This document shows, one piece after another, positions 1 through 64,000 of a stretch of DNA of 64,000 nucleotides. The DNA is from Candidatus Bathycorpusculum sp. (GTDB taxonomy: Archaea > Thermoproteota > Bathyarchaeia > Bathyarchaeales > Bathycorpusculaceae): the NCBI GenBank assembly GCA_009778385.1, contig WRJX01000105.1:1-64000 (forward strand), in the 5' to 3' direction. The notes below the pieces were generated by a model, which had not been told where the DNA came from, made no database searches, and saw only the letters and a list, made by a program, of their open reading frames with translations. Both the position numbers and the translations under genes were made by a program. Every line of letters begins with the position of its first letter. The first letter of the stretch is position 1.

Positions 1-77
1 GTGTGTCACCTGAGCTTGTTGCTAGCTGGTTCAAACACTGCAACTACACACTACCCATACAGTCAACAAAAAGTTAA

Positions 78-641
78 ACTGCTATAATTGAAGCTTTACC
101 TGAAATCATAAAAAAACAACCTAAGGTTGTTTATTACGTGCTTGGAGTTACACATCCTCAAGTACACGCTTATGAAGGAGAAACCTACCGGAACTTGCTT
201 ATACGTAAAGCCAAAAATTTAGGAGTTAGCGCCCACGTTAAGTTTTTAAACAGATTTTTATCAAAACATGAACTGCTCAATTACTTACAGGCAACTGACA
301 TCTACATTACGCCGTATCTTTCTCCCAATCAGGTTAGTAGCGGCACACTATCTTATGCGTTGGGAGCAGGCAAAGCAATAGTTTCAACACCATATCTTCA
401 TGCAAAAGAAGCTTTGGGTGACGGCAGAGGTGTATTTTGCAAGTTTCATGATTCTGAATCAATTGCTGAAAAAACAATAGAAATTATGGAGAACAAGCAG
501 TTGCGTCAGTCACTAGAACAGCACGCGTATTTGTATAGTCGAAAGTTTACATGGCCGTTGGTTGCTGAAAAATATTTTGCTCTATGTAATGAACTTACAA
601 AGCAGTCAAAAGGTGAGTCTAAATGCGAATACCCGCTATAA
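78..641 (+). CDS. C-terminal fragment of a GT4-type glycosyltransferase, 5' part missing
   Basis: This is the donor-binding half of a GT-B fold glycosyltransferase, a cytoplasmic enzyme class that moves sugar from a nucleotide-sugar donor. Visible family features are the EALPEII helix, the VVYYVLG strand, a VKFLNRFL turn, the DIYITPYL strand and the SSGTLSYALGAGKA donor-site region. A GTG at 138 could be called as a start, but the recognisable homology already begins near base 81. The frame is closed by TAA at 75-77, and none of the three frames of bases 1-77 reads like the missing N-terminal half. The gene is therefore truncated, rearranged or misjoined at the window edge. Its 3' end overlaps the next gene by 19 nt, implying a shared transcript. 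The sugar and acceptor cannot be read from sequence. Confidence 0.6.
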   Translation, partial: TAIIEALPEIIKKQPKVVYYVLGVTHPQVHAYEGETYRNLLIRKAKNLGVSAHVKFLNRFLSKHELLNYLQATDIYITPYLSPNQVSSGTLSYALGAGKAIVSTPYLHAKEALGDGRGVFCKFHDSESIAEKTIEIMENKQLRQSLEQHAYLYSRKFTWPLVAEKYFALCNELTKQSKGESKCEYPL

Positions 642-1684
642 AAATGAGTTACCTAAACGCTTTTACAGATGATACAGGCATTTTTCAGCATGCACGACAT
701 TGCATTCCTAAACGTGGTGAAGGCTACACAACAGATGATAATGCAAGAGCACTTGTTGTATGTGCACAACACAGTGATATAAAAAATGACCAGCAAATTA
801 ACAGGCTAGCAAACATTTACTTGGCGTTTCTTAACTACATGCAGAAACCAAACGGCAGTTTTCATAATTATCTGGGCTATGATCGGCGTTTTTTGGATGT
901 TGATGGTTCTGAAGACTGTTTAGGCAGGGCACTTTGGAGTTGTGGACGCACCATGAATTCAAGGCTTTCTGATAATGCTAAACTGGTTGCTAAAGAAATT
1001 TTTTATCAAGCATTACCTTACCTTGATAGATCAACCTCTCTTCGTGCCTGCTCATTTGCAATTTTTGGCCTTTACAACTGCTATAAGGATAAACCTGATG
1101 AGAACATGTTTGCTAAGATTGAAAAGCTTGCCGACCGTATGGTACAGCAGTATCAAAATGAGACTAAACCTGAATGGCATTGGTTTGAACCTTACTTAAC
1201 CTATGACAACGCTCGTTTATCTCAAGCACTCTTTGACGCATATATTATAACAAAAAAACAGAGTTACTTGGACGTTGCCCAGGAATCTTTACATTTTATT
1301 ATAGATACACAAATCATAGATGAAAAATTTGTGCCAATAGGTAACAACGGTTGGTACACTTACGGTGGACAACGGGCAGTTTATGATCAGCAACCACTTG
1401 AAGCAGCCGCACTTGTTGACGCTACAGCTGATGCCTATTATGCAACACAACAAGACAGGTACCTAGAAATGGCTATTTTGGTTTTTGAATGGTTCCTAGG
1501 CAGAAATACGCGTAAACGTGTAATGTATAATACAAAAACTGGAGGCTGTTTTGATGGCCTTAATGTCGATTTAGTGAATATGAATCAGGGCGCAGAATCT
1601 TCGCTTTCATATTTGATGGCTCGCATAAAACTCTATGAATTACAACAATTTTCAAAAACAAAAGAGTTAGTTGTAAATATTTAA
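623..1684 (+). CDS. Alpha/alpha-barrel-like carbohydrate-active protein paired with GT4 and GH130
   Basis: This 353-residue soluble protein belongs to a family I know mainly from bacterial loci with a GT4 glycosyltransferase and a GH130 phosphorylase. The signature near the N-terminus is a TDDTGIFQHA segment (about residues 15-24) followed by GEGYTTDDNARAL (about 32-44). The rest is helical with repeated aromatic and acidic loops (YLGYDRRFLDVDGSEDCLGR, then WFEPYLTYDNARL), as in six-hairpin glycosidase-like barrels. No catalytic role is proven for the family; a carbohydrate-processing or chaperoning role is inferred from neighbours. The start is the ATG at 623, preceded by AGGTGA (about 10 nt), and it overlaps the upstream glycosyltransferase by 19 nt. 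The CBS protein follows after 28 nt. Confidence 0.7.
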   Translation: MRIPAIKMSYLNAFTDDTGIFQHARHCIPKRGEGYTTDDNARALVVCAQHSDIKNDQQINRLANIYLAFLNYMQKPNGSFHNYLGYDRRFLDVDGSEDCLGRALWSCGRTMNSRLSDNAKLVAKEIFYQALPYLDRSTSLRACSFAIFGLYNCYKDKPDENMFAKIEKLADRMVQQYQNETKPEWHWFEPYLTYDNARLSQALFDAYIITKKQSYLDVAQESLHFIIDTQIIDEKFVPIGNNGWYTYGGQRAVYDQQPLEAAALVDATADAYYATQQDRYLEMAILVFEWFLGRNTRKRVMYNTKTGGCFDGLNVDLVNMNQGAESSLSYLMARIKLYELQQFSKTKELVVNI

Positions 1685-1712
1685 AGCCAAATTGTTTTAG
1701 GAGTAAAAATAA

Positions 1713-2114
1713 ATGTTTAGAATCAAAGACATAATGTACAAGAATATAATAACGGTAAAAGAGAACATATCTATCTTAGACGCTGTTAAACTGCTTGAGG
1801 AACGACATGTTGGCTCAATTATCATAGTGGACGATGAAAACAAATGTATAGGTATTTTTACAGAACGCGATGCAATAAGGGTAGTGGCACAAGAAATGAA
1901 CCTTAGAGAGCCATTAAACAAAGTAATGAGCACTCATGTGGCCACAATTGGATTTGAAGCCTCATTTGATGACGCAAAAGAAATTATGCTTTCCCACAAA
2001 ATAAGACACCTGCCAGTTACAGACAAAGAGGACAAACTAATCGGTCTCTTCTCGTTTAGGGCATTTGTTGACGAAGCATTCGGCATGAAGACAACAGTGC
2101 AGCCACCAACATGA
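1713..2114 (+). CDS. Two-CBS-domain regulatory protein
   Basis: A 133-residue protein made almost entirely of one CBS pair (Bateman module), a cytoplasmic sensor that usually binds adenine nucleotides or SAM. The first CBS runs about residues 1-62 (MFRIKDIMYKNIITV, then HVGSIIIVDDENKCIGIFTERD), the second about 67-125 (VMSTHVATIGFEAS, then HKIRHLPVTDKEDKLIGLFS). No extra catalytic or DNA-binding domain is seen. The ATG at 1713 has an AGGAG ribosome-binding site about 10 nt upstream. It sits between the barrel protein and the GH130 gene with small gaps on the same strand, so the simplest inference is that it senses energy or ligand state for this carbohydrate operon. The ligand cannot be predicted from sequence alone. 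Confidence 0.85.
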   Translation: MFRIKDIMYKNIITVKENISILDAVKLLEERHVGSIIIVDDENKCIGIFTERDAIRVVAQEMNLREPLNKVMSTHVATIGFEASFDDAKEIMLSHKIRHLPVTDKEDKLIGLFSFRAFVDEAFGMKTTVQPPT

Positions 2115-2128
2115 TAAAGTGAACGTTT

Positions 2129-3028
2129 ATGGAACGTTTTTCAGGCAACCCTATACTTCGCCCAATCCCAGAACATCCATGGGAATCACGCGGAGTCTTC
2201 AACGCCGGTGTAATTTACCATAAAGGCGCATTTCACGTTTTTTACCGCGCGTTTGGAAACGATGACATTTCAAAAATTGGCTATGCCAAAACCACCGATG
2301 GTTTTCACATTGATGAACGTTTGCCTGACCCAATTTTTGAACCTGCCAATGATGCAGAAGTGAATGGTGTAGAAGACCCAAGAATTGTAAAATGTGAAGA
2401 CCAACTGCTTATGACATACACTGCCGTTAGAGAATACGGTCATCGACAAGTTTTCCAAGTTGCACTAACTTCATTAGATTTAAATGACTTTGAACAACAT
2501 AATTGGAATTGGGGCGCAAGAAGACTACCCTTTCCAGGAATCCGAAACAAAGACGCCACCATTTTTCCCAAGAAAATCAACGATAGATACGTTATGCTTC
2601 ACCGCATTGAACCTGACTTATGCATAGCTTACTCAACAAACCTTGACAATTGGTGTGACATACGCTGCATTATGAAACCCAGACCTGAAAACTGGGATGA
2701 CTTAAAAATCGGCGCCGCTGGCACACCTTTTGAATTAAACGATGGCTGGTTAACCCTTTATCACGGCGTGAACATGAACAACGTTTACCATCTTGGCGTA
2801 ATCATGATGGATAAAAACAATCCAGAACACATTCTCCACCGTTCCAAAGACCCAATTTTATCACCTAAAGCAGATTACGAACGCTTTGGCAAAGTTCCTA
2901 ACGTTGTTTTCAGCTGCGGAGACGCATTGGTAGATGACAAACTATTCGTGTACTATGGAGGCGGTGATAGCTCACTTAACGTAGCAACTATTCCAATTGA
3001 TGAACTGTTAGCAGCAATTATTGCTTAA
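2129..3028 (+). CDS. GH130 family glycosidase / beta-mannoside phosphorylase
   Basis: A 299-residue five-bladed beta-propeller enzyme of glycoside hydrolase family 130, whose members phosphorolyse or hydrolyse beta-mannosides. Family features: NPIL at residues 7-10, WESRGVFNAGVIYHKG (18-33), and VEDPRIVK (81-88) with the conserved Asp 83 at the proton-donor position. Basic and His residues near 103-106, 142-159 and 212 match the region that binds phosphate in phosphorylases, so phosphorolysis is more likely than hydrolysis. The length is normal and no signal peptide is present, pointing to cytoplasmic action on a short mannoside. It is the last gene of the operon begun by the glycosyltransferase fragment; its end overlaps the convergent GNAT-Sua5 gene by 4 nt. 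The exact linkage specificity is unknown. Confidence 0.85.
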   Translation: MERFSGNPILRPIPEHPWESRGVFNAGVIYHKGAFHVFYRAFGNDDISKIGYAKTTDGFHIDERLPDPIFEPANDAEVNGVEDPRIVKCEDQLLMTYTAVREYGHRQVFQVALTSLDLNDFEQHNWNWGARRLPFPGIRNKDATIFPKKINDRYVMLHRIEPDLCIAYSTNLDNWCDIRCIMKPRPENWDDLKIGAAGTPFELNDGWLTLYHGVNMNNVYHLGVIMMDKNNPEHILHRSKDPILSPKADYERFGKVPNVVFSCGDALVDDKLFVYYGGGDSSLNVATIPIDELLAAIIA

Positions 3029-4560
3029 ACTTTAATGATATGATACCCTGAAGCTTTTCGCAATCGATTCATAACCGCTAAACCCATACCGTCCAAAGGT
3101 ACACCCTCTGCCAAAATAACATCAACTGAGACCTCGTTAAATTCACGCAGTTCTCTGAACAAATTCCTTGCAATCGTATCAAGGTTAAAACGGCTCCCCA
3201 TAGATTTCACCACTGGAGCAACGTATTCTTTTTGGGTTTCATCTGTTGCCAATATTCCTACTTTTTTGCCTTCACACTTGTACTGTTCAGACAAGGCCAT
3301 GATTTTAGCGATTATCGCTTGAACTGCACCCTCAACTAACAGCATTTCTGCATTTGGTGCATAATGCTTATGCATCATACCCGGAGAGCGAGCCTGCCTA
3401 ACCGTAACCTCCCGCTCGGAGGCAACAAACGGATGTAACGCCACACTAGGTAGCACCGCTTGAATAGCCTCAAAAGGTGTTCCACCAGGCCTTAGTAACA
3501 ATGGCGGATCAACGCTTAAATCCAAAACTGTGGATTCAACACCGATACTTGTTGGACCTCCGTCAAGTATTACGTTGATTCTGCCATTCAAGTCACCATA
3601 GACATGCTGAGCGGTTGTTGGACTAGGGTTTCCTGAAAGATTCGCACTGGGCGCCGCAATCGGAGCACCACTTTGCTTAATCAGGGCAAGTGCAACATTA
3701 TGTTTGGGCATTCGAACTGCAATTGTGTTCAATCCTGCGACTGACTCTTTAGGCACCGTTTCAGAACGTTTGAATATCAATGTTAAGGGTCCAGGCCAAA
3801 ACCGTTCCATTAACACTTCAGCGTTTTTTGATACATCTGTTGCAAGCTGGTAGACCTGACTGGCATCGGCGATGTGTAGAATTGGTGGGTTATCCAAAGG
3901 TCTGTTTTTAGCTTTAAACAAAGCCAAAACTGCACCGTTGTTTAAGGCATTTGCGCCTAAACCGTAAACGGTCTCAGTTGGAAAAGCGACCAAACCACCT
4001 TTCTTGATGATTTCTGAGGCAACATGGATTTTTTCAGGATCAGGATTTATAGAGTCAACTTGAAGTATAACCGTTTTAGAGTCTTGATTTTGGATTTTTA
4101 GTACGGTTAAGGCTTCAATTTGATGTCTATATATATTATTCCAGTAAGTGTGTAGCAACATGTTTTTTTCTTTTTTTGAAACTTCTTTAAAACTATGCTT
4201 AGTGTAAAAATTCACAGCCCAAAATGCGGCTTTCCATGTACTGACCAAAACCGTTGATGACCCCGTTGAACTCATTAGATACTTAAGCAGTTTTTCGCCG
4301 TAACCCCTACGTTGCTGGTCTGTGAGCACATATACATACCGAATTAAAGTGACATCTTTAACGGATTGAATCCCCATAACCGCAACCAAAACGTTGTCTT
4401 CTTTCAACCCGTAAAACTGAACGCTCCCCTTGAGTTCTTCAACTGATATATAGGGTTCTTTCCAGCAGCCAACTGGAATTGCGTTTTTGTAGGCAACAGC
4501 GGCATCGTTAATTACATTCAAAATAGCGTCAAATTCGCTGTCTGCCAATTTAATAATCAT
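3025..4560 (-). CDS. sua5: GNAT acetyltransferase fused to Sua5-type threonylcarbamoyl-AMP synthase
   Basis: A 511-residue fusion. Residues 1 to about 150 form a GNAT N-acyltransferase, with the acetyl-CoA pyrophosphate motif in VLTDQQRRGYGEKLLKYL. From about 165 onward is full-length Sua5. The YrdC domain (KKGGLVAFPTETVYGLGANA, then KAKNRPLDNPPI, SAPSANLSGNPSPT and STVLDLS) makes threonylcarbamoyl-AMP from threonine, bicarbonate and ATP for the t6A37 tRNA modification. The C-terminal Sua5 domain (ILATDETQ, then ARNLFRELREFN and VMNRLRKASG) follows. The Sua5 half is convincing and complete. The GNAT half has no predictable substrate, and fusion to Sua5 is unusual. The gene is monocistronic and convergent with GH130. 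Its upstream region is the 723-nt gene-free stretch. Confidence 0.9.
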   Translation of the reverse strand: MIIKLADSEFDAILNVINDAAVAYKNAIPVGCWKEPYISVEELKGSVQFYGLKEDNVLVAVMGIQSVKDVTLIRYVYVLTDQQRRGYGEKLLKYLMSSTGSSTVLVSTWKAAFWAVNFYTKHSFKEVSKKEKNMLLHTYWNNIYRHQIEALTVLKIQNQDSKTVILQVDSINPDPEKIHVASEIIKKGGLVAFPTETVYGLGANALNNGAVLALFKAKNRPLDNPPILHIADASQVYQLATDVSKNAEVLMERFWPGPLTLIFKRSETVPKESVAGLNTIAVRMPKHNVALALIKQSGAPIAAPSANLSGNPSPTTAQHVYGDLNGRINVILDGGPTSIGVESTVLDLSVDPPLLLRPGGTPFEAIQAVLPSVALHPFVASEREVTVRQARSPGMMHKHYAPNAEMLLVEGAVQAIIAKIMALSEQYKCEGKKVGILATDETQKEYVAPVVKSMGSRFNLDTIARNLFRELREFNEVSVDVILAEGVPLDGMGLAVMNRLRKASGYHIIKV

Positions 4561-4886
4561 TTTTTTCGCCCTACTGCTTTGGTTTAAGCTACGAGTCCGC
4601 GGTTTCTATAAATGTTTATGTTGTTGTATACTTTTTTTTCTTTAATACCATGTACTCAGCACGTACTTCTCTTATAATTATTGAGCAAATAAACCTCCTT
4701 GCTTTGATAAACCGTCAAAAACTGTGTATCTCTATGGTTAAATCTTTTTTAACAACTTTAGCACAATCAACTCCCACCTATTTGTCCTTTTTCTCAATGT
4801 AACAGGTTTGTGTTGTTCGCTTAAAGAGACTTAATTAAGCTGATTTAGCTTTGGCAAGATAAAATAAAACCTTTAATGTTTGTTTG

Positions 4887-4955
4887 GTTGTGAGAGGGAG
4901 ATTGAATGGAAGGTAAAAGGTGGTTGGTTTAGTAAAAAGCTCCCCCTCCCACAAC
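4887..4955 (+). ncRNA. Candidate small structured RNA (long hairpin)
   Basis: The arms 4887-4900 (GTTGTGAGAGGGAG) and 4940-4955 (CTCCCCCTCCCACAAC) pair over about 13 positions with one mismatch and a short bulge, around a 39-nt loop. A TATA-like AAGATAAAATAAAA run sits about 25-30 nt before the left arm, the normal archaeal spacing for a transcript starting near 4887. No C/D or H/ACA boxes were recognised and it has no coding potential. It could also be a DNA-level element or leader structure. Expression is untested. Confidence 0.3.
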
Positions 4956-5240
4956 TCATCATTAAGCTGTTTCCACTATATAAAATAGGACCCAACTAAA
5001 TTGGACAACTTAAATAATCACATTCTAGTGTATGAACAAAAAACTACAATATTACTAAAAAACATGGACACAATCAAGGCACAGTTTATACACTGTTTGC
5101 ATATTTAAGAGCCTGACTAATTCATCGAAGTTAAAAAATGTGAAATAAGTACATGAATTATTTGTTTTTACCATTTAATACAATTTTTAATACTATTAAC
5201 AGGTTGAATTACAGCAGTAACGATAGTTTTTGATGATAAA

Positions 5241-5249
5241 ACTTTAAAG
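5241..5249 (+). promoter_or_regulatory. TATA box of cobZ
   Basis: ACTTTAAAG lies 39 nt (centre to ATG) before cobZ, placing transcription start near 5270. The short leader carries AGGTAA at 5272-5277, a plausible ribosome-binding site that supports the ATG at 5284. Confidence 0.55.
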
Positions 5250-5283
5250 CAAACAATTCGATGAAATGGGTAGGTAACAATTT

Positions 5284-5766
5284 ATGACAAGTAACGAGAA
5301 AACGCCGATGTTAAAATGGCTTGAGCAGCACAATATCACCATGCAAGACCTCATTGACGCTGCACTTGAAATGTATGTGCCACACCCCGGCATTGAAACA
5401 CCCCAAAAAGCCGCCGAAGTCTTAGAAGAGGAACTCATCATAGCACTCTCTGACCCAAACGTTGCAACCTTAATCACTGCAGCCTTCCATGCACAAGAAG
5501 ATGCAGAAAAAGGCGTAATCCCCGGTTTAAGTATGGAGTATTTTATGGGCCGACCTGGACTAGTTGCAGACGAGCTAATAGGCATAGCTATTGCCACATA
5601 CATTGCTGGCGCAAAAGGCATGTTTGAGTTTGTTCGTTTTGACCAAGCAAAACCAGGCATCCTCAAAAAACTTGGACCACTAACAAATGATCCCATTGGC
5701 GCATTAATTGCCGGTGCATCTTCAAACATGTACACCCGATCTGTTAAAGACAAATCTATCGTTTAA
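5284..5766 (+). CDS. cobZ: CobZ-like alpha-ribazole-5'-phosphate phosphatase
   Basis: This 160-residue protein resembles archaeal CobZ (related to the PgpA phosphatase fold), which removes the phosphate from alpha-ribazole phosphate or adenosylcobalamin phosphate at the end of the nucleotide-loop pathway. Supporting features are the helical N-terminus (DLIDAALEMYVPHPGI), a mid-region with LADELIGIAIA-like spacing (VADELIGIAIATYIAGAKGMFEF), the FDQAKPGILKKLG segment and the C-terminal GALIAGASS helix. It is single-domain, unlike CobZ-CbiZ fusions; a separate cbiZ lies at 60.8 kb. Annotation pipelines often call this family phosphatidylglycerophosphatase A, which is the main alternative. It is monocistronic with its own TATA box. 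The many other late cobamide genes in the window favour the CobZ reading. Confidence 0.7.
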   Translation: MTSNEKTPMLKWLEQHNITMQDLIDAALEMYVPHPGIETPQKAAEVLEEELIIALSDPNVATLITAAFHAQEDAEKGVIPGLSMEYFMGRPGLVADELIGIAIATYIAGAKGMFEFVRFDQAKPGILKKLGPLTNDPIGALIAGASSNMYTRSVKDKSIV

Positions 5767-5990
5767 TTTATGTTCTTATGTTTTCTATTTTTCTTCTTGT
5801 TTAATATTTGCGTTTCTTTTTTGGAGCCCTTTAATACTTAGTCCTTATAAGGTTGTGCCATTTACAAGAGAATTGACGCTTTTAATCCACATATGTTTCA
5901 AAGCGTCATGATGCTGCGCAAAGTTTTGTTCCAATCAAACGAGTCATTGTACCATAACCTTATAATATTCGAGCGGTTGAGAAATTACAG

Positions 5991-7154
5991 TTGGCTTACA
6001 TGGGTCAAACGCGATTGTGTATTGTTACGAACGTATTTCTACCATCAGTCGGTGGAATACAAATTGTAACTTATGAGCAGAGCAAAAGACTTCTTCAAAA
6101 AAACTTTGACCTTAAAGTTGTTACAAATCGAATTCAAGCCCCAAAAAAGTATGTTATTGAGGGAATAAATGTTGAATGCTATGAGTCCATGAACATGGGC
6201 TTTCGCTTAGGAATACCATATACTATTCCAACAGTCCCAAGCTTTTCAGCATTCACTAAAAACATAAAAAACAGCAAAATCATCCACGCACATGGCCACC
6301 CATACTTAACCTCGCTTATTGCAGGTAAACTTGCAAAATATTACGAAAAACCATTCGTCTTAACACAGCATAACACATTCATAGATTATAACAATATTTT
6401 TAACCACGTTGAAAAGGTCAATGATTTAACCGTTGGTAAAGAAACCCTCAAACAGGCTGATAAAATAATTGTTGTAAGTAACGCAACTAAAGAGTATGTG
6501 TTAAGTTTAGGCGCAAAACCCAGTAAGGTTAAGGTGCTCCATAACGGTGTTGACCTAAGTCGGTTCAAACCGTTGCCTAAAGTCAAAGAGAAAATGCGTA
6601 AAAAACTGGGCATTTCAAAGGATGTAAAGGTTATTTTAACAGTTCGAAGGATAGTTTACAAAAACGGTGTTGATACTCTTATCGATGCCGCAAACATTGC
6701 TGTAAAAAAGAAACAAAAACTTGTCTTTATAGTTGTTGGAAAAGGCCCTGATATGGTAAGTATCCAGAATCAGATAGAGCAGTTAGGCCTTGAAAAAAAT
6801 ATTAAGCTAACAGGTTTTGTTGCTGACCAAGACTTACACTTATACTACAATATGGCGGATTTGTTTGTTTTACCTTCAAAATCTGGCGAAGGCTTACCGT
6901 TAGTGGCTTTGGAAGCCATGGCATGTGGCTTGCCAGTCATAGCTACAAACGTTGGAGGAATAAACGAGATTATGGTGAAAGGTTTTGGGAAACTAGTTCC
7001 AGCAAACAATCCAGAAGCGTTGGCAAAAGCGATTGTTGAATTTGCAGATATTAATAATGGAAATAATGGTGAACTGCGGGCAATTGTTGAGGAACAGTAT
7101 AGTTGGGACAAAAATGTGGCTAGGCTCATTGAAATATACGAAGAGCTTATTTAA
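5991..7154 (+). CDS. GT4 family glycosyltransferase
   Basis: A complete 387-residue GT-B glycosyltransferase, presumably transferring sugar from a nucleotide donor to a lipid- or polymer-linked glycan at the cytoplasmic membrane face. The N-terminal acceptor domain opens with LCIVTNVFLPSVGGIQ. The hinge and C-terminal donor domain include KVLHNGVDLSRFKP, VKVILTVRRIVYKNGVDTLI and the EX7E donor motif in SGEGLPLVALEAMACGLPV. The listed start is TTG at 5991; an in-frame ATG at 6000 is an equally good choice because no clear ribosome-binding site decides. The GT2 gene follows after 39 nt on the same strand, and together with the DUF1616 gene they look like a small surface-glycan operon. Sugar specificity is not readable. 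Confidence 0.88.
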   Translation: MAYMGQTRLCIVTNVFLPSVGGIQIVTYEQSKRLLQKNFDLKVVTNRIQAPKKYVIEGINVECYESMNMGFRLGIPYTIPTVPSFSAFTKNIKNSKIIHAHGHPYLTSLIAGKLAKYYEKPFVLTQHNTFIDYNNIFNHVEKVNDLTVGKETLKQADKIIVVSNATKEYVLSLGAKPSKVKVLHNGVDLSRFKPLPKVKEKMRKKLGISKDVKVILTVRRIVYKNGVDTLIDAANIAVKKKQKLVFIVVGKGPDMVSIQNQIEQLGLEKNIKLTGFVADQDLHLYYNMADLFVLPSKSGEGLPLVALEAMACGLPVIATNVGGINEIMVKGFGKLVPANNPEALAKAIVEFADINNGNNGELRAIVEEQYSWDKNVARLIEIYEELI

Positions 7155-7193
7155 GTTAACACGGACACTATATAGCCTTTCAACATTGGGGAG

Positions 7194-7886
7194 ATGAGAA
7201 TGACCTCAAAGGTAGAACTAGTATCAATAGTAATTCCAACACTTAATGAAGCAGGTAACATACTGGAAGCTGTAACAACAATCCACAAAGAACTAGAGTA
7301 TCCAAAAGAGATCATTGTTGTTGACGGAAACTCTACTGATGGAACACAAGAAATCGTGAAAAGCACAAGCTTTTGTAAACTAATAATTGAACCACGTCGC
7401 GGTTACGGTCGGGCCTTAAAAACAGGCATGGAAAATGCCAAAGGTAACGTTATTATCATGGTTGATGGTGACGGAACTTATGAGGTAAAGCATATTGGAC
7501 GTATGCTTGATAAAATGGTTCAAGAAGACGCTGACATGGTTCTTGCGACACGTATGTATGATCCAAATAAAGCGATGGGGTTTTTCAATTTTGTTGGCAA
7601 CAAGATTATCACGTTCTGCTTTGATTTTCTCTACAGTCAATACCTTAGTGATACCCAGTCAGGGTTTAGAGCTATATCTCATGAGGCCATTGACAACGTA
7701 AAGCTTGTTGAGGGTGACATGGCTTTTGCCACGGAAATGCTTATCAAATTTACAAAGAAAAACTACAAAATGGTTGAAGTTAAAAGCACATACAAAATTC
7801 GCAGGTATGGCAAACCTAAACTGCAAAAGTTTAAGTCAACAATAGAAATATTCACCACAATGGTTAAAGGTTTAGTAAACAGGTGA
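7194..7886 (+). CDS. GT2 family glycosyltransferase, dolichol-phosphate-mannose-synthase-like
   Basis: This 230-residue GT-A enzyme lacks membrane segments and resembles DPM1-type polyprenyl-phosphate sugar transferases. It has the SIVIPTLNEAGNI start, IIVVDGNSTDGTQEIV, the metal-binding acidic motif in MVDGDGTYE, and the late STYKIRRYGKPKL segment typical of DPM1-like enzymes. The likely product is a polyprenyl-phosphate hexose used as a lipid-linked donor outside the membrane. The ATG at 7194 is used; a second in-frame ATG at 7200 is possible. Its TGA stop (7884-7886) lies inside the AGGTGA ribosome-binding site of the following gene, implying translational coupling with the DUF1616 protein. 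Confidence 0.85.
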   Translation: MRMTSKVELVSIVIPTLNEAGNILEAVTTIHKELEYPKEIIVVDGNSTDGTQEIVKSTSFCKLIIEPRRGYGRALKTGMENAKGNVIIMVDGDGTYEVKHIGRMLDKMVQEDADMVLATRMYDPNKAMGFFNFVGNKIITFCFDFLYSQYLSDTQSGFRAISHEAIDNVKLVEGDMAFATEMLIKFTKKNYKMVEVKSTYKIRRYGKPKLQKFKSTIEIFTTMVKGLVNR

Positions 7887-7893
7887 CCCTCGT

Positions 7894-8400
7894 ATGGAAG
7901 ACAACAACAGCCAAACAGTTATGTTAAAACTTGAGAAAGGCTATGTTGTAGCAGTAGCTAGTGCACTTATAGTTGTCTGTTGCATAGTTGCAGCGTATTT
8001 CATCGTTTACGCATACCAGTCACCAGGTTACCATGAAATGTACCTACTTGACGCTCAAAATCAAGCAGTTAATTACCCTAAAGTTCTCGTTATTAATCAA
8101 AACAACACCTTTAATACACCAGTTACTATCGTAAATAACACACCAATATTGCATGATTATCAGGTTCAGACAAAAATTGTTCAAGACACCATCCATTTTC
8201 CAATCAATGCCACTACATACAAAACATACGAATTTGCTTTAGACACCGGACAATCATGGAGCAGCCAAGTGCCTATAAGTATCAATGAAGAAGGAAGCTA
8301 TAGTATCGTGTTTGAGCTTTACGCTAAAAATGGAGAGAACTATGTTTTTACCAACAACTTTTGTGTTCTGCATATTGAAGTAGTTACAGGCACTACTTAA
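7894..8400 (+). CDS. DUF1616-like membrane-anchored surface protein
   Basis: A 168-residue protein with one N-terminal membrane helix (about residues 16-42, VVAVASALIVVCCIVAAYFIV) and an extracytoplasmic beta-rich domain. The segment from YLLDAQNQAVNYPKVLVINQNN through the ETGSWSSQ-like region (DTGQSWSSQVPISINEEG) matches the C-terminal, Ig-like part of archaeal DUF1616 proteins, which often sit in surface-polysaccharide loci. It lacks the multi-helix membrane portion normally found at the N-terminus of DUF1616; a protein at 60396-60803 consists of just that portion. The start is well supported by AGGTGA 7 nt upstream. It converges with the Tes-like gene, overlapping by 4 nt. Function is unknown. 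Confidence 0.6.
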   Translation: MEDNNSQTVMLKLEKGYVVAVASALIVVCCIVAAYFIVYAYQSPGYHEMYLLDAQNQAVNYPKVLVINQNNTFNTPVTIVNNTPILHDYQVQTKIVQDTIHFPINATTYKTYEFALDTGQSWSSQVPISINEEGSYSIVFELYAKNGENYVFTNNFCVLHIEVVTGTT

Positions 8401-9887
8401 GCGGGAACTTTAATGTTCTGCTTGCTTTTTTGTTGGCGTTCAATATACTCATTTTCGATTTGTACTCTGTGTACATTGTTATATGCGCAGAATGGAATAA
8501 TCTTCTTGTCAGGAGTAATATAGTGAACTACGCATCTGCGAACGCGGTTAACGTCAAAGTTGTAAGAGTCCATAAACGCCATACAGCCTAACAAGAAAAT
8601 TTTTCGCCGTATTTTTCCCAGTGAAGCGTAAGATGGAGAGAAGTGCATACGCAAAATACTGCTCATTAGTGTAAATGTACCAACTTCTTTTGTTACAGTC
8701 AGCATGCGCATTGATAACATGGCACCCATGAAAAGCGAGGAAAGCAGAGATAGTTTACCTTTTGATTCGGCATTTTCGGCAGTTTTGCGGATGTAATTGA
8801 AGAATTTGTCAAAATTTACAAACTGGTTAATTGGAAACATTTTACCGTTTTTGGAAACGTAAATCCAGTTCACGATACCACATTGAGGACTACAGCTGAA
8901 CAGAGGCCAAGGTTTCTGCATGAATTTACGCATTATTTTGATGGGTGAGGTCATAACTGACATAGGAAATAGGTCAGTAGTTTTTATTTCACCGTTTGTT
9001 TGTTTTTCTACATCTTCAGCAAAACTCCATTCACGGAAATTTTCGCGGAATGGATTCTCAGTTGCCCTGCCAGTAAATGCGATTGGTTGAAAAATTAGGC
9101 CTCTGATGATGTTTGTGTTTTTGGCTGCAAACCGTATCATGTCGCCTACTTCTTTGTCGTTTAGGCTTTTCATTAAAGTGTTAACTAAGATAACTTCCAT
9201 GTCGTATTTGCGGCAGACTTCAATAGCTTTTAGTTTAATATCTACAAGGGGTAAGCCGCGGACTTTTTTGTTGAATTCTTCATTGAAACTATCAAAGGAT
9301 AAGTAAACGATGTTTAGCCCGTTTTCTTTAAGTTGTTTAGCTAATCCGGGTGTGTTAACAAGGTGTGTGCCATTGGTTGCTAAGATAGTCATGAATTTTA
9401 GTCTGTGGGCGGCAGCAATGATTTCAGGCATGTCTTCACGTTCAAGAGGTTCTCCACCTGAGAAAAGGATAGCTGGAGGTTTTGGGTTTGCTTTTGCGGC
9501 AAATTCTAACATGTCTATGAGTGCTTCTTTGGTTGGTTCATAATCTGTGTCTTGATTTGGGAAAGTTGAAAAGCAAACTGCACATCTAAAGTTGCAGCGC
9601 TTAGTTACATCAATTACACCAATGACGGTTCCAGAAGCATGGTTGTGGCAGTTTTCACAGACGTAAGGGCAGCCTCCAGGGTTTTTTGGCGCGTTGAGAT
9701 CCCCGAGGTATTGAAATTGGTCATATTTCATCATGTGTTCAAATATTGGTTTACTTTGCCAGTGGGTAGCCTTGAATTCACCGTGTTCAGGACACTGTTT
9801 GGTGATTTTGATTTGACCGTTGCGTTCGCTTAGTTGGGCATTAATTTTTTTTTGGCATTCGGGACAGATACTTTTGGTTTCGCTCAT
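8397..9887 (-). CDS. tes: Tes-family radical SAM enzyme (tetraether lipid synthase-like)
   Basis: This 496-residue radical SAM protein belongs to the MJ0619/Tes family. Tes joins two archaeol chains between their phytanyl tails to make macrocyclic or tetraether (GDGT) lipids. There are two CX3CX2C cysteine sets, C73/C77/C80 and C98/C102/C105 (the SAM cluster in VTKRCNFRCAVCF), plus N-terminal cysteines C8, C11 and C32, and the SAM-binding FSGGEP. The C-terminal block GCMAFMDSYNFDVNRVRRC, followed by HYITPDKKIIPFCAYN, matches the family closely. Its start overlaps the stop of the upstream UbiA prenyltransferase by 4 nt (ATGA), tying it to ether-lipid synthesis. A related function such as another lipid or methanopterin modification cannot be excluded, since the family has paralogues. 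Confidence 0.8.
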   Translation of the reverse strand: MSETKSICPECQKKINAQLSERNGQIKITKQCPEHGEFKATHWQSKPIFEHMMKYDQFQYLGDLNAPKNPGGCPYVCENCHNHASGTVIGVIDVTKRCNFRCAVCFSTFPNQDTDYEPTKEALIDMLEFAAKANPKPPAILFSGGEPLEREDMPEIIAAAHRLKFMTILATNGTHLVNTPGLAKQLKENGLNIVYLSFDSFNEEFNKKVRGLPLVDIKLKAIEVCRKYDMEVILVNTLMKSLNDKEVGDMIRFAAKNTNIIRGLIFQPIAFTGRATENPFRENFREWSFAEDVEKQTNGEIKTTDLFPMSVMTSPIKIMRKFMQKPWPLFSCSPQCGIVNWIYVSKNGKMFPINQFVNFDKFFNYIRKTAENAESKGKLSLLSSLFMGAMLSMRMLTVTKEVGTFTLMSSILRMHFSPSYASLGKIRRKIFLLGCMAFMDSYNFDVNRVRRCVVHYITPDKKIIPFCAYNNVHRVQIENEYIERQQKSKQNIKVPA

Positions 9888-10759
9888 AACAGTATTCCAA
9901 CTATTGCTTCAACTATCAATGCCAAGGGAAGCAGAATCATGGACATAGTTACTATTCGTTCGTATTTGCGTACGTTCTGTACAGTGGAACCAGAGATAAA
10001 GAGACGAACAGACGAATAGATTAGCAATACACTCCAAGTGAGAATAAACGGCAGATAATAAACCGTAAAGTTGTTTGCAAACAGGGGTAGAGCAGGCAGA
10101 GATGCAAACAGACCGGTTAGGAGGAAGAATATGGCACCGACTTTGGTTGCGTTATAGTTACCGACTTTCTGGGGTAAAGTGGGGTAACCGACTTTTGTGT
10201 CGCCCTCAACACTTAGCACATCTCGAAGTACATTACCACCTATGGTGCCAAACGCGATCGGGTAGAGAGCTAGCGAAATCATAGTTACAGTACCCGAGAT
10301 TGCAGCTTGGCCATACATAAAAGCCGTTCCGGTTAGAATACCAACAACAATGTTTGCAATGAATCCGGATTTTTTCTTTACCAGATAAGAATAGAATATC
10401 AAAACCAGAGAATCGATGGCTAGTATGACAAAGCTGAGTGGTGGTAACCAGTAGGTGAGACTTAAACCTATAGCAAACAGGATACTTGAAATCGTCACTA
10501 CATGTTTTAGTGTTAAGGCGCCTGCGGGTATTGGACGTTTGGGTTTTATTACAGCGTCACTTTCGCGGTCAAAGTAATCGTTTATGGCAAAACCTGCACT
10601 GGTAATAAAAGCCATTGAGAAGAATATTAGCACAATTTGTTGGGGTGCAATCATACTTTTAGTGATAGCAAATGCTGTAAGAAGTGATAATCCACCGGTC
10701 ATCAGCCAGTAGGGCATTCTTAAAAGTGCAAGTAACCCTCTAGCTGGTGATGTACTCAT
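9884..10759 (-). CDS. UbiA-family prenyltransferase, probable digeranylgeranylglyceryl-phosphate synthase
   Basis: This 291-residue polytopic membrane enzyme (about nine helices) of the UbiA superfamily probably adds the second geranylgeranyl chain to geranylgeranylglyceryl phosphate in archaeal lipid synthesis. The first Asp-rich prenyl-diphosphate motif is NDYFDRESDAVIKPKRPIPAG, very typical of DGGGP synthases. The second is DVLSVEGDTKVGYPTLP. The start overlaps the epimerase stop by 4 nt and its stop overlaps the Tes-like start by 4 nt, so epimerase, prenyltransferase and Tes form one tight operon. UbiA enzymes making quinones or chlorophyll-like products are the alternative, but the PKRPIPAG signature and the neighbour argue for the lipid enzyme. 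Confidence 0.85.
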   Translation of the reverse strand: MSTSPARGLLALLRMPYWLMTGGLSLLTAFAITKSMIAPQQIVLIFFSMAFITSAGFAINDYFDRESDAVIKPKRPIPAGALTLKHVVTISSILFAIGLSLTYWLPPLSFVILAIDSLVLIFYSYLVKKKSGFIANIVVGILTGTAFMYGQAAISGTVTMISLALYPIAFGTIGGNVLRDVLSVEGDTKVGYPTLPQKVGNYNATKVGAIFFLLTGLFASLPALPLFANNFTVYYLPFILTWSVLLIYSSVRLFISGSTVQNVRKYERIVTMSMILLPLALIVEAIVGILL

Positions 10760-11691
10760 TTGTTTAGTTTCCTCTCAGTAACGATTTCTTTTATGTTATC
10801 TTCAAGAGATACCTTAGGATTCCAATTTAACTCTTTCTTTGCTTTAGTGATATCGAACCATATTTTGGTTACGTCACCTTGCCAAGAAACGTCAGTTGTA
10901 GTCACAACAGTCTTATTTTGAAGATTAAGAATTGTTAGGATCATTTTAGAAAGTTCAAGGATGGAAGTTGTTTTACCAACCCCAAGGTTGTAAACTTGGC
11001 CATCTATAGAATTCATGGCACCAATTTTAATCAACGCATCAACTACATCAGAAACATGGACAAAGTCGCGGCACTGCTTACCTGTGCCAATAATTTCCAG
11101 CTTGTCAGGGTTTTTAACAATTTTATCCAAGAAGTCATGGATCACACCGTGACATCTAGATCCATAAACGTTAGCAAAACGGGTTATTACAATGTCAAGG
11201 CCGTATTGTTCACGGTACATTTGGCAATATTCTTCGCCGACAACTTTGGATAAACCGTAACAAGAGAAAGGGTGAAAACCATAGCTTTCAGGCGTAGGAA
11301 ACACTGACGGATTACCATACACCGCAGCACTTGAGGCGAAAACTAATTTAGCATCGTCTTTACGTGCCTTTTCAAGAACACATAAAGTGCCTTTAGCGTT
11401 TGTATTGAAATCCTCCAGTGGGTTTTCCATAGAGTAAGAAACCACGACTTGGGCGGCTAAATGATAAATTAAATCCATTTTTTCTTGTGACAGCAGGGTT
11501 TTAAGGTCTAAAATATCGCCTTTAACAAATTTTGCTGCAGGCACATCGGCTACGTTCTCCAGTTTACCGCTTGATAAGTTATCGTATATTGTTAAATCAT
11601 CCGTTAAACTAGAAAGTGCCTTAGATAAGTGAAAACCGATAAAGCCAGCGCCACCGGTAACCATCACTTTTTTACCATTGATTTCTGCCAT
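10756..11691 (-). CDS. NAD-dependent sugar epimerase/dehydratase (extended SDR)
   Basis: An enzyme of about 311 residues resembling UDP-glucose 4-epimerase and related NDP-sugar epimerases. It has the glycine-rich NAD motif GGAGFIGFHLSKAL near the N-terminus, the active-site serine region FASSAAVYGNPSV, the catalytic YGLSK (YX3K) and the substrate-domain NVYGSRCHGVI. It would interconvert nucleotide sugars in the cytoplasm, perhaps for a glycolipid head group given that the next two genes make ether lipids. The ATG at 11691 is chosen; a GTG at 11700 adds three residues. Divergent TATA-like sequences at 11705-11730 are shared with the cobS on the plus strand. The precise substrate is not predictable. 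Confidence 0.85.
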   Translation of the reverse strand: MAEINGKKVMVTGGAGFIGFHLSKALSSLTDDLTIYDNLSSGKLENVADVPAAKFVKGDILDLKTLLSQEKMDLIYHLAAQVVVSYSMENPLEDFNTNAKGTLCVLEKARKDDAKLVFASSAAVYGNPSVFPTPESYGFHPFSCYGLSKVVGEEYCQMYREQYGLDIVITRFANVYGSRCHGVIHDFLDKIVKNPDKLEIIGTGKQCRDFVHVSDVVDALIKIGAMNSIDGQVYNLGVGKTTSILELSKMILTILNLQNKTVVTTTDVSWQGDVTKIWFDITKAKKELNWNPKVSLEDNIKEIVTERKLNK

Positions 11692-11738
11692 CCAAATCAC
11701 GACAAAGCCTATATGCCTATGTATATAGTGTTAGGTAT

Positions 11739-12584
11739 ATGTCGCCAGCAAAAGCTATAAAAACCTTTAGGGATTTGCTTGCATTCCTCACTATAATCCC
11801 AATGGGTGGAAAAGAGGACTTTGTTTTCACATCAGCAGAAAACATGTACCTTTTTCCCTTAATCGGCAGTTTCATAGGCACTCTAGCTGGAGCATATTTT
11901 ATTGGTATCAGTTTTATTCTTCAATTCCTGTTAAGTTTAGTTAACAGTTTTGTAACTTTACCAGTTGATTTTTTGGTAAGGTTTGTGTCTGCTGCTATGA
12001 CAGTGGCGTTTCTGTTGGTTATGACAGGGCTTCAGCATTTTGACGGCTTAATTGACCTTGGCAATGCTTTAGGTTACCGAAGTGAACATGATCGAAAAAT
12101 GGCGGCTCATGCTTGGACCGTGAATTATTCAGGGGCAATTTTCGCCATGATTGTCGAGTTTGTAGCGTTTTTAGGCTTATTTTTGTTGGTTCCCGCCTTT
12201 ACCAATCCCTTGGTAATATTTGCAGCAATAATTTCAGCTGAAGTTGCAGCTAAACTTGCGATGGTAACCCTTGTATGGATTGGAAAAACCACCCATAAAG
12301 GCTTAGGCTCCATTTTCCTAAAGAAAGCCAAGAAGAAACTAAATATTGCCGCGTACGCTATTTCAGCAGTGCTTGCATTTATATTATTTAGTTTAGCAGT
12401 TAACCCAATCTACGGTGTTTTAGGAGTCGGCTTAGTGTTTGTCAGCATTCCAATCGCTTGCGTGATGGAAAAGGTAGCTGAGAAAGTGTTCGGCGGTGTT
12501 TCAGGTGACATTATTGGGGCGACTAACGAGGTTTCAAGAGCAGTAACCCTTGTGCTACTTGCAGGAGTGTTAATGATAATATGA
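11739..12584 (+). CDS. cobS: Divergent CobS-family protein (cobamide synthase-like, copy 1)
   Basis: This 281-residue polytopic membrane protein of the CobS family would join adenosylcobinamide-GDP with alpha-ribazole (or its phosphate). The N-terminal FRDLLAFLTIIPMGGKEDF and the TGLQHFDGLIDLGNALGYRS loop identify the family, but the loop reads DGLIDLGN where the second copy has DGLLDFGD. The following MHDQLTGAGG-like segment of copy 2 is here AHAWTVNYSGAIF, without the usual Asp. The C-terminal GVSGDIIGATNEVSRAV is well conserved. The next gene, cobY, overlaps by 4 nt (ATGA). TATA-like boxes at 11707-11725 leave almost no leader, so the mRNA may be leaderless. It may have a changed substrate or activity. 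Confidence 0.75.
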   Translation: MSPAKAIKTFRDLLAFLTIIPMGGKEDFVFTSAENMYLFPLIGSFIGTLAGAYFIGISFILQFLLSLVNSFVTLPVDFLVRFVSAAMTVAFLLVMTGLQHFDGLIDLGNALGYRSEHDRKMAAHAWTVNYSGAIFAMIVEFVAFLGLFLLVPAFTNPLVIFAAIISAEVAAKLAMVTLVWIGKTTHKGLGSIFLKKAKKKLNIAAYAISAVLAFILFSLAVNPIYGVLGVGLVFVSIPIACVMEKVAEKVFGGVSGDIIGATNEVSRAVTLVLLAGVLMII

Positions 12585-13207
12585 CTGTTTCTGCGTTAGT
12601 TATGGCTGGCGGCAAAGGCACACGCATGGGTACTCCAGAAGAAAAACCACTTATCAAAGTCTGTGGCAAACCTGTCATTGAATACGTACTTGACGCCCTA
12701 AAAAACGCAAAAAAAATTGACAAAATCTATGTCGCAGTAACCGAACGCACACCAAAAACAGCCAAATACATTGAAAAATTCCAAACAAAAATTGTAACAA
12801 CCCCAGGAAAAGATTACGTTTCAGACATGGGCTATGCCACTCAAAATCTTAAGCTGGGCAAGTTTCTTGCAATCGCTGCAGATTTACCATTAATCACAGG
12901 AGAGATTCTCGACCAAATAGTTGAACGCTATGAAAACTGTGGTAAACCCGCACTAACCGTTGCAGTACCAATTGAAACTAAAACCAGAATAGGTATGAGC
13001 GTTGAGTACTCATTCAAAATGGATAACAAAGACGTAGTGCCCACAGGAATTAACGTAATTGACGGAAACAAACGATATGGCGACGAATGGCTAGACCAAG
13101 ACATCTTTTTACTTGATCAAATAGAACTCGCAATAAACGTTAACACACCTCAAGAACTACAAATAGCCGAAACATTACTAGTCAACCGTAAACAAAAAAC
13201 AAAATAA
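12581..13207 (+). CDS. cobY: CobY, GTP:adenosylcobinamide-phosphate guanylyltransferase (copy 1)
   Basis: This 208-residue archaeal nucleotidyltransferase activates adenosylcobinamide phosphate with GTP, replacing bacterial CobU. The nucleotide-binding loop is LVMAGGKGTRMG (about residues 6-17), followed by EKPLIKVCGKPVIEYV. Later features are the AADLPLI metal-site strand and VPTGINVIDGN, which match the archaeal family. The ATG overlaps the cobS stop, so the two products act in consecutive steps from one mRNA. The sequence is clearly different from the second CobY (31997-32617), so this is an old duplication or separate acquisition rather than a recent copy. A generic MobA-like nucleotidyltransferase role is a weaker alternative. 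Confidence 0.85.
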   Translation: MTVSALVMAGGKGTRMGTPEEKPLIKVCGKPVIEYVLDALKNAKKIDKIYVAVTERTPKTAKYIEKFQTKIVTTPGKDYVSDMGYATQNLKLGKFLAIAADLPLITGEILDQIVERYENCGKPALTVAVPIETKTRIGMSVEYSFKMDNKDVVPTGINVIDGNKRYGDEWLDQDIFLLDQIELAINVNTPQELQIAETLLVNRKQKTK

Positions 13208-13401
13208 AACAAGACCAACAACGCTTAAAAGTTATAATCTGTTAACTCCTGCGCAAATACTAGCTACAACAGTACCAAACTGAAAATTTTAATGGTGATT
13301 TCAACATCAAAACTGTAAGTTCCTGTGTTGATGGTTTTTAGGGAAATATTTAACATTCCCTGCACATCAAATACTACACTTGCTTTAGGAGAACTATCCA
13401 C

Positions 13402-14820
13402 ATGAGTATACTTAGGCACGACACTTTCTGGAATGCCATAGTCAGTATGCCAATGACCAAAAAGATGCTTCAGCTATCTCTTCGTAAATGCAACACATGT
13501 GGACGCACAGTGCTTGAAGCAGCACTAGATGATTACGGTGGCAAAACAAGTCATCGTTGTGAAAAATGCAGGTCTCTTTACAGTCAAATTATCGCGTTCT
13601 GGATTGAATTTCTACGTAAGGCCCTTGGGTTTAAACGGGCAAAAGTAGAACAATTATTAACAGACAAATATGCACGAAATGCCGTGCTTAATCTTGTAGA
13701 ATCCTTTGAGCATTTTGGCATTAAAAAACCGATGTCGCTTTGCGCACCGTTTCTAGTAGTTTGGGATTTCACGCATAAATGCAATCTTCGCTGTAAGCAT
13801 TGCTACTCAAACAGTGGCGAAGTTGAAGAGGAAGAATTAACCACAGAGCAAGCATTAGCAGTTGTAGACCAACTTGCTGATGCGCATGTAACGGCTTTGG
13901 CGTTTAGCGGTGGGGAACCCTTAACCCGTAAAGACTTCTTTCAGGTAGCTCGTCATGCAGCTGACCGTGGCTTATACGTTTCTCTTGCATCAAACGGCAC
14001 TCTATTCACTAAAGAAAATGTGCAAAAGCTCAAAGAGGCAAAAGTAAACTATGTAGACATAAGTATTGATGGCGCAACCGCTAAAACACATGATGATTTC
14101 CGAGGCATCACAGGTGCTTTTGAAAAGACAATTGTTGGTCTTAAAAACTGTGTTGACGCAGATATTTGCACATGCATAGCTACTACTGTGGGCAAAAATA
14201 ACATGACAGAATTGCCAGGCATTATTGATTTAGCGGAACATTTTGAGGTAGAAAGATTTACCTATTTTAACTTCATTCCTGCTGGACGTGGCAAAGACTA
14301 CGCAGATCAAGATCTCTCACCTCAGGAACGCGAAGAAGTTATGCGGTACCTGCTAAATCGTATGTCGGCAGGGTGCAAAACCACGATTTTAGCCACGGCA
14401 CCACAATTAGCCCGGGTTGCAGCTCAATGCCAAGGTTCATCTGGCACAGGTGAAGTTACCTTGGCTTTGGCACACATGCAAACTGTAAGGGTAACTAAAA
14501 AAGCCGTACCTTTAGGCGAATTTATTGGTGGGTGTGGGGCAGGCAGGCTTTACTGTTCAATTTCCCCGCAAGGTGACGTGCGTCCTTGTGTGTTTTTGCC
14601 CGTAAATGTTGGCAACCTAAAAACGCAGACATTTAAGGACATATGGCTTAACGCGACATTATTTAACGCTTTTCGTAACCGTTCTAACCTGAAGGGGTCA
14701 TGTAGTAAATGCGAGTACAAATATATTTGTGGAGGCTGTAGGGCACGCTCAGCCGCATATCATGACGGTGACACCCTTAATGGTGATCCAGGGTGCATTA
14801 TGGGAGTAAAAAACCAATGA
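13402..14820 (+). CDS. Radical SAM/SPASM enzyme with N-terminal zinc ribbon
   Basis: A 472-residue radical SAM enzyme. An N-terminal CX2C...CX2C zinc-ribbon-like segment (C30, C33, C53, C56) and a helical linker precede the SAM cluster motif CNLRCKHC (C127/C131/C134), followed by FSGGEPL and DISIDGA. The C-terminal SPASM-type region carries CGAGRLYCSISPQGDVRPC and the cysteine-rich CSKCEYKYICGGCRAR, which binds auxiliary iron-sulfur clusters. Families with this layout modify peptides, porphyrins or other cofactors (PqqE/Ahb-like), and the substrate here is unknown. The start is supported by AGGAG about 10 nt upstream. It overlaps the next gene, encoding a DUF362 protein, by 4 nt, so the pair probably functions together. 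Confidence 0.82.
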   Translation: MSILRHDTFWNAIVSMPMTKKMLQLSLRKCNTCGRTVLEAALDDYGGKTSHRCEKCRSLYSQIIAFWIEFLRKALGFKRAKVEQLLTDKYARNAVLNLVESFEHFGIKKPMSLCAPFLVVWDFTHKCNLRCKHCYSNSGEVEEEELTTEQALAVVDQLADAHVTALAFSGGEPLTRKDFFQVARHAADRGLYVSLASNGTLFTKENVQKLKEAKVNYVDISIDGATAKTHDDFRGITGAFEKTIVGLKNCVDADICTCIATTVGKNNMTELPGIIDLAEHFEVERFTYFNFIPAGRGKDYADQDLSPQEREEVMRYLLNRMSAGCKTTILATAPQLARVAAQCQGSSGTGEVTLALAHMQTVRVTKKAVPLGEFIGGCGAGRLYCSISPQGDVRPCVFLPVNVGNLKTQTFKDIWLNATLFNAFRNRSNLKGSCSKCEYKYICGGCRARSAAYHDGDTLNGDPGCIMGVKNQ

Positions 14821-15782
14821 CTTCAAAAACTGCAAAGTTAGTTAAAATTTACCGTACAGAAGACACTTCCGTAAGTGAAATCTTAAAAGAAGCCGTTGCC
14901 AACGCGAATTTACGAGGTAAAAAGCGGATTTTCATTAAACCAAATCTAAGCCATCCTGAGTACCTACCAGGAGTAGTTACAGACCCAGAATTAACCAGTG
15001 AACTAATCGGTTTACTACGTAATCAAAACAGTGAAGTCATAGTAGGTGAATCTAATGGCTTTAATTATCCATGCTGGTCAGCCTTTGATAAAACCGGCAT
15101 GCAGAAGGCCGTTGAAAAAGCAGGTGGAACAGTAATTAACCTTTCTGAAGATAAAGTGGTTGAAGTAAAATTCAATAGTAACACATCTATAAAACGATTG
15201 TTTTTACCTAAAACCATCATTGATGCCAACGCCGTAATTGATTTGCCGTTGATGAAGACCCATGAGTTCATGGCGTACAGTGGTGCAATCAAGAACCTGT
15301 TTGGCTGCATACCTAGCAACAAACGCATTTACCTACACCCATACTTGCCCGAAGTCTTCTATCGCTTATACACGCTGTTTAAACCATCCTTAACAATAAT
15401 GGATGCACGTATTGGAATCGAAGGCAATGGACCAACCAAAGGCAAACCAGTCAAAATGAACCTCATGCTAACCAGTACTGACGCCCTTGCATTAGACATT
15501 GTAGCAGCTAAGACCATGAAACTCAACTGGAAAGAAACATATCTTAGCTATATTGCCAGAAAAACTGGGCTTCAAGAAACCGACATCAAAGAGGAGGGCG
15601 TTCCAGTTTCAGCTGTTGCCCATCATTTTGAGCTACCGCATATCGATTTGCCCGTCAAAGTCCAAATAATTATCTATCAACATGAGTATCTCACTAAAAT
15701 GCTGTTCTGCTCTTTAGATATAGTGAAGCTCTTTCAGAAAATTACTATGACTTACCGAGGTAAATCTATAGAGGTAGCTTAA
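14817..15782 (+). CDS. DUF362 domain protein
   Basis: A 321-residue cytoplasmic protein that is DUF362 over most of its length: KKRIFIKPNLSHPEYLPGVVTDPEL near the N-terminus, VIVGESNGFNYP, then the central DLPLMKTHEFMAYSGAIKNLFGCIP block and MDARIGIEGNGPTKG. The biochemical role of the family is not established; many members carry ferredoxin domains, which this one lacks. The ATG at 14817 overlaps the TGA of the SPASM gene (ATGA) and has GGAG about 12 nt upstream. A GTG at 14793 is possible but lies well inside the upstream gene. Coupling to the radical SAM gene is the best functional clue. Confidence 0.8.
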   Translation: MTSKTAKLVKIYRTEDTSVSEILKEAVANANLRGKKRIFIKPNLSHPEYLPGVVTDPELTSELIGLLRNQNSEVIVGESNGFNYPCWSAFDKTGMQKAVEKAGGTVINLSEDKVVEVKFNSNTSIKRLFLPKTIIDANAVIDLPLMKTHEFMAYSGAIKNLFGCIPSNKRIYLHPYLPEVFYRLYTLFKPSLTIMDARIGIEGNGPTKGKPVKMNLMLTSTDALALDIVAAKTMKLNWKETYLSYIARKTGLQETDIKEEGVPVSAVAHHFELPHIDLPVKVQIIIYQHEYLTKMLFCSLDIVKLFQKITMTYRGKSIEVA

Positions 15783-15845
15783 ACCAAGCACTTAATTACT
15801 GTAATTTAGATCTTATAACAAAAAATTACAACAAATCAAATTTAA

Positions 15846-17051
15846 TTACACGTCATGTAAAGCTTCTTCATAAACTCGCATAGCTTCTTTCACTACGATG
15901 CTCCAGTCATATTGTTCAACAATAGTTTTACGAGCTTTTATGCCCATTTCAGCGGCTTCCGTTTGATGCTCAAACAAATACAGAATTGCGTCAGAAAACT
16001 GTTTTGAATTAAATGGGTTGACTAACAAACCGTTTTTGCCTGTTTTGATTGTCTCAGCAATTCCACCCACAGTTGTTGTCACTACTGGCAATCCAGTTGC
16101 AAGCGCTTCAAGCACGGCAAATGGGTGATGTTCATAGAAAGTTGAGAACGCAAAGACATCTGCAGCTTGGTAAAGTTTAGGCAGTTTCTTGTCAGGATAG
16201 TAACCAGTAAAGATGATGTTGTCTTTGACACCTAAACGTTCGGCGTGTGTGTTGAGTTTTGCCATTTCATCGCTTTGACCTTTGCCGCTAATAACAAATT
16301 TGGCGTTTTTAAACCGTTTAACCACAGATGGCATAGCTTCAATGAGGGTAAAGAGGCCTTTTCGGGCGTATAATCTGCCTACTGAGAGGATTGTAATGTC
16401 ATCGGGGTTTAATCCAAGTTCAGCCTTGATTTTTTGTTTATCTTTGGCAGGTTGAAACTTGTGGGTGTTAACACCGTTGTGAATAACACGAATGCGGTTT
16501 TCAGGTATGTTGTAGTATTTTCTTAGTTCTTGACGTGTAAAGTCACTGACCGCAATGACACGACTGGCACGTTTAATCATTCCGACCTCAAAAAAGCGTA
16601 GAAACCAGTTGAAGCTGACGAGAAATTTTTCGTTCGCGTTTAGACGACTGTAGGGTTCTCCACCTATGGCTTCTGCTTCGCCTTTCCATGTGGAGTGAAC
16701 TGTACAGACAATGGTTTTTCCAAAGCGTGGTGGAACGGCAAAACTGGGTGTCAACGGCAGCTGTGGATGAGTGATGTCAATATTTGCGGTGTTACGGATA
16801 CTGTTAAGTTTTCGGTAACTAGCTTCTGCCAGCATAAATGATTTTATGACTGGGATTTTTGGGATTTTCTGGAAATATACTTTGAGCTGACGATTGACTT
16901 GGACATCAAGATTCTGATTTGAACCAGTCACTATATTGGTATTATAGCCGTTTTTCATTAGTTCATTAGAGAGGTAATAGATGTAGGCACCTGTTCCACC
17001 AGCTAGTGGCCAGTATTCAGGCGATATAAAGCAGATGTTTCGGCTTGTCAT
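15846..17051 (-). CDS. GT4 family glycosyltransferase
   Basis: A complete 401-residue GT-B glycosyltransferase. The N-terminal acceptor domain begins ICFISPEYWPLAGGTGAYI. The donor domain contains IRVIHNGVNTHKFQP, ITILSVGRLYARKGLFTLI and the EX7E motif in FYEHHPFAVLEALATGLPVV. It probably extends a lipid-linked or surface glycan from a nucleotide-sugar donor at the inner membrane face. It is last in a three-gene minus-strand operon; its start overlaps the stop of the GT2 gene by 4 nt. Donor sugar and linkage are unknown. Confidence 0.88.
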   Translation of the reverse strand: MTSRNICFISPEYWPLAGGTGAYIYYLSNELMKNGYNTNIVTGSNQNLDVQVNRQLKVYFQKIPKIPVIKSFMLAEASYRKLNSIRNTANIDITHPQLPLTPSFAVPPRFGKTIVCTVHSTWKGEAEAIGGEPYSRLNANEKFLVSFNWFLRFFEVGMIKRASRVIAVSDFTRQELRKYYNIPENRIRVIHNGVNTHKFQPAKDKQKIKAELGLNPDDITILSVGRLYARKGLFTLIEAMPSVVKRFKNAKFVISGKGQSDEMAKLNTHAERLGVKDNIIFTGYYPDKKLPKLYQAADVFAFSTFYEHHPFAVLEALATGLPVVTTTVGGIAETIKTGKNGLLVNPFNSKQFSDAILYLFEHQTEAAEMGIKARKTIVEQYDWSIVVKEAMRVYEEALHDV

Positions 17052-18034
17052 TTGAGCCTACCTCCAAGATAATCTATTGATGTGATTATGGCGCCGTTAA
17101 ACCAAGCAACAGAACGCACATAATAAAGCAGAACGAGCCGCATTGCAGAATTATCTTTAAATTCAACAGCAATTTTCGCTGCCGAATAAACATAGTAAAC
17201 AAACATCACTATAAGCAGAACACTTGTCAGGTACCATAAAGGTCGTAAAAGCGGCACTATACCTAACAAGAAACTACATACTATTGCCAAAAGCCAAATT
17301 GGTTGAATATTCATGCCAATGTCAGTGATTTCGTCACCACGAGCTAAAATGTCATGCTTAAAGTACAGACGTAATGTGTTTTTGCCGTATTGCAGCTGTT
17401 GCCGGTAAAACTTTCGAAGGGTTGGACGATTGAAATGATAACATACTGAAGAGGGTTCATAAACGATTTTGTAGCCTTTTGAGGCTAGTCTGTATCCGAA
17501 TTCTGTGTCGTACTGGCTTGGCATGTCTTCTGCCCAACCACCGATCTCTTCAATAACGGATTTTTTAAGTAATAAATTCATGGTAGCTATACGCGCAGTG
17601 TATCTACCGATGCGACGATAACGAGTTTTTAATTCATATCCGATACTTCTTGCCCACGGGTTATCCACGTTCCATATATCAATGGAGCCACTGACACCAC
17701 CAACATTTGGTTCATCTATATGAGGTACAAGTTTTTTTAACCAGTCTACTTCAACTTTAGCATCAGAGTCTACAAACCCCAAAATTGGGTGTTGCGCAAT
17801 TTTTTGGGCATAATTGTAAGCTGCGGGACAGTTTAGAGCGATTTGGCAGATTTTAACTGGATATTTTTTGGCGATCTGCACTGTTTTGTCTTTTGAGCAG
17901 CCATCCATTAAAATAATTTCTACGTGAGACGGAGGGTAATTTTGTGCAAGCAATGCTTGCAGACATTCTTCAATTGTTTCCTCATTGTTCATTGAAGCCA
18001 CAATCACTGACACTTTAGGCAAAACGTCAGGCAA
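17048..18034 (-). CDS. GT2 glycosyltransferase with C-terminal membrane segments
   Basis: This 328-residue protein has a GT-A catalytic domain (about 1-225) and about three C-terminal hydrophobic helices that anchor it in the membrane. Features are VSVIVASMNNEETIEECLQAL, IILMDGCSKDKTVQIA, the DXD-type LGFVDSDAKVEVDW, and a MPSQYDTEFGYRLASKG acceptor region followed by the QLQYGKN motif of processive-like GT2 enzymes. It probably adds a sugar to a lipid-linked glycan. It sits 2 nt after the DPM1-like gene and overlaps the following GT4 gene, so the three are co-expressed. The product is unknown. Confidence 0.85.
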   Translation of the reverse strand: MPDVLPKVSVIVASMNNEETIEECLQALLAQNYPPSHVEIILMDGCSKDKTVQIAKKYPVKICQIALNCPAAYNYAQKIAQHPILGFVDSDAKVEVDWLKKLVPHIDEPNVGGVSGSIDIWNVDNPWARSIGYELKTRYRRIGRYTARIATMNLLLKKSVIEEIGGWAEDMPSQYDTEFGYRLASKGYKIVYEPSSVCYHFNRPTLRKFYRQQLQYGKNTLRLYFKHDILARGDEITDIGMNIQPIWLLAIVCSFLLGIVPLLRPLWYLTSVLLIVMFVYYVYSAAKIAVEFKDNSAMRLVLLYYVRSVAWFNGAIITSIDYLGGRLK

Positions 18035-18036
18035 TT

Positions 18037-18756
18037 TTACACCCTCCTCAGTCGTGCTGAAATTATTGAGATAAGTATTCTAGAACCATCATACAAATGG
18101 TCAATACCCGACCTACCGTAAGTACGTTGCTCAAAACTTATTGGCACTTCAAGCACACGATAATGACTTTTAACGGTTTTCACTAACATCTCCGTTTCAA
18201 TTTCATACCCACCCGATTTCAAGTGCTGAATTTCAAGTACTTCCCGCTTCATCGCTCTGTAGCCAGACTGAGAATCGGTAACATGAACACCTATGAACAT
18301 TTGAATAATCAGGTTGAAGAACTTAACACCAAACACGTTGAGTTTCTTAGCAGCTACATTTTTCTGGTGTAAATACCGTGAGCCAATAACAAGATCTGCC
18401 CTGTCGTTCAAGAGCGGATAAAGCAGTTTTGGCAACTCTTCTGGACGATGTGACCCATCTGAGTCAATTGTGACTATTATATCACCTTTAGCTTTAGCAA
18501 AGCCAGCACGTAACCCCATACCTTTACCTACATGTGCCTTCAAACTATACAACTGAACAGGATACATTTTAGCAACCATAAGTGAATTATCAAATGAGTG
18601 GTCATCAGCTACTATAATTTCATATGTTAAATTCGTCTGTTTCATGGCTGCTTGGACACGTTCAATCACGTTCCCTATGGTGTGCTCTTCATTGTACACA
18701 GGGATGACAATGGAAACCAGCATTTGTTTGGGGCTCACTTTACTCATAAAGCTCAA
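18037..18756 (-). CDS. GT2 glycosyltransferase, dolichol-phosphate-mannose-synthase-like
   Basis: A 239-residue soluble GT-A enzyme resembling DPM1: LVSIVIPVYNEEHTIGNVI, EIIVADDHSFDNSLMVA, AHVGKGMGLRAGFAKAKGD, the metal-binding DSDGSHRPEELPKLL, and the C-terminal ISFEQRTYGRSG. It likely charges polyprenyl phosphate with hexose to supply extracytoplasmic glycosyltransferases, such as the GT-C-like proteins at 54-59 kb. It heads the three-gene glycosyltransferase operon on the minus strand. An in-frame ATG at 18747 may be the true start, because a TATA box shared with the divergent gene lies only 10-20 nt upstream. Confidence 0.85.
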   Translation of the reverse strand: MSFMSKVSPKQMLVSIVIPVYNEEHTIGNVIERVQAAMKQTNLTYEIIVADDHSFDNSLMVAKMYPVQLYSLKAHVGKGMGLRAGFAKAKGDIIVTIDSDGSHRPEELPKLLYPLLNDRADLVIGSRYLHQKNVAAKKLNVFGVKFFNLIIQMFIGVHVTDSQSGYRAMKREVLEIQHLKSGGYEIETEMLVKTVKSHYRVLEVPISFEQRTYGRSGIDHLYDGSRILISIISARLRRV

Positions 18757-18763
18757 TGGAAGA

Positions 18764-18776
18764 ACTTATAAAGTTT
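18764..18776. promoter_or_regulatory. Near-palindromic TATA box shared by divergent genes
   Basis: AACTTATAAAGTT reads AACTTTATAAGTT on the other strand, so the same box can serve both directions. On the plus strand it lies about 36 nt before the ATG at 18805. On the minus strand it lies about 22 nt before the ATG at 18747, predicting a nearly leaderless message. Confidence 0.45.
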
Positions 18777-18804
18777 GGCTACTCCACCATTGCATCAAAC
18801 AGTT

Positions 18805-19374
18805 ATGGATGAATTGATGTCTAACATGGAACCCCCAAAGTTTACTTCACTAAAAGGTGACCAAAAAGTTTGGTTTTCCATGTGGTTCTTAGGTTCGATA
18901 GTCACTTTTGGACTAGCGTTTTTCCCCATGTTTTATCGTTTAATCGAAAACAGAAATCGTCACTTCAAAAAAGAAGAAGCCCTTGAAGAACAAGTATCAG
19001 TTTATCTGCAACGTCAAAACAGAACTGTGCCAAAAGTGAACAAACAGCCACGTGAAATGAACGCAAAAGTTTGGACAGCGGCCATTGTTCTTGTTATTCC
19101 AGTTTTCATAATCACGTATTTACTGTCTAAAGATTTAGTTTCACATGAAGCTGAACAAGACAAATTTCTTGCTCAAGCTTTCCCAGAACGTGTTTTTATG
19201 ACACAGACGATACCCATAAAAACGTATGCAATAATTACCATAGTGACCTTAGGCTTTGGGGTAATTTACTGGCTATACAAAGTAGTTAATCAATATAATG
19301 CGCATTATAAAGCGCATTTGCAGGTAGAGAAAAAAATCTTAAGTCTGATGGAGGAGAAAAAAATTGGCGAATAA
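18805..19374 (+). CDS. Membrane protein of unknown function, two to three helices
   Basis: I do not recognise this protein of about 189 residues. It has a hydrophobic segment WFSMWFLGSIVTFGLAFFPMFY, a basic cytoplasmic stretch with a possible short coiled coil (ENRNRHFKKEEALEEQVSVYL), a second helix VWTAAIVLVIPVFIITYLL, a loop, and a third helix TYAIITIVTLGFGVIYWLY with a charged tail. The ATG at 18805 is preferred because the TATA box at 18764-18776 would place transcription start near 18795; a TTG at 18775 lies at the promoter itself. Its end overlaps cobD by 11 nt and carries cobD's ribosome-binding site, so the two are co-translated. That context hints at, but does not show, a cobamide-related role. 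Confidence 0.6.
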   Translation: MDELMSNMEPPKFTSLKGDQKVWFSMWFLGSIVTFGLAFFPMFYRLIENRNRHFKKEEALEEQVSVYLQRQNRTVPKVNKQPREMNAKVWTAAIVLVIPVFIITYLLSKDLVSHEAEQDKFLAQAFPERVFMTQTIPIKTYAIITIVTLGFGVIYWLYKVVNQYNAHYKAHLQVEKKILSLMEEKKIGE

Positions 19375-20485
19375 CGAATGTAGAGAATGCAGATTTGTAA
19401 GCCATGGCGGAGATGTTTGGGGCTTTGCCAGAAAATACAATATTCCCCTTGAAGAAGCACTTGATTTTAGCGGGCCAATCAACCATCTTGGGCCTTCACC
19501 AAAAGCTCTTGAGTCAGTAAAAGAAAACGCTAAACTGATAAGGTTTTATCCTGATCCAAACCCTATTGAACTACACAGAAGCATTGCAGAATATGTTAAC
19601 CAGTCAGGTGTGAATTCAGACAACATTATTTTGGGTAACGGTTCAATCGAACTCATTTACATGATTACAGAAATTTTTTCAAAAGCTAACTTTAAAGCAG
19701 TAGTGCCAGTCCCCTCCTTTACAGAATACGAAAAAGCAGCATTACGCTTAGGTGGACAAACAATTTACGTCCAGTTACCAGCTGATTTTAGTATGGAAAA
19801 CGAAAAAATCAAAAAAGCCATAACACTTGACACCAAAATCGTTTCCATATGCAACCCCCATAGTCCGTCAGGCAAACTATACCTTAAAGACGAAGTTCTT
19901 GATCTTGTGGAGTATTGTCAGAAAAAGGATGTAATTTTTAGCATAGACGAAAACTATATCGAATTTACTGATAAAGAACAAACAGAAACAATGGCAGGCT
20001 ACGTAAACAAGTACGAGAATCTCTTTGTCATACGTTCAGTAACCAAATTTTACGGTATGCCAGGCATACGTTTTGGCTATGGCGTCGCCGCAAAAAGCTT
20101 AATCAGCAAACTCTTAGATGTACGGCAACCATGGAGCATAAACAGCCTTGCTGGATTTGCTACTTTAGCGGCGTTCAGTGACAAAGAGTTTATAGAAAAC
20201 ACTAAACGCATGATCGCACAAGAACGAGTTAGGTTCGCAGAGCAACTCAGCGAAATTTCTGGCTTACAAGTTTTTCCTTCAGACACCAATTTTCTGCTAG
20301 TAAAAATAACCAACGGCAAAATTACTTCAACTAAAATTAAAGAAGAACTTGCTAAGATAGGTATGCTGATTCGAGACTGCTGCACCTTTGTAGGGTTGGA
20401 TAACACATATTTCCGTGTAACTGTTCGCTCAGACAAAGACAACCAAAAACTTGTTAACGCATTAAAGAAACTGATGAACATTTAA
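19364..20485 (+). CDS. cobD: CobD-like L-threonine-O-3-phosphate decarboxylase
   Basis: This 373-residue PLP enzyme of the class I/II aminotransferase fold resembles CobD, which decarboxylates L-threonine phosphate to (R)-1-amino-2-propanol phosphate, the linker joining the corrin ring to the nucleotide loop. The N-terminal SHGGDVWGFARKYNIPLEEALDFSG and INHLGPSP are the CobD hallmarks separating it from histidinol-phosphate aminotransferase. NPHSPSGKLY, the PLP-lysine region VIRSVTKFYGMPGIRFGYG and FRVTVRSDKDN complete it. A CX2C (NECRECRF) at the extreme N-terminus is unusual. The start is TTG at 19364, with GGAGGAG about 9 nt upstream. HisC is the alternative. Its product feeds CbiB (30867-31859). 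Confidence 0.8.
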   Translation: MANNECRECRFVSHGGDVWGFARKYNIPLEEALDFSGPINHLGPSPKALESVKENAKLIRFYPDPNPIELHRSIAEYVNQSGVNSDNIILGNGSIELIYMITEIFSKANFKAVVPVPSFTEYEKAALRLGGQTIYVQLPADFSMENEKIKKAITLDTKIVSICNPHSPSGKLYLKDEVLDLVEYCQKKDVIFSIDENYIEFTDKEQTETMAGYVNKYENLFVIRSVTKFYGMPGIRFGYGVAAKSLISKLLDVRQPWSINSLAGFATLAAFSDKEFIENTKRMIAQERVRFAEQLSEISGLQVFPSDTNFLLVKITNGKITSTKIKEELAKIGMLIRDCCTFVGLDNTYFRVTVRSDKDNQKLVNALKKLMNI

Positions 20486-20644
20486 CAGAAAACTTTACTT
20501 ATTCTCCTACTATCCACCTTATTTTGCTGTGTATTAGACCCTATAGATAGTCTTTGCAGAAACCTAAAAAACGGGGTACCATTGGCATTTTAAGCCATTA
20601 GTATATTGTTTGAAGAAGAGTATAAAAGAATAAAAAGTTAGAAG

Positions 20645-21955
20645 TTACTTGAGCATGTTTTTGGCGCGTGGGTTGTCTGCGAATTCCCATGCAATGTTGC
20701 CTTTCCAGATATCACCAAGTTTGGTAATTTTGATTTCTTTCTCATCAATTGTTAGTAAGCCTTTTTCGACGAGTCGGGTTAGTTGTGGGCTAAAGACGTC
20801 TTCGGGGTTTTTGCCGAATTTCTCTTTGAATTCGATTTTGTCAACGGGCAAACGGAGGTAGAGACGAGTCATTACTTTGCGCATCATTTCCTCGGGGGTG
20901 GATTCGCTAATTTTATTGATTGGCAGCCTGCCTGCATTTACTGCATCCATGTATTGGTTGATGTCTTCAATGTTGGAGTAAGAGAACGTTTCAAAGTAGC
21001 CCATAAAGCAGCCTGCACCGGTAGTTAGTTGTGCTGCAAAAGGCCAACCGTTAAGGCAGGATTCTTTGAAATGCCAAGGTTCTCTGGAGAATCTGTCATG
21101 TCCAACAGCTTTGTAGCCTGCGTCGGTTAACATTTTGTATGCTGTTAGATACATTTGTGTTTCGTGTTCCACGTCACCAGGTGGAGGCATTTTGCCTGCC
21201 TTTATTTGCATATCTAAGATGGTGTCAGGAACAACTTCTAAGGCGTAAACATCAACTTCAACGTCTAATTCTATGCATTTTTTAAGTGTGTCTACCCAAG
21301 CTTCCATTGTTTGTCCTGGCAGGTTATAGAGTATGTCTACACAAACGCACATATCCAGTTTGCGTGCAAGTTTGATTGCTTCTTCGACCTGTTCTGCTGG
21401 GTCGGGCAGACAGAAGGCCTTTCTTAAATTATTATCAAAAGTTTGAGCACCCATATCCATTTGAAAAGCGCCATATTCGGCGAGTTTTATGATTTTGTGG
21501 CGGTCAAAACTTTTTGAGGATCCTGTAACTTTTATGAAGCAGTCATCAGTTACAGTGAAGCGGGCTTTGCAGTACTCGATTAGGTCAATTATTTGTTCGG
21601 CAGATAAAACACTGGGCGTTCCACCTCCGAGAACGATTTCATCAAAAACGCTGGTTTGTAGGTATCGGGTTTTAGCGTACATGTCGAGCTCTTTTTTAAG
21701 AGCTACAAGATAGGGTTCTATACGTGCTTTGCTTGTAGCGGTGGTTGGGAAATAGCAGAATGAACATCTGGAGTCACAAATAGATACCCATGGTTGCAGC
21801 TCCATTAAGCGTTTTGATGTGTTTTCTGTATCTAAAAATTCCAGAAAAGCCTTGTAGGTTTCAGGCTTGATATCAGGATAATCTCTGTAAGTATAAGGCG
21901 GCCAATTTGTCCTTAAATCATAGACGCTTGATTGTTCAGTCGCCGGGTTTTTCAT
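20645..21955 (-). CDS. HemW-like radical SAM enzyme (coproporphyrinogen oxidase-like family)
   Basis: This 436-residue radical SAM protein of the HemN/HemW group has the cluster motif CDSRCSFC (C60/C64/C67), LGGGTPSVLSAEQI, FQMDMGAQTFD, YNLPGQTMEAW and a C-terminal winged-helix-like HemN domain (about 360-430). Members include heme chaperones, oxygen-independent coproporphyrinogen oxidases and heme-opening methyltransferases, so the exact reaction is open. The ribosome-binding site GAGGAG lies 7 nt before the ATG at 21955. It stands alone, convergent with cobD and 112 nt from the next minus-strand gene. No other heme genes are in the window, apart from SPASM enzymes that could be Ahb-like. 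Confidence 0.8.
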   Translation of the reverse strand: MKNPATEQSSVYDLRTNWPPYTYRDYPDIKPETYKAFLEFLDTENTSKRLMELQPWVSICDSRCSFCYFPTTATSKARIEPYLVALKKELDMYAKTRYLQTSVFDEIVLGGGTPSVLSAEQIIDLIEYCKARFTVTDDCFIKVTGSSKSFDRHKIIKLAEYGAFQMDMGAQTFDNNLRKAFCLPDPAEQVEEAIKLARKLDMCVCVDILYNLPGQTMEAWVDTLKKCIELDVEVDVYALEVVPDTILDMQIKAGKMPPPGDVEHETQMYLTAYKMLTDAGYKAVGHDRFSREPWHFKESCLNGWPFAAQLTTGAGCFMGYFETFSYSNIEDINQYMDAVNAGRLPINKISESTPEEMMRKVMTRLYLRLPVDKIEFKEKFGKNPEDVFSPQLTRLVEKGLLTIDEKEIKITKLGDIWKGNIAWEFADNPRAKNMLK

Positions 21956-22067
21956 TTATTTCTCCTCAAGTTATTTTTTAAAATGCCCTTGTTACCATAA
22001 TAAAGTTTCTGTTAAATACCTATCTAAGCTGAAAACTAATCTGAGAGCTGAAAACAATAAAAACCGT

Positions 22068-23225
22068 TTAATACGGTTTTGTTTGAATTGTGCCGTTCCA
22101 GTAGATGAGTTTGCTGTAAGTCCAATTGTCAAGGTTAGGCGAGTCAGCATAAATTATGTCAAATTTTTGGCCATACTGCTGGGAATAAGTGTTTACATCG
22201 TTCCAAATTTGATTTGAAAGGGTGCTGTTTTTCCATAGGCCCCAAATCCAATCGTCTGGACCACGGAAACCATATCCAAAGTCAGGTGGAAGTACATATG
22301 CCACACGCTCATTAACAGGATTATTTGGACGGGGGTTAGACTTAACATATTCCCAAAATTGTTTGAGCGCATCTAAATGTTCTGGCTGCAGTATTCCATG
22401 TGCCATTCCAGTTTCGTTGTCCTGGGCATAGTCAAAAACCAAGATGTATTTAGCACCATTTTGATATGCGGTTACCATATCCTGATATAATTCAGGCCCT
22501 GAAGCAAGATACGGCGGCTGATCATATGTATAAGTTAGCATTGCACCCCATTCTTTACCATGCAGTGTAGCTGAACCTCTACATAAAGCAGTATTTATTG
22601 GTCTACTATGATTCCATGCGTATTCTGCCATGACAACGTCATAGCCTGCACGATAATTATATTCGTAAAGGGCATAATCAGAAGTCATAAGCGTAGTGTT
22701 TAGGGCAAGAAACTCGGAAATGTAATTGTGCAAATTTTGTACGTACAGGTTGGCTGCATCAGACCAATTGTTTGCCTCTGGAACTATCATATATGGATGA
22801 TCGCTATCTATTTGATGCCCACCTGGTTCATCATAACTATACAACCCCAAAAACTTGTCACCCCAATGCTGCTTAGCATAGGCTGTCCAAGCTGACTGAT
22901 CAAAATTTAATGTAGTATTTTCAGTAGTATGTGTATAAGTAGCAAAACTAAGACCACGTGCACTAATGTACTCACACATCTCGTTAAGCTTTACCTCGTC
23001 AAGAGTGATACCGGTGCTACCTAAAACAAAAAAGTTGGTAAAATCTTTGACCTGGTCGATACGCACTTTCAAATCAGCTATGTTATCATACGCTGCATCC
23101 ACACCAACGTAAACATCTACGTTATATGCGACACTACTTCTACCAAAAAAGAAATGGACACCAACAAAAAGCACCATTATTAAAATTACGCATAAAAAAA
23201 TTGTGACTACCCAGTTACGGTTCAT
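22068..23225 (-). CDS. Membrane-anchored or secreted TIM-barrel-like protein
   Basis: This 385-residue protein has an N-terminal signal anchor (VVTIFLCVILIMVLFVGVHFFF, about residues 6-27) and an extracytoplasmic domain. The barrel-like alternation, the LGLYSYDEPGGHQ segment with adjacent acidic residues after a strand, and the VMAEYAWNH and YILVFDYAQDNE strand ends resemble glycoside-hydrolase (beta/alpha)8 folds, but I cannot assign a family. Several NXS/T sequons are present, consistent with archaeal surface glycosylation. Its ATG overlaps the stop of the PQQ-propeller gene by one base, so it is translationally coupled to that protein and probably works with it outside the cell. Confidence 0.65.
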   Translation of the reverse strand: MNRNWVVTIFLCVILIMVLFVGVHFFFGRSSVAYNVDVYVGVDAAYDNIADLKVRIDQVKDFTNFFVLGSTGITLDEVKLNEMCEYISARGLSFATYTHTTENTTLNFDQSAWTAYAKQHWGDKFLGLYSYDEPGGHQIDSDHPYMIVPEANNWSDAANLYVQNLHNYISEFLALNTTLMTSDYALYEYNYRAGYDVVMAEYAWNHSRPINTALCRGSATLHGKEWGAMLTYTYDQPPYLASGPELYQDMVTAYQNGAKYILVFDYAQDNETGMAHGILQPEHLDALKQFWEYVKSNPRPNNPVNERVAYVLPPDFGYGFRGPDDWIWGLWKNSTLSNQIWNDVNTYSQQYGQKFDIIYADSPNLDNWTYSKLIYWNGTIQTKPY

Positions 23226-25507
23226 TAAAAGTCACCATAAACAGATTTTTGGAAATAATTTTTTCTATAAAACTTGTCTGTGGTACGTTTTCGCCAATAG
23301 AGAATACCAACAAGAGACACCACAATCAAACCAACTGTTATCATAATAAGCATTATGGGGTAAACGGTTAAGTCCTGTGTGTCTTGAATTGTACCAATTG
23401 CATATACAAAGTGGTCATAAGAACCAATGTATAGAACACCGTTAACAACTGCGGGTGAAGAAACCACCCAACCGTCAGTTAGATAACTCCAGACAAGACT
23501 ACCGTCTTTTATGTTCAGAGCGTAAATTTTATTATCGTATGAACCAAAAAATACCATATCCTTTGCTACTGCTGGCGCAGAAGCCACTTCACCACCGGTT
23601 TGGTAACTCCATTTTAAACTGCCTGAAACTGCATCTAACGCATACAGTTTACCGTCATCTGAACCCACATAGGCTACTCCATTTGCTACCGCAACAGAAG
23701 AGGCTATACTACCACCTGTAGTGTAATTCCACACTAAACTGCCATCCTCAGCATTCAAAGCGTAAATGTTGCCGTCATAAGAACCCACATAAACCAAACC
23801 ACCCCAAATCGTTGGAGTTGAGGTTACGATATCACCAGTTGGGTAATTCCAGATTTGAGCACCAGTTTTGGCGTTGAAAGCATATATACTGTGATCCATG
23901 GAGCCCACGTACACATTGCCGCCTGAAATTGCAGGAGAAGAAGTGATAACCATGTCCCCAAAAGTGTAACTCCAAACAAGGGCGCCATTTTCAACATTTA
24001 ACGCGTAAAGCTGATAATCTTCTGAACCTATGTAGACTATGCCGTCATAAACAGCAGGTGAAGAAACCACAGCATAACCAGTTAAGAAACTCCACTTTTG
24101 CTTCCCAGTTGTAACGTCTATAGCATAAATATTACCGTCATATGAACCGACATATGCCACCCCATCACTAATGGCGGGCGCAGAAAACATAATCATATCA
24201 TTAGCTTGAAAACTCCAAATCACATTATTATGCAGTTCCCAATCATAGCCAATCATCCCAGTAGAAGTATTCAAAGCGAACAGTTTGCCATTATGTGCAC
24301 CAACATAAACAACACCATGCATGACAGTTGGAGAAGAGTCTACTTTTCCACCGCTTCTAAAACTCCAAACTAAATTCCCGTTGTTGACATCTATTGCATA
24401 TAATTTACCGTCCCATCCACCAACAAATACATGTCCAACCCCAACGGCAGGTTGAGAAATCACTATATCTTCAGAACTATATTGCCAAATAAGACGCCCA
24501 GTTTGACTATTTAACGCATAAATTTTGCCGTCATTAGAACCTACATAAACAGAGCCGTTTACCACCCGTGGAGAAGATGAAACAGCATCACCAGTCGTAT
24601 ACTTCCAAGCAAGTATACCATCTTTTGCATTTAACGCGTAAAAATTATTATCATTTGAACCAATAAACACTAACCCCTCTGAAACAGTAGGAGAAGAAAA
24701 CACTTCATCACCAGTGTTGAAAAACCATAATTGATTACCTGTATGAGCATCTATAGCGTAAACGTTGTTATCCAACGATCCCACGTACACTATACCATCT
24801 GAAAAAGTCGGTGTTGAAACAATGTTGTCACCTGTAGTATAAGTCCACACTAAACTGCCATCCATCTCGTTTAAGGCATAAAGTTTGCAGTCTAACGTAC
24901 CAATGTACACAAATCCATTGGCTACAGTTGGAGAAGACAGCATTATTTGACCACCAGTTTGGTAACTCCAGATTTTTTCACCAGACGTGGCATTCAAAGC
25001 GTAAACATTTTGATCCTCTGAGCCCACATAAACTATGCCGTTACTTACCACAGGATCAGAATCCACATAATAACCCGTTTCATACTTCCAAACTAAACCA
25101 CCCGTTTTGGCATTTAACGCATAAAGATAATTATCTTCCGAACCCACATAAACCAAACCATTAGCTATAGCAGGCCTTGAAACTATAATTCCATCAGTTA
25201 CGTAATCCCAGATTTTGTCACCCGATTTAGCGTCAAAAGCGTAAATTTTTTGGTCATAACCACCCACATACACAACACCATCTTGAACGGTGGGAGAACC
25301 CATTTGGCCACCAGTGTTAAACTTCCATAACGTCGTATTAGTTAACGGCGGGTTAGTATCTACGTAACCTGTACGCTGCAGGTTCTGGTGAAACACCGGC
25401 CAAGAAGTCTCTTGAGTGAGAGATGTTATCATTAGACTATCGACAAGGATAGGGAGTGAAATAAGAAGCACAATAATTAGGAAGTATGCAACTTTTCTTT
25501 TTTCCAT
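23225..25507 (-). CDS. PQQ-repeat beta-propeller surface protein, about 16 repeats
   Basis: A 760-residue exported protein. The N-terminal hydrophobic helix is VAYFLIIVLLISLPILVDSL (about 6-25), and a C-terminal helix (YPIMLIMITVGLIVVSLVGILYW) precedes a short basic tail, so the large domain faces outward and is anchored at the membrane. Between them are about 16 tandem repeats of roughly 40 residues, each with the pattern SxPxVxxGxVYVGSxDxxxYALNAxxGxxxWxYxTG, the PQQ/quinoprotein-type blade. The repeats are too similar to call a substrate, and no PQQ-ligand or dehydrogenase signature is seen. It may be a binding or scaffold propeller, possibly two stacked eight-bladed ones. It is translationally coupled to the TIM-barrel-like protein downstream. 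Confidence 0.85.
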   Translation of the reverse strand: MEKRKVAYFLIIVLLISLPILVDSLMITSLTQETSWPVFHQNLQRTGYVDTNPPLTNTTLWKFNTGGQMGSPTVQDGVVYVGGYDQKIYAFDAKSGDKIWDYVTDGIIVSRPAIANGLVYVGSEDNYLYALNAKTGGLVWKYETGYYVDSDPVVSNGIVYVGSEDQNVYALNATSGEKIWSYQTGGQIMLSSPTVANGFVYIGTLDCKLYALNEMDGSLVWTYTTGDNIVSTPTFSDGIVYVGSLDNNVYAIDAHTGNQLWFFNTGDEVFSSPTVSEGLVFIGSNDNNFYALNAKDGILAWKYTTGDAVSSSPRVVNGSVYVGSNDGKIYALNSQTGRLIWQYSSEDIVISQPAVGVGHVFVGGWDGKLYAIDVNNGNLVWSFRSGGKVDSSPTVMHGVVYVGAHNGKLFALNTSTGMIGYDWELHNNVIWSFQANDMIMFSAPAISDGVAYVGSYDGNIYAIDVTTGKQKWSFLTGYAVVSSPAVYDGIVYIGSEDYQLYALNVENGALVWSYTFGDMVITSSPAISGGNVYVGSMDHSIYAFNAKTGAQIWNYPTGDIVTSTPTIWGGLVYVGSYDGNIYALNAEDGSLVWNYTTGGSIASSVAVANGVAYVGSDDGKLYALDAVSGSLKWSYQTGGEVASAPAVAKDMVFFGSYDNKIYALNIKDGSLVWSYLTDGWVVSSPAVVNGVLYIGSYDHFVYAIGTIQDTQDLTVYPIMLIMITVGLIVVSLVGILYWRKRTTDKFYRKNYFQKSVYGDF

Positions 25508-25643
25508 GATTAAACGCTCATTTAACCCTTTTTTGACCCAAAAAGTGTTGGTAAACTAAACACTTTATTGTTGATAAATGATGTTAATTAAATAAAAAGA
25601 TTATTTTGTAAAAACGAAAAAAATAAAGCGAATTAGTTGGTTG

Positions 25644-25684
25644 ATTTATTGTTTCTTTTGTAGTAGTTCGGGGTTTTCACGCAT
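25644..25684 (-). repeat. 41-nt exact repeat at the 3' end of a SPASM gene (copy A)
   Basis: This stretch, read on the minus strand, is identical over 41 nt to 54077-54117 on the plus strand, including the stop codon and 4 nt beyond it. With one mismatch the match extends about 9 nt further into both genes. The two copies are in inverted orientation, 28.4 kb apart. Confidence 0.9.
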
Positions 25685-26749
25685 GACTTGAGGTGTGTAC
25701 GCACATGCATCGTCTTGGCCGTAGATGTCACCTGTTAAAGCATATGCCCGGTTTCTACATCCACCACAGATTTCTCTGTACTCACAGATGCCACATTTAC
25801 CTTGAAGAATAGTCCTATCACGGAAACTACTGTAGTATGGTGAAACTTTCATTTCTTCCCAGACTTGCAATAGGGACTTATCATCACGAATGTTTCCTAT
25901 ATTCATGGGTTCCATTGGGCGGAGGTCAGTATAGAAACATGGAATTAAGTTACCGTTTTCAATAATGCTGATGTAGCCACCAAACGCGAAATAGGTACAT
26001 TTACCATGGAATTTGTGTTCATACCATTCATCAAAATTAGGTATGTTACGCTGTTTTACGACACGAGCAAAGTGTGGGCAGTGCACATGTATATCAAATT
26101 TACCTTCATATTTGACGGATAAATCCCAAATGTGATTTAGTGCCTCCTCAAGCTGCTCGGGAGTGGGGCTTAAATCGTCTACTTGATCTTTTGCCCGTCC
26201 ACTGGGTATCAGATGGTTGAACCAAACAAAATTTGCATGGTACTTTTCAGCGAGCTCACAAACATGATCTAAATGGTTATAGTTTATTGAGGTTATAGCA
26301 GCGGCGAGACCATTGAGGATTTCTCCGGCTGAAAGCTTTTCAATGGCAGCTAAAGCTTTTTGATATGAACCTTTTCCTCGAAGTTGATCATTGATTTCTT
26401 CTGGGCCATCAATGCTTACAGAACCCCAGACTTGATTCTTAACAAGATTATCGTATATTTCTCCGTCAACAAAGCAGCCGTTAGTTAAGAGGCATACATT
26501 GAGACCTTTACTTTTTGCGTAGGCAACTATTTCAAAAATGTCTTTTCGCAGAAGCGGTTCTCCACCTTTAAGACCAAACCAGCTAACGCCAAAGTCATAA
26601 ACTTTATCCACCAAGTCTAATGCTTCTTGAGTTGTTAATTCCTTGTCAGCCTTCTTGCCTGTCGCGTCCACGTTGCAGTATCTACAGTGTGCATTACAAG
26701 CGCCAGTGGTTCTCCAAGAGGTCATCATTAAAGGACCCTTTTTTGCCAT
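25646..26749 (-). CDS. Radical SAM/SPASM enzyme (paralogue A)
   Basis: This 367-residue enzyme has the SAM cluster motif CNAHCRYC (C18/C22/C25), LKGGEPLLRKD, SVSIDGPEEIND and a SPASM-type C-terminus (GKCGICEYREICGGCRNRAYALTGD) holding auxiliary iron-sulfur clusters. The tail resembles enzymes of the PqqE/NirJ/AhbC-AhbD group acting on peptides or tetrapyrroles; the substrate is not determined. It is paralogous to 53018-54115, and the final 15 residues, PQVMRENPELLQKKQ, are the same in both. The ATG at 26749 has GGAAG about 7 nt upstream. It is monocistronic and divergent from the amidohydrolase gene. Confidence 0.82.
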   Translation of the reverse strand: MAKKGPLMMTSWRTTGACNAHCRYCNVDATGKKADKELTTQEALDLVDKVYDFGVSWFGLKGGEPLLRKDIFEIVAYAKSKGLNVCLLTNGCFVDGEIYDNLVKNQVWGSVSIDGPEEINDQLRGKGSYQKALAAIEKLSAGEILNGLAAAITSINYNHLDHVCELAEKYHANFVWFNHLIPSGRAKDQVDDLSPTPEQLEEALNHIWDLSVKYEGKFDIHVHCPHFARVVKQRNIPNFDEWYEHKFHGKCTYFAFGGYISIIENGNLIPCFYTDLRPMEPMNIGNIRDDKSLLQVWEEMKVSPYYSSFRDRTILQGKCGICEYREICGGCRNRAYALTGDIYGQDDACAYTPQVMRENPELLQKKQ

Positions 26750-26898
26750 CCAAAATCTTCCTTTAGATTATATTTTATTGGTTTTACCTAGAAGTCTGTT
26801 CCTAAAAAAGATTTTGTGATAAAGCAGTTTTTAGAAAAGTTAGGTTGATAAGCAATGAACAACCAGTAACAATGCAAACCATTTGAGGTACGATTCTA

Positions 26899-28446
26899 TT
26901 GACCCCTGCAGATTTAGTTTTGTTTAACGGAGATATCATAACAATGAACTCTAAAATGCCATCAGCACAAGCTATCGCTGTTAAAGGTGACAGAATTTCC
27001 TATGTAGGCAGCAATCAAGAAATTAAACAGTACATCGACGAAAAAACTCAAGTAATCGATCTTGGCGGCAAAACCGTCATGCCGGGCTTTATTGATACAC
27101 ATACTCACGTTGTTGATTATGGCAGAATGTTAACATGGCTGGATCTGGAATGCACATCTTCAATTAAAGAAATCCAAACTCAACTAACTGAACGTGTAAA
27201 ACGGGTAGGTGAGGGCAAATGGGTTTTGGGTAGGGCATTAAACCCTGAGAGACTTTTGGAGAAGCGTTTACCGACACGTCAAGAATTGGATGCAGTAGCT
27301 CCTGACAACCCCGTAGTGTTTTATTGTCAGTTAGGGCAGGTATGTGTTGCTAGCAGTAAAGCGCTTGAAGCTGCTAAAATAAGTCAACAAAATAACATAG
27401 GTATAGAAAGAAACTCAATCGGTGAGCTAACCGGAGTTTTACGCGATCAAGCTACAAATCTTGTCTGGGGCGTTATTCCTGAACCTACTCAACAAGAACT
27501 TTATGAAGCCACAGAATTGGCACTAGAAAATTTTGTTCAAGCGGGCATAACGAGCATTCATTGGATTATGCTTTCAGAAGCAGAACTGCCAATAATTCAA
27601 AAACTGGTTGAAACAGGCTCTTTGCCTTTGAGGGTTTATCTGATTGTGCCAACAAATCTGCTTGATTTGGCGCTGCAAAACCTAAAACAACTTAAAAATG
27701 ATCGTTTCAAGCTTGGAGGTGCAGTGATTTTTGCAGATGGTTACTTAGCGTCCAGAACTGCAGCGCTACTTGAACCTTATAGTGACAGCCCAACTAATCA
27801 GGGAAAACTGCTTTGTCAACAAAATGAAATGTTTGCGCTTGCAGATAAAATTCAAAATTCCGGTTTGCAGCTTATTATTCATGCAGTTGGAGATAAAGCA
27901 ATCCGAGAAGCATTAAACATAATACAACACACCAACAGAAATCCTGCGGTTCCGCGCCCGCGCATAGAGCAAGCGGCGGTTTTGAATCATCAGACGATGC
28001 GCTGTATAGAAGAGTTGAATATTTCAGTGTCAGTTCAGCCTTGTGTAGTTGCTGCCGAGTTTTCTGTTTGGTCAGCGAAAGAGCGATTGGGTGAAAAACG
28101 GGTGCATTGGTTGTTTCCTGTCAAAGAATTGCTTAGTTGTGGCGTTTTAGTTTCTGCAGGGTCTGATTGCCCAATGGAGCCTCTTAATCCGTTGTGTGGT
28201 ATTGAAGCGGCAGTTAAACGTGAGGACATGCAAAAAGTGTCTGTTTTTGAGGCTTTGCAAATGTACACAAAGTTTGCAGCGCGAGCGGTTTCAGAAATGG
28301 CTGATAAAGGATCTATTGAGCAAGACAAGCTTGCTGACTTGGTTGTTTTATCAAATAACCCAACATCTGTACCAGTTAAGGAAATAGCAAGTGTTTCTGC
28401 ATGTTTTACAGTTTTTAATGGTGTTGTGCATCGTTCTAAAAGTTAG
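26899..28446 (+). CDS. Amidohydrolase-3 family metal-dependent hydrolase (YtcJ-like)
   Basis: This 515-residue amidohydrolase has the composite N-terminal beta-sandwich (DLVLFNGDIITMNSK), the metal-binding HXH in MPGFIDTHTHVVDYG (about residues 60-74), HAVGDKAIREAL later in the barrel, and SAGSDCPMEPLNPLCGI with the final metal Asp. The C-terminus (GSIEQDKLADLVVLSNNP) closes the sandwich. YtcJ-like enzymes hydrolyse amides, formamides or cyclic amides, and many have no known substrate. The start is a TTG at 26899, supported by GAGGT about 9 nt upstream. A small membrane protein gene follows after 117 nt on the same strand, which could be a transporter partner, but nothing ties them firmly. 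Confidence 0.85.
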   Translation: MTPADLVLFNGDIITMNSKMPSAQAIAVKGDRISYVGSNQEIKQYIDEKTQVIDLGGKTVMPGFIDTHTHVVDYGRMLTWLDLECTSSIKEIQTQLTERVKRVGEGKWVLGRALNPERLLEKRLPTRQELDAVAPDNPVVFYCQLGQVCVASSKALEAAKISQQNNIGIERNSIGELTGVLRDQATNLVWGVIPEPTQQELYEATELALENFVQAGITSIHWIMLSEAELPIIQKLVETGSLPLRVYLIVPTNLLDLALQNLKQLKNDRFKLGGAVIFADGYLASRTAALLEPYSDSPTNQGKLLCQQNEMFALADKIQNSGLQLIIHAVGDKAIREALNIIQHTNRNPAVPRPRIEQAAVLNHQTMRCIEELNISVSVQPCVVAAEFSVWSAKERLGEKRVHWLFPVKELLSCGVLVSAGSDCPMEPLNPLCGIEAAVKREDMQKVSVFEALQMYTKFAARAVSEMADKGSIEQDKLADLVVLSNNPTSVPVKEIASVSACFTVFNGVVHRSKS

Positions 28447-28563
28447 ACAAGTGTGTTCCAAAACTTGTTTTTTGTGTTAATTTGCCGTCTCAATTCAGGC
28501 AAAAGGGATTAAATTTATTAGTATGCCTAAACGATAGTATTTCTTAAAAGTAAATTAAAGAAA

Positions 28564-29235
28564 GTGAAAACTTTGGAACCAGAAAGATTTAAACTATCAG
28601 ACATTCTCTATGGCTTTATTGTACCACTAATTCTTGTGTTGCTCATATTTGTGCTCGCAGTCTACGTTAACCCAACTGGCTCACACGCTTTACTTGGCAG
28701 TGACGAAGGTCTCGGTGTAACAATTGCTGTAATTCTAACACAAGGCTTTACCCAAATGATTATACTAGGCATACCGCTAGTTCTTGGTCTCGTATGGAAT
28801 AAATGGGCAGGCGGTGCAGCCGGTTTCATCATGGGCGGTATATACTACTTGGCAGTCGCAGGCAACTCTAGTATATTGTATGTAATGTATGGCATGCAAT
28901 ACAATTTCTTCGGTGACATGGCAATGCTGTTTTACTTAGTCAATGCAGTAATCATTGGTTACATGGCAGGTGCATTAAGTGGCGGATCAACGAACTTTAA
29001 ACGAATGCTTGGAGCAGGCTTAACTGCGTCACTGACCACTACGCTAATACAGCTATTCATGAACAATCAATATGCGCTAGAACCATCAAGACAGATGTCT
29101 ATAGACATGTGGAATGGACCATTGTGGTATGCGCTATTCATCTCTTTCGTGCCAAGCATTGCCTTAGGTGTAATTGTACCAATACTTGCAAAAGTCATGT
29201 CTTGGTATGGTTTAACCGCGAGAAAGCAATACTAA
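28564..29235 (+). CDS. Polytopic membrane protein of unknown function, about six helices
   Basis: I do not recognise this 223-residue protein. It has about six hydrophobic segments: IVPLILVLLIFVLAVYV, GVTIAVILTQGFTQMIILGIPLVLGLVW, AAGFIMGGIYYLAVAG, MAMLFYLVNAVIIGYMAGAL, MLGAGLTASLTTTLIQLF and WYALFISFVPSIALGVIVPILA. The glycine-rich helices and size resemble transporter substrate-binding subunits such as ECF S-components, but no signature supports that firmly. The GTG start lies about 23 nt after a TATA-like CTTAAAAGTAAA, so the transcript may be leaderless. A T-rich tract follows the stop. Confidence 0.6.
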   Translation: MKTLEPERFKLSDILYGFIVPLILVLLIFVLAVYVNPTGSHALLGSDEGLGVTIAVILTQGFTQMIILGIPLVLGLVWNKWAGGAAGFIMGGIYYLAVAGNSSILYVMYGMQYNFFGDMAMLFYLVNAVIIGYMAGALSGGSTNFKRMLGAGLTASLTTTLIQLFMNNQYALEPSRQMSIDMWNGPLWYALFISFVPSIALGVIVPILAKVMSWYGLTARKQY

Positions 29236-29245
29236 AAACAACCAC

Positions 29246-29264
29246 TTTTCTTTTTTTATTTCTA
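29246..29264 (+). terminator. T-rich terminator tract after the membrane protein gene
   Basis: A pyrimidine-rich run with seven consecutive T residues directly follows the stop at 29235 and has no coding role. It fits the oligo-T termination signals used by archaeal RNA polymerase. Confidence 0.4.
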
Positions 29265-29374
29265 AATATCAAATAGCTTTTTTAGCTTTAACATATTTCA
29301 TAAAAGAGTACACTATCAGCGTGTACCAATACTGGAAGAACCATGAAAATTCAGATTTTTTAGGGAAAAGAGGT

Positions 29375-30760
29375 TTATTTTTTTAGGGATGTTTTTTTGC
29401 GTTTGAAATAGATGTAGCTTTTTGTTGCTGCGTAGCCTGCGCTGAAGCCTTTACGCCACATACGTAGTACATAGCTTGGGCGTGTGTAGAAACTTTTGAA
29501 TGCATAATCGTAAAGTGTCTGCAAATCGTGCATGCTAAGTTGTGGGGTTTCAAATATTGGTTGTGTGGCGTCATAGTCGTCAAAGTTTGTGTTTCGTACC
29601 CACCCGTTTTTCATTACTTCGTCATACATTGGTGTGCCGGGGTATGGGGTGGCTATGTTGTAGTAGGCGATTTCGTCTGGGCTTACTTCTTCAGCGAATT
29701 TTATCGATTTTAAGGCGGTTTCTATGGTTTCACCGGGGTAACCAAGCAGTACGTTAGGTGTTGGTTTTAATCCTAGTTCTCTGACCCATTTTAGTGCTTT
29801 TCTTGTTTGGTCGGTTGAAATGCCTTTATGCATGTCGTTGAGCACTTCTTGAGTTCCTGACTCAAGGCCGCACCACATTGAAATACATCCGGCATCTTTC
29901 ATCTTTTGAAGCAGTTCTTTGCTAACTCTATCAACACGGGTGCCCATGTTCCACTTAATTTTCAGGTTGCGACTATTGATTTCTTCACATAACTCTTCAG
30001 TTCGCTTCATGTCCACCGTGAATGCGTCATCACAGAAAGTAAAGTTTTCTGCATTGTATGTTTTGTGCAGGAATTCAAGTTCGTCAACCACGTTTTGTAT
30101 GCTTCGCATGCGGTATCTTCGCCCAAACATGCGAACTGCAGCGCAAAAGTTGCACCAAGCAGTGCACCCACGGGTTGTGATTAGATAAAACATGTCTTCT
30201 TGTTTTCTGATTGCCTCAAGATCCCAAAGGTGCCGTGCAGGAAAAGGCAATTCATCCAAGTTTTCAATATAGGGTCTGTCGTCATTAAAAATAAAATCGT
30301 CACTGTTTCGTTGTGTTGTTCCCGCTACGTCGCTGATGTCCTTACCTGCTGCTAACCGTTGGGCAAGCTCTAAAAGCGTGTACTCGCCCTCTTTACGTAC
30401 AACGACATCAAGTTGTGGACATTCTTGGAGCGCTTTTTCGTTCCAAAAAGTTACGTGGGCGCCGCCAAGCATTGTTACTGTGTTGGGATGAGCTTCTTTG
30501 CTGATTTTAAGGATTTCTTTAGCAGAGTTGTATAGCCTTGTTGGGGCTGTTACACCGACTATGTCGGGTTTACGTTTAGCTATTTCGCGTTTGTAATCAG
30601 CATATGTATACCGAGATGCTTGACAGTCGATGATCTCAACTTTGAAATTGTTTTTTTCCAACACAGCTGCCAAGTAACCTATACCTAATGGTGGAAACGG
30701 AGGATGCTGGTGAGGACGAGTTCGATAAGGTGGATTTACAAGAGTTATATGAAGCCCCAT
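29375..30760 (-). CDS. B12-binding-domain radical SAM enzyme
   Basis: This class B radical SAM enzyme of about 461 residues has an N-terminal cobalamin-binding Rossmann domain (LHITLVNPPYRTRP, then PLGIGYLAAVLE, IVGVTAPTRLYNSA and VTMLGGAHVTF) and a radical SAM domain with the cluster motif CTAWCNFC (C199/C203/C206 counted from the chosen start). VDRVSKELLQKMKDAGC, MWCGLESGTQEVL and LLGYPGETIETALKS are typical of the group. Members methylate or cyclise unreactive carbons, including archaeal GDGT ring synthases and BchE-like enzymes. The ATG at 30760 is preferred over a TTG at 30805, because GAGGT lies about 12 nt before it and a TATA-like box near 30815 would leave the TTG upstream of transcription start. 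The substrate is unassigned. Confidence 0.85.
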   Translation of the reverse strand: MGLHITLVNPPYRTRPHQHPPFPPLGIGYLAAVLEKNNFKVEIIDCQASRYTYADYKREIAKRKPDIVGVTAPTRLYNSAKEILKISKEAHPNTVTMLGGAHVTFWNEKALQECPQLDVVVRKEGEYTLLELAQRLAAGKDISDVAGTTQRNSDDFIFNDDRPYIENLDELPFPARHLWDLEAIRKQEDMFYLITTRGCTAWCNFCAAVRMFGRRYRMRSIQNVVDELEFLHKTYNAENFTFCDDAFTVDMKRTEELCEEINSRNLKIKWNMGTRVDRVSKELLQKMKDAGCISMWCGLESGTQEVLNDMHKGISTDQTRKALKWVRELGLKPTPNVLLGYPGETIETALKSIKFAEEVSPDEIAYYNIATPYPGTPMYDEVMKNGWVRNTNFDDYDATQPIFETPQLSMHDLQTLYDYAFKSFYTRPSYVLRMWRKGFSAGYAATKSYIYFKRKKTSLKK

Positions 30761-30866
30761 TTTTTTCTTCCTTACCTCTATGTCTGTGGCAAATACATAT
30801 CGCAAAATGTTTAAAGCTTTCGAAAAAACCTACTTGACCTTGCTGATTATTTTACATAAGAAATAG

Positions 30867-31859
30867 TTAAAGTGGTAATCCCCAAAGCCACGGCCAATAA
30901 AGCCCAATTACAACTATGATTGGTATGACCAGAAGTATGCATAACACAATAGATACGTCACGTACTTTTAGGGATTTCATAATTTTGTCTGGAGTGATTA
31001 CGTCTAAGGGGTCGCCGACAGTGTATTTTCCAGGCTTCTCCAATTGGATATGTATAGCGCCTGCAATTGCTGCCATCTGCCAGCCGTGGTTTCGGCTTTG
31101 AACACGTTTATGGTCGCGTTTAGCAATTCTCCAAGCTGCCTTGTAATCATATCCCAAAATTGCAGCTGAAATAATCATAAGTACAGTTGTGAACCGTGAG
31201 GGTATATAGTTGACTATGTTGTCGAGGTTTGCTGAAAACCAGCCTGTGTTAATGTGATCTTTGTCTTTGAAGCCGACCATACCGTCGAGGGTGTTTATGG
31301 CTCGAAAAGCTACGGCTCCGGGTAGACCAAAGAATGCGTAATAAATGAAAGGTGAGAGTTTGAAGTCTGTTAGGTTTTCGACCATCGATTCGATGACGGC
31401 TGAGCCGATTTGTGGACCGGTGAGATTTGTTGCGTCACGGCGACTAAAATGGGCATATTTTTTTGCTTCTGTAAGGTCGTTTGTTTCGAGGGCTTTTGCC
31501 ACTGCGATTGCACCATCGGTTTCGAGTTTGATACATATGGTGAATTTGAAGAGTATTAATGCTGTAATTAGGTATATGGTGGCTCCTAGGAAAATGTAGA
31601 GGTAGTGTAGTCCAAAGTAGGTGGGGATGGTTATTATACCGATGATTATTAGGGCGAGGATTATGCCGTTGAATTTTTCTATAGTGGCGTTGCGTGTTTT
31701 GAAGTGGGGTTCAAGTTTTTTTGTTAATTGTCCTAGCCATACGGTGGGATGTAGGTTGTAGATACGTTTCCATGGTTTCCATGGTGAAGGATCGCCGATG
31801 ATTAAGTCTAGGATCACTGCTAATATGAGCACGGAAACACTTAGCAAGGTAGCTAGCAT
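30867..31859 (-). CDS. cbiB: CbiB, adenosylcobinamide-phosphate synthase
   Basis: This 330-residue integral membrane enzyme attaches (R)-1-amino-2-propanol phosphate to adenosylcobyric acid. Family features are VILDLIIGDP at the N-terminus, HPTVWLGQLTKKLE, SRRDATNLTGPQIGSAVIESMVEN, the AFRAINTLDGMVGFKDK block and a WFSANLDNIVNYIPSR segment. ESMVENLTDFKLSPF differs from the usual ESVAEN-DGVVAP wording but keeps its spacing. About five membrane helices are seen. GAGG precedes the ATG. It follows cobY copy 2 after 137 nt on the minus strand, as the last gene of a cobT-cobS-cobY-cbiB cluster. CobD at 19.4 kb would supply its substrate. Confidence 0.92.
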   Translation of the reverse strand: MLATLLSVSVLILAVILDLIIGDPSPWKPWKRIYNLHPTVWLGQLTKKLEPHFKTRNATIEKFNGIILALIIIGIITIPTYFGLHYLYIFLGATIYLITALILFKFTICIKLETDGAIAVAKALETNDLTEAKKYAHFSRRDATNLTGPQIGSAVIESMVENLTDFKLSPFIYYAFFGLPGAVAFRAINTLDGMVGFKDKDHINTGWFSANLDNIVNYIPSRFTTVLMIISAAILGYDYKAAWRIAKRDHKRVQSRNHGWQMAAIAGAIHIQLEKPGKYTVGDPLDVITPDKIMKSLKVRDVSIVLCILLVIPIIVVIGLYWPWLWGLPL

Positions 31860-31996
31860 TTGATAATGTCCTCAAGGATGGGTTAATGCAGTTTTGGAAA
31901 ATTTAATCCTATCGTTAAATTCTAAAATTTGATATGATGTGGGTGAAGAGGTGTATGTGGTATTATGAGTAGGGGATGTTGGAATTGTTGAATGTG

Positions 31997-32617
31997 TTAG
32001 TGTATTGTAGAGTTTATGAGTTTTTGGGCAATTTCCATGTCTTTAAGTGTGTTGATGTTGAGAAGTACATCGGTTTCTTCGGTGATAATGGCGCTGGTTT
32101 CTATTTTGCCGTCTTCTTGGATTTTTGTTCCGTTGATGATGTTTATGCCTGATACTGCGTACCATGTGCCTTTGTATTCGTCAGTGCTGGATATTGATAA
32201 GCCTAAGTCGAGGCGTTTTTGTATTGGTACAAAAACGGCTAAGAAGTTTTTTTCACATTGTTCGAATTCATGGATTACTTTGTCGAGAAAATTGCCGGTT
32301 ATTGCGGGTACGTCAGATGGCATGGTTAAGATTGGACCTGTTAGGTTGGTTTTGCGGACGGCTTGTTTGAGATCATCATGGTAACCTTTGGCATCGGTGT
32401 GTATGGTTTTCCAACCCATGTTTTTGCAGTGTTGTTCTGTGTTGGGGGCGTTGTTGCTTGTGACTACGTAGAAGGTTGTGATGTTTTTGGCTTGACTTAT
32501 TGCCGCTGTAATGTAGTCGATCATGGGTTTACCGAGGAATGGGAGCATTGGTTTTTCAGTGGTTAGACCCATGCGTGTGCCTTTGCCGCCAGCCATGATT
32601 AGTGCAGTTATATCCAT
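31997..32617 (-). CDS. cobY: CobY, GTP:adenosylcobinamide-phosphate guanylyltransferase (copy 2)
   Basis: This 206-residue archaeal nucleotidyltransferase has LIMAGGKGTRMGLTTEKPMLPFLGKPMIDYI at its N-terminus (nucleotide-binding loop and EKP motif), the MPSDVPAITG metal-site strand and AVSGINIINGTK. It makes adenosylcobinamide-GDP for the CobS encoded by the gene it overlaps by 10 nt. GGTGA lies a few bases before the ATG at 32617. It aligns with copy 1 (12581-13207) over the whole length but differs at most positions, indicating two long-separated lineages. Its neighbours are canonical cobamide genes, so this is the better candidate for the housekeeping enzyme. Confidence 0.87.
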   Translation of the reverse strand: MDITALIMAGGKGTRMGLTTEKPMLPFLGKPMIDYITAAISQAKNITTFYVVTSNNAPNTEQHCKNMGWKTIHTDAKGYHDDLKQAVRKTNLTGPILTMPSDVPAITGNFLDKVIHEFEQCEKNFLAVFVPIQKRLDLGLSISSTDEYKGTWYAVSGINIINGTKIQEDGKIETSAIITEETDVLLNINTLKDMEIAQKLINSTIH

Positions 32618-33363
32618 GAAATCACCGCCAGTAGTGCAATGAGTGAGACTAGTCGTGTCAGCTCGTTTGTAGCGCCGAAGACATCACCTGTTACGCCGTT
32701 AAAGTTTCTATGGGCAATAAATGTCATTACTATGCTGGTTAGGATACTTGCAAGGATAACTATTGCACCTGCCCAATGTAGAAGGGGCAGTGCAATTGCT
32801 AATGAAATCAGCAGTCCAGCTATCAGGCGAGCAGTACCTTTAGGGCCATGCATAAATGAGAGAAAGGAGGTGTTCATTCCTTGATGTACTGCTTTTCCTG
32901 TCCAAGCCATGACTATCATTGAGAATTTTGCGGAGACTTCAACAACGATGATTGCAGGAATAATGAGGCTGGAGTTAATTTGGCCAATTGCTAACGCAGT
33001 AATTAGTATTGTTAAAATGCCAAGTGATAGACCGCCTGCGCCTGTGAGTTGATCATGCATGACTTCGACTTTGCGTTCAGGGGTGCCGTGAACCATGACG
33101 CCGTCACCAAAATCAAGCAACCCATCAGTATGATGAAGACCTGTAAGCCATAACAGTGCTGCGGTTACTAAGCCGCCAACGACGATGCCTGGCAGAAACT
33201 GGTAAGCTACCCAACCAAAAGTACCGGCTATTAGGCCGATGAAGGCGCCGACTAATGGGAAAGCGAACATATACCGTGCGCAGTCAGATAGCAAGTCATT
33301 GTCCATTTTAATAGGCAATACCGTAAGAAAAGAAAGAAGGTTTTTGAATTCTTTAACTACCAC
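32608..33363 (-). CDS. cobS: CobS, adenosylcobinamide-GDP ribazoletransferase (copy 2)
   Basis: This 251-residue polytopic membrane enzyme carries out the last condensation of cobamide synthesis. The family motif is intact: TGLHHTDGLLDFGDGVMVHG, then PERKVEVMHDQLTGAGGLSLG, with the acidic residues expected for metal binding, and the C-terminal GVTGDVFGATNELTRLV. The start is GTG at 33363, about 9 nt after a GTGA ribosome-binding site inside the end of cobT, whose stop lies 7 nt before. The downstream cobY overlaps by 10 nt. Comparison with copy 1 at 11.7 kb shows that copy 1 has lost some of these motif residues. Confidence 0.92.
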   Translation of the reverse strand: MVVKEFKNLLSFLTVLPIKMDNDLLSDCARYMFAFPLVGAFIGLIAGTFGWVAYQFLPGIVVGGLVTAALLWLTGLHHTDGLLDFGDGVMVHGTPERKVEVMHDQLTGAGGLSLGILTILITALAIGQINSSLIIPAIIVVEVSAKFSMIVMAWTGKAVHQGMNTSFLSFMHGPKGTARLIAGLLISLAIALPLLHWAGAIVILASILTSIVMTFIAHRNFNGVTGDVFGATNELTRLVSLIALLAVISWI

Positions 33364-33370
33364 GCATGGG

Positions 33371-34471
33371 TCACTTCATTGACATTAATACTGAATAATT
33401 ACGTTCTATAGCTTTAAGGAGCAAATCTTTGTTTACTGCGCCACCCATTTTTACCATTGCTGCAATTGAGGCTCCGCCAGCTCCAACGCCTTCTTTAACA
33501 AGTCCAGTCTCGTATATTTGCAAACCTGAGAATGCTGATTTGTTGAAGTTTAGGTCAGCTGCTAATATGGGGACTTCGCAGAACTGGCTTACTATACCTT
33601 TGATGTCTGATGATGCGTCGTTGGCTACCCAGCGGGTCGTGCCGATTGCAACGTTACAGAGAGCTTCGGGATTTAATGCGTTAATTAGGGCTAAGACGGC
33701 AGTCATTTGAGTTCCGCCGGCCATCAAAACAGGTGCCTGATTTGTTGCACCAATAACTAATCCAGCTAAGGCAGGCATCATTGGGTCACCTACACAGCTA
33801 ACTGCTTTTATTGGGTTGTTATTTAGGCTGCCGAATTTTTCTCCGGCCGCTTTCAGACCTGCCCGGACAACATCCGTTTTTAGGTTATGAGGATTTGAGG
33901 GTAAGGTGCTACTTACTTTTCCTTCTGCGTTTACGCCTAAAGCGGAAAGCAAACCAAGTGCAGTTGTGGTTCCACCAGGAATACTTTCGCCTATAACAAG
34001 ATAATCTGAAGTTTTCGCAAGTTGTTCACCAGCAACTTTGGCGCGTTCGATAACTTCTTCTACGTTATCAACTGAGTTACCGGTTCGGATGTCGCGTCCT
34101 GAGTTGCCGCCTAAATCGATGAAGGGAACTTGTGGCTTAACTTTGCAGCCTGCATTAACAATTACTACTGGAATGTCTGCGAGCTTTAACGCTGACATGG
34201 TTATTAATCCAGGGGTTGGGATGCCATCTGGTGTTATGGGAACGCCTTGGATAGATTTACATTTACCTAAGAGTAGTAATTCAGCGTCTGCGGGTGGAGT
34301 GAAATCGGTAAAATCAGGGTTTTGCCCCGCGGCGGATAACCCTGGAATTTTGCCTGTTTCGGTAGTAGCGATTGTTGCAATGAAAAGAGGCTTTTTACCT
34401 TCAATCTCTGACAGGAATGCTTCTGCTTTTGGTTTATTATAAGCGATTATAACATCAAGACTTGTTTTCAT
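33371..34471 (-). CDS. cobT: CobT-type nicotinate-nucleotide phosphoribosyltransferase (archaeal UPF0284)
   Basis: This 366-residue enzyme of the NaMN:base phosphoribosyltransferase family activates the lower-ligand base as its alpha-riboside phosphate. Visible features are ATIATTETGKIPGLSAAGQN, DLGGNSGRDIRTGN, the IGESIPGGTTTALGLL loop, CVGDPMMPALAGL, PVLMAGGTQMTAVLALI and the C-terminal VKEGVGAGGASIA, where the glutamate matches the catalytic-base region of CobT. It is the first clear cobamide gene of the minus-strand cluster cobT-cobS-cobY-cbiB, with spacings of 7 nt and a 10-nt overlap. The base actually used cannot be deduced from the sequence. Its product is the substrate for CobS and, after dephosphorylation, CobZ. 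Confidence 0.88.
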   Translation of the reverse strand: MKTSLDVIIAYNKPKAEAFLSEIEGKKPLFIATIATTETGKIPGLSAAGQNPDFTDFTPPADAELLLLGKCKSIQGVPITPDGIPTPGLITMSALKLADIPVVIVNAGCKVKPQVPFIDLGGNSGRDIRTGNSVDNVEEVIERAKVAGEQLAKTSDYLVIGESIPGGTTTALGLLSALGVNAEGKVSSTLPSNPHNLKTDVVRAGLKAAGEKFGSLNNNPIKAVSCVGDPMMPALAGLVIGATNQAPVLMAGGTQMTAVLALINALNPEALCNVAIGTTRWVANDASSDIKGIVSQFCEVPILAADLNFNKSAFSGLQIYETGLVKEGVGAGGASIAAMVKMGGAVNKDLLLKAIERNYSVLMSMK

Positions 34472-34483
34472 GAATTGAACCCT

Positions 34484-35152
34484 TCACTTAAGTTTAACTG
34501 CGAAGTCTTTGACCTCTAGGTAGCCAAAGCCACTGTCAAGTTTATGTTTCTGGGTTTCTAGAATTTCAATCTTTTTCTTGAAGTACGGCCCATCGGTTAC
34601 TACCGTATGGTATTCACCACCTTCACCACATGGATCAATGTTACCCAGTTTAAGAATTTCATCATAAAACTGCTTATCAAGCACACGTCCAAGCCAGTCC
34701 ACATCAAGTTTACTAAGATTAGTACGGACAACTGTTGCTTTAAAACCTGCATTTAGGTAGTCAATGTAGATTTGTTTTGTATCACCCATCCATAAGGGTC
34801 TAATTGGTTTTAATCCCACTTCACGGCAAACACGGTTCAACCAACCTTCCTCATGACTATCAATCTCACAAATGTCACCTGTAACTAAACCTTCAACACC
34901 CTTAGCTTTTAGTTCAACAAGAACAGTTTTAAAGTCAAGTTCGTAAGTTTCATTGCTAGTTTGCTTTTTAATCAAGGGAACACCTAATGCGTCTGCTTGG
35001 GCATCTAAAATATCTGAACGTATTAAATGAAATTTTGATTTCTCTTCATTCATCAGAGTTAAAATGTTGACGACTCCGTGGCCTTGCTGTTTTGCCAAAT
35101 ATAAAGCAAAAGCACTATCTTTACCGCCACTCCATGAAGCTGCAACTTGCAT
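34484..35152 (-). CDS. dph6: Dph6-like ATP-pyrophosphatase (diphthine-ammonia ligase family)
   Basis: This 222-residue PP-loop ATP-pyrophosphatase begins with the signature AASWSGGKDSAFALYLA and continues with GVEGLVTGDICEIDSHEEGWLNRVC, then RPLWMGDTKQIY and the C-terminal DPCGEGGEYHTVVTDGP, the hallmark of the diphthine-ammonia ligase family. Dph6 amidates diphthine on translation elongation factor 2 using ATP and ammonia. It lies 12 nt before cobT on the same strand, so it is probably co-transcribed with the cobamide genes. That position leaves room for a different, cobamide-related amidation, but the sequence itself favours Dph6. Confidence 0.8.
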   Translation of the reverse strand: MQVAASWSGGKDSAFALYLAKQQGHGVVNILTLMNEEKSKFHLIRSDILDAQADALGVPLIKKQTSNETYELDFKTVLVELKAKGVEGLVTGDICEIDSHEEGWLNRVCREVGLKPIRPLWMGDTKQIYIDYLNAGFKATVVRTNLSKLDVDWLGRVLDKQFYDEILKLGNIDPCGEGGEYHTVVTDGPYFKKKIEILETQKHKLDSGFGYLEVKDFAVKLK

Positions 35153-35436
35153 TTCTTTACTCTACCTTAACTTGTTAACATTGTTTAATTGATTTAAAGT
35201 TTAATGTTTTGAAAAGTAAAATAAAAAATTTAGCGATCCTACAAAGTAACCCTTTCATTATGTACCAACAAACCGTATAGAAACTTCTTGCCATAAAACA
35301 GACAAGAGCCTAACGATTATTCGAGAAAGAGTATGTAGACTTGACTGTATTGATCATCAAATGTTGCTCCAGTAGAGAAGACAATGAATAGGTTTTAACT
35401 AGATAATACGAGAAGTCTATTGAAAAGAAGGATGGA

Positions 35437-36252
35437 TCAGGGGTTTTTTAGATGGTTTATAATGTTTTCAAAGATGATTTTACCATCGCCGTATTGTGTC
35501 ATGTGTGTTTTGTTTGTCCAGTCAGGTTCTTGCCACCAGTACATTGCGCGTTCTGGGTGAGGCATTAGACCAAAGATTGTGCCTTCTTTATTGCAGATAC
35601 CTGCAATATCATAGTATGTACCATTGGGGTTAGTTGGGTAGACTCCGTTTGCAGGTACACCGTTTTCGTCACAGTAACGGAAAACAAGCATGTCATTGTC
35701 GATTAGTTTCTGTAGCAGTTGTTTTTCTTTTTCAACTGGAAACAGGAAGCGACCTTCACCATGAGCGATTGGGATTTTGAGGATTTTACCTTGTGGGATT
35801 TTGTTTGTGAACAGGCATTTTCCTTTATTTTCGTTTTTTAGGTAAATCCATTTGCATTTGAAACCCTGTGGAACATTGGTGGTTAGTGCTGCTTCTGGGT
35901 ATTGACTTGTGCCTTCAAATCCAGGTAGTAATCCATATTCGACAAGGATTTGAAAGCCGTTGCAGATACCAAGGATCGGTCTGTTTTCATCTATGAACTG
36001 TTTCATCTGCTTACCCAGTTTTGTGTTTAGTGATCTTGCAAAGATTACACCGGAACGGACATAATCACCAAATGAGAAGCCGCCTGGAAAAACAAGCATG
36101 TTATAATCTAGCAGGTTGTTATGCTTTGCTAGTTCGTTGATATGTTTAATTTCTGCTTGTGCACCGAGTTCTTGGAAAGCTCTTGCTGTTTCGGCGTCAC
36201 AGTTAGTTCCGCCTACACGCATGACACAAACTTTGATTTCTTGGGTTTTCAT
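35437..36252 (-). CDS. purQ: PurQ, glutaminase subunit of FGAM synthase
   Basis: This class I glutamine amidotransferase of about 271 residues supplies ammonia to PurL in purine synthesis. The start is MKTQEIKVCVMRVGGTNCD. The oxyanion strand is LVFPGGFSFGDYVRSG, the nucleophile elbow is GICNGFQILVEYG, and the catalytic His-Glu appears in MPHPERAMYWW. The ATG at 36252 has GGAGAT about 7 nt upstream and begins 2 nt after the purL stop. A longer frame to 36285 would overlap purL and is less likely. It is the last gene of purM-purS-purL-purQ. Confidence 0.93.
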   Translation of the reverse strand: MKTQEIKVCVMRVGGTNCDAETARAFQELGAQAEIKHINELAKHNNLLDYNMLVFPGGFSFGDYVRSGVIFARSLNTKLGKQMKQFIDENRPILGICNGFQILVEYGLLPGFEGTSQYPEAALTTNVPQGFKCKWIYLKNENKGKCLFTNKIPQGKILKIPIAHGEGRFLFPVEKEKQLLQKLIDNDMLVFRYCDENGVPANGVYPTNPNGTYYDIAGICNKEGTIFGLMPHPERAMYWWQEPDWTNKTHMTQYGDGKIIFENIINHLKNP

Positions 36253-36254
36253 TT

Positions 36255-38633
36255 TTAGATCTCCACGCTTAAAGTTTTCTTCCATGCGGCACGTAGTTCT
36301 GAAAGCTCAGCATCAACTATTAAACCATCATTTAAGCCGTGAATTTGTAATTTTTCGGTTTTTGTTACTTCTCCAATTAGGGCGCAACTGGTTTTCATTA
36401 GTGCCTCAAAGTCATAACGGTCCTTGGGTGATACTTCAATTAGAAAGCGGCTGTTAGATTCAGAGAACAGTAGAAAGTCATTTCGGGTAATTGCTTTGTT
36501 AGGCACTGCTTTGAGGTCAAGTGTCATGCCTATGTTACTTGCAAACGCCATTTCTGCTGCTGCAACTGCTAGTCCGCCTTCGGAGAGGTCGTGACAGGAT
36601 TTTATCAAACCGTTGCTGATGGCTTTTGTAAAGTTATAGTAGTTTTTGCGTGCTTTGTTCATGTGTAGTTTGGGTACGTTTGCGCCAAGGTAGCCTTTGA
36701 GTTTGTAATATTCTGAACCGCCCAGTTCGGGGTAGGTGTTACCAAGAATGTAAAGCAGGTTTTCGGGTGCTTTAAGTTCCATTGAAACGGTTGATCGTAT
36801 GTCTGGAACAATGCCGATTGCTGTGATTAGCAGGGTTGGTGTAACGGGGCCCATTGGGGATTCGTTGTAGAGGCTATCTTTGCCTGAAATAAATGGTGTT
36901 CGGTAGGCTTTTGCTATGTTATAGCAGGCTTGACATGCGCGTACCAGAGAGCCAAGTCGTTCGGTTTTTTCGGGGTTGCCCCAGGTGAAATTGTCAAGTA
37001 GTGCAATTCTGCGTCCGCCTACGGCTAGGTTGTTTCTTATTGCTTCATCGATAGCTGAAGCTGCCATCCAGTAGGCATCAATTTTGCCGTAGTTCGGATT
37101 CATGCCACATGAAATTGCAAGTCCTTTCCATGAGTTGTCAAGTGGTTTTAAGACTGCGGCATCGTTGGGGCCAGCATATTTACCTTGGAAGGGTTTGAGT
37201 GTGGTGTTACCTTTAACTTCATGGTCATAAGTTCGAACCACACTTTCTTTGCTTGCAATGTTTGGCGTTCCAAGTAGTTGCATTAGGGTTTGGGTAAGGT
37301 TGGTTGGTTCGGTAAACTCTGGTTCGGTAAATGTAGGGAGTTCAAGAGTGGCTTTTTTTGTAGTTGTATACGTGTTAAATAAGAAGTTCATGTCCAAGTT
37401 TGCAACGGTTGTATTTTGGTAGGTGAGTTTTAGTCGACGTTCTTTGGTTAATTGTCCAATTGCGGTTGCTTCTACATCTTCTTGTTCAAAAATTGCTAGT
37501 ACAGCTTCCAAGTTTTCTGGAGGGATAGTGAACAGTTGACGTTCTTGAGATTCTGAGATGTAAATTTCCCATGGTGCGAGTCCTTGATATTTTAGTGGAA
37601 CCTTTGAGAGTTCAACGGTTACGCCACATCCGTATCGTTCAGCTGTTTCGCCTACGCCTGAGGATAGACCACCGCCACCAAGGTCAGTTGTTGCTGAAGC
37701 TAGTTGGCGGTCGCGGATAATTATGATTGCCCGTTTGAGTTTTTCTTCCTCTATGGGGTCTGCGATTTGTACGGCTGGGCGACTGACTTCTTCAGATTTT
37801 TCGGTTAGTTCAGCGGAGGCAAATGTGACGCCGTGTATACCGTCTCTGCCTGTTTTTCCGCCTGCTATAACGATGTAGTCGCCGACTTTGGCATTTTTAG
37901 CGTATTTGTTGAGAGGTAAAAGGCCGATGCAACCGCAGTAGACTGTGACATTGCCCGTATAGGATTCGTCAAAGTAGATTGCACCATTAACTGTTGGAAT
38001 GCCCATGTTGTTACCATATGCGCTGATACCTGCTGTAACGCCTCTGTAGACGTATTTTGGGTGTTTAACACCTGTGGGGAGTTTATTGTAATCAAAATCT
38101 AAGGGACCAAACCCCAAAACGTCAGTGCAAGCAATTGGGTCAGCCCACACGCCAAGAATGTCTCGGATTACTCCGCCAACGCCGGTTGCTGCTCCACCAA
38201 AGGGTTCCACAGCAGATGGATGATTATGAGTTTCAACTTTTGCTGCTATACCATAGCCCTTGTCAAATTTGACAATACCTGCGTTGTCCTCAAAAACGCT
38301 AAAACACCAAGGAGCATTAATTTCTTTGGTTGCCTTGGCAATGTAGGTTTTAAATAGGCTGTTAATTTCTTTGCCATCAAAGAGGATTTTGCCTCTGAAA
38401 GTTTTATGGCAACAATGTTCAGACCATGTCTGACTGATTGTTTGAAGTTCTACATCTGATGGATTACGGTTTTCACTTTTAAAGTAGGCCTGCACGGCTT
38501 TCATTTCATCAAAACTTAAGCCTAAAGCAAGTTCATTATTAACTTCAATAAGATCAGTGTCCATAGCTTTAGCTAATGCTACTTCAAGGACATTACTTGC
38601 CACGGTGCTTCGCATGTAAATATTAGAAGCCAT
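36255..38633 (-). CDS. purL: PurL, FGAM synthase large (synthetase) subunit
   Basis: This 792-residue small-type PurL uses ATP and ammonia to convert FGAR to FGAM. Recognisable blocks include SQTWSEHCCHKTFRGKI near residue 70, KVETHNHPSAVEPFGGAATGVGG (the FGAR/ATP site), GKTGRDGIHGVTFASAEL, a TDLGGGGLSSGVGE segment, and in the second half NFTWGNPE, FISGKDSLYNE and SCHDLSEGGLAVAAAEMAF. It is slightly longer than many archaeal small PurLs (about 720-770), with the extra length spread through the second half. It overlaps the purS stop by one base and purQ follows 2 nt later, so the subunits are made together. Confidence 0.95.
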   Translation of the reverse strand: MASNIYMRSTVASNVLEVALAKAMDTDLIEVNNELALGLSFDEMKAVQAYFKSENRNPSDVELQTISQTWSEHCCHKTFRGKILFDGKEINSLFKTYIAKATKEINAPWCFSVFEDNAGIVKFDKGYGIAAKVETHNHPSAVEPFGGAATGVGGVIRDILGVWADPIACTDVLGFGPLDFDYNKLPTGVKHPKYVYRGVTAGISAYGNNMGIPTVNGAIYFDESYTGNVTVYCGCIGLLPLNKYAKNAKVGDYIVIAGGKTGRDGIHGVTFASAELTEKSEEVSRPAVQIADPIEEEKLKRAIIIIRDRQLASATTDLGGGGLSSGVGETAERYGCGVTVELSKVPLKYQGLAPWEIYISESQERQLFTIPPENLEAVLAIFEQEDVEATAIGQLTKERRLKLTYQNTTVANLDMNFLFNTYTTTKKATLELPTFTEPEFTEPTNLTQTLMQLLGTPNIASKESVVRTYDHEVKGNTTLKPFQGKYAGPNDAAVLKPLDNSWKGLAISCGMNPNYGKIDAYWMAASAIDEAIRNNLAVGGRRIALLDNFTWGNPEKTERLGSLVRACQACYNIAKAYRTPFISGKDSLYNESPMGPVTPTLLITAIGIVPDIRSTVSMELKAPENLLYILGNTYPELGGSEYYKLKGYLGANVPKLHMNKARKNYYNFTKAISNGLIKSCHDLSEGGLAVAAAEMAFASNIGMTLDLKAVPNKAITRNDFLLFSESNSRFLIEVSPKDRYDFEALMKTSCALIGEVTKTEKLQIHGLNDGLIVDAELSELRAAWKKTLSVEI

Positions 38634-38881
38634 TATTGTTCCACTATGTCTATTGTATAGTTATCTTTAGTTGGATTTGCAAGCAAGCGTTTGCTCATTT
38701 CTTCAGCTTTTACCTTTGCTTCAACGAGTGTTGTGGCTTCAAGTGTGACAGTATATACTTTGCTTACATCTACTCTTTCAACTTGATAGTTGAGTTCTTT
38801 TAACAGATGCGCAATGGTTTCGCCTTCAGGGTTACTGTGCCCGGGCTTTAGGCTTACCTCTATTTTAGCAGCGTATTTCAT
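38633..38881 (-). CDS. purS: PurS, FGAM synthase small subunit
   Basis: An 82-residue PurS (MKYAAKIEVSLKPGHSNPEG, then VERVDVSKVYTVTL), the small alpha/beta protein that bridges PurL and PurQ and forms the ammonia path in FGAM synthase. The length is normal. Its stop overlaps the purL start by one base, and purM lies 59 nt downstream of its start on the other side, in the same minus-strand operon. Upstream shows no strong ribosome-binding site. Confidence 0.92.
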   Translation of the reverse strand: MKYAAKIEVSLKPGHSNPEGETIAHLLKELNYQVERVDVSKVYTVTLEATTLVEAKVKAEEMSKRLLANPTKDNYTIDIVEQ

Positions 38882-38940
38882 GAGTCTTTAATTGGGAATA
38901 TAGTAGATTTAAACGCTTTCATCGAAATGGAAGCAAAAGT

Positions 38941-40020
38941 TTAGGTTAAAATCATCCGTTTACCATTATAGATAACTTCAACTGTTTGTTTATCTGTAAT
39001 TTCGCCAATAACGTCGGCTTCAACACCAGTATAATCAAGGATACTCATCGCTTGGTCAAAATCTGTTTTATCTACAACGATACCAAAACCCCAACCCATG
39101 TTGAAAGTTTTGAACATCTCCTCGTCTGAGATAGAGTAGCCTAATTCAGTAGCGGTTTTCTGCATTAAAGCGAAAATTGGTTGAGGATGAAAATGATCAA
39201 ACCTAAAACCGATACCTGGTGAAGCATGAGTGAGATTGTTGAATTTGGTGTAGGCATCACCTGTTATGTGTACTGCTGCTTTAATTTTTATCTTGGAGAC
39301 CAGTTTGAGGAGGGGTTTAACGTAAATTTTGGTTGGTTCAAGAGCTTCTAGTCCTATTTCACGGTTTAAGTCTTCTGGGATGTCAGTTGGCTCGAATTTT
39401 CCACCCCATTGTTTGAAGAGAATTTTGCGGGCAAGTGTGATGCCATTACTGTGTAGGCCACTACTGGCAAGTCCGATAATGGGATCTCCGGGTTTGATGT
39501 TCTCACCAGTAATTAGGTCTTTTTTGTTTACTGTACCAATGGATGTGATAACCATGTCAAAGCCGGTGTTTTGGTTTATACCTTTAATTATTTCTGCTAC
39601 GTCACCAATTTCGCCGCCAGTAACTGGGCAGCCTGACTCAATTGCCCCTTCTGCAACACCGGTTAACCAGTTTTTAACTAGATCAGGGTTGCTTTCTTGG
39701 GCGTGAATGTTGTCGGCAATTGCAAGGGGTTTTGCGCCTGAACGTATGACATCGTTTACTGCCATGGCGACTGCGTCTATACCGATAGTGTCATATTTTT
39801 TGGTTAATTGGGCAATTAGTATTTTGGTACCTACACCTTCAATGACAAGGTCAAGATACTGATCTTGTCCTATGGGGAAAATGTTTCCGTAAGGCAGTTT
39901 TAAGACTGGACCAAAAAAGCTTTGCTTATAAGTTTCTTGCAGAATACTGAGTTGTTTTTTTGATTCTACTCTTTGCTTACGGTTTACTCCTGCATCATCA
40001 TAAGTGTAGTTTTTTGGCAT
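38941..40020 (-). CDS. purM: PurM, AIR synthase
   Basis: This 359-residue phosphoribosylformylglycinamidine cyclo-ligase converts FGAM to AIR with ATP. It has the start YTYDDAGVNRKQR, VIEGVGTKILIAQL, IGIDAVAMAVNDVIRSGAKPL (the conserved PurM/PurL superfamily segment), VTGGEIGDVAEII, LASSGLHSNGITLAR and the C-terminal FNMGWGFGIVVDK. It is the first gene of the purine operon, so the substrate flow is PurL/Q/S then PurM. The 308-nt gap upstream to the tRNA gene holds its promoter. Confidence 0.95.
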   Translation of the reverse strand: MPKNYTYDDAGVNRKQRVESKKQLSILQETYKQSFFGPVLKLPYGNIFPIGQDQYLDLVIEGVGTKILIAQLTKKYDTIGIDAVAMAVNDVIRSGAKPLAIADNIHAQESNPDLVKNWLTGVAEGAIESGCPVTGGEIGDVAEIIKGINQNTGFDMVITSIGTVNKKDLITGENIKPGDPIIGLASSGLHSNGITLARKILFKQWGGKFEPTDIPEDLNREIGLEALEPTKIYVKPLLKLVSKIKIKAAVHITGDAYTKFNNLTHASPGIGFRFDHFHPQPIFALMQKTATELGYSISDEEMFKTFNMGWGFGIVVDKTDFDQAMSILDYTGVEADVIGEITDKQTVEVIYNGKRMILT

Positions 40021-40328
40021 ACTTGGTTATTTCTCCAGTATATATTGATGTGTAACTTTGTTAGAGATAACAATTTTGCTTTGACACATAGCTTAACATC
40101 GTTACAATACCTGCTGTTTTCTTCTACTACTATTACTTAACGACTCTTATTTCAGCGATAGATTATTTAAATTGGTCTCTCAGTCAGCATGTTTTCAAAA
40201 TTTTAATTGTTCAACACATAGACATTTTAAAGGAGTAGAATTCAAGGGGTAGTTATTTTGTGTTTGTGAGAGGAAATAAAAACTTATATTTAGCCTGCCT
40301 TAACAATTTTTTAAGCTGCAGGTTTTGT
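40021..40328. other. Intergenic region with purM and tRNA promoters
   Basis: This 308-nt gap separates purM (minus) from tRNA-Gly (plus). It contains the tRNA TATA box (40283-40291) and the purM leader. I see no gene or clear repeat in the remainder. Confidence 0.5.
40283..40291 (+). promoter_or_regulatory. TATA box of tRNA-Gly
   Basis: CTTATATTT preceded by an A-rich BRE-like run lies about 42 nt before the mature tRNA 5' end, predicting a short 5' leader of about 16 nt. Confidence 0.5.
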
Positions 40329-40404
40329 GCGGTCGTAGTCTAGCTTGGTAGGACATCAGCTTCCCAAGCTGAATACTCGGGTTCAAATCCCGGCGGCTGC
40401 ACCA
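40329..40404 (+). tRNA. tRNA-Gly (anticodon CCC), CCA encoded
   Basis: The 76-nt cloverleaf reads on the plus strand. The acceptor arm GCGGTCG pairs with CGGCTGC (two G-U pairs), followed by discriminator A and a genome-encoded CCA (40402-40404). The anticodon stem TCAGC/GCTGA encloses the loop TTCCCAA, giving anticodon CCC for the glycine codon GGG. The T arm CGGGTTCAAATCCCG is standard. There is no intron in the anticodon loop. Confidence 0.95.
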
Positions 40405-40570
40405 AATACACGAGCACTCTAAAATGTACGCTAAACAAAAATGCATCATAAAAAAGCAAGCCACAGGCTACATAATAAATAAAATTGATTTTTTAGTAAA
40501 AACAACAAAAGTTAATGCATAAACTTGACAGGTGTACGTGTCTGTGGAATTGGCATTGCTTGTTTTTTAT

Positions 40571-40582
40571 GCAAAAAAATAG
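40571..40582 (-). terminator. Oligo-T terminator of the surface-protein gene
   Basis: Read on the minus strand, this gives CTATTTTTTTGC starting about 17 nt after the stop at 40599, matching an archaeal oligo-U termination signal. No hairpin is obvious. Confidence 0.4.
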
Positions 40583-40598
40583 AAGAATACAGGGGGAC

Positions 40599-43412
40599 CT
40601 ACTTGTGGTAGGTTTTGGATGTGGGAGTAGAGGAAACAGATTGTTTCTGGTTGGTTTCGTCTTTATGGAGTTTGAACACAAACAATACGCATATGATTTC
40701 TACCGCAAGGATGACAGCGTTCGCAATAGTCCACTTATCCACTATACCCATTGGGAGGCTCGTATTCTCGGTTAGCAGAAACACAACGATACCTATGATA
40801 CCCAAGGTAATGGCTGCGATTAACCACATAGTTCTATGTTGTGCATACTTTTTGTTGTGGTACTGCTTGTTGTGTTTTGCTCCATACTGGTTCTGTTCAT
40901 CCGTCTCAGCTTTTGTCTTCCTTAGCAACAATGCATGGATGGTTATTATAGCCGCCAGTATAACACCAGCTATACTAAGTATTAGATTCACAACCGCCCA
41001 CTCTGATACCTTTGACGTTTCATCATCAGTATCGCCACTATTTGATGGCGAGAACTCTCTCATACTATCATCTGATGTTGTGTCATCTGTTGAATTATCT
41101 GAAGCTGCGTCATCTGTTGAATTATCTGAAGCTGCGTCATCTGTTGAATTATCTGAAGCTGCGTCATCTGTTGAATTTGTCAGTCTGTATTGTGCTGTAA
41201 CTGTAAGATCTGCTGTCACATTAGTAAAGGTGCGATCCCAACCTGTAAAGATATAATCAGCTCTTGTTGGATTCGCCGGAGCAGTAGCATCACCACCATA
41301 AGACACCGACTCAGACTTCAAAAGCACCCCATCCCAATCCACAAACCGTACTGTAAATAGGGTACGCTGTTCCTGTTCCCATTGTGCTACATAGTCAGCA
41401 TTACCTGTCACTGTCTCACTGGGTATAGGTAGCCAGCCTGTAAACTTCCAACCGGCATCACCTGTTACTGTAGGTGTATTAGGAGTTGGATCACCATAGG
41501 AAAGATCGCTAAAGTTTATTGCAGTAAACGTGCCATGTGTACCAGGTTGATATGTTACTGTGTACAGATTAGTATCAACTTGTATCCACACTGCATACAG
41601 TACTGTGTCATCCATGATGTTAAAAGTTGAACCAACTGTATAAGCTACCTTGTCCGCATTGGAACTCAATGCCCACCCAAGGAAGTCATAGTTATCTTTA
41701 CTCAGGTCACCCTGACCTAGTACTATCACTTGATCTCCACTATCATATGGACTGTGTCCATCTATAGGCGCTGTACCGCGAGTGTGACCATTACCATCAT
41801 AGATTAACGCGTAACATGTTACCTCATCTTCAACCCCACTCCAATATGCAGTCAACTCAACGTTACCCGTTGTACCTACAGGGATGCCATAAAGAGTTAC
41901 TGGATCAACTACACTTGGCTGACTACCGTCAAAGTATGTTACCGTCCAACCTAAAAAGTCATAACCCGGCCTAGATGGATCAGCTATACTAATTGGGAAA
42001 GCATCTTCCACAGTGTAAGAAGTTGGATTATCCTTAGCATTATCGCCGCCCTTTAGCACATATGTGATACTATATGGAATAACTGTCCACTGTGCATAAA
42101 GAGTAACATCTTCATCTGACATAGTAAATGTATCTCCAGGCACATACGGAGCGCCGGCACCGTCTTTTTGCGTGTTCCAGTTTACAAAGTCATAGCCCGC
42201 CCTAACCATATTGCCTTTAGTGAGTACAATTACAGAGCCACCGCTTAGATAGCAATTTGCGTCAACTGGTACAGTACCATCAGTGTTACCGTTACCGTTA
42301 TAGCTCACAGCAAACGTCTTAGCCTCGCCCTCAGTTATCAAAATGTAGCAATTATTACTATTATTGGATAAATCTGTTACAACATTATTACCATCCCAGT
42401 TAAAGGCAACACTTTTACTAGTTGTGGTATATTGATAAGTTTTGCCTCCTACAATAGGAGCATGACCACCTCCAGAGGTAACATGTACTTCATAAGTAAG
42501 AACTTCAACATCATCACCAAAACCGCTGTTGGCACCAGGTTTTATCCAAAATTGATAAGTACTTTGGCCCTTAGTCCACAAACAACCCCATGTATAATCG
42601 TTACAGTCATCAGGAGATTTATTCATTCCAACCCACTGGTAATCTTTTCCGTTAATAGAAGCGCTACTACCCTGTGGTAATATGAAGCTAAAACCTATGG
42701 GATCGATAATTTTTATATATTTAAATCCATTACCAGCATTCCAATTGAATTCAGGTACTAAAAAAGCCTCTTCTTCAATGTCCTGCTCCACCCAGTAATA
42801 ACCGTTACCAGCAGCAGGTGTAAAAGTGGCTGTAACACCATCATCAGCATAATAAAATGTATCCAGTTCCCATCCGGAGTTTAGTTGTAAAGTAAAGCTG
42901 ACGTGTTCATTGCCATTTATTTGATTTTCAGATATTTCCCAGATTATGTCGTTACCAACTTGTGAAAGCCCTGATGGTAATGGTGACTCTACACTAAATT
43001 GAGAATCTAAGGTATAGGTAAAAATAACTGTAGAACCCTCTGCCAATGGAGATAAGCCGTCATACTCACATAGCTTAATGAGTAAAGTAATGATGAAGGC
43101 ATCATTGTCGTCGTCATATGCGACGTTTTTGTCTGTCCATACCTGTCCAGGTTGTAATACAGGAGCACTAGTTTGAGATTCAACATAAGTTTTTTTAAAC
43201 TGGTCTGGGATTGGTATACTACCCACATCAGTGCCGCTTGTATGTACTGCTAATGGTGCTAAACTAAGAAATAGTATTAACGTGATTGTGAGCACCATTT
43301 TTAAGCTGAACATTCGTTTAAATGTCTTGAGGGAAAACAGGTTTTTATTATAAGTTCGTGCCTGAGTTAACCGGTTTACTTTTGTTGTTGTATTAATGTT
43401 CCAGTTATTCAT
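40599..43412 (-). CDS. Large InlB-repeat (Flg_new) surface adhesin-like protein
   Basis: This 937-residue exported protein has a signal peptide or anchor FSLKMVLTITLILFLSLAPLAV (about residues 34-55), followed by an N-terminal beta-rich domain of about 320 residues. Next come at least four InlB-type B repeats (e.g. VRAGYDFVNWNTQKDGAGAPYVPG with YAQWTV, PGYDFLGWTV, DNYDFLGWAL, ADYIFTGWDRTF). A low-complexity TDDAASDNS linker repeated about three times leads to three C-terminal membrane helices (LILSIAGVILAAIITIHALLL, MWLIAAITLGIIGIVVFLL, ANAVILAVEIICVLFVF). Such proteins bind surfaces or other cells. The repeat type is commonest in bacteria and gut archaea, suggesting transfer, but this is inference. 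The strong GGAGGG ribosome-binding site lies in a hairpin just before the ATG. Confidence 0.85.
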   Translation of the reverse strand: MNNWNINTTTKVNRLTQARTYNKNLFSLKTFKRMFSLKMVLTITLILFLSLAPLAVHTSGTDVGSIPIPDQFKKTYVESQTSAPVLQPGQVWTDKNVAYDDDNDAFIITLLIKLCEYDGLSPLAEGSTVIFTYTLDSQFSVESPLPSGLSQVGNDIIWEISENQINGNEHVSFTLQLNSGWELDTFYYADDGVTATFTPAAGNGYYWVEQDIEEEAFLVPEFNWNAGNGFKYIKIIDPIGFSFILPQGSSASINGKDYQWVGMNKSPDDCNDYTWGCLWTKGQSTYQFWIKPGANSGFGDDVEVLTYEVHVTSGGGHAPIVGGKTYQYTTTSKSVAFNWDGNNVVTDLSNNSNNCYILITEGEAKTFAVSYNGNGNTDGTVPVDANCYLSGGSVIVLTKGNMVRAGYDFVNWNTQKDGAGAPYVPGDTFTMSDEDVTLYAQWTVIPYSITYVLKGGDNAKDNPTSYTVEDAFPISIADPSRPGYDFLGWTVTYFDGSQPSVVDPVTLYGIPVGTTGNVELTAYWSGVEDEVTCYALIYDGNGHTRGTAPIDGHSPYDSGDQVIVLGQGDLSKDNYDFLGWALSSNADKVAYTVGSTFNIMDDTVLYAVWIQVDTNLYTVTYQPGTHGTFTAINFSDLSYGDPTPNTPTVTGDAGWKFTGWLPIPSETVTGNADYVAQWEQEQRTLFTVRFVDWDGVLLKSESVSYGGDATAPANPTRADYIFTGWDRTFTNVTADLTVTAQYRLTNSTDDAASDNSTDDAASDNSTDDAASDNSTDDTTSDDSMREFSPSNSGDTDDETSKVSEWAVVNLILSIAGVILAAIITIHALLLRKTKAETDEQNQYGAKHNKQYHNKKYAQHRTMWLIAAITLGIIGIVVFLLTENTSLPMGIVDKWTIANAVILAVEIICVLFVFKLHKDETNQKQSVSSTPTSKTYHK
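41080..41177 (-). repeat. 27-bp tandem repeat (about 3.6 copies) coding a TDDAASDNS linker
   Basis: Units at 41080-41106, 41107-41133, 41134-41160 and a partial one to 41177 are nearly identical (GCGTCATCTGTTGAATTATC plus 7 nt). The 27-bp period keeps the frame, so copy number can change by slippage without breaking the adhesin. It is inside a coding region, with no spacers, and is not CRISPR. Confidence 0.9.
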
Positions 43413-44229
43413 ACGTTTAACCCTCCCATTTTATTGAGGGTTTGTTGATCAATTGCAATATTATAACGGAAGCTTTTTGTTATTTTTGTCTGAATTTCTT
43501 TTTGGCAATTGTTCATCGCATTTTTCGCCAGCTTTTTTTGACAACATTATCATGATGTTATCGTATGTGTCTCTAAACAATAATCAGGCATATAAAATCT
43601 CAGACATAATAAAAGCATACAAAAATACAGTTAAACTGTATACATAACCAACAAAAATACACTTCAACATACATAAACATCATAAAACATCTCGAACCCC
43701 TCAAAAAAACAAATTGTTCAACAGTATAACAACAAACAAAAATATTTCCATACACGCAACGTATCAAAAAAAGACCGATTACGCGGCGAGCGCTAAAACA
43801 CTAACACACCAGACAAACTACATACAAACCATCACCCAACAACTCAAGCAAAAATATCACACCAAACAAATCGGCAGTTCAATGCCACAAAGGTAAACAA
43901 CATCGTGCTATGCATTATTTTTCGTTGCCAAGTGAACAAACAAGAGAAAAAAAGAGCAAAACATACTAAACAATCCAACCGTGAGCCCCATAATCGACAT
44001 GTAAAGAATCTTGGAAACCGTCAAAACCATAGCCCAAAGCAAGTTTAACACTAAATAAATAATAAAATGCAAAAATACCACAATTATCAGTTATGCATGT
44101 TTCAAATTTATGATTCTACTGATTGTCAACTTAGTTTTAAGGCTTGAATGTGTTTTCTACAATGTTTCAATAGGTTTGTTTAGGAATAGGTTTTTAGTCA
44201 CGCAATACTCTTCTTTTTTGGAGATTTAT
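43413..44229. other. Long AT-rich intergenic region upstream of the adhesin
   Basis: This 817-nt region between divergent genes holds the adhesin leader hairpin and a perfect 8-bp inverted repeat, ATACAGTT-A-AACTGTAT (43625-43641), that looks like an operator. A strongly A+C-biased stretch runs about 43640-43900. A 60-codon frame at 43714-43896 in that stretch has low-complexity composition and no start signal, so I do not call it a gene. Confidence 0.5.
43419..43442 (-). promoter_or_regulatory. Hairpin sequestering the adhesin ribosome-binding site
   Basis: On the minus strand AACCCTC (43436-43442) pairs perfectly with GAGGGTT (43419-43425) across a 10-nt loop. The 3' arm contains most of the GGGAGGG ribosome-binding site of the surface-protein gene, 6 nt before its ATG at 43412. 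In RNA the site would be occluded when folded. Confidence 0.5.
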
Positions 44230-44592
44230 ATGACTGTTTTTCTTGTTAGAACATACACAGTTAAACTAGACAAACTTAAAGAACACGATGCGTGGGGCAA
44301 AAAACTGGTTACGCTAATGAAGAAAAAACCAGAGCTGTTTAAAGGTGTAAAATCGATGAGAGTTTTAAGCCACAAAAAAAGCGGTAACATCAGTGAATTT
44401 GCTGCCATATGGGGCTTTGAAAACATAGACATCATCAAAGGATGGGAAAACAATTTTAGTGAAATACCTGAAGAAAAAGCGTTAAGGGTAGAATTCATGA
44501 ATTTAATTGTACCAAATTCTTTTTCAGCCCACACTTGGGAACCAGTTAAAACATTAAAACGGAAAATTAAAACAAAACATTTCAAAAAATAA
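44230..44592 (+). CDS. Small ABM/NIPSNAP-like alpha-beta-barrel protein
   Basis: This 120-residue cytoplasmic protein has a ferredoxin-like pattern: strand MTVFLVRTYTV, helix KLDKLKEHDAWGKKLVTLM, then SMRVLSHKKSGNISEFAAIWGFENIDI and a second helix before EFMNLIVPNSFSAHTWEP. That layout resembles the dimeric antibiotic-biosynthesis-monooxygenase or NIPSNAP folds, but no catalytic residues can be claimed. The ATG at 44230 has GGAG about 8 nt upstream. A longer frame from 44110 begins with unlikely residues and no ribosome-binding site. It converges with metK, and its function is unknown. Confidence 0.6.
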   Translation: MTVFLVRTYTVKLDKLKEHDAWGKKLVTLMKKKPELFKGVKSMRVLSHKKSGNISEFAAIWGFENIDIIKGWENNFSEIPEEKALRVEFMNLIVPNSFSAHTWEPVKTLKRKIKTKHFKK

Positions 44593-44685
44593 CTAACTAA
44601 AAATTATAGGCAGACAAAGCTTAACAAAAAAATCAACTGTAAAAAATTAAACCAATTAGAACCAAAATAAGAAAAGAAAAAAATA

Positions 44686-45864
44686 CTATTCTTTATTAGT
44701 TGTTTCTAAGGCTTTGCATAAAACTGTAGCTTTGTCACATTTTTCCCAGGGAAACTCCACGTCATCTCTGCCAAAGTGTCCAAAAGTTGCGGTTCTCTTA
44801 TAGATGGGTCTTAGTAGATTAAGATGGTCAATGATTGCACGTGGTCGCATGTCAAAGTTTTTCAGTACTAAGTCTAGAATTTGTGAGTCTGGGATTTTTC
44901 CGGTCTCATAGGTGTTAACCAAGACTGAGATTGGTTGAGCTACACCTATGGCGTAGCTTATTTGAACTTCACATTGATCTGCTAGTCCTGCTGCAACAAC
45001 GTTTTTGGCAATATAGCGTGCCATATAGCAGCCGCTTCGGTCAACTTTAGATGGATCTTTTCCACTAAAGCAGCCACCGCCATGACTTCCAACGCCTCCG
45101 TAAGTGTCAACGATAATTTTTCTACCTGTTAACCCTGAATCCGCCAGAGTTCCGCCGATGACAAATCTGCCTGTGCCATTGATGACATATGTAATATCTT
45201 CAAGTATCAAACTTGTAGGGATAACATGCTTGATTACTTTTTCAATTATTTGTTTCTTTAGAACGGCATCTTCAACAGAGCCATTATTTTGGGCAGCAAT
45301 AACAACAGTTTTGACACATTTTGGTTTACCGTTCTCATATTGAATGGTAATTTGCGACTTGCAATCTGGACGCAAATAAGGCATTTCACCGTTTTTACGC
45401 ACTTCAGCTAATCGCTTAACAATTTTATGAGACAATAAAATTGGAAGAGGCATAAGCTCTTTTGTCTCATTTGAAGCATAACCAAAAACCATGCCTTGAT
45501 CACCCGCACCCTGCTCGTGACCAATTGATTCATCAATACCCATAGCAATGTCTGGTGACTGCTCAGTTAATGAAACAAGAATACCACAGGTCTCCCAATC
45601 AAGACCATCTTTAGCGTTATTTAAACCAATTTCTTTCAAAGTTTGACGGACAATAGTTGGGATATTCACATATGCACAGGTAGTAATTTGACCTGTAATC
45701 ATTACTGTTCCTTGCATAACAAGTGTTTCACAGTCAACTCTTGCCTTAGGATCTTTTGTTAATATTGCGTCTAAAACGCTGTCAGAAATTTGGTCTGCAA
45801 CTTTATCTGGATGACCCTCTCCGACAGACTCGGATGTGAACAAATATTTTCCGTTCATTTTCAT
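44686..45864 (-). CDS. metK: MetK, S-adenosylmethionine synthetase of bacterial type
   Basis: This 392-residue methionine adenosyltransferase makes SAM from methionine and ATP. It is the bacterial/eukaryotic MetK, not the unrelated-looking archaeal [23 protein letters not shown] (residues 9-28), [17 protein letters not shown], and [27 protein letters not shown] with the P-loop-like and metal-binding residues, plus the C-terminal [17 protein letters not shown]. The length is close to the bacterial norm (about 384). The ATG at 45864 has AAGGG nearby; ATG at 45858 is also possible. It is monocistronic. Possession of this form by an archaeon suggests transfer from bacteria. The many radical SAM enzymes in the window will draw on its product. 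Confidence 0.95.
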
Positions 45865-46418
45865 TAGAAACCCTTCATCGCTTGGATTAAATAGTTAATC
45901 AGGTATTTTTCTTAAAAGCCTTTCTGAAGCCCATGGTTAAAAAATATTCAACTAAACCAGTTTTGAGTACAAAAACAAACTCACCCATAACAAAGTAACA
46001 CTTCAAAGGACACATGTATGAAAGCAACAGTTCAAACAGTCCACAGGTCATACAACAAACAGACTTCTTGTGTCTATTCAGTAGATAACAATGATCCAAA
46101 ACAGAAAAACATTCCAAAAACATATCTACACAAACAAGGCTATCACTTAAAGCATTAAACTAAACAACACTTAAACTGCAGGCGCGCACCATCAGCCACA
46201 CTATTAGGCAGACATCCATCAGTATCAATGACCCAAGATTTCAATGCTAACACATCAATACTTCTTCAAATGTTCGCCAATTCAAGTAACAATAGCTACA
46301 GAATTGTCAATAAACGTGCCTGTTGAAATTTTTGCGGTAACCTAATCCTTTTTAAGGCTTAATTTTTCAATAATTATAAAAACGTGAAGCCACGATTAAA
46401 ATACAGTAGTGGAAAATT
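45865..46418. other. Intergenic region between metK and the DUF4443 gene
   Basis: This 554-nt divergent region holds the metK leader at its left and a TATA box TTATAAAAA at 46374-46382, about 40 nt before the DUF4443 start, at its right. A 74-codon minus-strand frame (45899-46123) is cysteine- and phenylalanine-rich, with no start signal, and is not called. Nothing else is evident. Confidence 0.5.
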
Positions 46419-47048
46419 ATGGCGTTATCTCTTAAAAAATTCATAACTATAACAGCTGACAAGAAAGCACCTGGACCATCAACTACTTTTACGCCATTTC
46501 ACATCTACTGTGCTTTAGAACTACTTTCTCTAAAACCATTGGGAAGAAACAAACTTGCAGACAAACTTTGTGTTGGAGACGGCACCATAAGAACAATTAT
46601 TAACCGTTTAAAAGACGCAGAGTTAATTTCAAACACTAAAGAAGGCTGCATACTAACTCAGAATGGACACGAAATGTGGCATCAATTTGAACAAGTTTTC
46701 CCTAAAAGATCAGAAATTCCTAAAACTGAAATAACCCCTTCAGAATTCAATTACGGCTTTATGGTTAAAGACTGCGGAGACAAAATTAAATCAGGTATTG
46801 ATCAACGTGATGCAGCAATCATTGCAGGAGCAAAACGAGCCATTGTCCTTGTTGCTGACCAAGGATGCCTATATGTAGCATCAGTAGGCAAATGTATAGA
46901 AAAAGAATACACAACTGCCGCAAAAGAAATTCTAAAAAAAATATCACCCCAAAACAACAGAGATGTAATCATTATTGCAGGAGCAGAAACACCACTAAAA
47001 GCCAAAACAGGTGCTTTTGCAGCGGCTTGGTCTCTACTTGACGCTTAA
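46419..47048 (+). CDS. DUF4443 archaeal transcriptional regulator
   Basis: A 209-residue protein with an N-terminal winged helix (HIYCALELLSLKPLGRNKLAD then GDGTIRTIINRLKDAELISN, residues about 28-75) and a C-terminal DUF4443 sensor-like domain (DAAIIAGAKRAIVLVADQGCLYVAS, then VIIIAGAETPLKAKTGAFAAAWSLL). This architecture is a widespread but uncharacterised archaeal regulator. The effector and targets are unknown. TATA and a weak leader precede the ATG at 46419. It stands divergent from metK across 554 nt and convergent with the GPN GTPase, so regulation of metK is possible but not shown. Confidence 0.75.
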   Translation: MALSLKKFITITADKKAPGPSTTFTPFHIYCALELLSLKPLGRNKLADKLCVGDGTIRTIINRLKDAELISNTKEGCILTQNGHEMWHQFEQVFPKRSEIPKTEITPSEFNYGFMVKDCGDKIKSGIDQRDAAIIAGAKRAIVLVADQGCLYVASVGKCIEKEYTTAAKEILKKISPQNNRDVIIIAGAETPLKAKTGAFAAAWSLLDA

Positions 47049-47070
47049 CCCACGAAAAAAAGGAAAAAGG

Positions 47071-47832
47071 TTAGGTCGTGTATTTTTCTCCACTCATAAA
47101 TATGCGCTCAAGCACCGTGTTAACATTAGTCATGCCTTCATTGGTTTTCGAAGAAACCGGCATAAGCAAAAATTTCATGCCTAACTGATTTATAGCTTTC
47201 ATCATGTTCCGACTAAAAACACGTTTGGTGCCTTCAAGTTTTTCTTCAATCGCATCCTCAAGTGCCATTGGACTGGCTGACCAATCAGTAATTGCCTTAG
47301 CATCTTTTTTGGGAACCAAATCATACTTTGATAACACATGTAATTGAGACTGGAAGAAACGGTTGTAAACAGCAGCAGATAGAAACATGTTTGAAACATA
47401 ATTTAATGGATTAATAGAGAACACTGCATCAAAAAGATAGATTAACGCTTTAGGGTCACGTGTAAGTTCATTTACAATGTATGGTCCACTAGCTCGAAAA
47501 GCAAACAGTTCCATCTGACCAGGTGTATCCACAAGCACAAGATCAGCATTTGTTGACTCAATATCGCGAGTTAAATTTTCAACTTGATCCGCTATCAAAT
47601 CGGCAGCCAGGATCAACGCACCATTTGGCCCTAAACCGTATTTCTCCATCAAATCACCTACATCAACATAGTTACGTACATCAACGTCAGGTGAATATGG
47701 CAGTTTTAACGCTCCAGGATCAAGATTAACCACTGCAACATCTTGTTTTGACATTTTTAGCCATTCACTAAAAGCTGCTGTAAAAAGACTTTTCCCCGAA
47801 CCAGCTGTTCCAATAATAAAGGCAAGAGGCAT
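47071..47832 (-). CDS. GPN-loop GTPase
   Basis: This GPN-loop GTPase of about 253 residues has the P-loop IIGTAGSGKSLFTAAFSEWL, the switch region VNLDPGALKLPY, the GPN insertion GLGPNGALILAADL that completes the dimer active site, VDTPGQMELFAFR (G3) and LSKYDLV (G4). Archaeal GPN proteins, related to eukaryotic Gpn1-3, are associated with RNA polymerase assembly, although the archaeal function is unsettled. ATG at 47832 is preferred to a TTG at 47865, since the TATA-like GATTATTTACC near 47877 would start transcription close to 47850. It is convergent with the DUF4443 gene. Confidence 0.88.
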   Translation of the reverse strand: MPLAFIIGTAGSGKSLFTAAFSEWLKMSKQDVAVVNLDPGALKLPYSPDVDVRNYVDVGDLMEKYGLGPNGALILAADLIADQVENLTRDIESTNADLVLVDTPGQMELFAFRASGPYIVNELTRDPKALIYLFDAVFSINPLNYVSNMFLSAAVYNRFFQSQLHVLSKYDLVPKKDAKAITDWSASPMALEDAIEEKLEGTKRVFSRNMMKAINQLGMKFLLMPVSSKTNEGMTNVNTVLERIFMSGEKYTT

Positions 47833-48026
47833 AACTTTCACTACATCAAACGATTGGTTCAACAATAGGTAAATAATCTTTTGGTAACATTTAAATCAAT
47901 AATTCACTCAAACAGTTCTACAAATCATAAAACTAACATCTTTATTACCTAAAAGAGCAAGTAAACGTGCAAAATTTTATAGTGCTTGCTAAGAAAACGT
48001 ATAACATGCCATGTTAAGCATGACGT

Positions 48027-48230
48027 CTATTTTTTACTTAAGTACCATTTGAGGTATTCTTTGCGGCGGTTCTCTTTTATTTCATCCTCAGTTTCGTCAC
48101 CGGGCATGTTTCTATCTTTTAACTCTTCAAGTTCCTGTCCAGTAACTGACAAACCGCAACTTTTACAAACATACAGCTTAGTCACAGCCATATACTTCAT
48201 TTCGCCACCGCATTCAGGGCAATATGTCAT
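48027..48230 (-). CDS. Small zinc-ribbon protein
   Basis: A 67-residue protein with CPECGGEMKYMAVTKLYVCKSCGLS at the N-terminus, that is CPXCG followed 14 residues later by CXXCG, the signature of archaeal CPxCG zinc ribbons. A charged helical tail (GQELEELKDRNMPGDETEDEI, then ENRRKEYLKWYLSKK) follows. Such proteins bind nucleic acid or protein partners, for example in transcription or the ribosome, but no specific role is known. The gene is isolated and lies about 280 nt from the left end of the IS110 element. Confidence 0.7.
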   Translation of the reverse strand: MTYCPECGGEMKYMAVTKLYVCKSCGLSVTGQELEELKDRNMPGDETEDEIKENRRKEYLKWYLSKK

Positions 48231-48727
48231 ATTTATTCACTACAAAATCCATCAACCAAACATATTTAGTCTTCGCTACAAAAATCAAAAAAATAAACCC
48301 TAAAACAAACAAGCTCAAAAAATACTAAAGAACATAACCAACACTTACAAACAACAAACCAAGACACAAAAAAAAGCAACAAAACATACCCCATAAGTTT
48401 TTGCGCATCATTTCTAAATGCTACAATAGAACTACTTGTTAAGTATGCCTCTTTAAGTTAAAGATAAACTCACTAATAGATAAATTTTATAAAATGAGTT
48501 TTCATTGAAGTGCGATGGAAAAAGTCTTTTTGCCCTGCTTACTTTTAGCTGTGATGGTTGGAAGAAACACCGATGTTTTTTGAGGCAATTTCTTAGACCT
48601 CGTTAGATAAAATGGTGTGTGCTCTCCTAGCGGATCAGAAGGCCAGGGCCCCGAGCCCGTATAGGAAAAGGCACGAAAACCACAAAGAGAACACCTTCCA
48701 ACCACCCTAAAAAGTAAGGTGTAAAGT
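48231..48727. other. Intergenic region and left non-coding end of the IS element
   Basis: Bases 48231-48514 are A+C-rich with no gene. The IS element's left inverted repeat starts near 48515. Bases 48537-48727 form a structured leader before the transposase: TGGTTGGAAG (48555-48564) pairs with CTTCCAACCA (48695-48704), and ACACCTT (48691-48697) with AAGGTGT (48716-48722). This is the position of the bridge RNA in IS110 elements. Confidence 0.55.
48540..48727 (+). ncRNA. Candidate bridge RNA region of the IS110 element
   Basis: IS110 elements encode a bridge RNA in a non-coding end that guides target and donor pairing. In this element the region upstream of the transposase carries a 10-bp perfect long-range stem, a 7-bp stem just before the ATG, and a GC-rich segment (GGCCAGGGCCCCGAGCCC) that stands out from its surroundings. 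IS1111 relatives put the RNA at the other end; there the right end here is G+T-only and shows no stem. The guide loops are not assigned. Confidence 0.35.
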
Positions 48728-49957
48728 ATGGAACAAAAAGTTTGTGGAATAGATGTCCATCGCGATCTCCTCGTTGCAACCATACTAGACCAAGACAACC
48801 ATAAACAAACCCAAACCTTCCAAAACAACACCACAAACATGCAACAACTAAAACAATGGCTAAAAACAAACAACTGCATAGACCTGGCAATGGAATCAAC
48901 CGGATCCTACTGGACAACCCTATACATAACCTTAGAAGACGCAAGCCTAAAACCCATACTAGCTAATGCGCATCAAGTAAAAGCAATACCCGGACGCAAA
49001 ACCGACCAAAGAGACTCAGAATGGCTCGCCTACCTACACAGAAGCAACCTCATACGACCTAGTTACGTCCCAACCAAACCCATACGCGAACTACGCGAAC
49101 TAGCACGCACAAGAGTAAGATACGTAGAAAGCCGAACACAATACAAAAATCGCTGTCAAAAAATACTTAGCAAAAACAACATGCGTTTAAGCTCTGTTTT
49201 AAGTGACATATTTGGTAAATCAGACAAAGAACTTCTAAAGGGCCTAATGAAGGGTAAAACTGTAGAAGGCATTCTAAAAACTACTGAAAGTAAACGTCTA
49301 AAAAAGCGAAAACAGGAGATAATTGATGTTGCTAGGGGTTCTCTTAGTGAGATTGACATGTTTCTTCTTAAAGAGATGGAGCAAACTATTGATGCTTTAA
49401 CGGTTCAGATTCATAATATAGAGCGGTGTATGGATGAGTTAGTTGATAAAGCTGCGTTGGAAATTATTTGTTCAGTTCCGGGTGTTGGTAGGTTGTCTGG
49501 TGCTACGGTTTTAGCTGAACTTGGAGATGTCACGCGGTTTGGTAATGGGCGGCAGGTGGCTTCTTGGCGTGGTTTTGCTCCTTTTGTTTCTCAGTCGGCT
49601 GGGGTGACAAGGATTGGTGGGATTACTAAGCGTGGTTCGCGTTGGTTGCGTCGTGTTATGGTTGAGGTGGCTCATGTGGCTGTTCGGATGCTTGGTCGAT
49701 TTAAGGATATGTTTTGGCGTATTGCTGTTAAGAAGTGTAAGAAGGTTGCGTATGTTGCTGTTGCTCGCAAGCTGCTAACTGTTATTTGGTATTTGCTGGT
49801 TAATGGTGAGGTGTATGTTGAGGAGGGTTTTTCTAAGAAGTCTACTGTTTTGGCGCGGTCAAAGTCTTATGATGGTAATAGTGGTGGTGGTTTGTCTTTG
49901 GATGATATTGTGGGTGTTTTGGGTCGTGTGATGAAGGTGGTTTCTGATGGTGGTTAG
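48728..49957 (+). CDS. IS110-family transposase
   Basis: This 409-residue DEDD transposase has an N-terminal RuvC-like domain with GIDVHRDLLVATIL, LAMESTGSYW and GRKTDQRDSEWLAYL carrying the acidic residues. A helical middle region is followed by the C-terminal Tnp_20 domain with ICSVPGVGRLSGATVLAELGDV, GRQVASWRGFAPFVSQS and TKRGSRWLRRVMVEVA, which holds the catalytic serine region. No frameshift or stop interrupts it. The 5' half is strongly A+C-rich on the plus strand and the 3' half strongly G+T-rich, an odd switch near 49150-49350. IS110 transposases act with a bridge RNA, for which the structured leader is a candidate. Confidence 0.93.
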   Translation: MEQKVCGIDVHRDLLVATILDQDNHKQTQTFQNNTTNMQQLKQWLKTNNCIDLAMESTGSYWTTLYITLEDASLKPILANAHQVKAIPGRKTDQRDSEWLAYLHRSNLIRPSYVPTKPIRELRELARTRVRYVESRTQYKNRCQKILSKNNMRLSSVLSDIFGKSDKELLKGLMKGKTVEGILKTTESKRLKKRKQEIIDVARGSLSEIDMFLLKEMEQTIDALTVQIHNIERCMDELVDKAALEIICSVPGVGRLSGATVLAELGDVTRFGNGRQVASWRGFAPFVSQSAGVTRIGGITKRGSRWLRRVMVEVAHVAVRMLGRFKDMFWRIAVKKCKKVAYVAVARKLLTVIWYLLVNGEVYVEEGFSKKSTVLARSKSYDGNSGGGLSLDDIVGVLGRVMKVVSDGG

Positions 49958-50139
49958 TTTGTAGAGTTGTTATTGTTGTTGTTTGGTTTGCGTTGCGCAT
50001 TGTTTTGTAGGTGATGGTGTTGTTGGGGTTTTGTTTGGGTTGGGTTTTGTTGTGTTTTTTGTTGGTGTGTTTGTTTTTTGTGGCGGGTTTTGGGTGGTTT
50101 TTGTGAAAATTGCTGGTTTTTGGGTCGTTAACATGGGTT
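49958..50139. other. G+T-only right non-coding end of the IS element
   Basis: Between the transposase stop and the right inverted repeat, the plus strand is almost entirely G and T: 59 of 60 bases in 50041-50100 by count. The minus-strand frame it permits encodes a low-complexity Asn/Thr/His/Lys peptide and is not a gene. No stem was found. Confidence 0.6.
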
Positions 50140-50243
50140 AGGGCAAAAAGACTTTCTCCATAGGAAATATAGTTCAAAACGATAGTTAATTAAAAAAAAT
50201 TTGGTTGCATGGAAAACCATGCAATAGGTGGTTAGTTGGGCAT

Positions 50244-51527
50244 TTATCTTGATGCCATAATAGTGCTTGCTAGGGGTATGCGCGATGGACAAACGTATGA
50301 GCAGGTTCCGCAGCCTATGCAATCTTTGTTCCAAAGTTTTTCTGCTTTATCCATGTCTGGCTTCATGATTGCGTTGTAAATCAGAATCGGATGGAGTTTA
50401 ACTGGACAGGCGCTGATACATTTTGCACAGTGGATACATGCGGTTTGCTTTTGTTCTTTCTTGTTCTTGCTTTCGGAGAATGCAATGATACTTGAACTTC
50501 GTTTGGTTATTGGTGCTTCAGTTGTTGGAATTGCATGTCCCATCATGACTCCGCCAACGACAACTTGTCTAACATCCTTCATGTCGATGTTGTTTTGGTT
50601 AAAGACGTCACTTATGGGGGTACCAATTTTTACCAACAAGTTTTTGGGTTGCACAACATCACCGTTGAACGCTACTACTCTACTTATGAGCGGTTCGCCC
50701 TCAAACACGGCATTCGCAATCGCATTGATTGTAGCAACATTTTGGACAATACAGCCCATTTCGTACGAACGCTTTGTTGGTGGTGTTTCATAACCAAAGA
50801 GAGCTTTCTGTAAAACACTTGCATCACCTTGTTGATATTTGAAGTGTCCTGCAATTACTGTTGTATCTGGCTCGCTGCCAAAAACTTCTTGTAGCTTTGG
50901 TACTGCTTCTGCTTTAGATACTTTGGTTGCAACTGTTACTTTGGGGTTTCCCAAAATCTTTTTGATTACTTTTACGCCTCGTAGCAAATTTGCAGTTTTT
51001 TCGATGAGTAAACGCTCGTCAGCTGTGTCATAGGGTTCGCCTTCTGTGGCATTTACAACTAAGTTTTTGATTGGAAATTCTGCGGGTGGTGATAGTTTGA
51101 TGTGGGTTGGGAAGCCTGCGCCTCCAAGACCGATAATGCCTGCTTCATGGATTATGTTGAGCAAAGCATCTGGTTTGGTTTTTTCTAGTTCTGATTCAGA
51201 GATTGGTAAGAGAGTTTTGGCTTTGGTTTTTTTACCGTCGTTTTCAATATAGATGGCATCCATGAATGTTTCTGAGCAGTGGCTGTAGATGTTGCCTATT
51301 TTGACAACTTTGCCTGAGATTGGGCTGTGTATCGGTGAGCTTATGCGTTCTTTTGAGTCAGCAATTTTTTGGCCCATTTCTACTAAGTCACCAACAGCGA
51401 CAAGGGGAGAAAGTGGCTTTCCCGAGTGCTGATTCAGGATGACTATGGCAGTTTTAGGGTCGGGGAAGATTTCAATAGGGGTTATACGTGCTTGATCTTT
51501 GACTTCTTTTATATGTTCATATGGCAT
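50244..51527 (-). CDS. rnfC: RnfC-like electron-transport subunit
   Basis: An RnfC-family protein of about 427 residues, the peripheral subunit that passes electrons between a soluble carrier and the Rnf membrane complex. An N-terminal barrel-sandwich segment (SGKPLSPLVAVGDLVEMGQ, then SSPIHSPISGKVVKIG) is followed by the flavin-binding Rossmann-like region (EAGIIGLGGAGFPTHIKL, NATEGEPYDTADERLL). GCIVQNVATINAIANAV and VKIGTPISDVF are conserved. Two 4Fe-4S motifs end the protein: CIHCAKCISACP and CIGCGTCSYVCP. The usual QGGEKQLI-like NADH-site segment reads QGDASVLQKAL. The ATG at 51527 has GGGAG 9 nt upstream; an ATG at 51536 is too close to that site. It is coupled to rnfD. Confidence 0.88.
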   Translation of the reverse strand: MPYEHIKEVKDQARITPIEIFPDPKTAIVILNQHSGKPLSPLVAVGDLVEMGQKIADSKERISSPIHSPISGKVVKIGNIYSHCSETFMDAIYIENDGKKTKAKTLLPISESELEKTKPDALLNIIHEAGIIGLGGAGFPTHIKLSPPAEFPIKNLVVNATEGEPYDTADERLLIEKTANLLRGVKVIKKILGNPKVTVATKVSKAEAVPKLQEVFGSEPDTTVIAGHFKYQQGDASVLQKALFGYETPPTKRSYEMGCIVQNVATINAIANAVFEGEPLISRVVAFNGDVVQPKNLLVKIGTPISDVFNQNNIDMKDVRQVVVGGVMMGHAIPTTEAPITKRSSSIIAFSESKNKKEQKQTACIHCAKCISACPVKLHPILIYNAIMKPDMDKAEKLWNKDCIGCGTCSYVCPSRIPLASTIMASR

Positions 51528-51532
51528 TTTGT

Positions 51533-52693
51533 TCATCTCCCAAATGGCTTATGGATTCCTATACGATCTAAGAGCGGCACAGTAAGGTTCATTATTACCA
51601 GTGCAAGCAGTGCGCCTCCGAAGAAGTTCATGTATGTTTGAATAATCACTGTTAGTACACCTAAACCGATGCCGAAGATTATCTGTCCAGTTCTCGAATA
51701 CGGAGTTGTAGCCGGATCAGTAGCCATGAAGAATCCTAAGAAAATTGAGCTTCCGATAAACAATTCGAATAGCAACCGTGTAATTGGATCTCCACCGTAG
51801 ATACCAGTCATAATAAGGGACATTGCAATGGCGCTTCCAAAGTATGTTGCAGTAATTCTCCATTTGAAGTAGTCGCGTAAAAAGAAAATCAATATTGCAC
51901 CGATAATTATTACAGCAATACTAGACGCTCCACCAGGCCAACCATGGAATTTTGTTAGAAGCATTATAGAGTTTAGACTACCAGGTTCTGCTCCAGGTAG
52001 ACCATAACAACCTTGAAGATAACCAGAAAACGTCAACTGTGTACCCATATAATCAGTCACCAGATTGCTGGCAAGCTTAGGTACTTCTAGTCCACCTTCT
52101 GCAAATGGCGCCCAGTGTTCTTTTATAAGGAATGTTGAAGTTATGAACGGTAACAGTACTAAGAGTTTTGCAGTAGCAGCAGGATTAAAAAGTTTACGAC
52201 CTTTTAGACCTTGAAGTTTCTTGAAACCAACAAGACCAATAAATGAAATCAAAGCCACATAGATAAAGCATCCAGGAGCACTTAACATTGAAATCGGCAT
52301 CATTTCACCCATTGCCATCGTAGGAACACCAATCGAGTATGAAAGCGCAACAATCAAACCGAAAACAGCAGCAGACATTGTGTTTATTTCACTATCAGCA
52401 GCTGCTTTTCCGATTATGAAGTCACTTACTACAGCCACTCCAACAGCAATCAAAGCATTCAACAGAAGAATCGCACCGAGAGGCATTGCAAAAAGTCCAG
52501 TTAAACCAAGATAATCGAGATCCGGATGGGGAGTCATAGCTGGCCACCATAGAATAGCAGTAATTATAGTAATAGCCAGTAGTGCAGCGAAAGTATAAGC
52601 CATCACTCGAGTTTTTGACATTGTACCAGTAATTTGTGGGGGCGGTGAAACAACCAAATCTTTGGGTTTTTCAACAGAGGGGTTATTAGTCAT
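51533..52693 (-). CDS. rnfD: RnfD-like membrane subunit
   Basis: A 386-residue membrane protein of the RnfD/NqrB family with about ten helices. Supporting blocks are the GRKLFNPAATAKLL segment, FFMATDPATTPYSRTGQIIFGIGLGVLTVII, and the C-terminal ALVIMNLTVPLLDRIG. RnfD normally carries covalent FMN on a threonine in an SGAT-type motif. At the equivalent loop (GAEPGSLNSIMLLTKFHG) I see no such threonine motif, so flavinylation is doubtful. The start has GAGGT about 8 nt upstream. Its stop lies just before the rnfC start. No RnfG, A, E or B gene is in the window; with rnfC it makes a two-gene unit. Confidence 0.85.
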   Translation of the reverse strand: MTNNPSVEKPKDLVVSPPPQITGTMSKTRVMAYTFAALLAITIITAILWWPAMTPHPDLDYLGLTGLFAMPLGAILLLNALIAVGVAVVSDFIIGKAAADSEINTMSAAVFGLIVALSYSIGVPTMAMGEMMPISMLSAPGCFIYVALISFIGLVGFKKLQGLKGRKLFNPAATAKLLVLLPFITSTFLIKEHWAPFAEGGLEVPKLASNLVTDYMGTQLTFSGYLQGCYGLPGAEPGSLNSIMLLTKFHGWPGGASSIAVIIIGAILIFFLRDYFKWRITATYFGSAIAMSLIMTGIYGGDPITRLLFELFIGSSIFLGFFMATDPATTPYSRTGQIIFGIGLGVLTVIIQTYMNFFGGALLALVIMNLTVPLLDRIGIHKPFGR

Positions 52694-53017
52694 ATATTAA
52701 CCTCTTATAATAGATGACAATTTGACCCCTTAAATATTAAACTCTTTCGGAAAAGCTAAAAGTTAAAAATTTTTGGATTAAAATTTCATTTAACCTTAAA
52801 AACCATCAAATAACAAATGTTTTCAATTTTAAAGGCAATAAGAAGCTTGAATTAACAATAGCGCACCAATTTACCTTTTTTTCTAAAAACTATCTGAAAA
52901 AGAACGACAAACATAATTTTTACTTAAATACTGCTTTGAAGCAATCAAACCATGGTTTATGTCTTTTACAGGAAATTTTATATCGATAAAGTTTGATGTT
53001 AATACTTTGTGATTTAA
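52694..53017. other. Intergenic region between rnfD and the SPASM gene
   Basis: A 324-nt divergent promoter region with no gene. The SPASM gene's TATA-like TTTTATATC lies at 52976-52984, about 38 nt before its TTG. The rnfD leader with GAGGT is at the left end. Confidence 0.5.
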
Positions 53018-54115
53018 TTGGCTCAAAATAGACCACCCTTGTACATGGTAACTTGGCGATGTACTAGGCGATGTGTAGGCAACTGTGTTTACTGTAGTTA
53101 TGTACCTAAATTTGCCAAAGATGATGAAGTAAGCACTGAAACCGGCAAAAAAATTGTCGATGAAATGCACGACTTTGGCGCTAAATGGTTTGGTATTAGT
53201 GGAGGAGAACCATTAGTACGCGAAGACATTTTTGAAATTATTGAGCATGCCAAAAAAACGTATGGTATGGAAGTAAGTTTGATCACAAGCGGATTTGCTT
53301 TTGATCAAAAACGTTTAGACCTTCTAACAAAATATGAGGTTCATACTGCCGTAAGTATCGATGGTGATAAGGCTACAAATGATGTTGTTAGAGGACCAGG
53401 TAGCTATGATAAGGCAACATATGCCATGAAGAAACTTGGGGAAAACGGCTTACTTGACTGTATTGTCACGACCATGAACAAGTACAATATTAATGTACTT
53501 GAGCACACGTGCCAGTTAGCAGCTGAATATGGCGGCAAAATGGTTGTTTATCATAATCTTGTTCCAGTTGGAAGAGCAAGTGATAACATGCTAGATTTAG
53601 CTCCAACAGCAGACCAGTATGAAGTAGCGCTTAACCAACTTTACGATTATGAACTAAAATACAACCATAACAAGAAAAATAACAACTTCCGGGTCAATGT
53701 CTATTCACCATTCTATGCAAGAATTGTAAAACAGCGAAATCCAGCAAGATTCTGGGACTGGTTTACCAACGAATTCTTAGGTAAATGCACAATTGGCGGT
53801 GACTACATTGGTGTAACTGAAAATGGTGATTATAGACCGTGTGGTTTCCATGAAGGTTACCGGCTAGCCAATGTTAAAGACAAGAGTCTAAAAACAGCTT
53901 GGGATGAACTTCAAACTAACCCATTACACCTTAAATTAAGAGATAAAAGCCAAATTAAGGGTAGATGTGGGATTTGTGAGTACAGAGAAATCTGCGGTGG
54001 ATGCAGAACACGTGCTGAATTCTACACGGGTGACTTGTTTGAGTCTGACCCAGCATGCGCATACATACCTCAAGTAATGCGTGAAAACCCCGAACTACTA
54101 CAAAAGAAACAATAA
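53018..54115 (+). CDS. Radical SAM/SPASM enzyme (paralogue B)
   Basis: This 365-residue enzyme has the SAM cluster motif CVGNCVYC (C19/C23/C26, with an extra C15), ISGGEPLVRED, TAVSIDGDKATND and the SPASM-type tail GRCGICEYREICGGCRTRAEFYTGD for auxiliary clusters. It is paralogous to 25646-26749 along its whole length and shares an identical C-terminus, PQVMRENPELLQKKQ. The substrate is unknown; the tail resembles tetrapyrrole- and peptide-modifying enzymes. The start is a TTG at 53018, with GTGAT about 8 nt upstream and a TATA box about 38 nt before it. It is monocistronic, divergent from rnfD. Confidence 0.82.
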   Translation: MAQNRPPLYMVTWRCTRRCVGNCVYCSYVPKFAKDDEVSTETGKKIVDEMHDFGAKWFGISGGEPLVREDIFEIIEHAKKTYGMEVSLITSGFAFDQKRLDLLTKYEVHTAVSIDGDKATNDVVRGPGSYDKATYAMKKLGENGLLDCIVTTMNKYNINVLEHTCQLAAEYGGKMVVYHNLVPVGRASDNMLDLAPTADQYEVALNQLYDYELKYNHNKKNNNFRVNVYSPFYARIVKQRNPARFWDWFTNEFLGKCTIGGDYIGVTENGDYRPCGFHEGYRLANVKDKSLKTAWDELQTNPLHLKLRDKSQIKGRCGICEYREICGGCRTRAEFYTGDLFESDPACAYIPQVMRENPELLQKKQ

Positions 54116-54117
54116 AT
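54077..54117 (+). repeat. 41-nt exact repeat at the 3' end of a SPASM gene (copy B)
   Basis: This stretch is identical to 25644-25684 read on the minus strand, spanning the final codons, the stop codon and two bases after it. The pair is an inverted repeat flanking 28.4 kb. Confidence 0.9.
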
Positions 54118-54162
54118 TAATATTCCTTCTTTTAAAATTTTTACTTTCCTAAAAAATAGTTT

Positions 54163-56454
54163 TTATTGGTTTACTTTAAAGATGGCATAGCGGTCGTTTG
54201 AGTAAACCAGTTCCAGAATACTACTTCTGACGAGTTTAGTGTCTAGCTGGAACTTATCGTAAACAAGAAAGCTGACATTATTTTCTTTAATGAAGTCAAA
54301 GTAATCTCGGCTGGTAATAGTGAAATACCATGCAGGTTGTGTAGTAAACATATCTTTGATTTGAGTTGGCTGCACACTTTGGTGGTAGCTGTCTTCGGAG
54401 AAAGTTAGGGTTTGATAAGAGACGGATACGTTGTTGTGGGAGCTAATTTGTTCAAACTCGTAACTGAAACGTATTGCATCTATTTGCATACTGGATAAGG
54501 CGCCTATGTTTCCCCAGTCAGGCAGACTATTGAATTTAAGGGCGTAATAGGCCTGATTCTGCGTATCGTGCAATGCTATGTAGTCATCGGTTAGGCTATT
54601 TTTGGAAAAATTGGTTACAGCCCATTGTGTTTCGTATGTGTCTGTTGGATTAGCCCATGGGTTTTCCCAGTTCAATATACCAGGTAAGTATACCTTGTCA
54701 AAGTTGAAGGACAAGTAAAAGAAAATGGACAGGTATAATGTGACATTGCTCATGAGATTGTTTGTTGGAGTTATGACCCAATCGACTTGCGTTGGATAAG
54801 AAGAATTTTGAACCAATTGAGTTTGAGTCACTGAAACATCATCATTAGTATAAACAATTGTTAAAGTTTGCGCTGTTTGACTACCGTTCAATGTGTAGTT
54901 ACGTATCATCTGACTTAAGTCCACCTTCTTGTACACGCCATCAATATTGTAAGAAATGTAGTCACCTGCTGTTGAACAATAAGTTTCAAGCTGCCAAACA
55001 TTGTTAACAGAAACATAATTTTCACTTGAAATATCCCCCTTAGCCTCATAAGCACGAATAAGAGTTAAGGGAGTTTCTATTTCATAAGACAAGTCCAAAA
55101 TTGACTCAGAAATAACATTACGCTCAACTATTGGATCAGTTGCCGCAATCACAGTTTTTTCACAAAAAGCACCAAACCAAAAACCTGGCTTAGAAGTGAC
55201 AACTACAGTTGCAGATTCAGGATAGTTAGTTTTAAGCCATTGACCAGCCTGCAACGACATCAAATCAGAAGTTGAATAAAACGAGACTGATTCACTAATT
55301 CGTGTGCCCAACACGTTCCCACGCATCACAAGCGCAAAACAGGATAGAGCAATTAGGCCTATAACTATAGCTTTAACGTAAACTCGTTTTATATTTGCCC
55401 TGTGTGCTTTGTAGTAACTTAAAGATTTGTCGACAACAAAGAACAGCAGCACAGCAGCAAAAATCGTCATAAATGGCATCACATAGTAAACAAACCAATT
55501 AAATGGCAGGTATAAACCAAAAACAAAAGATTCTGCTAAAATCAAAGGAATAAGAAAACTAAGAATCAAAGTAAGGTTGCTTACATGCTTCTTTTCAAGC
55601 CACAACTTATAGGCAGCCACAAACAATCCAGCAACACCCAAAATTAATACAAAACCAAAATTTGACCAAAACGCAGACAGAGACGTACCTGGAATCTGAT
55701 AAGCCATGGCTTTCTGCGCAAGAAATACATGCTCAATCAAACCACCCAAATAGGGTAGCATCGCCCTAACATAATAAAGAAAGAAAGCAATCCCACCACC
55801 AACGATTATGAAAATCAAGGCTTTGATGCCTTTACCTTTAGACTTGATTATCAGAAACAGCATAACTGGCGTCAAAATCAAGACAGACACGAACATGGTA
55901 AGTTGATGAGACAACACCAACGCGAAAGCAGATACGCCAGCAACTATCATGTAACTCTTATGCTCAATTGAAAGAGGCAAATACAAAAACAAAAGCAACA
56001 TAAACGCTATACCCAAAACACTTGTGTAACCAGCCCACATGTTAATTTCAAACATTGGAAAACACAGAAACAACAAAGATGCTGCAACCACACCTGTTTT
56101 CTTGTTAAAAAACCGCGCACTAATAAGGTACACACTAAAAACCATCAACCAATCAGCTAATACAGCAGACACCTTAACAAAAAGAATTAACTGATCAATG
56201 TTTGTGGCACCTGTAAAGGTGATTAAAAAGGCCAGCAAGATTTGGTAAAGGGGAGGCGTCCAGCCTAAGTTAGCTAAAGAGATTTGTCCAGTGTTTAGAA
56301 ATTCTTGCGCACGGGCCAAGTGTACTGAGCCGTCATTTCCAAGAATAAGTCCATTCGCTGAAATGGTACTATAGAAGACTATTAAGACGACTATGGAAAA
56401 TCCTGTCAAAAACGTAATATCTAACAGTTTATCTTTTGAAAGATTTAGTATCAA
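54163..56454 (-). CDS. Large GT-C-like polytopic membrane protein (copy 1)
   Basis: A 763-residue protein with about 11-12 hydrophobic helices in the first 450 residues and an extracytoplasmic C-terminal domain. The first external loop, ANGLILGNDGSVHLARAQEFLNTG, has an acidic residue followed by histidine, as in GT-C glycosyltransferases that use polyprenyl-linked donors. The C-terminal part is rich in Asn-X-Ser/Thr and beta-strand sequence, typical of extracellular domains. I cannot place it in a known GT family; an oligosaccharide-transferring enzyme or a related membrane scaffold are both possible. The start is a TTG at 56454, with a GGGGG ribosome-binding site. It lies 33 nt downstream of its paralogue on the same strand. 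Confidence 0.65.
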   Translation of the reverse strand: MILNLSKDKLLDITFLTGFSIVVLIVFYSTISANGLILGNDGSVHLARAQEFLNTGQISLANLGWTPPLYQILLAFLITFTGATNIDQLILFVKVSAVLADWLMVFSVYLISARFFNKKTGVVAASLLFLCFPMFEINMWAGYTSVLGIAFMLLLFLYLPLSIEHKSYMIVAGVSAFALVLSHQLTMFVSVLILTPVMLFLIIKSKGKGIKALIFIIVGGGIAFFLYYVRAMLPYLGGLIEHVFLAQKAMAYQIPGTSLSAFWSNFGFVLILGVAGLFVAAYKLWLEKKHVSNLTLILSFLIPLILAESFVFGLYLPFNWFVYYVMPFMTIFAAVLLFFVVDKSLSYYKAHRANIKRVYVKAIVIGLIALSCFALVMRGNVLGTRISESVSFYSTSDLMSLQAGQWLKTNYPESATVVVTSKPGFWFGAFCEKTVIAATDPIVERNVISESILDLSYEIETPLTLIRAYEAKGDISSENYVSVNNVWQLETYCSTAGDYISYNIDGVYKKVDLSQMIRNYTLNGSQTAQTLTIVYTNDDVSVTQTQLVQNSSYPTQVDWVITPTNNLMSNVTLYLSIFFYLSFNFDKVYLPGILNWENPWANPTDTYETQWAVTNFSKNSLTDDYIALHDTQNQAYYALKFNSLPDWGNIGALSSMQIDAIRFSYEFEQISSHNNVSVSYQTLTFSEDSYHQSVQPTQIKDMFTTQPAWYFTITSRDYFDFIKENNVSFLVYDKFQLDTKLVRSSILELVYSNDRYAIFKVNQ

Positions 56455-56487
56455 ACGTAAGACTTCCCCCTTTTTAGGTCGTAACAG

Positions 56488-58860
56488 TTATTTCACTTCA
56501 AATATGGCAACCTCATTGTTAATAAACACAAGGCTAAACAGTGGATCATTTGCAAATTTGAGTTTCATTTCAGCTTCTGAAGCTACTTCATAGTAGCGAG
56601 GCACCACTATGTAGTTTATGTTGTTATTTTTTAGTTCAGCTTGATAATTGAATGGCACTTGAAGAGGCAAATTATCTCGATTTTCTGGTTCCAAATTAAG
56701 TTCGATTTGTTTGTTAAAGAAGGCATTAAAGATCTCATCATCAGCATTGTATAGTGCGGGATCATTTGTAATTGAGTAAGTTGTTGTTGACATCTGTATT
56801 TTTGCTTGTTTTTTACCTTCTAAATTATAGTCAAGGAAAACATCAGTAGAGCCTGATCGGGTATGTGGTTTGGAGCTAATGTCAGGAAGGTTTTGGTCAA
56901 ATATTATTTGTCCGAAAGCTTTTACACCCTCTGCTAAGAATCCAATAGTGTTAGGTCTTTCAGAGCCAACTGGTAAGGCGCTAGCTTCTAAAGTGGATTG
57001 TAGCCATGTTAGAGAAACATTTTCTGCAGTGGCTTCAATGATGGTTGTCATGTTAACAAATTTAGAGCCCTGATATACTGTTGTTAACTGGGTGCAAGTG
57101 AGATATTCATTGCCTTTAGTGATTGAGACAGTGATGTGTTGAGTGCCATTTTCCATGTACATATTTTTAACAGGTAGCTTGTCTAACGATATTGACTGTG
57201 GAGCACCGTTTACTTCATACTTGATTTTTGTTTGGTTACTGTTAAAGTTGAAGAAAGAATAGGGAAAATAAGTCCAGTTTAACTGGGTGAGAATCTGAGG
57301 ATTGTGTCTTGCAAAGTATCCACCGTCTTCTCTTACTTGAATGCCAAGAATTTCATCAGACAATTTAAATGAACTTCCAAATAGGTAGTCTGTGTCAAGC
57401 ATGTTATATGCCACTTGAGCAATTGGAACTTCACGAGAGAGTGAAAGAAACTGTGGGTCAACAGCGCTCCATGTTGGTCTCTGTGCAAACCCTGCAAACC
57501 ACCACCCATAGTATGCTGTTGTAATAAACGTAGCATTAGCAGGCGTGTTAGCTTTAGCCCATTCCATAGCCTGATAAAGCGGGTCATTCATTGATTGATA
57601 AAACGTTTGAGTGTTTAAGCCCTCACTTGGAGTTATAAAAACGGGTATAAAGAAGAAACAAACCAGCAAAAGTCCAACAAGAAAGCCGGTATACAGGTTA
57701 GATTTTGTGAGGTTTGTACTAATCTTGTTTGAAAGGTTAGTTAACCGTTTGTGGGTTACCTGTTCTGTTTCTTTAGCTGTATTATTTAATTGGCTTGTTA
57801 ATGTGCGGTATGTACCTATTACGCGAGCAAAGAAGCCTGAGCCATAATCAATAAAGAGACCTATTAGGAGTATAAGGGGAAGTATTACAAAATACAGAAA
57901 CCGATTGTAATCAGTGTATAGTCCAACAAGATAGGCCTGTGTAAATATAGCAGGAATAAGTATCCATAGTGCCAACAGAATTGTTGGAATTGTAAAGTAA
58001 CGTTTGTGATATTTTTTGGATAAGAGGAAGTAAAGACCTGCAATTACAAAAAGGGGCAGAACGATTTCTAAGGGTAATATTCGTGTAGAAATGGTTGCCT
58101 GATTGATTTCTGCAGTTGTCAGGTTAGTTAGGTATGTGGGAATGATTTGTATAAGGTAGGGCGAAACGATTAAGGCTCCTAAAATCACAGGCAGCAGCCA
58201 ACTTAACGCTTCAAGTCGTGTGGTTCCAATTTTTTGGCCAAAAATTAAGCTAAGGAGAATTACGGAAAATAGTATGCTTACAAATACGGCACTGCTTAGT
58301 GAATGAGCTATAAATATTGAGCCAACCAGTATTGAGGTTGAAATATAGAAGGGAATCTTTGTGAAACGATTTTTTTGAATATAAAGGTAAAATGTTATTG
58401 GAATCAGTAAGAGAGCGATGACATTTGGGTAGCCTCCCCAAAGTAGCATTTCAATATCAAACCGTGAAATCGCCATAAAGAAAGCAACGACAATAGCGGC
58501 AGATTCCTTCCAGACGGCTCGTGTTATAAGGTAGGAAGCAAGTACAATTACGGATGAAAACAGCGATGATACCAAGGCATGTATTAAATATTCAGGCATA
58601 CTTGTAAGCGTCATCATTTGAGTAACAAAAATGTGGTACCCCGGAAAAGTAATGGATAATCCGCCACCCATGTGGTAATAATTGTAGAGGAAATCAACGT
58701 TACCACCTTGATTGATTATTGAATAAATGACACTGTTGTGTAAGCCTATGTCTGCACCTGGGGGATAGGTTCCATGGGTCATCAATAGGAAACGGTACAG
58801 AAAAGCAAAAATAAATATTGCAAAAAGCAATATTAAATGCTTGTTTGTGTCTTTAACCAT
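56488..58860 (-). CDS. Large GT-C-like polytopic membrane protein (copy 2)
   Basis: This 790-residue protein has the same plan as its downstream neighbour: N-terminal helix HLILLFAIFIFAFLYRFLLM, an external loop THGTYPPGADIGLHNSVIYSII with acidic and His residues, about 11 more helices, and a C-terminal extracytoplasmic domain with many Asn-X-Ser/Thr sites (VNMTTIIEAT, ENVSLTW). It appears distantly paralogous to copy 1. GT-C membrane glycosyltransferases that take sugar from polyprenyl phosphate are the nearest known type. The DPM1-like enzymes at 7.2 and 18 kb could supply such donors. No specific family is claimed. The start is an ATG at 58860, divergent from the corrinoid protein gene. 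Confidence 0.65.
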   Translation of the reverse strand: MVKDTNKHLILLFAIFIFAFLYRFLLMTHGTYPPGADIGLHNSVIYSIINQGGNVDFLYNYYHMGGGLSITFPGYHIFVTQMMTLTSMPEYLIHALVSSLFSSVIVLASYLITRAVWKESAAIVVAFFMAISRFDIEMLLWGGYPNVIALLLIPITFYLYIQKNRFTKIPFYISTSILVGSIFIAHSLSSAVFVSILFSVILLSLIFGQKIGTTRLEALSWLLPVILGALIVSPYLIQIIPTYLTNLTTAEINQATISTRILPLEIVLPLFVIAGLYFLLSKKYHKRYFTIPTILLALWILIPAIFTQAYLVGLYTDYNRFLYFVILPLILLIGLFIDYGSGFFARVIGTYRTLTSQLNNTAKETEQVTHKRLTNLSNKISTNLTKSNLYTGFLVGLLLVCFFFIPVFITPSEGLNTQTFYQSMNDPLYQAMEWAKANTPANATFITTAYYGWWFAGFAQRPTWSAVDPQFLSLSREVPIAQVAYNMLDTDYLFGSSFKLSDEILGIQVREDGGYFARHNPQILTQLNWTYFPYSFFNFNSNQTKIKYEVNGAPQSISLDKLPVKNMYMENGTQHITVSITKGNEYLTCTQLTTVYQGSKFVNMTTIIEATAENVSLTWLQSTLEASALPVGSERPNTIGFLAEGVKAFGQIIFDQNLPDISSKPHTRSGSTDVFLDYNLEGKKQAKIQMSTTTYSITNDPALYNADDEIFNAFFNKQIELNLEPENRDNLPLQVPFNYQAELKNNNINYIVVPRYYEVASEAEMKLKFANDPLFSLVFINNEVAIFEVK

Positions 58861-58938
58861 ATGGTGACCCCAGTTAGACCTTATTCCTCTTTTTAGCGTG
58901 TATAATAGGCAGAGTTAAAGTTTAAATAGCAATCTCGA

Positions 58939-58948
58939 GTATAAAAAG
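58939..58948 (+). promoter_or_regulatory. TATA box of the corrinoid protein-mtrH operon
   Basis: GTATAAAAAG lies about 38 nt before the ATG at 58981, predicting a leader of about 12-15 nt that contains AGGTG (58971-58975) as ribosome-binding site. Confidence 0.55.
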
Positions 58949-58980
58949 CCCAGAGTATAACCGGAAAAATAGGTGTTTAT

Positions 58981-59406
58981 ATGTCCTGGCTTAAATCTAT
59001 GATGGAAAAAGAACCCCCAGAACCAGAAAATCCACTCGGTACAGTAGTAATCGGAAACATTGAACCAGACATGCATGATACAGCAAAAGAAGCAGTCCGC
59101 CGATCATTAAAACGTGCAGGTTTCAAAACAATTGATGTTGGAAAAAGCGTTGCACCACAAGTTTTTGTTGACAAAGCAAAAGAAAACAATGCAGACCTTA
59201 TTGCTCTTTCAATTAACACAGTACCAGCAAAAAACAATCTAGTAAAACTTGATGAAGCATTGAAAGCAGCAGGTCTCAAAGACAAAGTCGGTATAATCAT
59301 GGGCGGCGCAGCAGTCAAGAAAGAAGATGCAGATGCATTTGGTGCATTCTTTGGTAAAAACAAAGAAGAAGCCCCAGAGTTAGCCAAGAAAGCGTTGAAA
59401 AAATAA
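58981..59406 (+). CDS. Minimal corrinoid (B12-binding) methyl-carrier protein
   Basis: This 141-residue protein consists almost entirely of a B12-binding Rossmann domain. Residues 30-36 are DMHDTAK, with His 32 as the expected lower axial ligand, followed by KRAGFKTIDVGKSV, DLIALSINTV and GIIMGGAAV. Compared with MtbC/MttC-type carriers it lacks the N-terminal helical cap domain, and the DXHXXG motif has A35 where glycine is usual. Carriers of this kind hold the methyl group on cobalt while a partner passes it on. The partner here is encoded by mtrH, 18 nt downstream to its best ATG. A TATA box and AGGTG precede it. The exact methyl donor is unknown. Confidence 0.8.
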   Translation: MSWLKSMMEKEPPEPENPLGTVVIGNIEPDMHDTAKEAVRRSLKRAGFKTIDVGKSVAPQVFVDKAKENNADLIALSINTVPAKNNLVKLDEALKAAGLKDKVGIIMGGAAVKKEDADAFGAFFGKNKEEAPELAKKALKK

Positions 59407-59424
59407 AATCTGACTGTGAGCAAC

Positions 59425-60336
59425 ATGCGAAGATTCGATACCCCCCAAAAAATCTATGAAATTGGAAAAGTAAAAGTCGGCGGCCAACCAGGTGAGCTAC
59501 CTACGTTCATCATTGGCTCTATCTTTTGGCTTGGCCAAAAAATGGTGTCTGATGCAAACAAAGGTATTTTTGACGCTAAAGCTGCAGAAGACATCATTAA
59601 CAGATGCCAAACACAAAGCGACATCTCAGGTGTACCTTTTGCCCTTGACATTGTCGGCACAACAGAGGCCGCCTTTGAGAAATATTTTGACTTCGTTTCC
59701 AAACACACTGATGTACCACTCATGCTTGACGCTATGAGTCCAAGGACTCGTATGGCAGCAGCAAACATTGCAAAGAGAATGGGTCTAGAAGAAAGATGCT
59801 TCTACAACTCAGTTTACAAGGGAGTAACTGATGCTGAATTAGCAAACTTGAAAGAAAGTGGCATCAAAATGTCAATCGTCCTTGCAGACGATCCACATGA
59901 CACATCTCTTGCAGGTAGAATGAATGTCATCGAGGAAGCCTTAGCGCTTGCAGAGAAAGGTGGAATTACAAAACCACTCATTGATACATCTATGCCATCT
60001 TTTCAACCAGACATGGGAAGCTCAGTTGTTGCATTTCCAATGATGAAAGAGAAGTATGGTCACCCTGTAGGCACAGGTAGCGGCAACGTTGTCACAACCA
60101 TGGGTTGGGTAAAAGCTAACATCGCAAAAGAATACCGAAAAGGCACTGTTACAGCAACTAACGCAATCTTGCAAACCATGGGCGCTAACTGGTTAATGTT
60201 TGGCCCAGCTGAACAAGCTGAATGGGTCTTCCCGGCAATCGCAGTTGTTGATACATACATTGCATCTGCAGCCGCAGACTTTGGCACACAACCAGTAGAT
60301 ATCGAGAACCATCCAATATTCAAGATGTTCTCCTAA
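59425..60336 (+). CDS. mtrH: MtrH-like methyltetrahydromethanopterin:corrinoid methyltransferase
   Basis: This protein of about 303 residues belongs to the MtrH family, the TIM-barrel subunit moving methyl between tetrahydromethanopterin and corrinoid cobalt. The start RRFDTPQKIYEIGKVKVGGQPGELPTFIIGSIF is the family's opening. DANKGIFDAKAAEDIINRC, APLMLDAMSP-like (VPLMLDAMSPRTR), DTSLAGRMNVIEEAL and GHPVGTGSGNVVTTMGW follow in order. ATG at 59425 is preferred; GTG at 59416 would add three residues. It is the only Mtr subunit in view and directly follows the corrinoid protein, so it may work with that soluble carrier rather than in the Mtr membrane complex. A role in methyl uptake or one-carbon transfer is inferred. 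Confidence 0.88.
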   Translation: MRRFDTPQKIYEIGKVKVGGQPGELPTFIIGSIFWLGQKMVSDANKGIFDAKAAEDIINRCQTQSDISGVPFALDIVGTTEAAFEKYFDFVSKHTDVPLMLDAMSPRTRMAAANIAKRMGLEERCFYNSVYKGVTDAELANLKESGIKMSIVLADDPHDTSLAGRMNVIEEALALAEKGGITKPLIDTSMPSFQPDMGSSVVAFPMMKEKYGHPVGTGSGNVVTTMGWVKANIAKEYRKGTVTATNAILQTMGANWLMFGPAEQAEWVFPAIAVVDTYIASAAADFGTQPVDIENHPIFKMFS

Positions 60337-60395
60337 TCCCCCTTCCTTTTATTTTTATTTAAGTTTTTTATTTAAGTAAGTGTATTATAGTGGTT

Positions 60396-60803
60396 ATGAA
60401 AACTCTTCGTTGGCTAGAAATAATCCTATTAGTCACAATCTTATCTATTCTTTTCGCTTATCTCATTCCAACTGAATCAATATTTGTTTACCTACGTTAC
60501 GTATTTGGCACCATTTTTGTATGTCTTATTCCAGGTAATTGCCTAGTCAACATACTTTTTAGAAAAAGAAACAAACTAGACATTATAGAAGAAGCCGTTT
60601 TAAGCATCGCCCTAAGCTTTGGTATAGTAGGCATTACAGGATTATTCCTTGGACTCACACCCATAGGACTAAACTTCATATCAATTACAACCTCGCTAAG
60701 TGGCATCACAGTAATTTTAGCGTTAACCGCTTTCATCCTAAAAAATAAAGACACAAAACATTCAGAACAACAAGCAACAACAATCGCTAAAGCTGTAAAC
60801 TAA
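60396..60803 (+). CDS. DUF1616-type membrane domain protein
   Basis: A protein of about 135 residues with four hydrophobic segments (IILLVTILSILFAYLI, YVFGTIFVCLIPGNCLVNILF, AVLSIALSFGIVGITGLFLG, ISITTSLSGITVILALTAFIL). The central RYVFGTIFVCLIPGNCLV...EEAVLSIALSFG pattern matches the membrane portion of archaeal DUF1616 proteins. It lacks the extracytoplasmic C-terminal part, which a separate protein at 7894-8400 resembles. The ATG at 60396 is used; a GTG at 60390 adds two residues. Its end overlaps the convergent cbiZ by 17 nt. The function is unknown. Confidence 0.6.
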   Translation: MKTLRWLEIILLVTILSILFAYLIPTESIFVYLRYVFGTIFVCLIPGNCLVNILFRKRNKLDIIEEAVLSIALSFGIVGITGLFLGLTPIGLNFISITTSLSGITVILALTAFILKNKDTKHSEQQATTIAKAVN

Positions 60804-61854
60804 CAATTTTAGACAAAGAGTTTTGGAGGATTGCAATGGCTGCTTGCTTAGTAAAAGGTGGCAAGTTGACCTCTGAGAAACTTGACATGTTTTCTACAGA
60901 TTTCTGGTTGAGAATTAAGCAGCCAAACCCTTTGCTTAACGGAGCTATGTCTCCAAGTTCATGGGGAATTAAATCTTTTTTGGAGTCATCATCCAATTTG
61001 GCAGCCGCCAACAGGAACGCTGCAGAAACTGAATCTGACACTAAAACTTGCTCCAATGTGGAAGTAATTGTTTGTTGGTCTCCAAAAATTTTGGTTTTTG
61101 AAAGCTCAGCAGCTAAATAGTCTATTGATAGATGTCGTTCTGAAAGCCGCCTAACCAGTGTTCGCCCTTTATGAGAGCCTTCCTGTTTATCGGCAGCTTC
61201 CTTAACTGCTTGTCTTACCGCACTAGCTACTAGCTGTCCAATTATTGATGCGGGTCCGCCAAATTCAATTTTTTCACCTTGTCCCGTCACAGCTACAGAT
61301 AGGCTATCTGTTATGGTTCCAGTTGCGGCATCGCCACTGTATCGGCTACGCACATCGTAATCGTTCATTGATGCGGTTTTGGCTTCAGTTGCTGTTAGAA
61401 ACAGACTAACTAGACAACTGTCTGTCGGATTAGCATTTAAAAAAACTATTATATTGATTGTTCCGTGTGTGTAATGGTTGTTTTCTATGTTTTCACCGGC
61501 AGATTCGCCATGTCTCCAGCCTGCGGTGGCTATTGCAGTTATTGTTATGTCTCTGGTTTGTCTAGTTACTATGGAGAGGTTTTGAATTTTTGCGGCTGTA
61601 AGCATTGCGATGTAGTCAGTGGTGAGTTGTAGATTTTTTTGTGCCTCATAAACTAAGTTCATTGGATCATCGTGAAGCCATTTATCGTTGTAACCGTCAG
61701 GTACAGAAACGTTTAGAACGGCATTGACTTTTTTGTAGCCACCGTTATAGATACCTGAGCTAAGAGCGGTTAAAGGTACATCGCTGATTACTGCTACTAT
61801 GTTATCTTTTGTCACTATTTTTGCGGATGTTTTGGGTAAGGGGTATTGCTTCAT
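60787..61854 (-). CDS. cbiZ: CbiZ, adenosylcobinamide amidohydrolase
   Basis: A protein of about 355 residues whose N-terminal two thirds are CbiZ, the enzyme that removes the aminopropanol tail from adenosylcobinamide to give cobyric acid, allowing salvaged corrinoids to be rebuilt. The hallmark is ITITAIATAGWRHGESAGENIENNHYTHGTINIIVF (about residues 105-140), with DVPLTALSSGIYNGG before it and LVSLFLTATEAKTASMNDYDVRSRYSGDAATGT after. The C-terminal extension of about 90 residues is not recognised. ATG at 61854 is chosen; a TTG at 61914 is less likely, because a TATA box at 61891-61900 would place transcription start near 61870. Its neighbours include the corrinoid protein and mtrH. Confidence 0.9.
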   Translation of the reverse strand: MKQYPLPKTSAKIVTKDNIVAVISDVPLTALSSGIYNGGYKKVNAVLNVSVPDGYNDKWLHDDPMNLVYEAQKNLQLTTDYIAMLTAAKIQNLSIVTRQTRDITITAIATAGWRHGESAGENIENNHYTHGTINIIVFLNANPTDSCLVSLFLTATEAKTASMNDYDVRSRYSGDAATGTITDSLSVAVTGQGEKIEFGGPASIIGQLVASAVRQAVKEAADKQEGSHKGRTLVRRLSERHLSIDYLAAELSKTKIFGDQQTITSTLEQVLVSDSVSAAFLLAAAKLDDDSKKDLIPHELGDIAPLSKGFGCLILNQKSVENMSSFSEVNLPPFTKQAAIAILQNSLSKIVSLQL

Positions 61855-61890
61855 TTTGCCACGCTTATACTTGTTTTTTAGGTTTACTGG

Positions 61891-61900
61891 ATTTAAAATG
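61891..61900 (-). promoter_or_regulatory. TATA box of cbiZ
   Basis: On the minus strand this reads CATTTTAAAT, centred about 41 nt before the ATG at 61854, so transcription would start near 61870 and exclude the upstream TTG. Confidence 0.5.
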
Positions 61901-62143
61901 TTTGTGGCGCACAAATTTTGTACTACAATAGCCTTTTATGCAGTTGCTTGCTAATAGGTTCCGGTGTTCTAATACGTCACTTAAATTGTTTACACTTTTG
62001 GTTTTAGCTGTCTTTTCCGGAAATTTAGATTAATGAACAGGATTCTCAAAACTTAGAGCCTTCAACCCAATGCCAATCCTCAATTAAACTGCCACAAAAA
62101 CAATCGTAGGCTGACGACCATTAGAGTCCACAAAAGAAAAAGA

Positions 62144-62250
62144 GGGCGTTTAAGGCGTGTTGGGCGTTACTTCCGGAAGCTTTTCTATATTCTCTTTTTT
62201 CTTTTTCAGAAAAAGTTCCGCAAGACATGCCCCAAACGCCTGAAACGCCC
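62144..62250. repeat. Long imperfect inverted repeat, about 24-bp arms
   Basis: Arms 62144-62167 and 62227-62250 match at 20 of 24 positions as inverted copies (both outer ends read GGGCGTTT). The 59-nt loop contains the perfect palindrome CTTCCGGAAG (62170-62179) and a small CTTTTTCAGAAAAAG hairpin. Such a nested structure could fold as RNA or be a protein-binding site. Confidence 0.75.
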
Positions 62251-62566
62251 AAACATAAAAAAGACGTACAACTGGAAAACTCTGTTAACATCCCCAAACA
62301 TATGGAAATTAAACATAACCCACACTTTACCGTGACAAATGTAAAATCTTTTTATTTAAGACCGGAAAAAGGTGTAAAACACTTTCCAAATGATTTTACC
62401 GCCTCTGAGACCATATTACATTTTGATTTATAGGTATGCGTAGGTTTTTATTTCTGTTTTTAGGGTGCTTAGCATTCTGGAGTTTCTTCCGGAAAAAGCA
62501 TTTTTTGGTTTTAGCAATCACACTTAAATAAATGGTAAGAAAGAATGGGTATTGTGAAGAACAAGA

Positions 62567-63556
62567 ATGGCCATTGACTCAAAAGAATACGCTCACCTTA
62601 TCATAGAAACCAGAGACACAATTAACAAAGTCGTCAAAAATAATCTCGGAGACGGCATATTATTTTCTGCTGGAACAGACACTTCAATAATTGCCTACGA
62701 AGCCATAAAATTCAATTCCGACCTATCAACGCTAACCATAGCATTTAAACAAGGCAACCCAAAAGATGCACAATACGTTAAAAAAATGGTTGAATTCTTA
62801 AAACTTAAAGACCACCAAACTCGTGTTTTTGACGTAGAAGAATCTTTAGAAAATGTGCCCAAAGTTGTAAGGGCACTAAAAACTTTTGACCCTATGGACG
62901 TAAGAAACAGTATATCCATCTACATCGGGTTAGCTCTTCTAAAAGAGAAAGGTTTATCCAAAATTTTGACTGGTGACGGATTAGATGAGCTTTTCGGTTA
63001 TCCATGGCAGTTTCACCTCTCAGAAGAGGAGCTTTACAAAAAACAGCTTGATATGTGGGCAGGAATGAGTTTCAGCAGCAAACCACTGTCAAAATCTTTG
63101 GGAATGGAAGTAAAACAGCCCTATCTTGACCCAATGTTTATGGATTGGGCAAAAAAGCTGCCGATGAAAGTTAAAATTAACATACATAATGATGAAAAAT
63201 ACAGTAAATGGTTACTGCGCAAAGCCTACGAAGAGGTTATACCCAAAGAAGTTATTTGGAGACCTAAAGCACCACTTGAGGCAGGAACAGGAACAGACGC
63301 ATTAAGCATAATTCTTCAGGAACAATACACTGATGTGGAATTTGCAGAAAAGAAAAAAGCCACTCTTGAAGCGGATAACGTACAAATTCGTGATAAAGAA
63401 CAACTGTTCTACTACGAAGCTTTCAGAAAAATCTTTGGCAAACCATCTGAAGTTTTCTCAAATCCAAACAACGATGCAAAGATGTGTCCGCAATGCAAGG
63501 GCTATGTCAAGACAAGAATTCAGTTCTGTAGAATCTGCGGAGCTTACCCCATCTAA
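62567..63556 (+). CDS. Asparagine-synthase-like ATP-pyrophosphatase with C-terminal zinc ribbon
   Basis: A 329-residue protein with only the synthetase domain of asparagine synthase and no N-terminal glutaminase. The PP-loop appears as DGILFSAGTDTSIIAYEA (SAGTDTS replaces the usual SGGXDS), with ILTGDGLDELFGYPW as the second conserved motif, then KQPYLDPMFMDW and KWLLRKAYEEVIPKEVIWRPKAPLEAGTG. The last 30 residues hold two CX2C pairs (MCPQCKGY and FCRICGAY), a zinc ribbon. It must take ammonia or another amine, and the substrate may not be aspartate; zinc ribbons often recruit nucleic acid or protein. It is monocistronic with a TATA box near 62525. Confidence 0.8.
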   Translation: MAIDSKEYAHLIIETRDTINKVVKNNLGDGILFSAGTDTSIIAYEAIKFNSDLSTLTIAFKQGNPKDAQYVKKMVEFLKLKDHQTRVFDVEESLENVPKVVRALKTFDPMDVRNSISIYIGLALLKEKGLSKILTGDGLDELFGYPWQFHLSEEELYKKQLDMWAGMSFSSKPLSKSLGMEVKQPYLDPMFMDWAKKLPMKVKINIHNDEKYSKWLLRKAYEEVIPKEVIWRPKAPLEAGTGTDALSIILQEQYTDVEFAEKKKATLEADNVQIRDKEQLFYYEAFRKIFGKPSEVFSNPNNDAKMCPQCKGYVKTRIQFCRICGAYPI

Positions 63557-63744
63557 GCCTCATTTTTCTTCAAGACTGATAACTGTCGATTACATCAAGT
63601 AACCAATAGTATCTGACCATCTCAGGCAATTGTATAACGCCCGCAGTGTAAACAACATTAGAGGGTGTGTAAGGGTTTATTTTGGGAAAGATTTAATTCT
63701 TCAATTGATGGTTTGTGAACCAATACAACAGGAAGAAGTTACAC

Positions 63745-64000
63745 ATGGCGAATCTGTCACAGTTAAAGTTTGCAATGGCAATATCAATATTTCTTTCAAC
63801 CTTCATATTTGGACTGTTTATATTTGGAATAGTTTACTTACTAGAACTTGGCGTAATAACTGGTCTGTTCATCGCACTTGGTGGTTCAGCCCTATTTATC
63901 CTGCTACAGTATGCAATTGGCCCAGCAATAGTATCTATGACAACAAAGCTAAAGTACATTAAACTAGGAGAGTCACCATGGCTTGAAGAAACCGTTAAAG
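63745..64000 (+). CDS. htpX: HtpX-like M48 membrane metalloprotease, N-terminal part
   Basis: The gene runs off the window end; the first 85 codons are visible. They encode two hydrophobic helices (FAMAISIFLSTFIFGLFIFGIVYLL and VITGLFIALGGSALFILLQYAIGP), followed by KLKYIKLGESPWLEETVK. That junction, LLQYAIGP then a basic stretch then PWLEETV, matches HtpX-type M48 zinc proteases, membrane enzymes that clear damaged membrane proteins. The catalytic HEXXH would lie beyond the edge. The ATG at 63745 has GGAAG about 9 nt upstream. A frame beginning at 63630 in another phase covers the same bases but is out of frame with the family. Confidence 0.75.
   Translation, partial: MANLSQLKFAMAISIFLSTFIFGLFIFGIVYLLELGVITGLFIALGGSALFILLQYAIGPAIVSMTTKLKYIKLGESPWLEETVK

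Follow-up and report, generated by a model that had tools for sequence, protein, structure and literature searches.

A minimal RnfC-RnfD pair in Bathyarchaeia, predicted to act as an uncoupled membrane electron conduit

The stretch of Candidatus Bathycorpusculum DNA analysed here (64,000 nt, hereafter the window) encodes RnfC and an RnfD-family protein as a coupled pair, and the minimal RnfD system to which they belong is most likely, judging from sequence, a membrane-embedded electron conduit that is not coupled to ion pumping. In its fuller form, as an ion-uncoupled conduit specific to Bathyarchaeia and made from the output half of Rnf, we place this proposal slightly on the likely side of even. 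It builds on the gene content, the architectures of the relatives, the retained ligands, the lost flavinylation threonine and the absence of the pump subunits. How electrons flow in Bathyarchaeia, which are abundant anaerobes, is little understood, and surveys of the class have found Rnf incomplete or missing (PMC9534799, PMC7886697): Bathyarchaeota from Polar Fox Lagoon possess RnfC, RnfD and BLAST matches to RnfB, the other subunits being absent (PMC9534799), while Rnf is absent from Bathy-6, where FrhB homologues occur without a hydrogenase (PMC7886697). The suggestion of an earlier note that the pair is an undescribed form thus needs qualification, since an incomplete set containing RnfC and RnfD is already known in Bathyarchaeota (PMC9534799); what is new, within the open-access literature searched, is the pair as such, the fusions and the analysis of the sites, of none of which a description was found.

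An RnfC-RnfD pair without the pump subunits

RnfC (50244-51536, reverse strand; 430 aa) consists of a NuoF-like FMN domain and a C-terminal 2x[4Fe-4S] ferredoxin domain. It is full-length and, at 401 bits where TIGR01945 requires 246, a full member of the rnfC family; C. tetanomorphum RnfC is the nearest solved chain (E 5e-78). The FMN motif GLGGAGFPT, which starts at residue 136, and the eight cluster cysteines (367, 370, 373, 377, 406, 409, 412 and 416) are kept in all 20 RnfC sequences compared, and from these motifs an FMN site and two [4Fe-4S] clusters are predicted, as in Rnf. A second Complex1_51K protein of the same genome is NuoF/HydB-like and lies on a separate contig.

The adjoining gene (51533-52693, reverse strand; 386 aa) codes for an RnfD-family protein of 10 transmembrane helices, identified by PF03116 and by alignment to solved chains, the hydropathy profile being in agreement with this topology. 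It scores well above the Pfam cut-off (PF03116, 130 bits against 27.7) but reaches only 88 bits against TIGR01946 (cut-off 207), and is therefore a divergent member of the family. The two reading frames share 4 nt, an overlap found again in 16 of the 17 loci with RnfC. Purifying selection acts on the two genes, with dN/dS ratios of about 0.18–0.23 for RnfD and 0.06–0.10 for RnfC, and they are thus real genes rather than remnants. Immediately downstream of RnfC the window carries an IS110-family transposase (48728-49957), in place of which the sister genomes L038, L040, L045 and L048 have a small ORF, c13.

The genome to which the window belongs (2.18 Mb in 105 contigs, 97.7% complete) contains a single RnfD. 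Searches of it with PF02508 (RnfA/E), PF04205 (RnfG) and ApbE returned nothing, while the controls matched in E. coli and Methanosarcina, and no protein of the genome exceeded the RnfB cut-off. Across 257 Bathyarchaeia genomes, RnfD-family genes occur in 56, so that the idea of an oddity confined to the window was rejected; RnfA/E above the cut-off and RnfG/FMN_bind are each found in none of the 257. For RnfB (TIGR01944), no genome of the class has a protein above the cut-off, and the ferredoxin-like matches present in all 257 were dropped as candidates because every one falls below it, as expected of ferredoxin-like proteins. ApbE yielded one marginal match in the 257 genomes, in a genome without RnfD. 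The description of the pair as standing without RnfA, B, E and G, exact in its coordinates, is thereby upheld, and the broader idea of a reduced, non-flavinylated membrane device gains support from the class as a whole and not from one genome alone. Since the absence repeats throughout the class, it characterises the lineage and does not stem from a hole in a single assembly. The division of the genome over 105 contigs might still be taken to conceal an ordinary Rnf complex; to this we give next to no credence, as the genome is 97.7% complete and the same absence recurs in the 257 genomes, including the RnfD carriers G050, G052 and G131, each assembled into a single contig. A hidden complete Rnf was rejected on the searches of the genome and the class.

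Set beside the Rnf complex (RnfABCDGE of A. woodii, C. tetanomorphum, A. vinelandii and M. acetivorans), the pair has in common the FMN and 2x[4Fe-4S] motifs of RnfC, the RnfD fold and the riboflavin ligands, but is without RnfA and RnfE and hence their [2Fe-2S] pump core, without RnfG, ApbE and an RnfB above the cut-off, and without the FMN threonine of RnfD. With these parts missing, the known ion-pumping core is absent. Whether this amounts to uncoupling depends on where pumping resides: it has been assigned to RnfA/E and not to RnfD (PMC11889175), but other structural work places ion movement in RnfD (PMC9588780), so the uncoupled state is not certain. The minimal system makes this disputed role of RnfD itself testable.

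Retained riboflavin ligands and a remodelled outer loop in RnfD

In RnfD of A. woodii, N123 and D249 serve as riboflavin ligands, and the substitutions N123A and D249A abolish activity (PMC11889175). In the alignment these residues correspond to N170 (52184-52186, reverse strand) and D326 (51716-51718, reverse strand) of the window protein, both putative riboflavin ligands; the former position is asparagine in 53 of 53 distinct rows covering the site, and the latter is aspartate in 56 of 56. By homology and hydropathy, N170, D326 and the RnfD C terminus would all lie on the cytosolic side.

The opposite face of the protein is altered. No conserved [STQ]xAT flavinylation motif is present in the outer loop (about residues 192-249) of the window RnfD or of its relatives, where the alignment contains only chance-like TLAT in a few sequences and an isolated TGAT in L112, none of them conserved. 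The loss of the flavinylation threonine, which the earlier note had read from the window alone, thus survives alignment across relatives. The extracytosolic loop that replaces the covalent-FMN loop (H193-H250; 51944-52117, reverse strand) has near-invariant residues of its own, H193, F222, K248 and H250, with W252 just beyond, and G255 aligns with E185 of C. tetanomorphum RnfD, a residue near FMN-D (PMC9588780). H193, K248, H250 and W252 are new to this outside region, where the covalent FMN would otherwise sit. A bolder reading, which we think rather unlikely, is that RnfD devices of a hitherto undescribed class have exchanged the covalent FMN on the outside for a histidine-associated cofactor or acceptor (at H193/H250, K248 and W252), that their NAD(P)H-type RnfC and F420-type FrhB heads are interchangeable, and that some species possess a one-polypeptide F420H2:membrane oxidoreductase.

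The fold of RnfD is related to that of urea and ammonium transporters, and the covalent FMN and the pump partners have been lost, so that RnfD could be imagined to serve mainly as a transporter or binding protein devoid of a redox role. We regard this as very improbable, given that the riboflavin ligands are kept and that RnfD is repeatedly coupled physically to FeS, FMN and F420 redox domains.

Electrons might instead pass from riboflavin to a lipid-soluble quinone in a surface pocket of RnfD, making the pair an Nqr-like quinone reductase. The homologue NqrB does hand riboflavin electrons to ubiquinone in such a pocket (PMC12174285), and the riboflavin ligands are conserved here; in Bathyarchaeia, however, published surveys recovered the ubiquinone pathway only in part (PMC9534799) and detected no genes for making methanophenazine (PMC7886697), and we hold a quinone route to be quite improbable. 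In Na+-NQR, where riboflavin and quinone form the route, NqrB is the counterpart of RnfD, but counterparts of NqrC, NqrD and NqrE were not found here, and RnfC, unlike NqrA, keeps its redox motifs.

Exchangeable heads and the predicted electron path

A scan of genome contigs with the RnfD alignment yielded 47 loci, from Bathyarchaeota, termite-gut Ca. Bathycorpusculum, Bathyarchaeum and bins labelled unresolved Nitrososphaerota or Crenarchaeota, the last of which nest among Bathycorpusculum and Bathyarchaeota rows in the RnfD tree. The rows nearest to the window RnfD are of the termite-gut Bathycorpusculum type. One pattern-based contig scan, which used just two peptide patterns, found no relatives beyond Bathyarchaeia, and a wider spread is possible.

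Three architectures can be distinguished. Type 1, that of the window, has RnfD and a separate RnfC (17 of 48 loci), and most relatives are without RnfC. In type 2 (25 of 48 loci), RnfD carries a C-terminal 2x[4Fe-4S] domain and the locus has no RnfC gene; the best named ferredoxin-family match of this domain is the C-terminal region of RnfC itself (TIGR01945, at 353-433 of 435). Type 3, found in five genomes (L055, L057, L069, L070 and L071), joins RnfD, 2x[4Fe-4S] and an FrhB/FpoF domain in one protein, with PF04422 and PF04432 both above the cut-off in L057 and L069; the window's own proteins are not of this type. In the RnfD tree, type 1 forms a single clade (100/100) sister to type 2, from which it follows that the separate RnfC was probably gained while the fused ferredoxin was lost, a direction of change that depends on a root consisting of one distant E. 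coli row. The predicted structure of the type-3 fusion was poor (pLDDT 57) and its fold was set aside. The FrhB C-terminal domain is absent from 7 of the 38 RnfD genomes checked, and the genome of the window has one stand-alone FrhB-type protein.

These natural fusions of RnfD with FeS, and in type 3 with FrhB/FpoF as well, suggest the order head, FeS, RnfD. Across the architectures the cytosolic head varies while the wire of FeS and riboflavin would stay constant, which suggests that RnfD and the two clusters have been kept together in evolution as one unit to which different hydride heads can be attached. The FrhB N and C domains are likewise joined to 2x[4Fe-4S] in FpoF/FrhB F420-dependent enzymes (Fpo, Frh, Fsr, Fdh), a likeness confined to the type-3 relatives, in which, unlike in those enzymes, the domain is fused to RnfD; the window carries RnfC instead.

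The closest precedent is found in bacteria, in an 'Nqr/Rnf-like' system of two genes (PMC8238504, PMC10979944), for which a one-way flow to outside acceptors has been proposed. It too is minimal, with a cytosolic reductase head and an RnfD/NqrB-like subunit that lacks the flavinylation threonine (PMC10979944). The bacterial head, however, is a fused NqrF-type PF00175 domain, whereas that of Bathyarchaeia is RnfC or a ferredoxin(-FrhB), and a Pfam scan detected no PF00175 NAD-binding domain in RnfD, RnfC or three fused relatives; moreover, the bacterial system possesses an FMN-bind (RnfG-like) subunit, while no FMN-bind protein was found in the 257 genomes of the bathyarchaeial class.

In solved Rnf the clusters of RnfC bridge to the riboflavin of RnfD, the path running from RnfD riboflavin through the RnfC clusters to FMN and NAD (PMC12174285). 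Without RnfA/E/G only this RnfC-RnfD half remains, and the fusions point to an exchangeable head; for these reasons we favour the uncoupled conduit. Which cofactors are bound, which way the electrons flow, and what donates and accepts them are inferred. The cytosolic head would accept hydride, by RnfC with FMN in the window and, in certain relatives, by an FrhB domain of the F420 type, and pass electrons to the two [4Fe-4S] clusters and on to riboflavin, bound in RnfD close to its cytosolic face, from which they may reach a membrane or extracytosolic acceptor through the remodelled outer half of RnfD, devoid of covalent FMN. NAD(P)H would be the default donor for the window RnfC, and F420H2 that for type 3. 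The conduit is supported by the absence of pump subunits and ApbE from the RnfD genomes and by the conservation of riboflavin ligands, FMN motif and cluster cysteines in genes under purifying selection. Against it, most relatives (type 2) have no hydride head in the RnfD gene, some RnfD genomes, as noted, lack the FrhB C-terminal domain altogether, and transmembrane transfer may fail because, without FMN-D, there is no known cofactor between riboflavin and the outside surface. If the proposal is correct, an RnfD wire with swappable heads would separate the Rnf electron path from the pump and provide Bathyarchaeia with a membrane step tied to F420 or NAD(P)H.

The use of a different soluble carrier had been put forward in the earlier note on the grounds that the usual EK of the NADH-site segment of RnfC reads AS (residues 239-240). 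The change is real with respect to the clostridial and Acetobacterium proteins, which have EK, but the pair is AK in E. coli and A. vinelandii, so that the one unusual feature is the missing lysine, replaced by S240 in the window and by A or G in relatives. As proof of another carrier the substitution is weak and was rejected, and the carrier idea finds its indirect support in the RnfD-FrhB/FpoF fusions of relatives rather than in the window RnfC.

Gene neighbourhood

Divergent from RnfD, across a gap of 324 bp, lies a radical SAM/SPASM gene (53018-54115, forward strand) whose product is AhbD/NirJ-like but below the cut-offs; of the 36 loci with sufficient upstream sequence, 26 have such a divergent gene no more than 1.5 kb away. 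The neighbourhood of RnfD in relatives further includes a HutW/HemN-like radical SAM protein, a PQQ/BamB-type beta-propeller protein, a second radical SAM/SPASM protein, a B12-binding HpnJ/BchE-like radical SAM protein (below cut-offs) and c2, a small membrane protein that adjoins RnfC/RnfD in many of them. In the window these families are found some 20–30 kb from the pair, between 20645 and 30805: the HutW/HemN-like protein at 20645-21955, the propeller at 23225-25507, the second SPASM protein at 25646-26749 and the B12-binding protein at 29375-30805 (all reverse strand), and c2 at 28564-29235 (forward strand). This company could mean that the pair is a membrane-bound electron supply or sink dedicated to the radical-SAM enzymes encoded nearby, which might work on tetrapyrroles or other cofactors, and that electrons hardly cross the membrane, if at all. 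We consider this possible but doubtful: every radical SAM match falls below the curated cut-offs, some RnfD loci have no radical SAM genes, the reduction of such enzymes needs no membrane protein, and a pump for lowering the potential is absent.

The c2 family occurs in 53 of 56 RnfD genomes as against 11 of 201 others (Fisher p 4e-40, a value that ignores the kinship of the genomes). The window c2 has no Pfam match; its AF2 model (pLDDT 81) finds ECF S-components as all of its top six Foldseek matches, RibU and PanT among the best, but weakly (E 0.025–0.5, TM about 0.35–0.53), and a role as an ECF S-component is kept as a hint only. Several extra c2 paralogues per genome are found away from RnfD in G072, G073, G143 and others.

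Beside the B12-binding radical SAM gene are likely cobalamin-synthesis genes (30867-35152), CobD/CobS/CobT-like by eye from the sequence, and farther along is a 937-aa repetitive protein (40599-43412) that is probably surface-exposed. A corrinoid protein and MtrH-family pair (58981-60336) is in the RnfD neighbourhood of 16 of 48 loci; between it and the divergent radical SAM gene lie two large membrane proteins of 763 and 790 aa (54163-58860), which are conserved in 16 loci.
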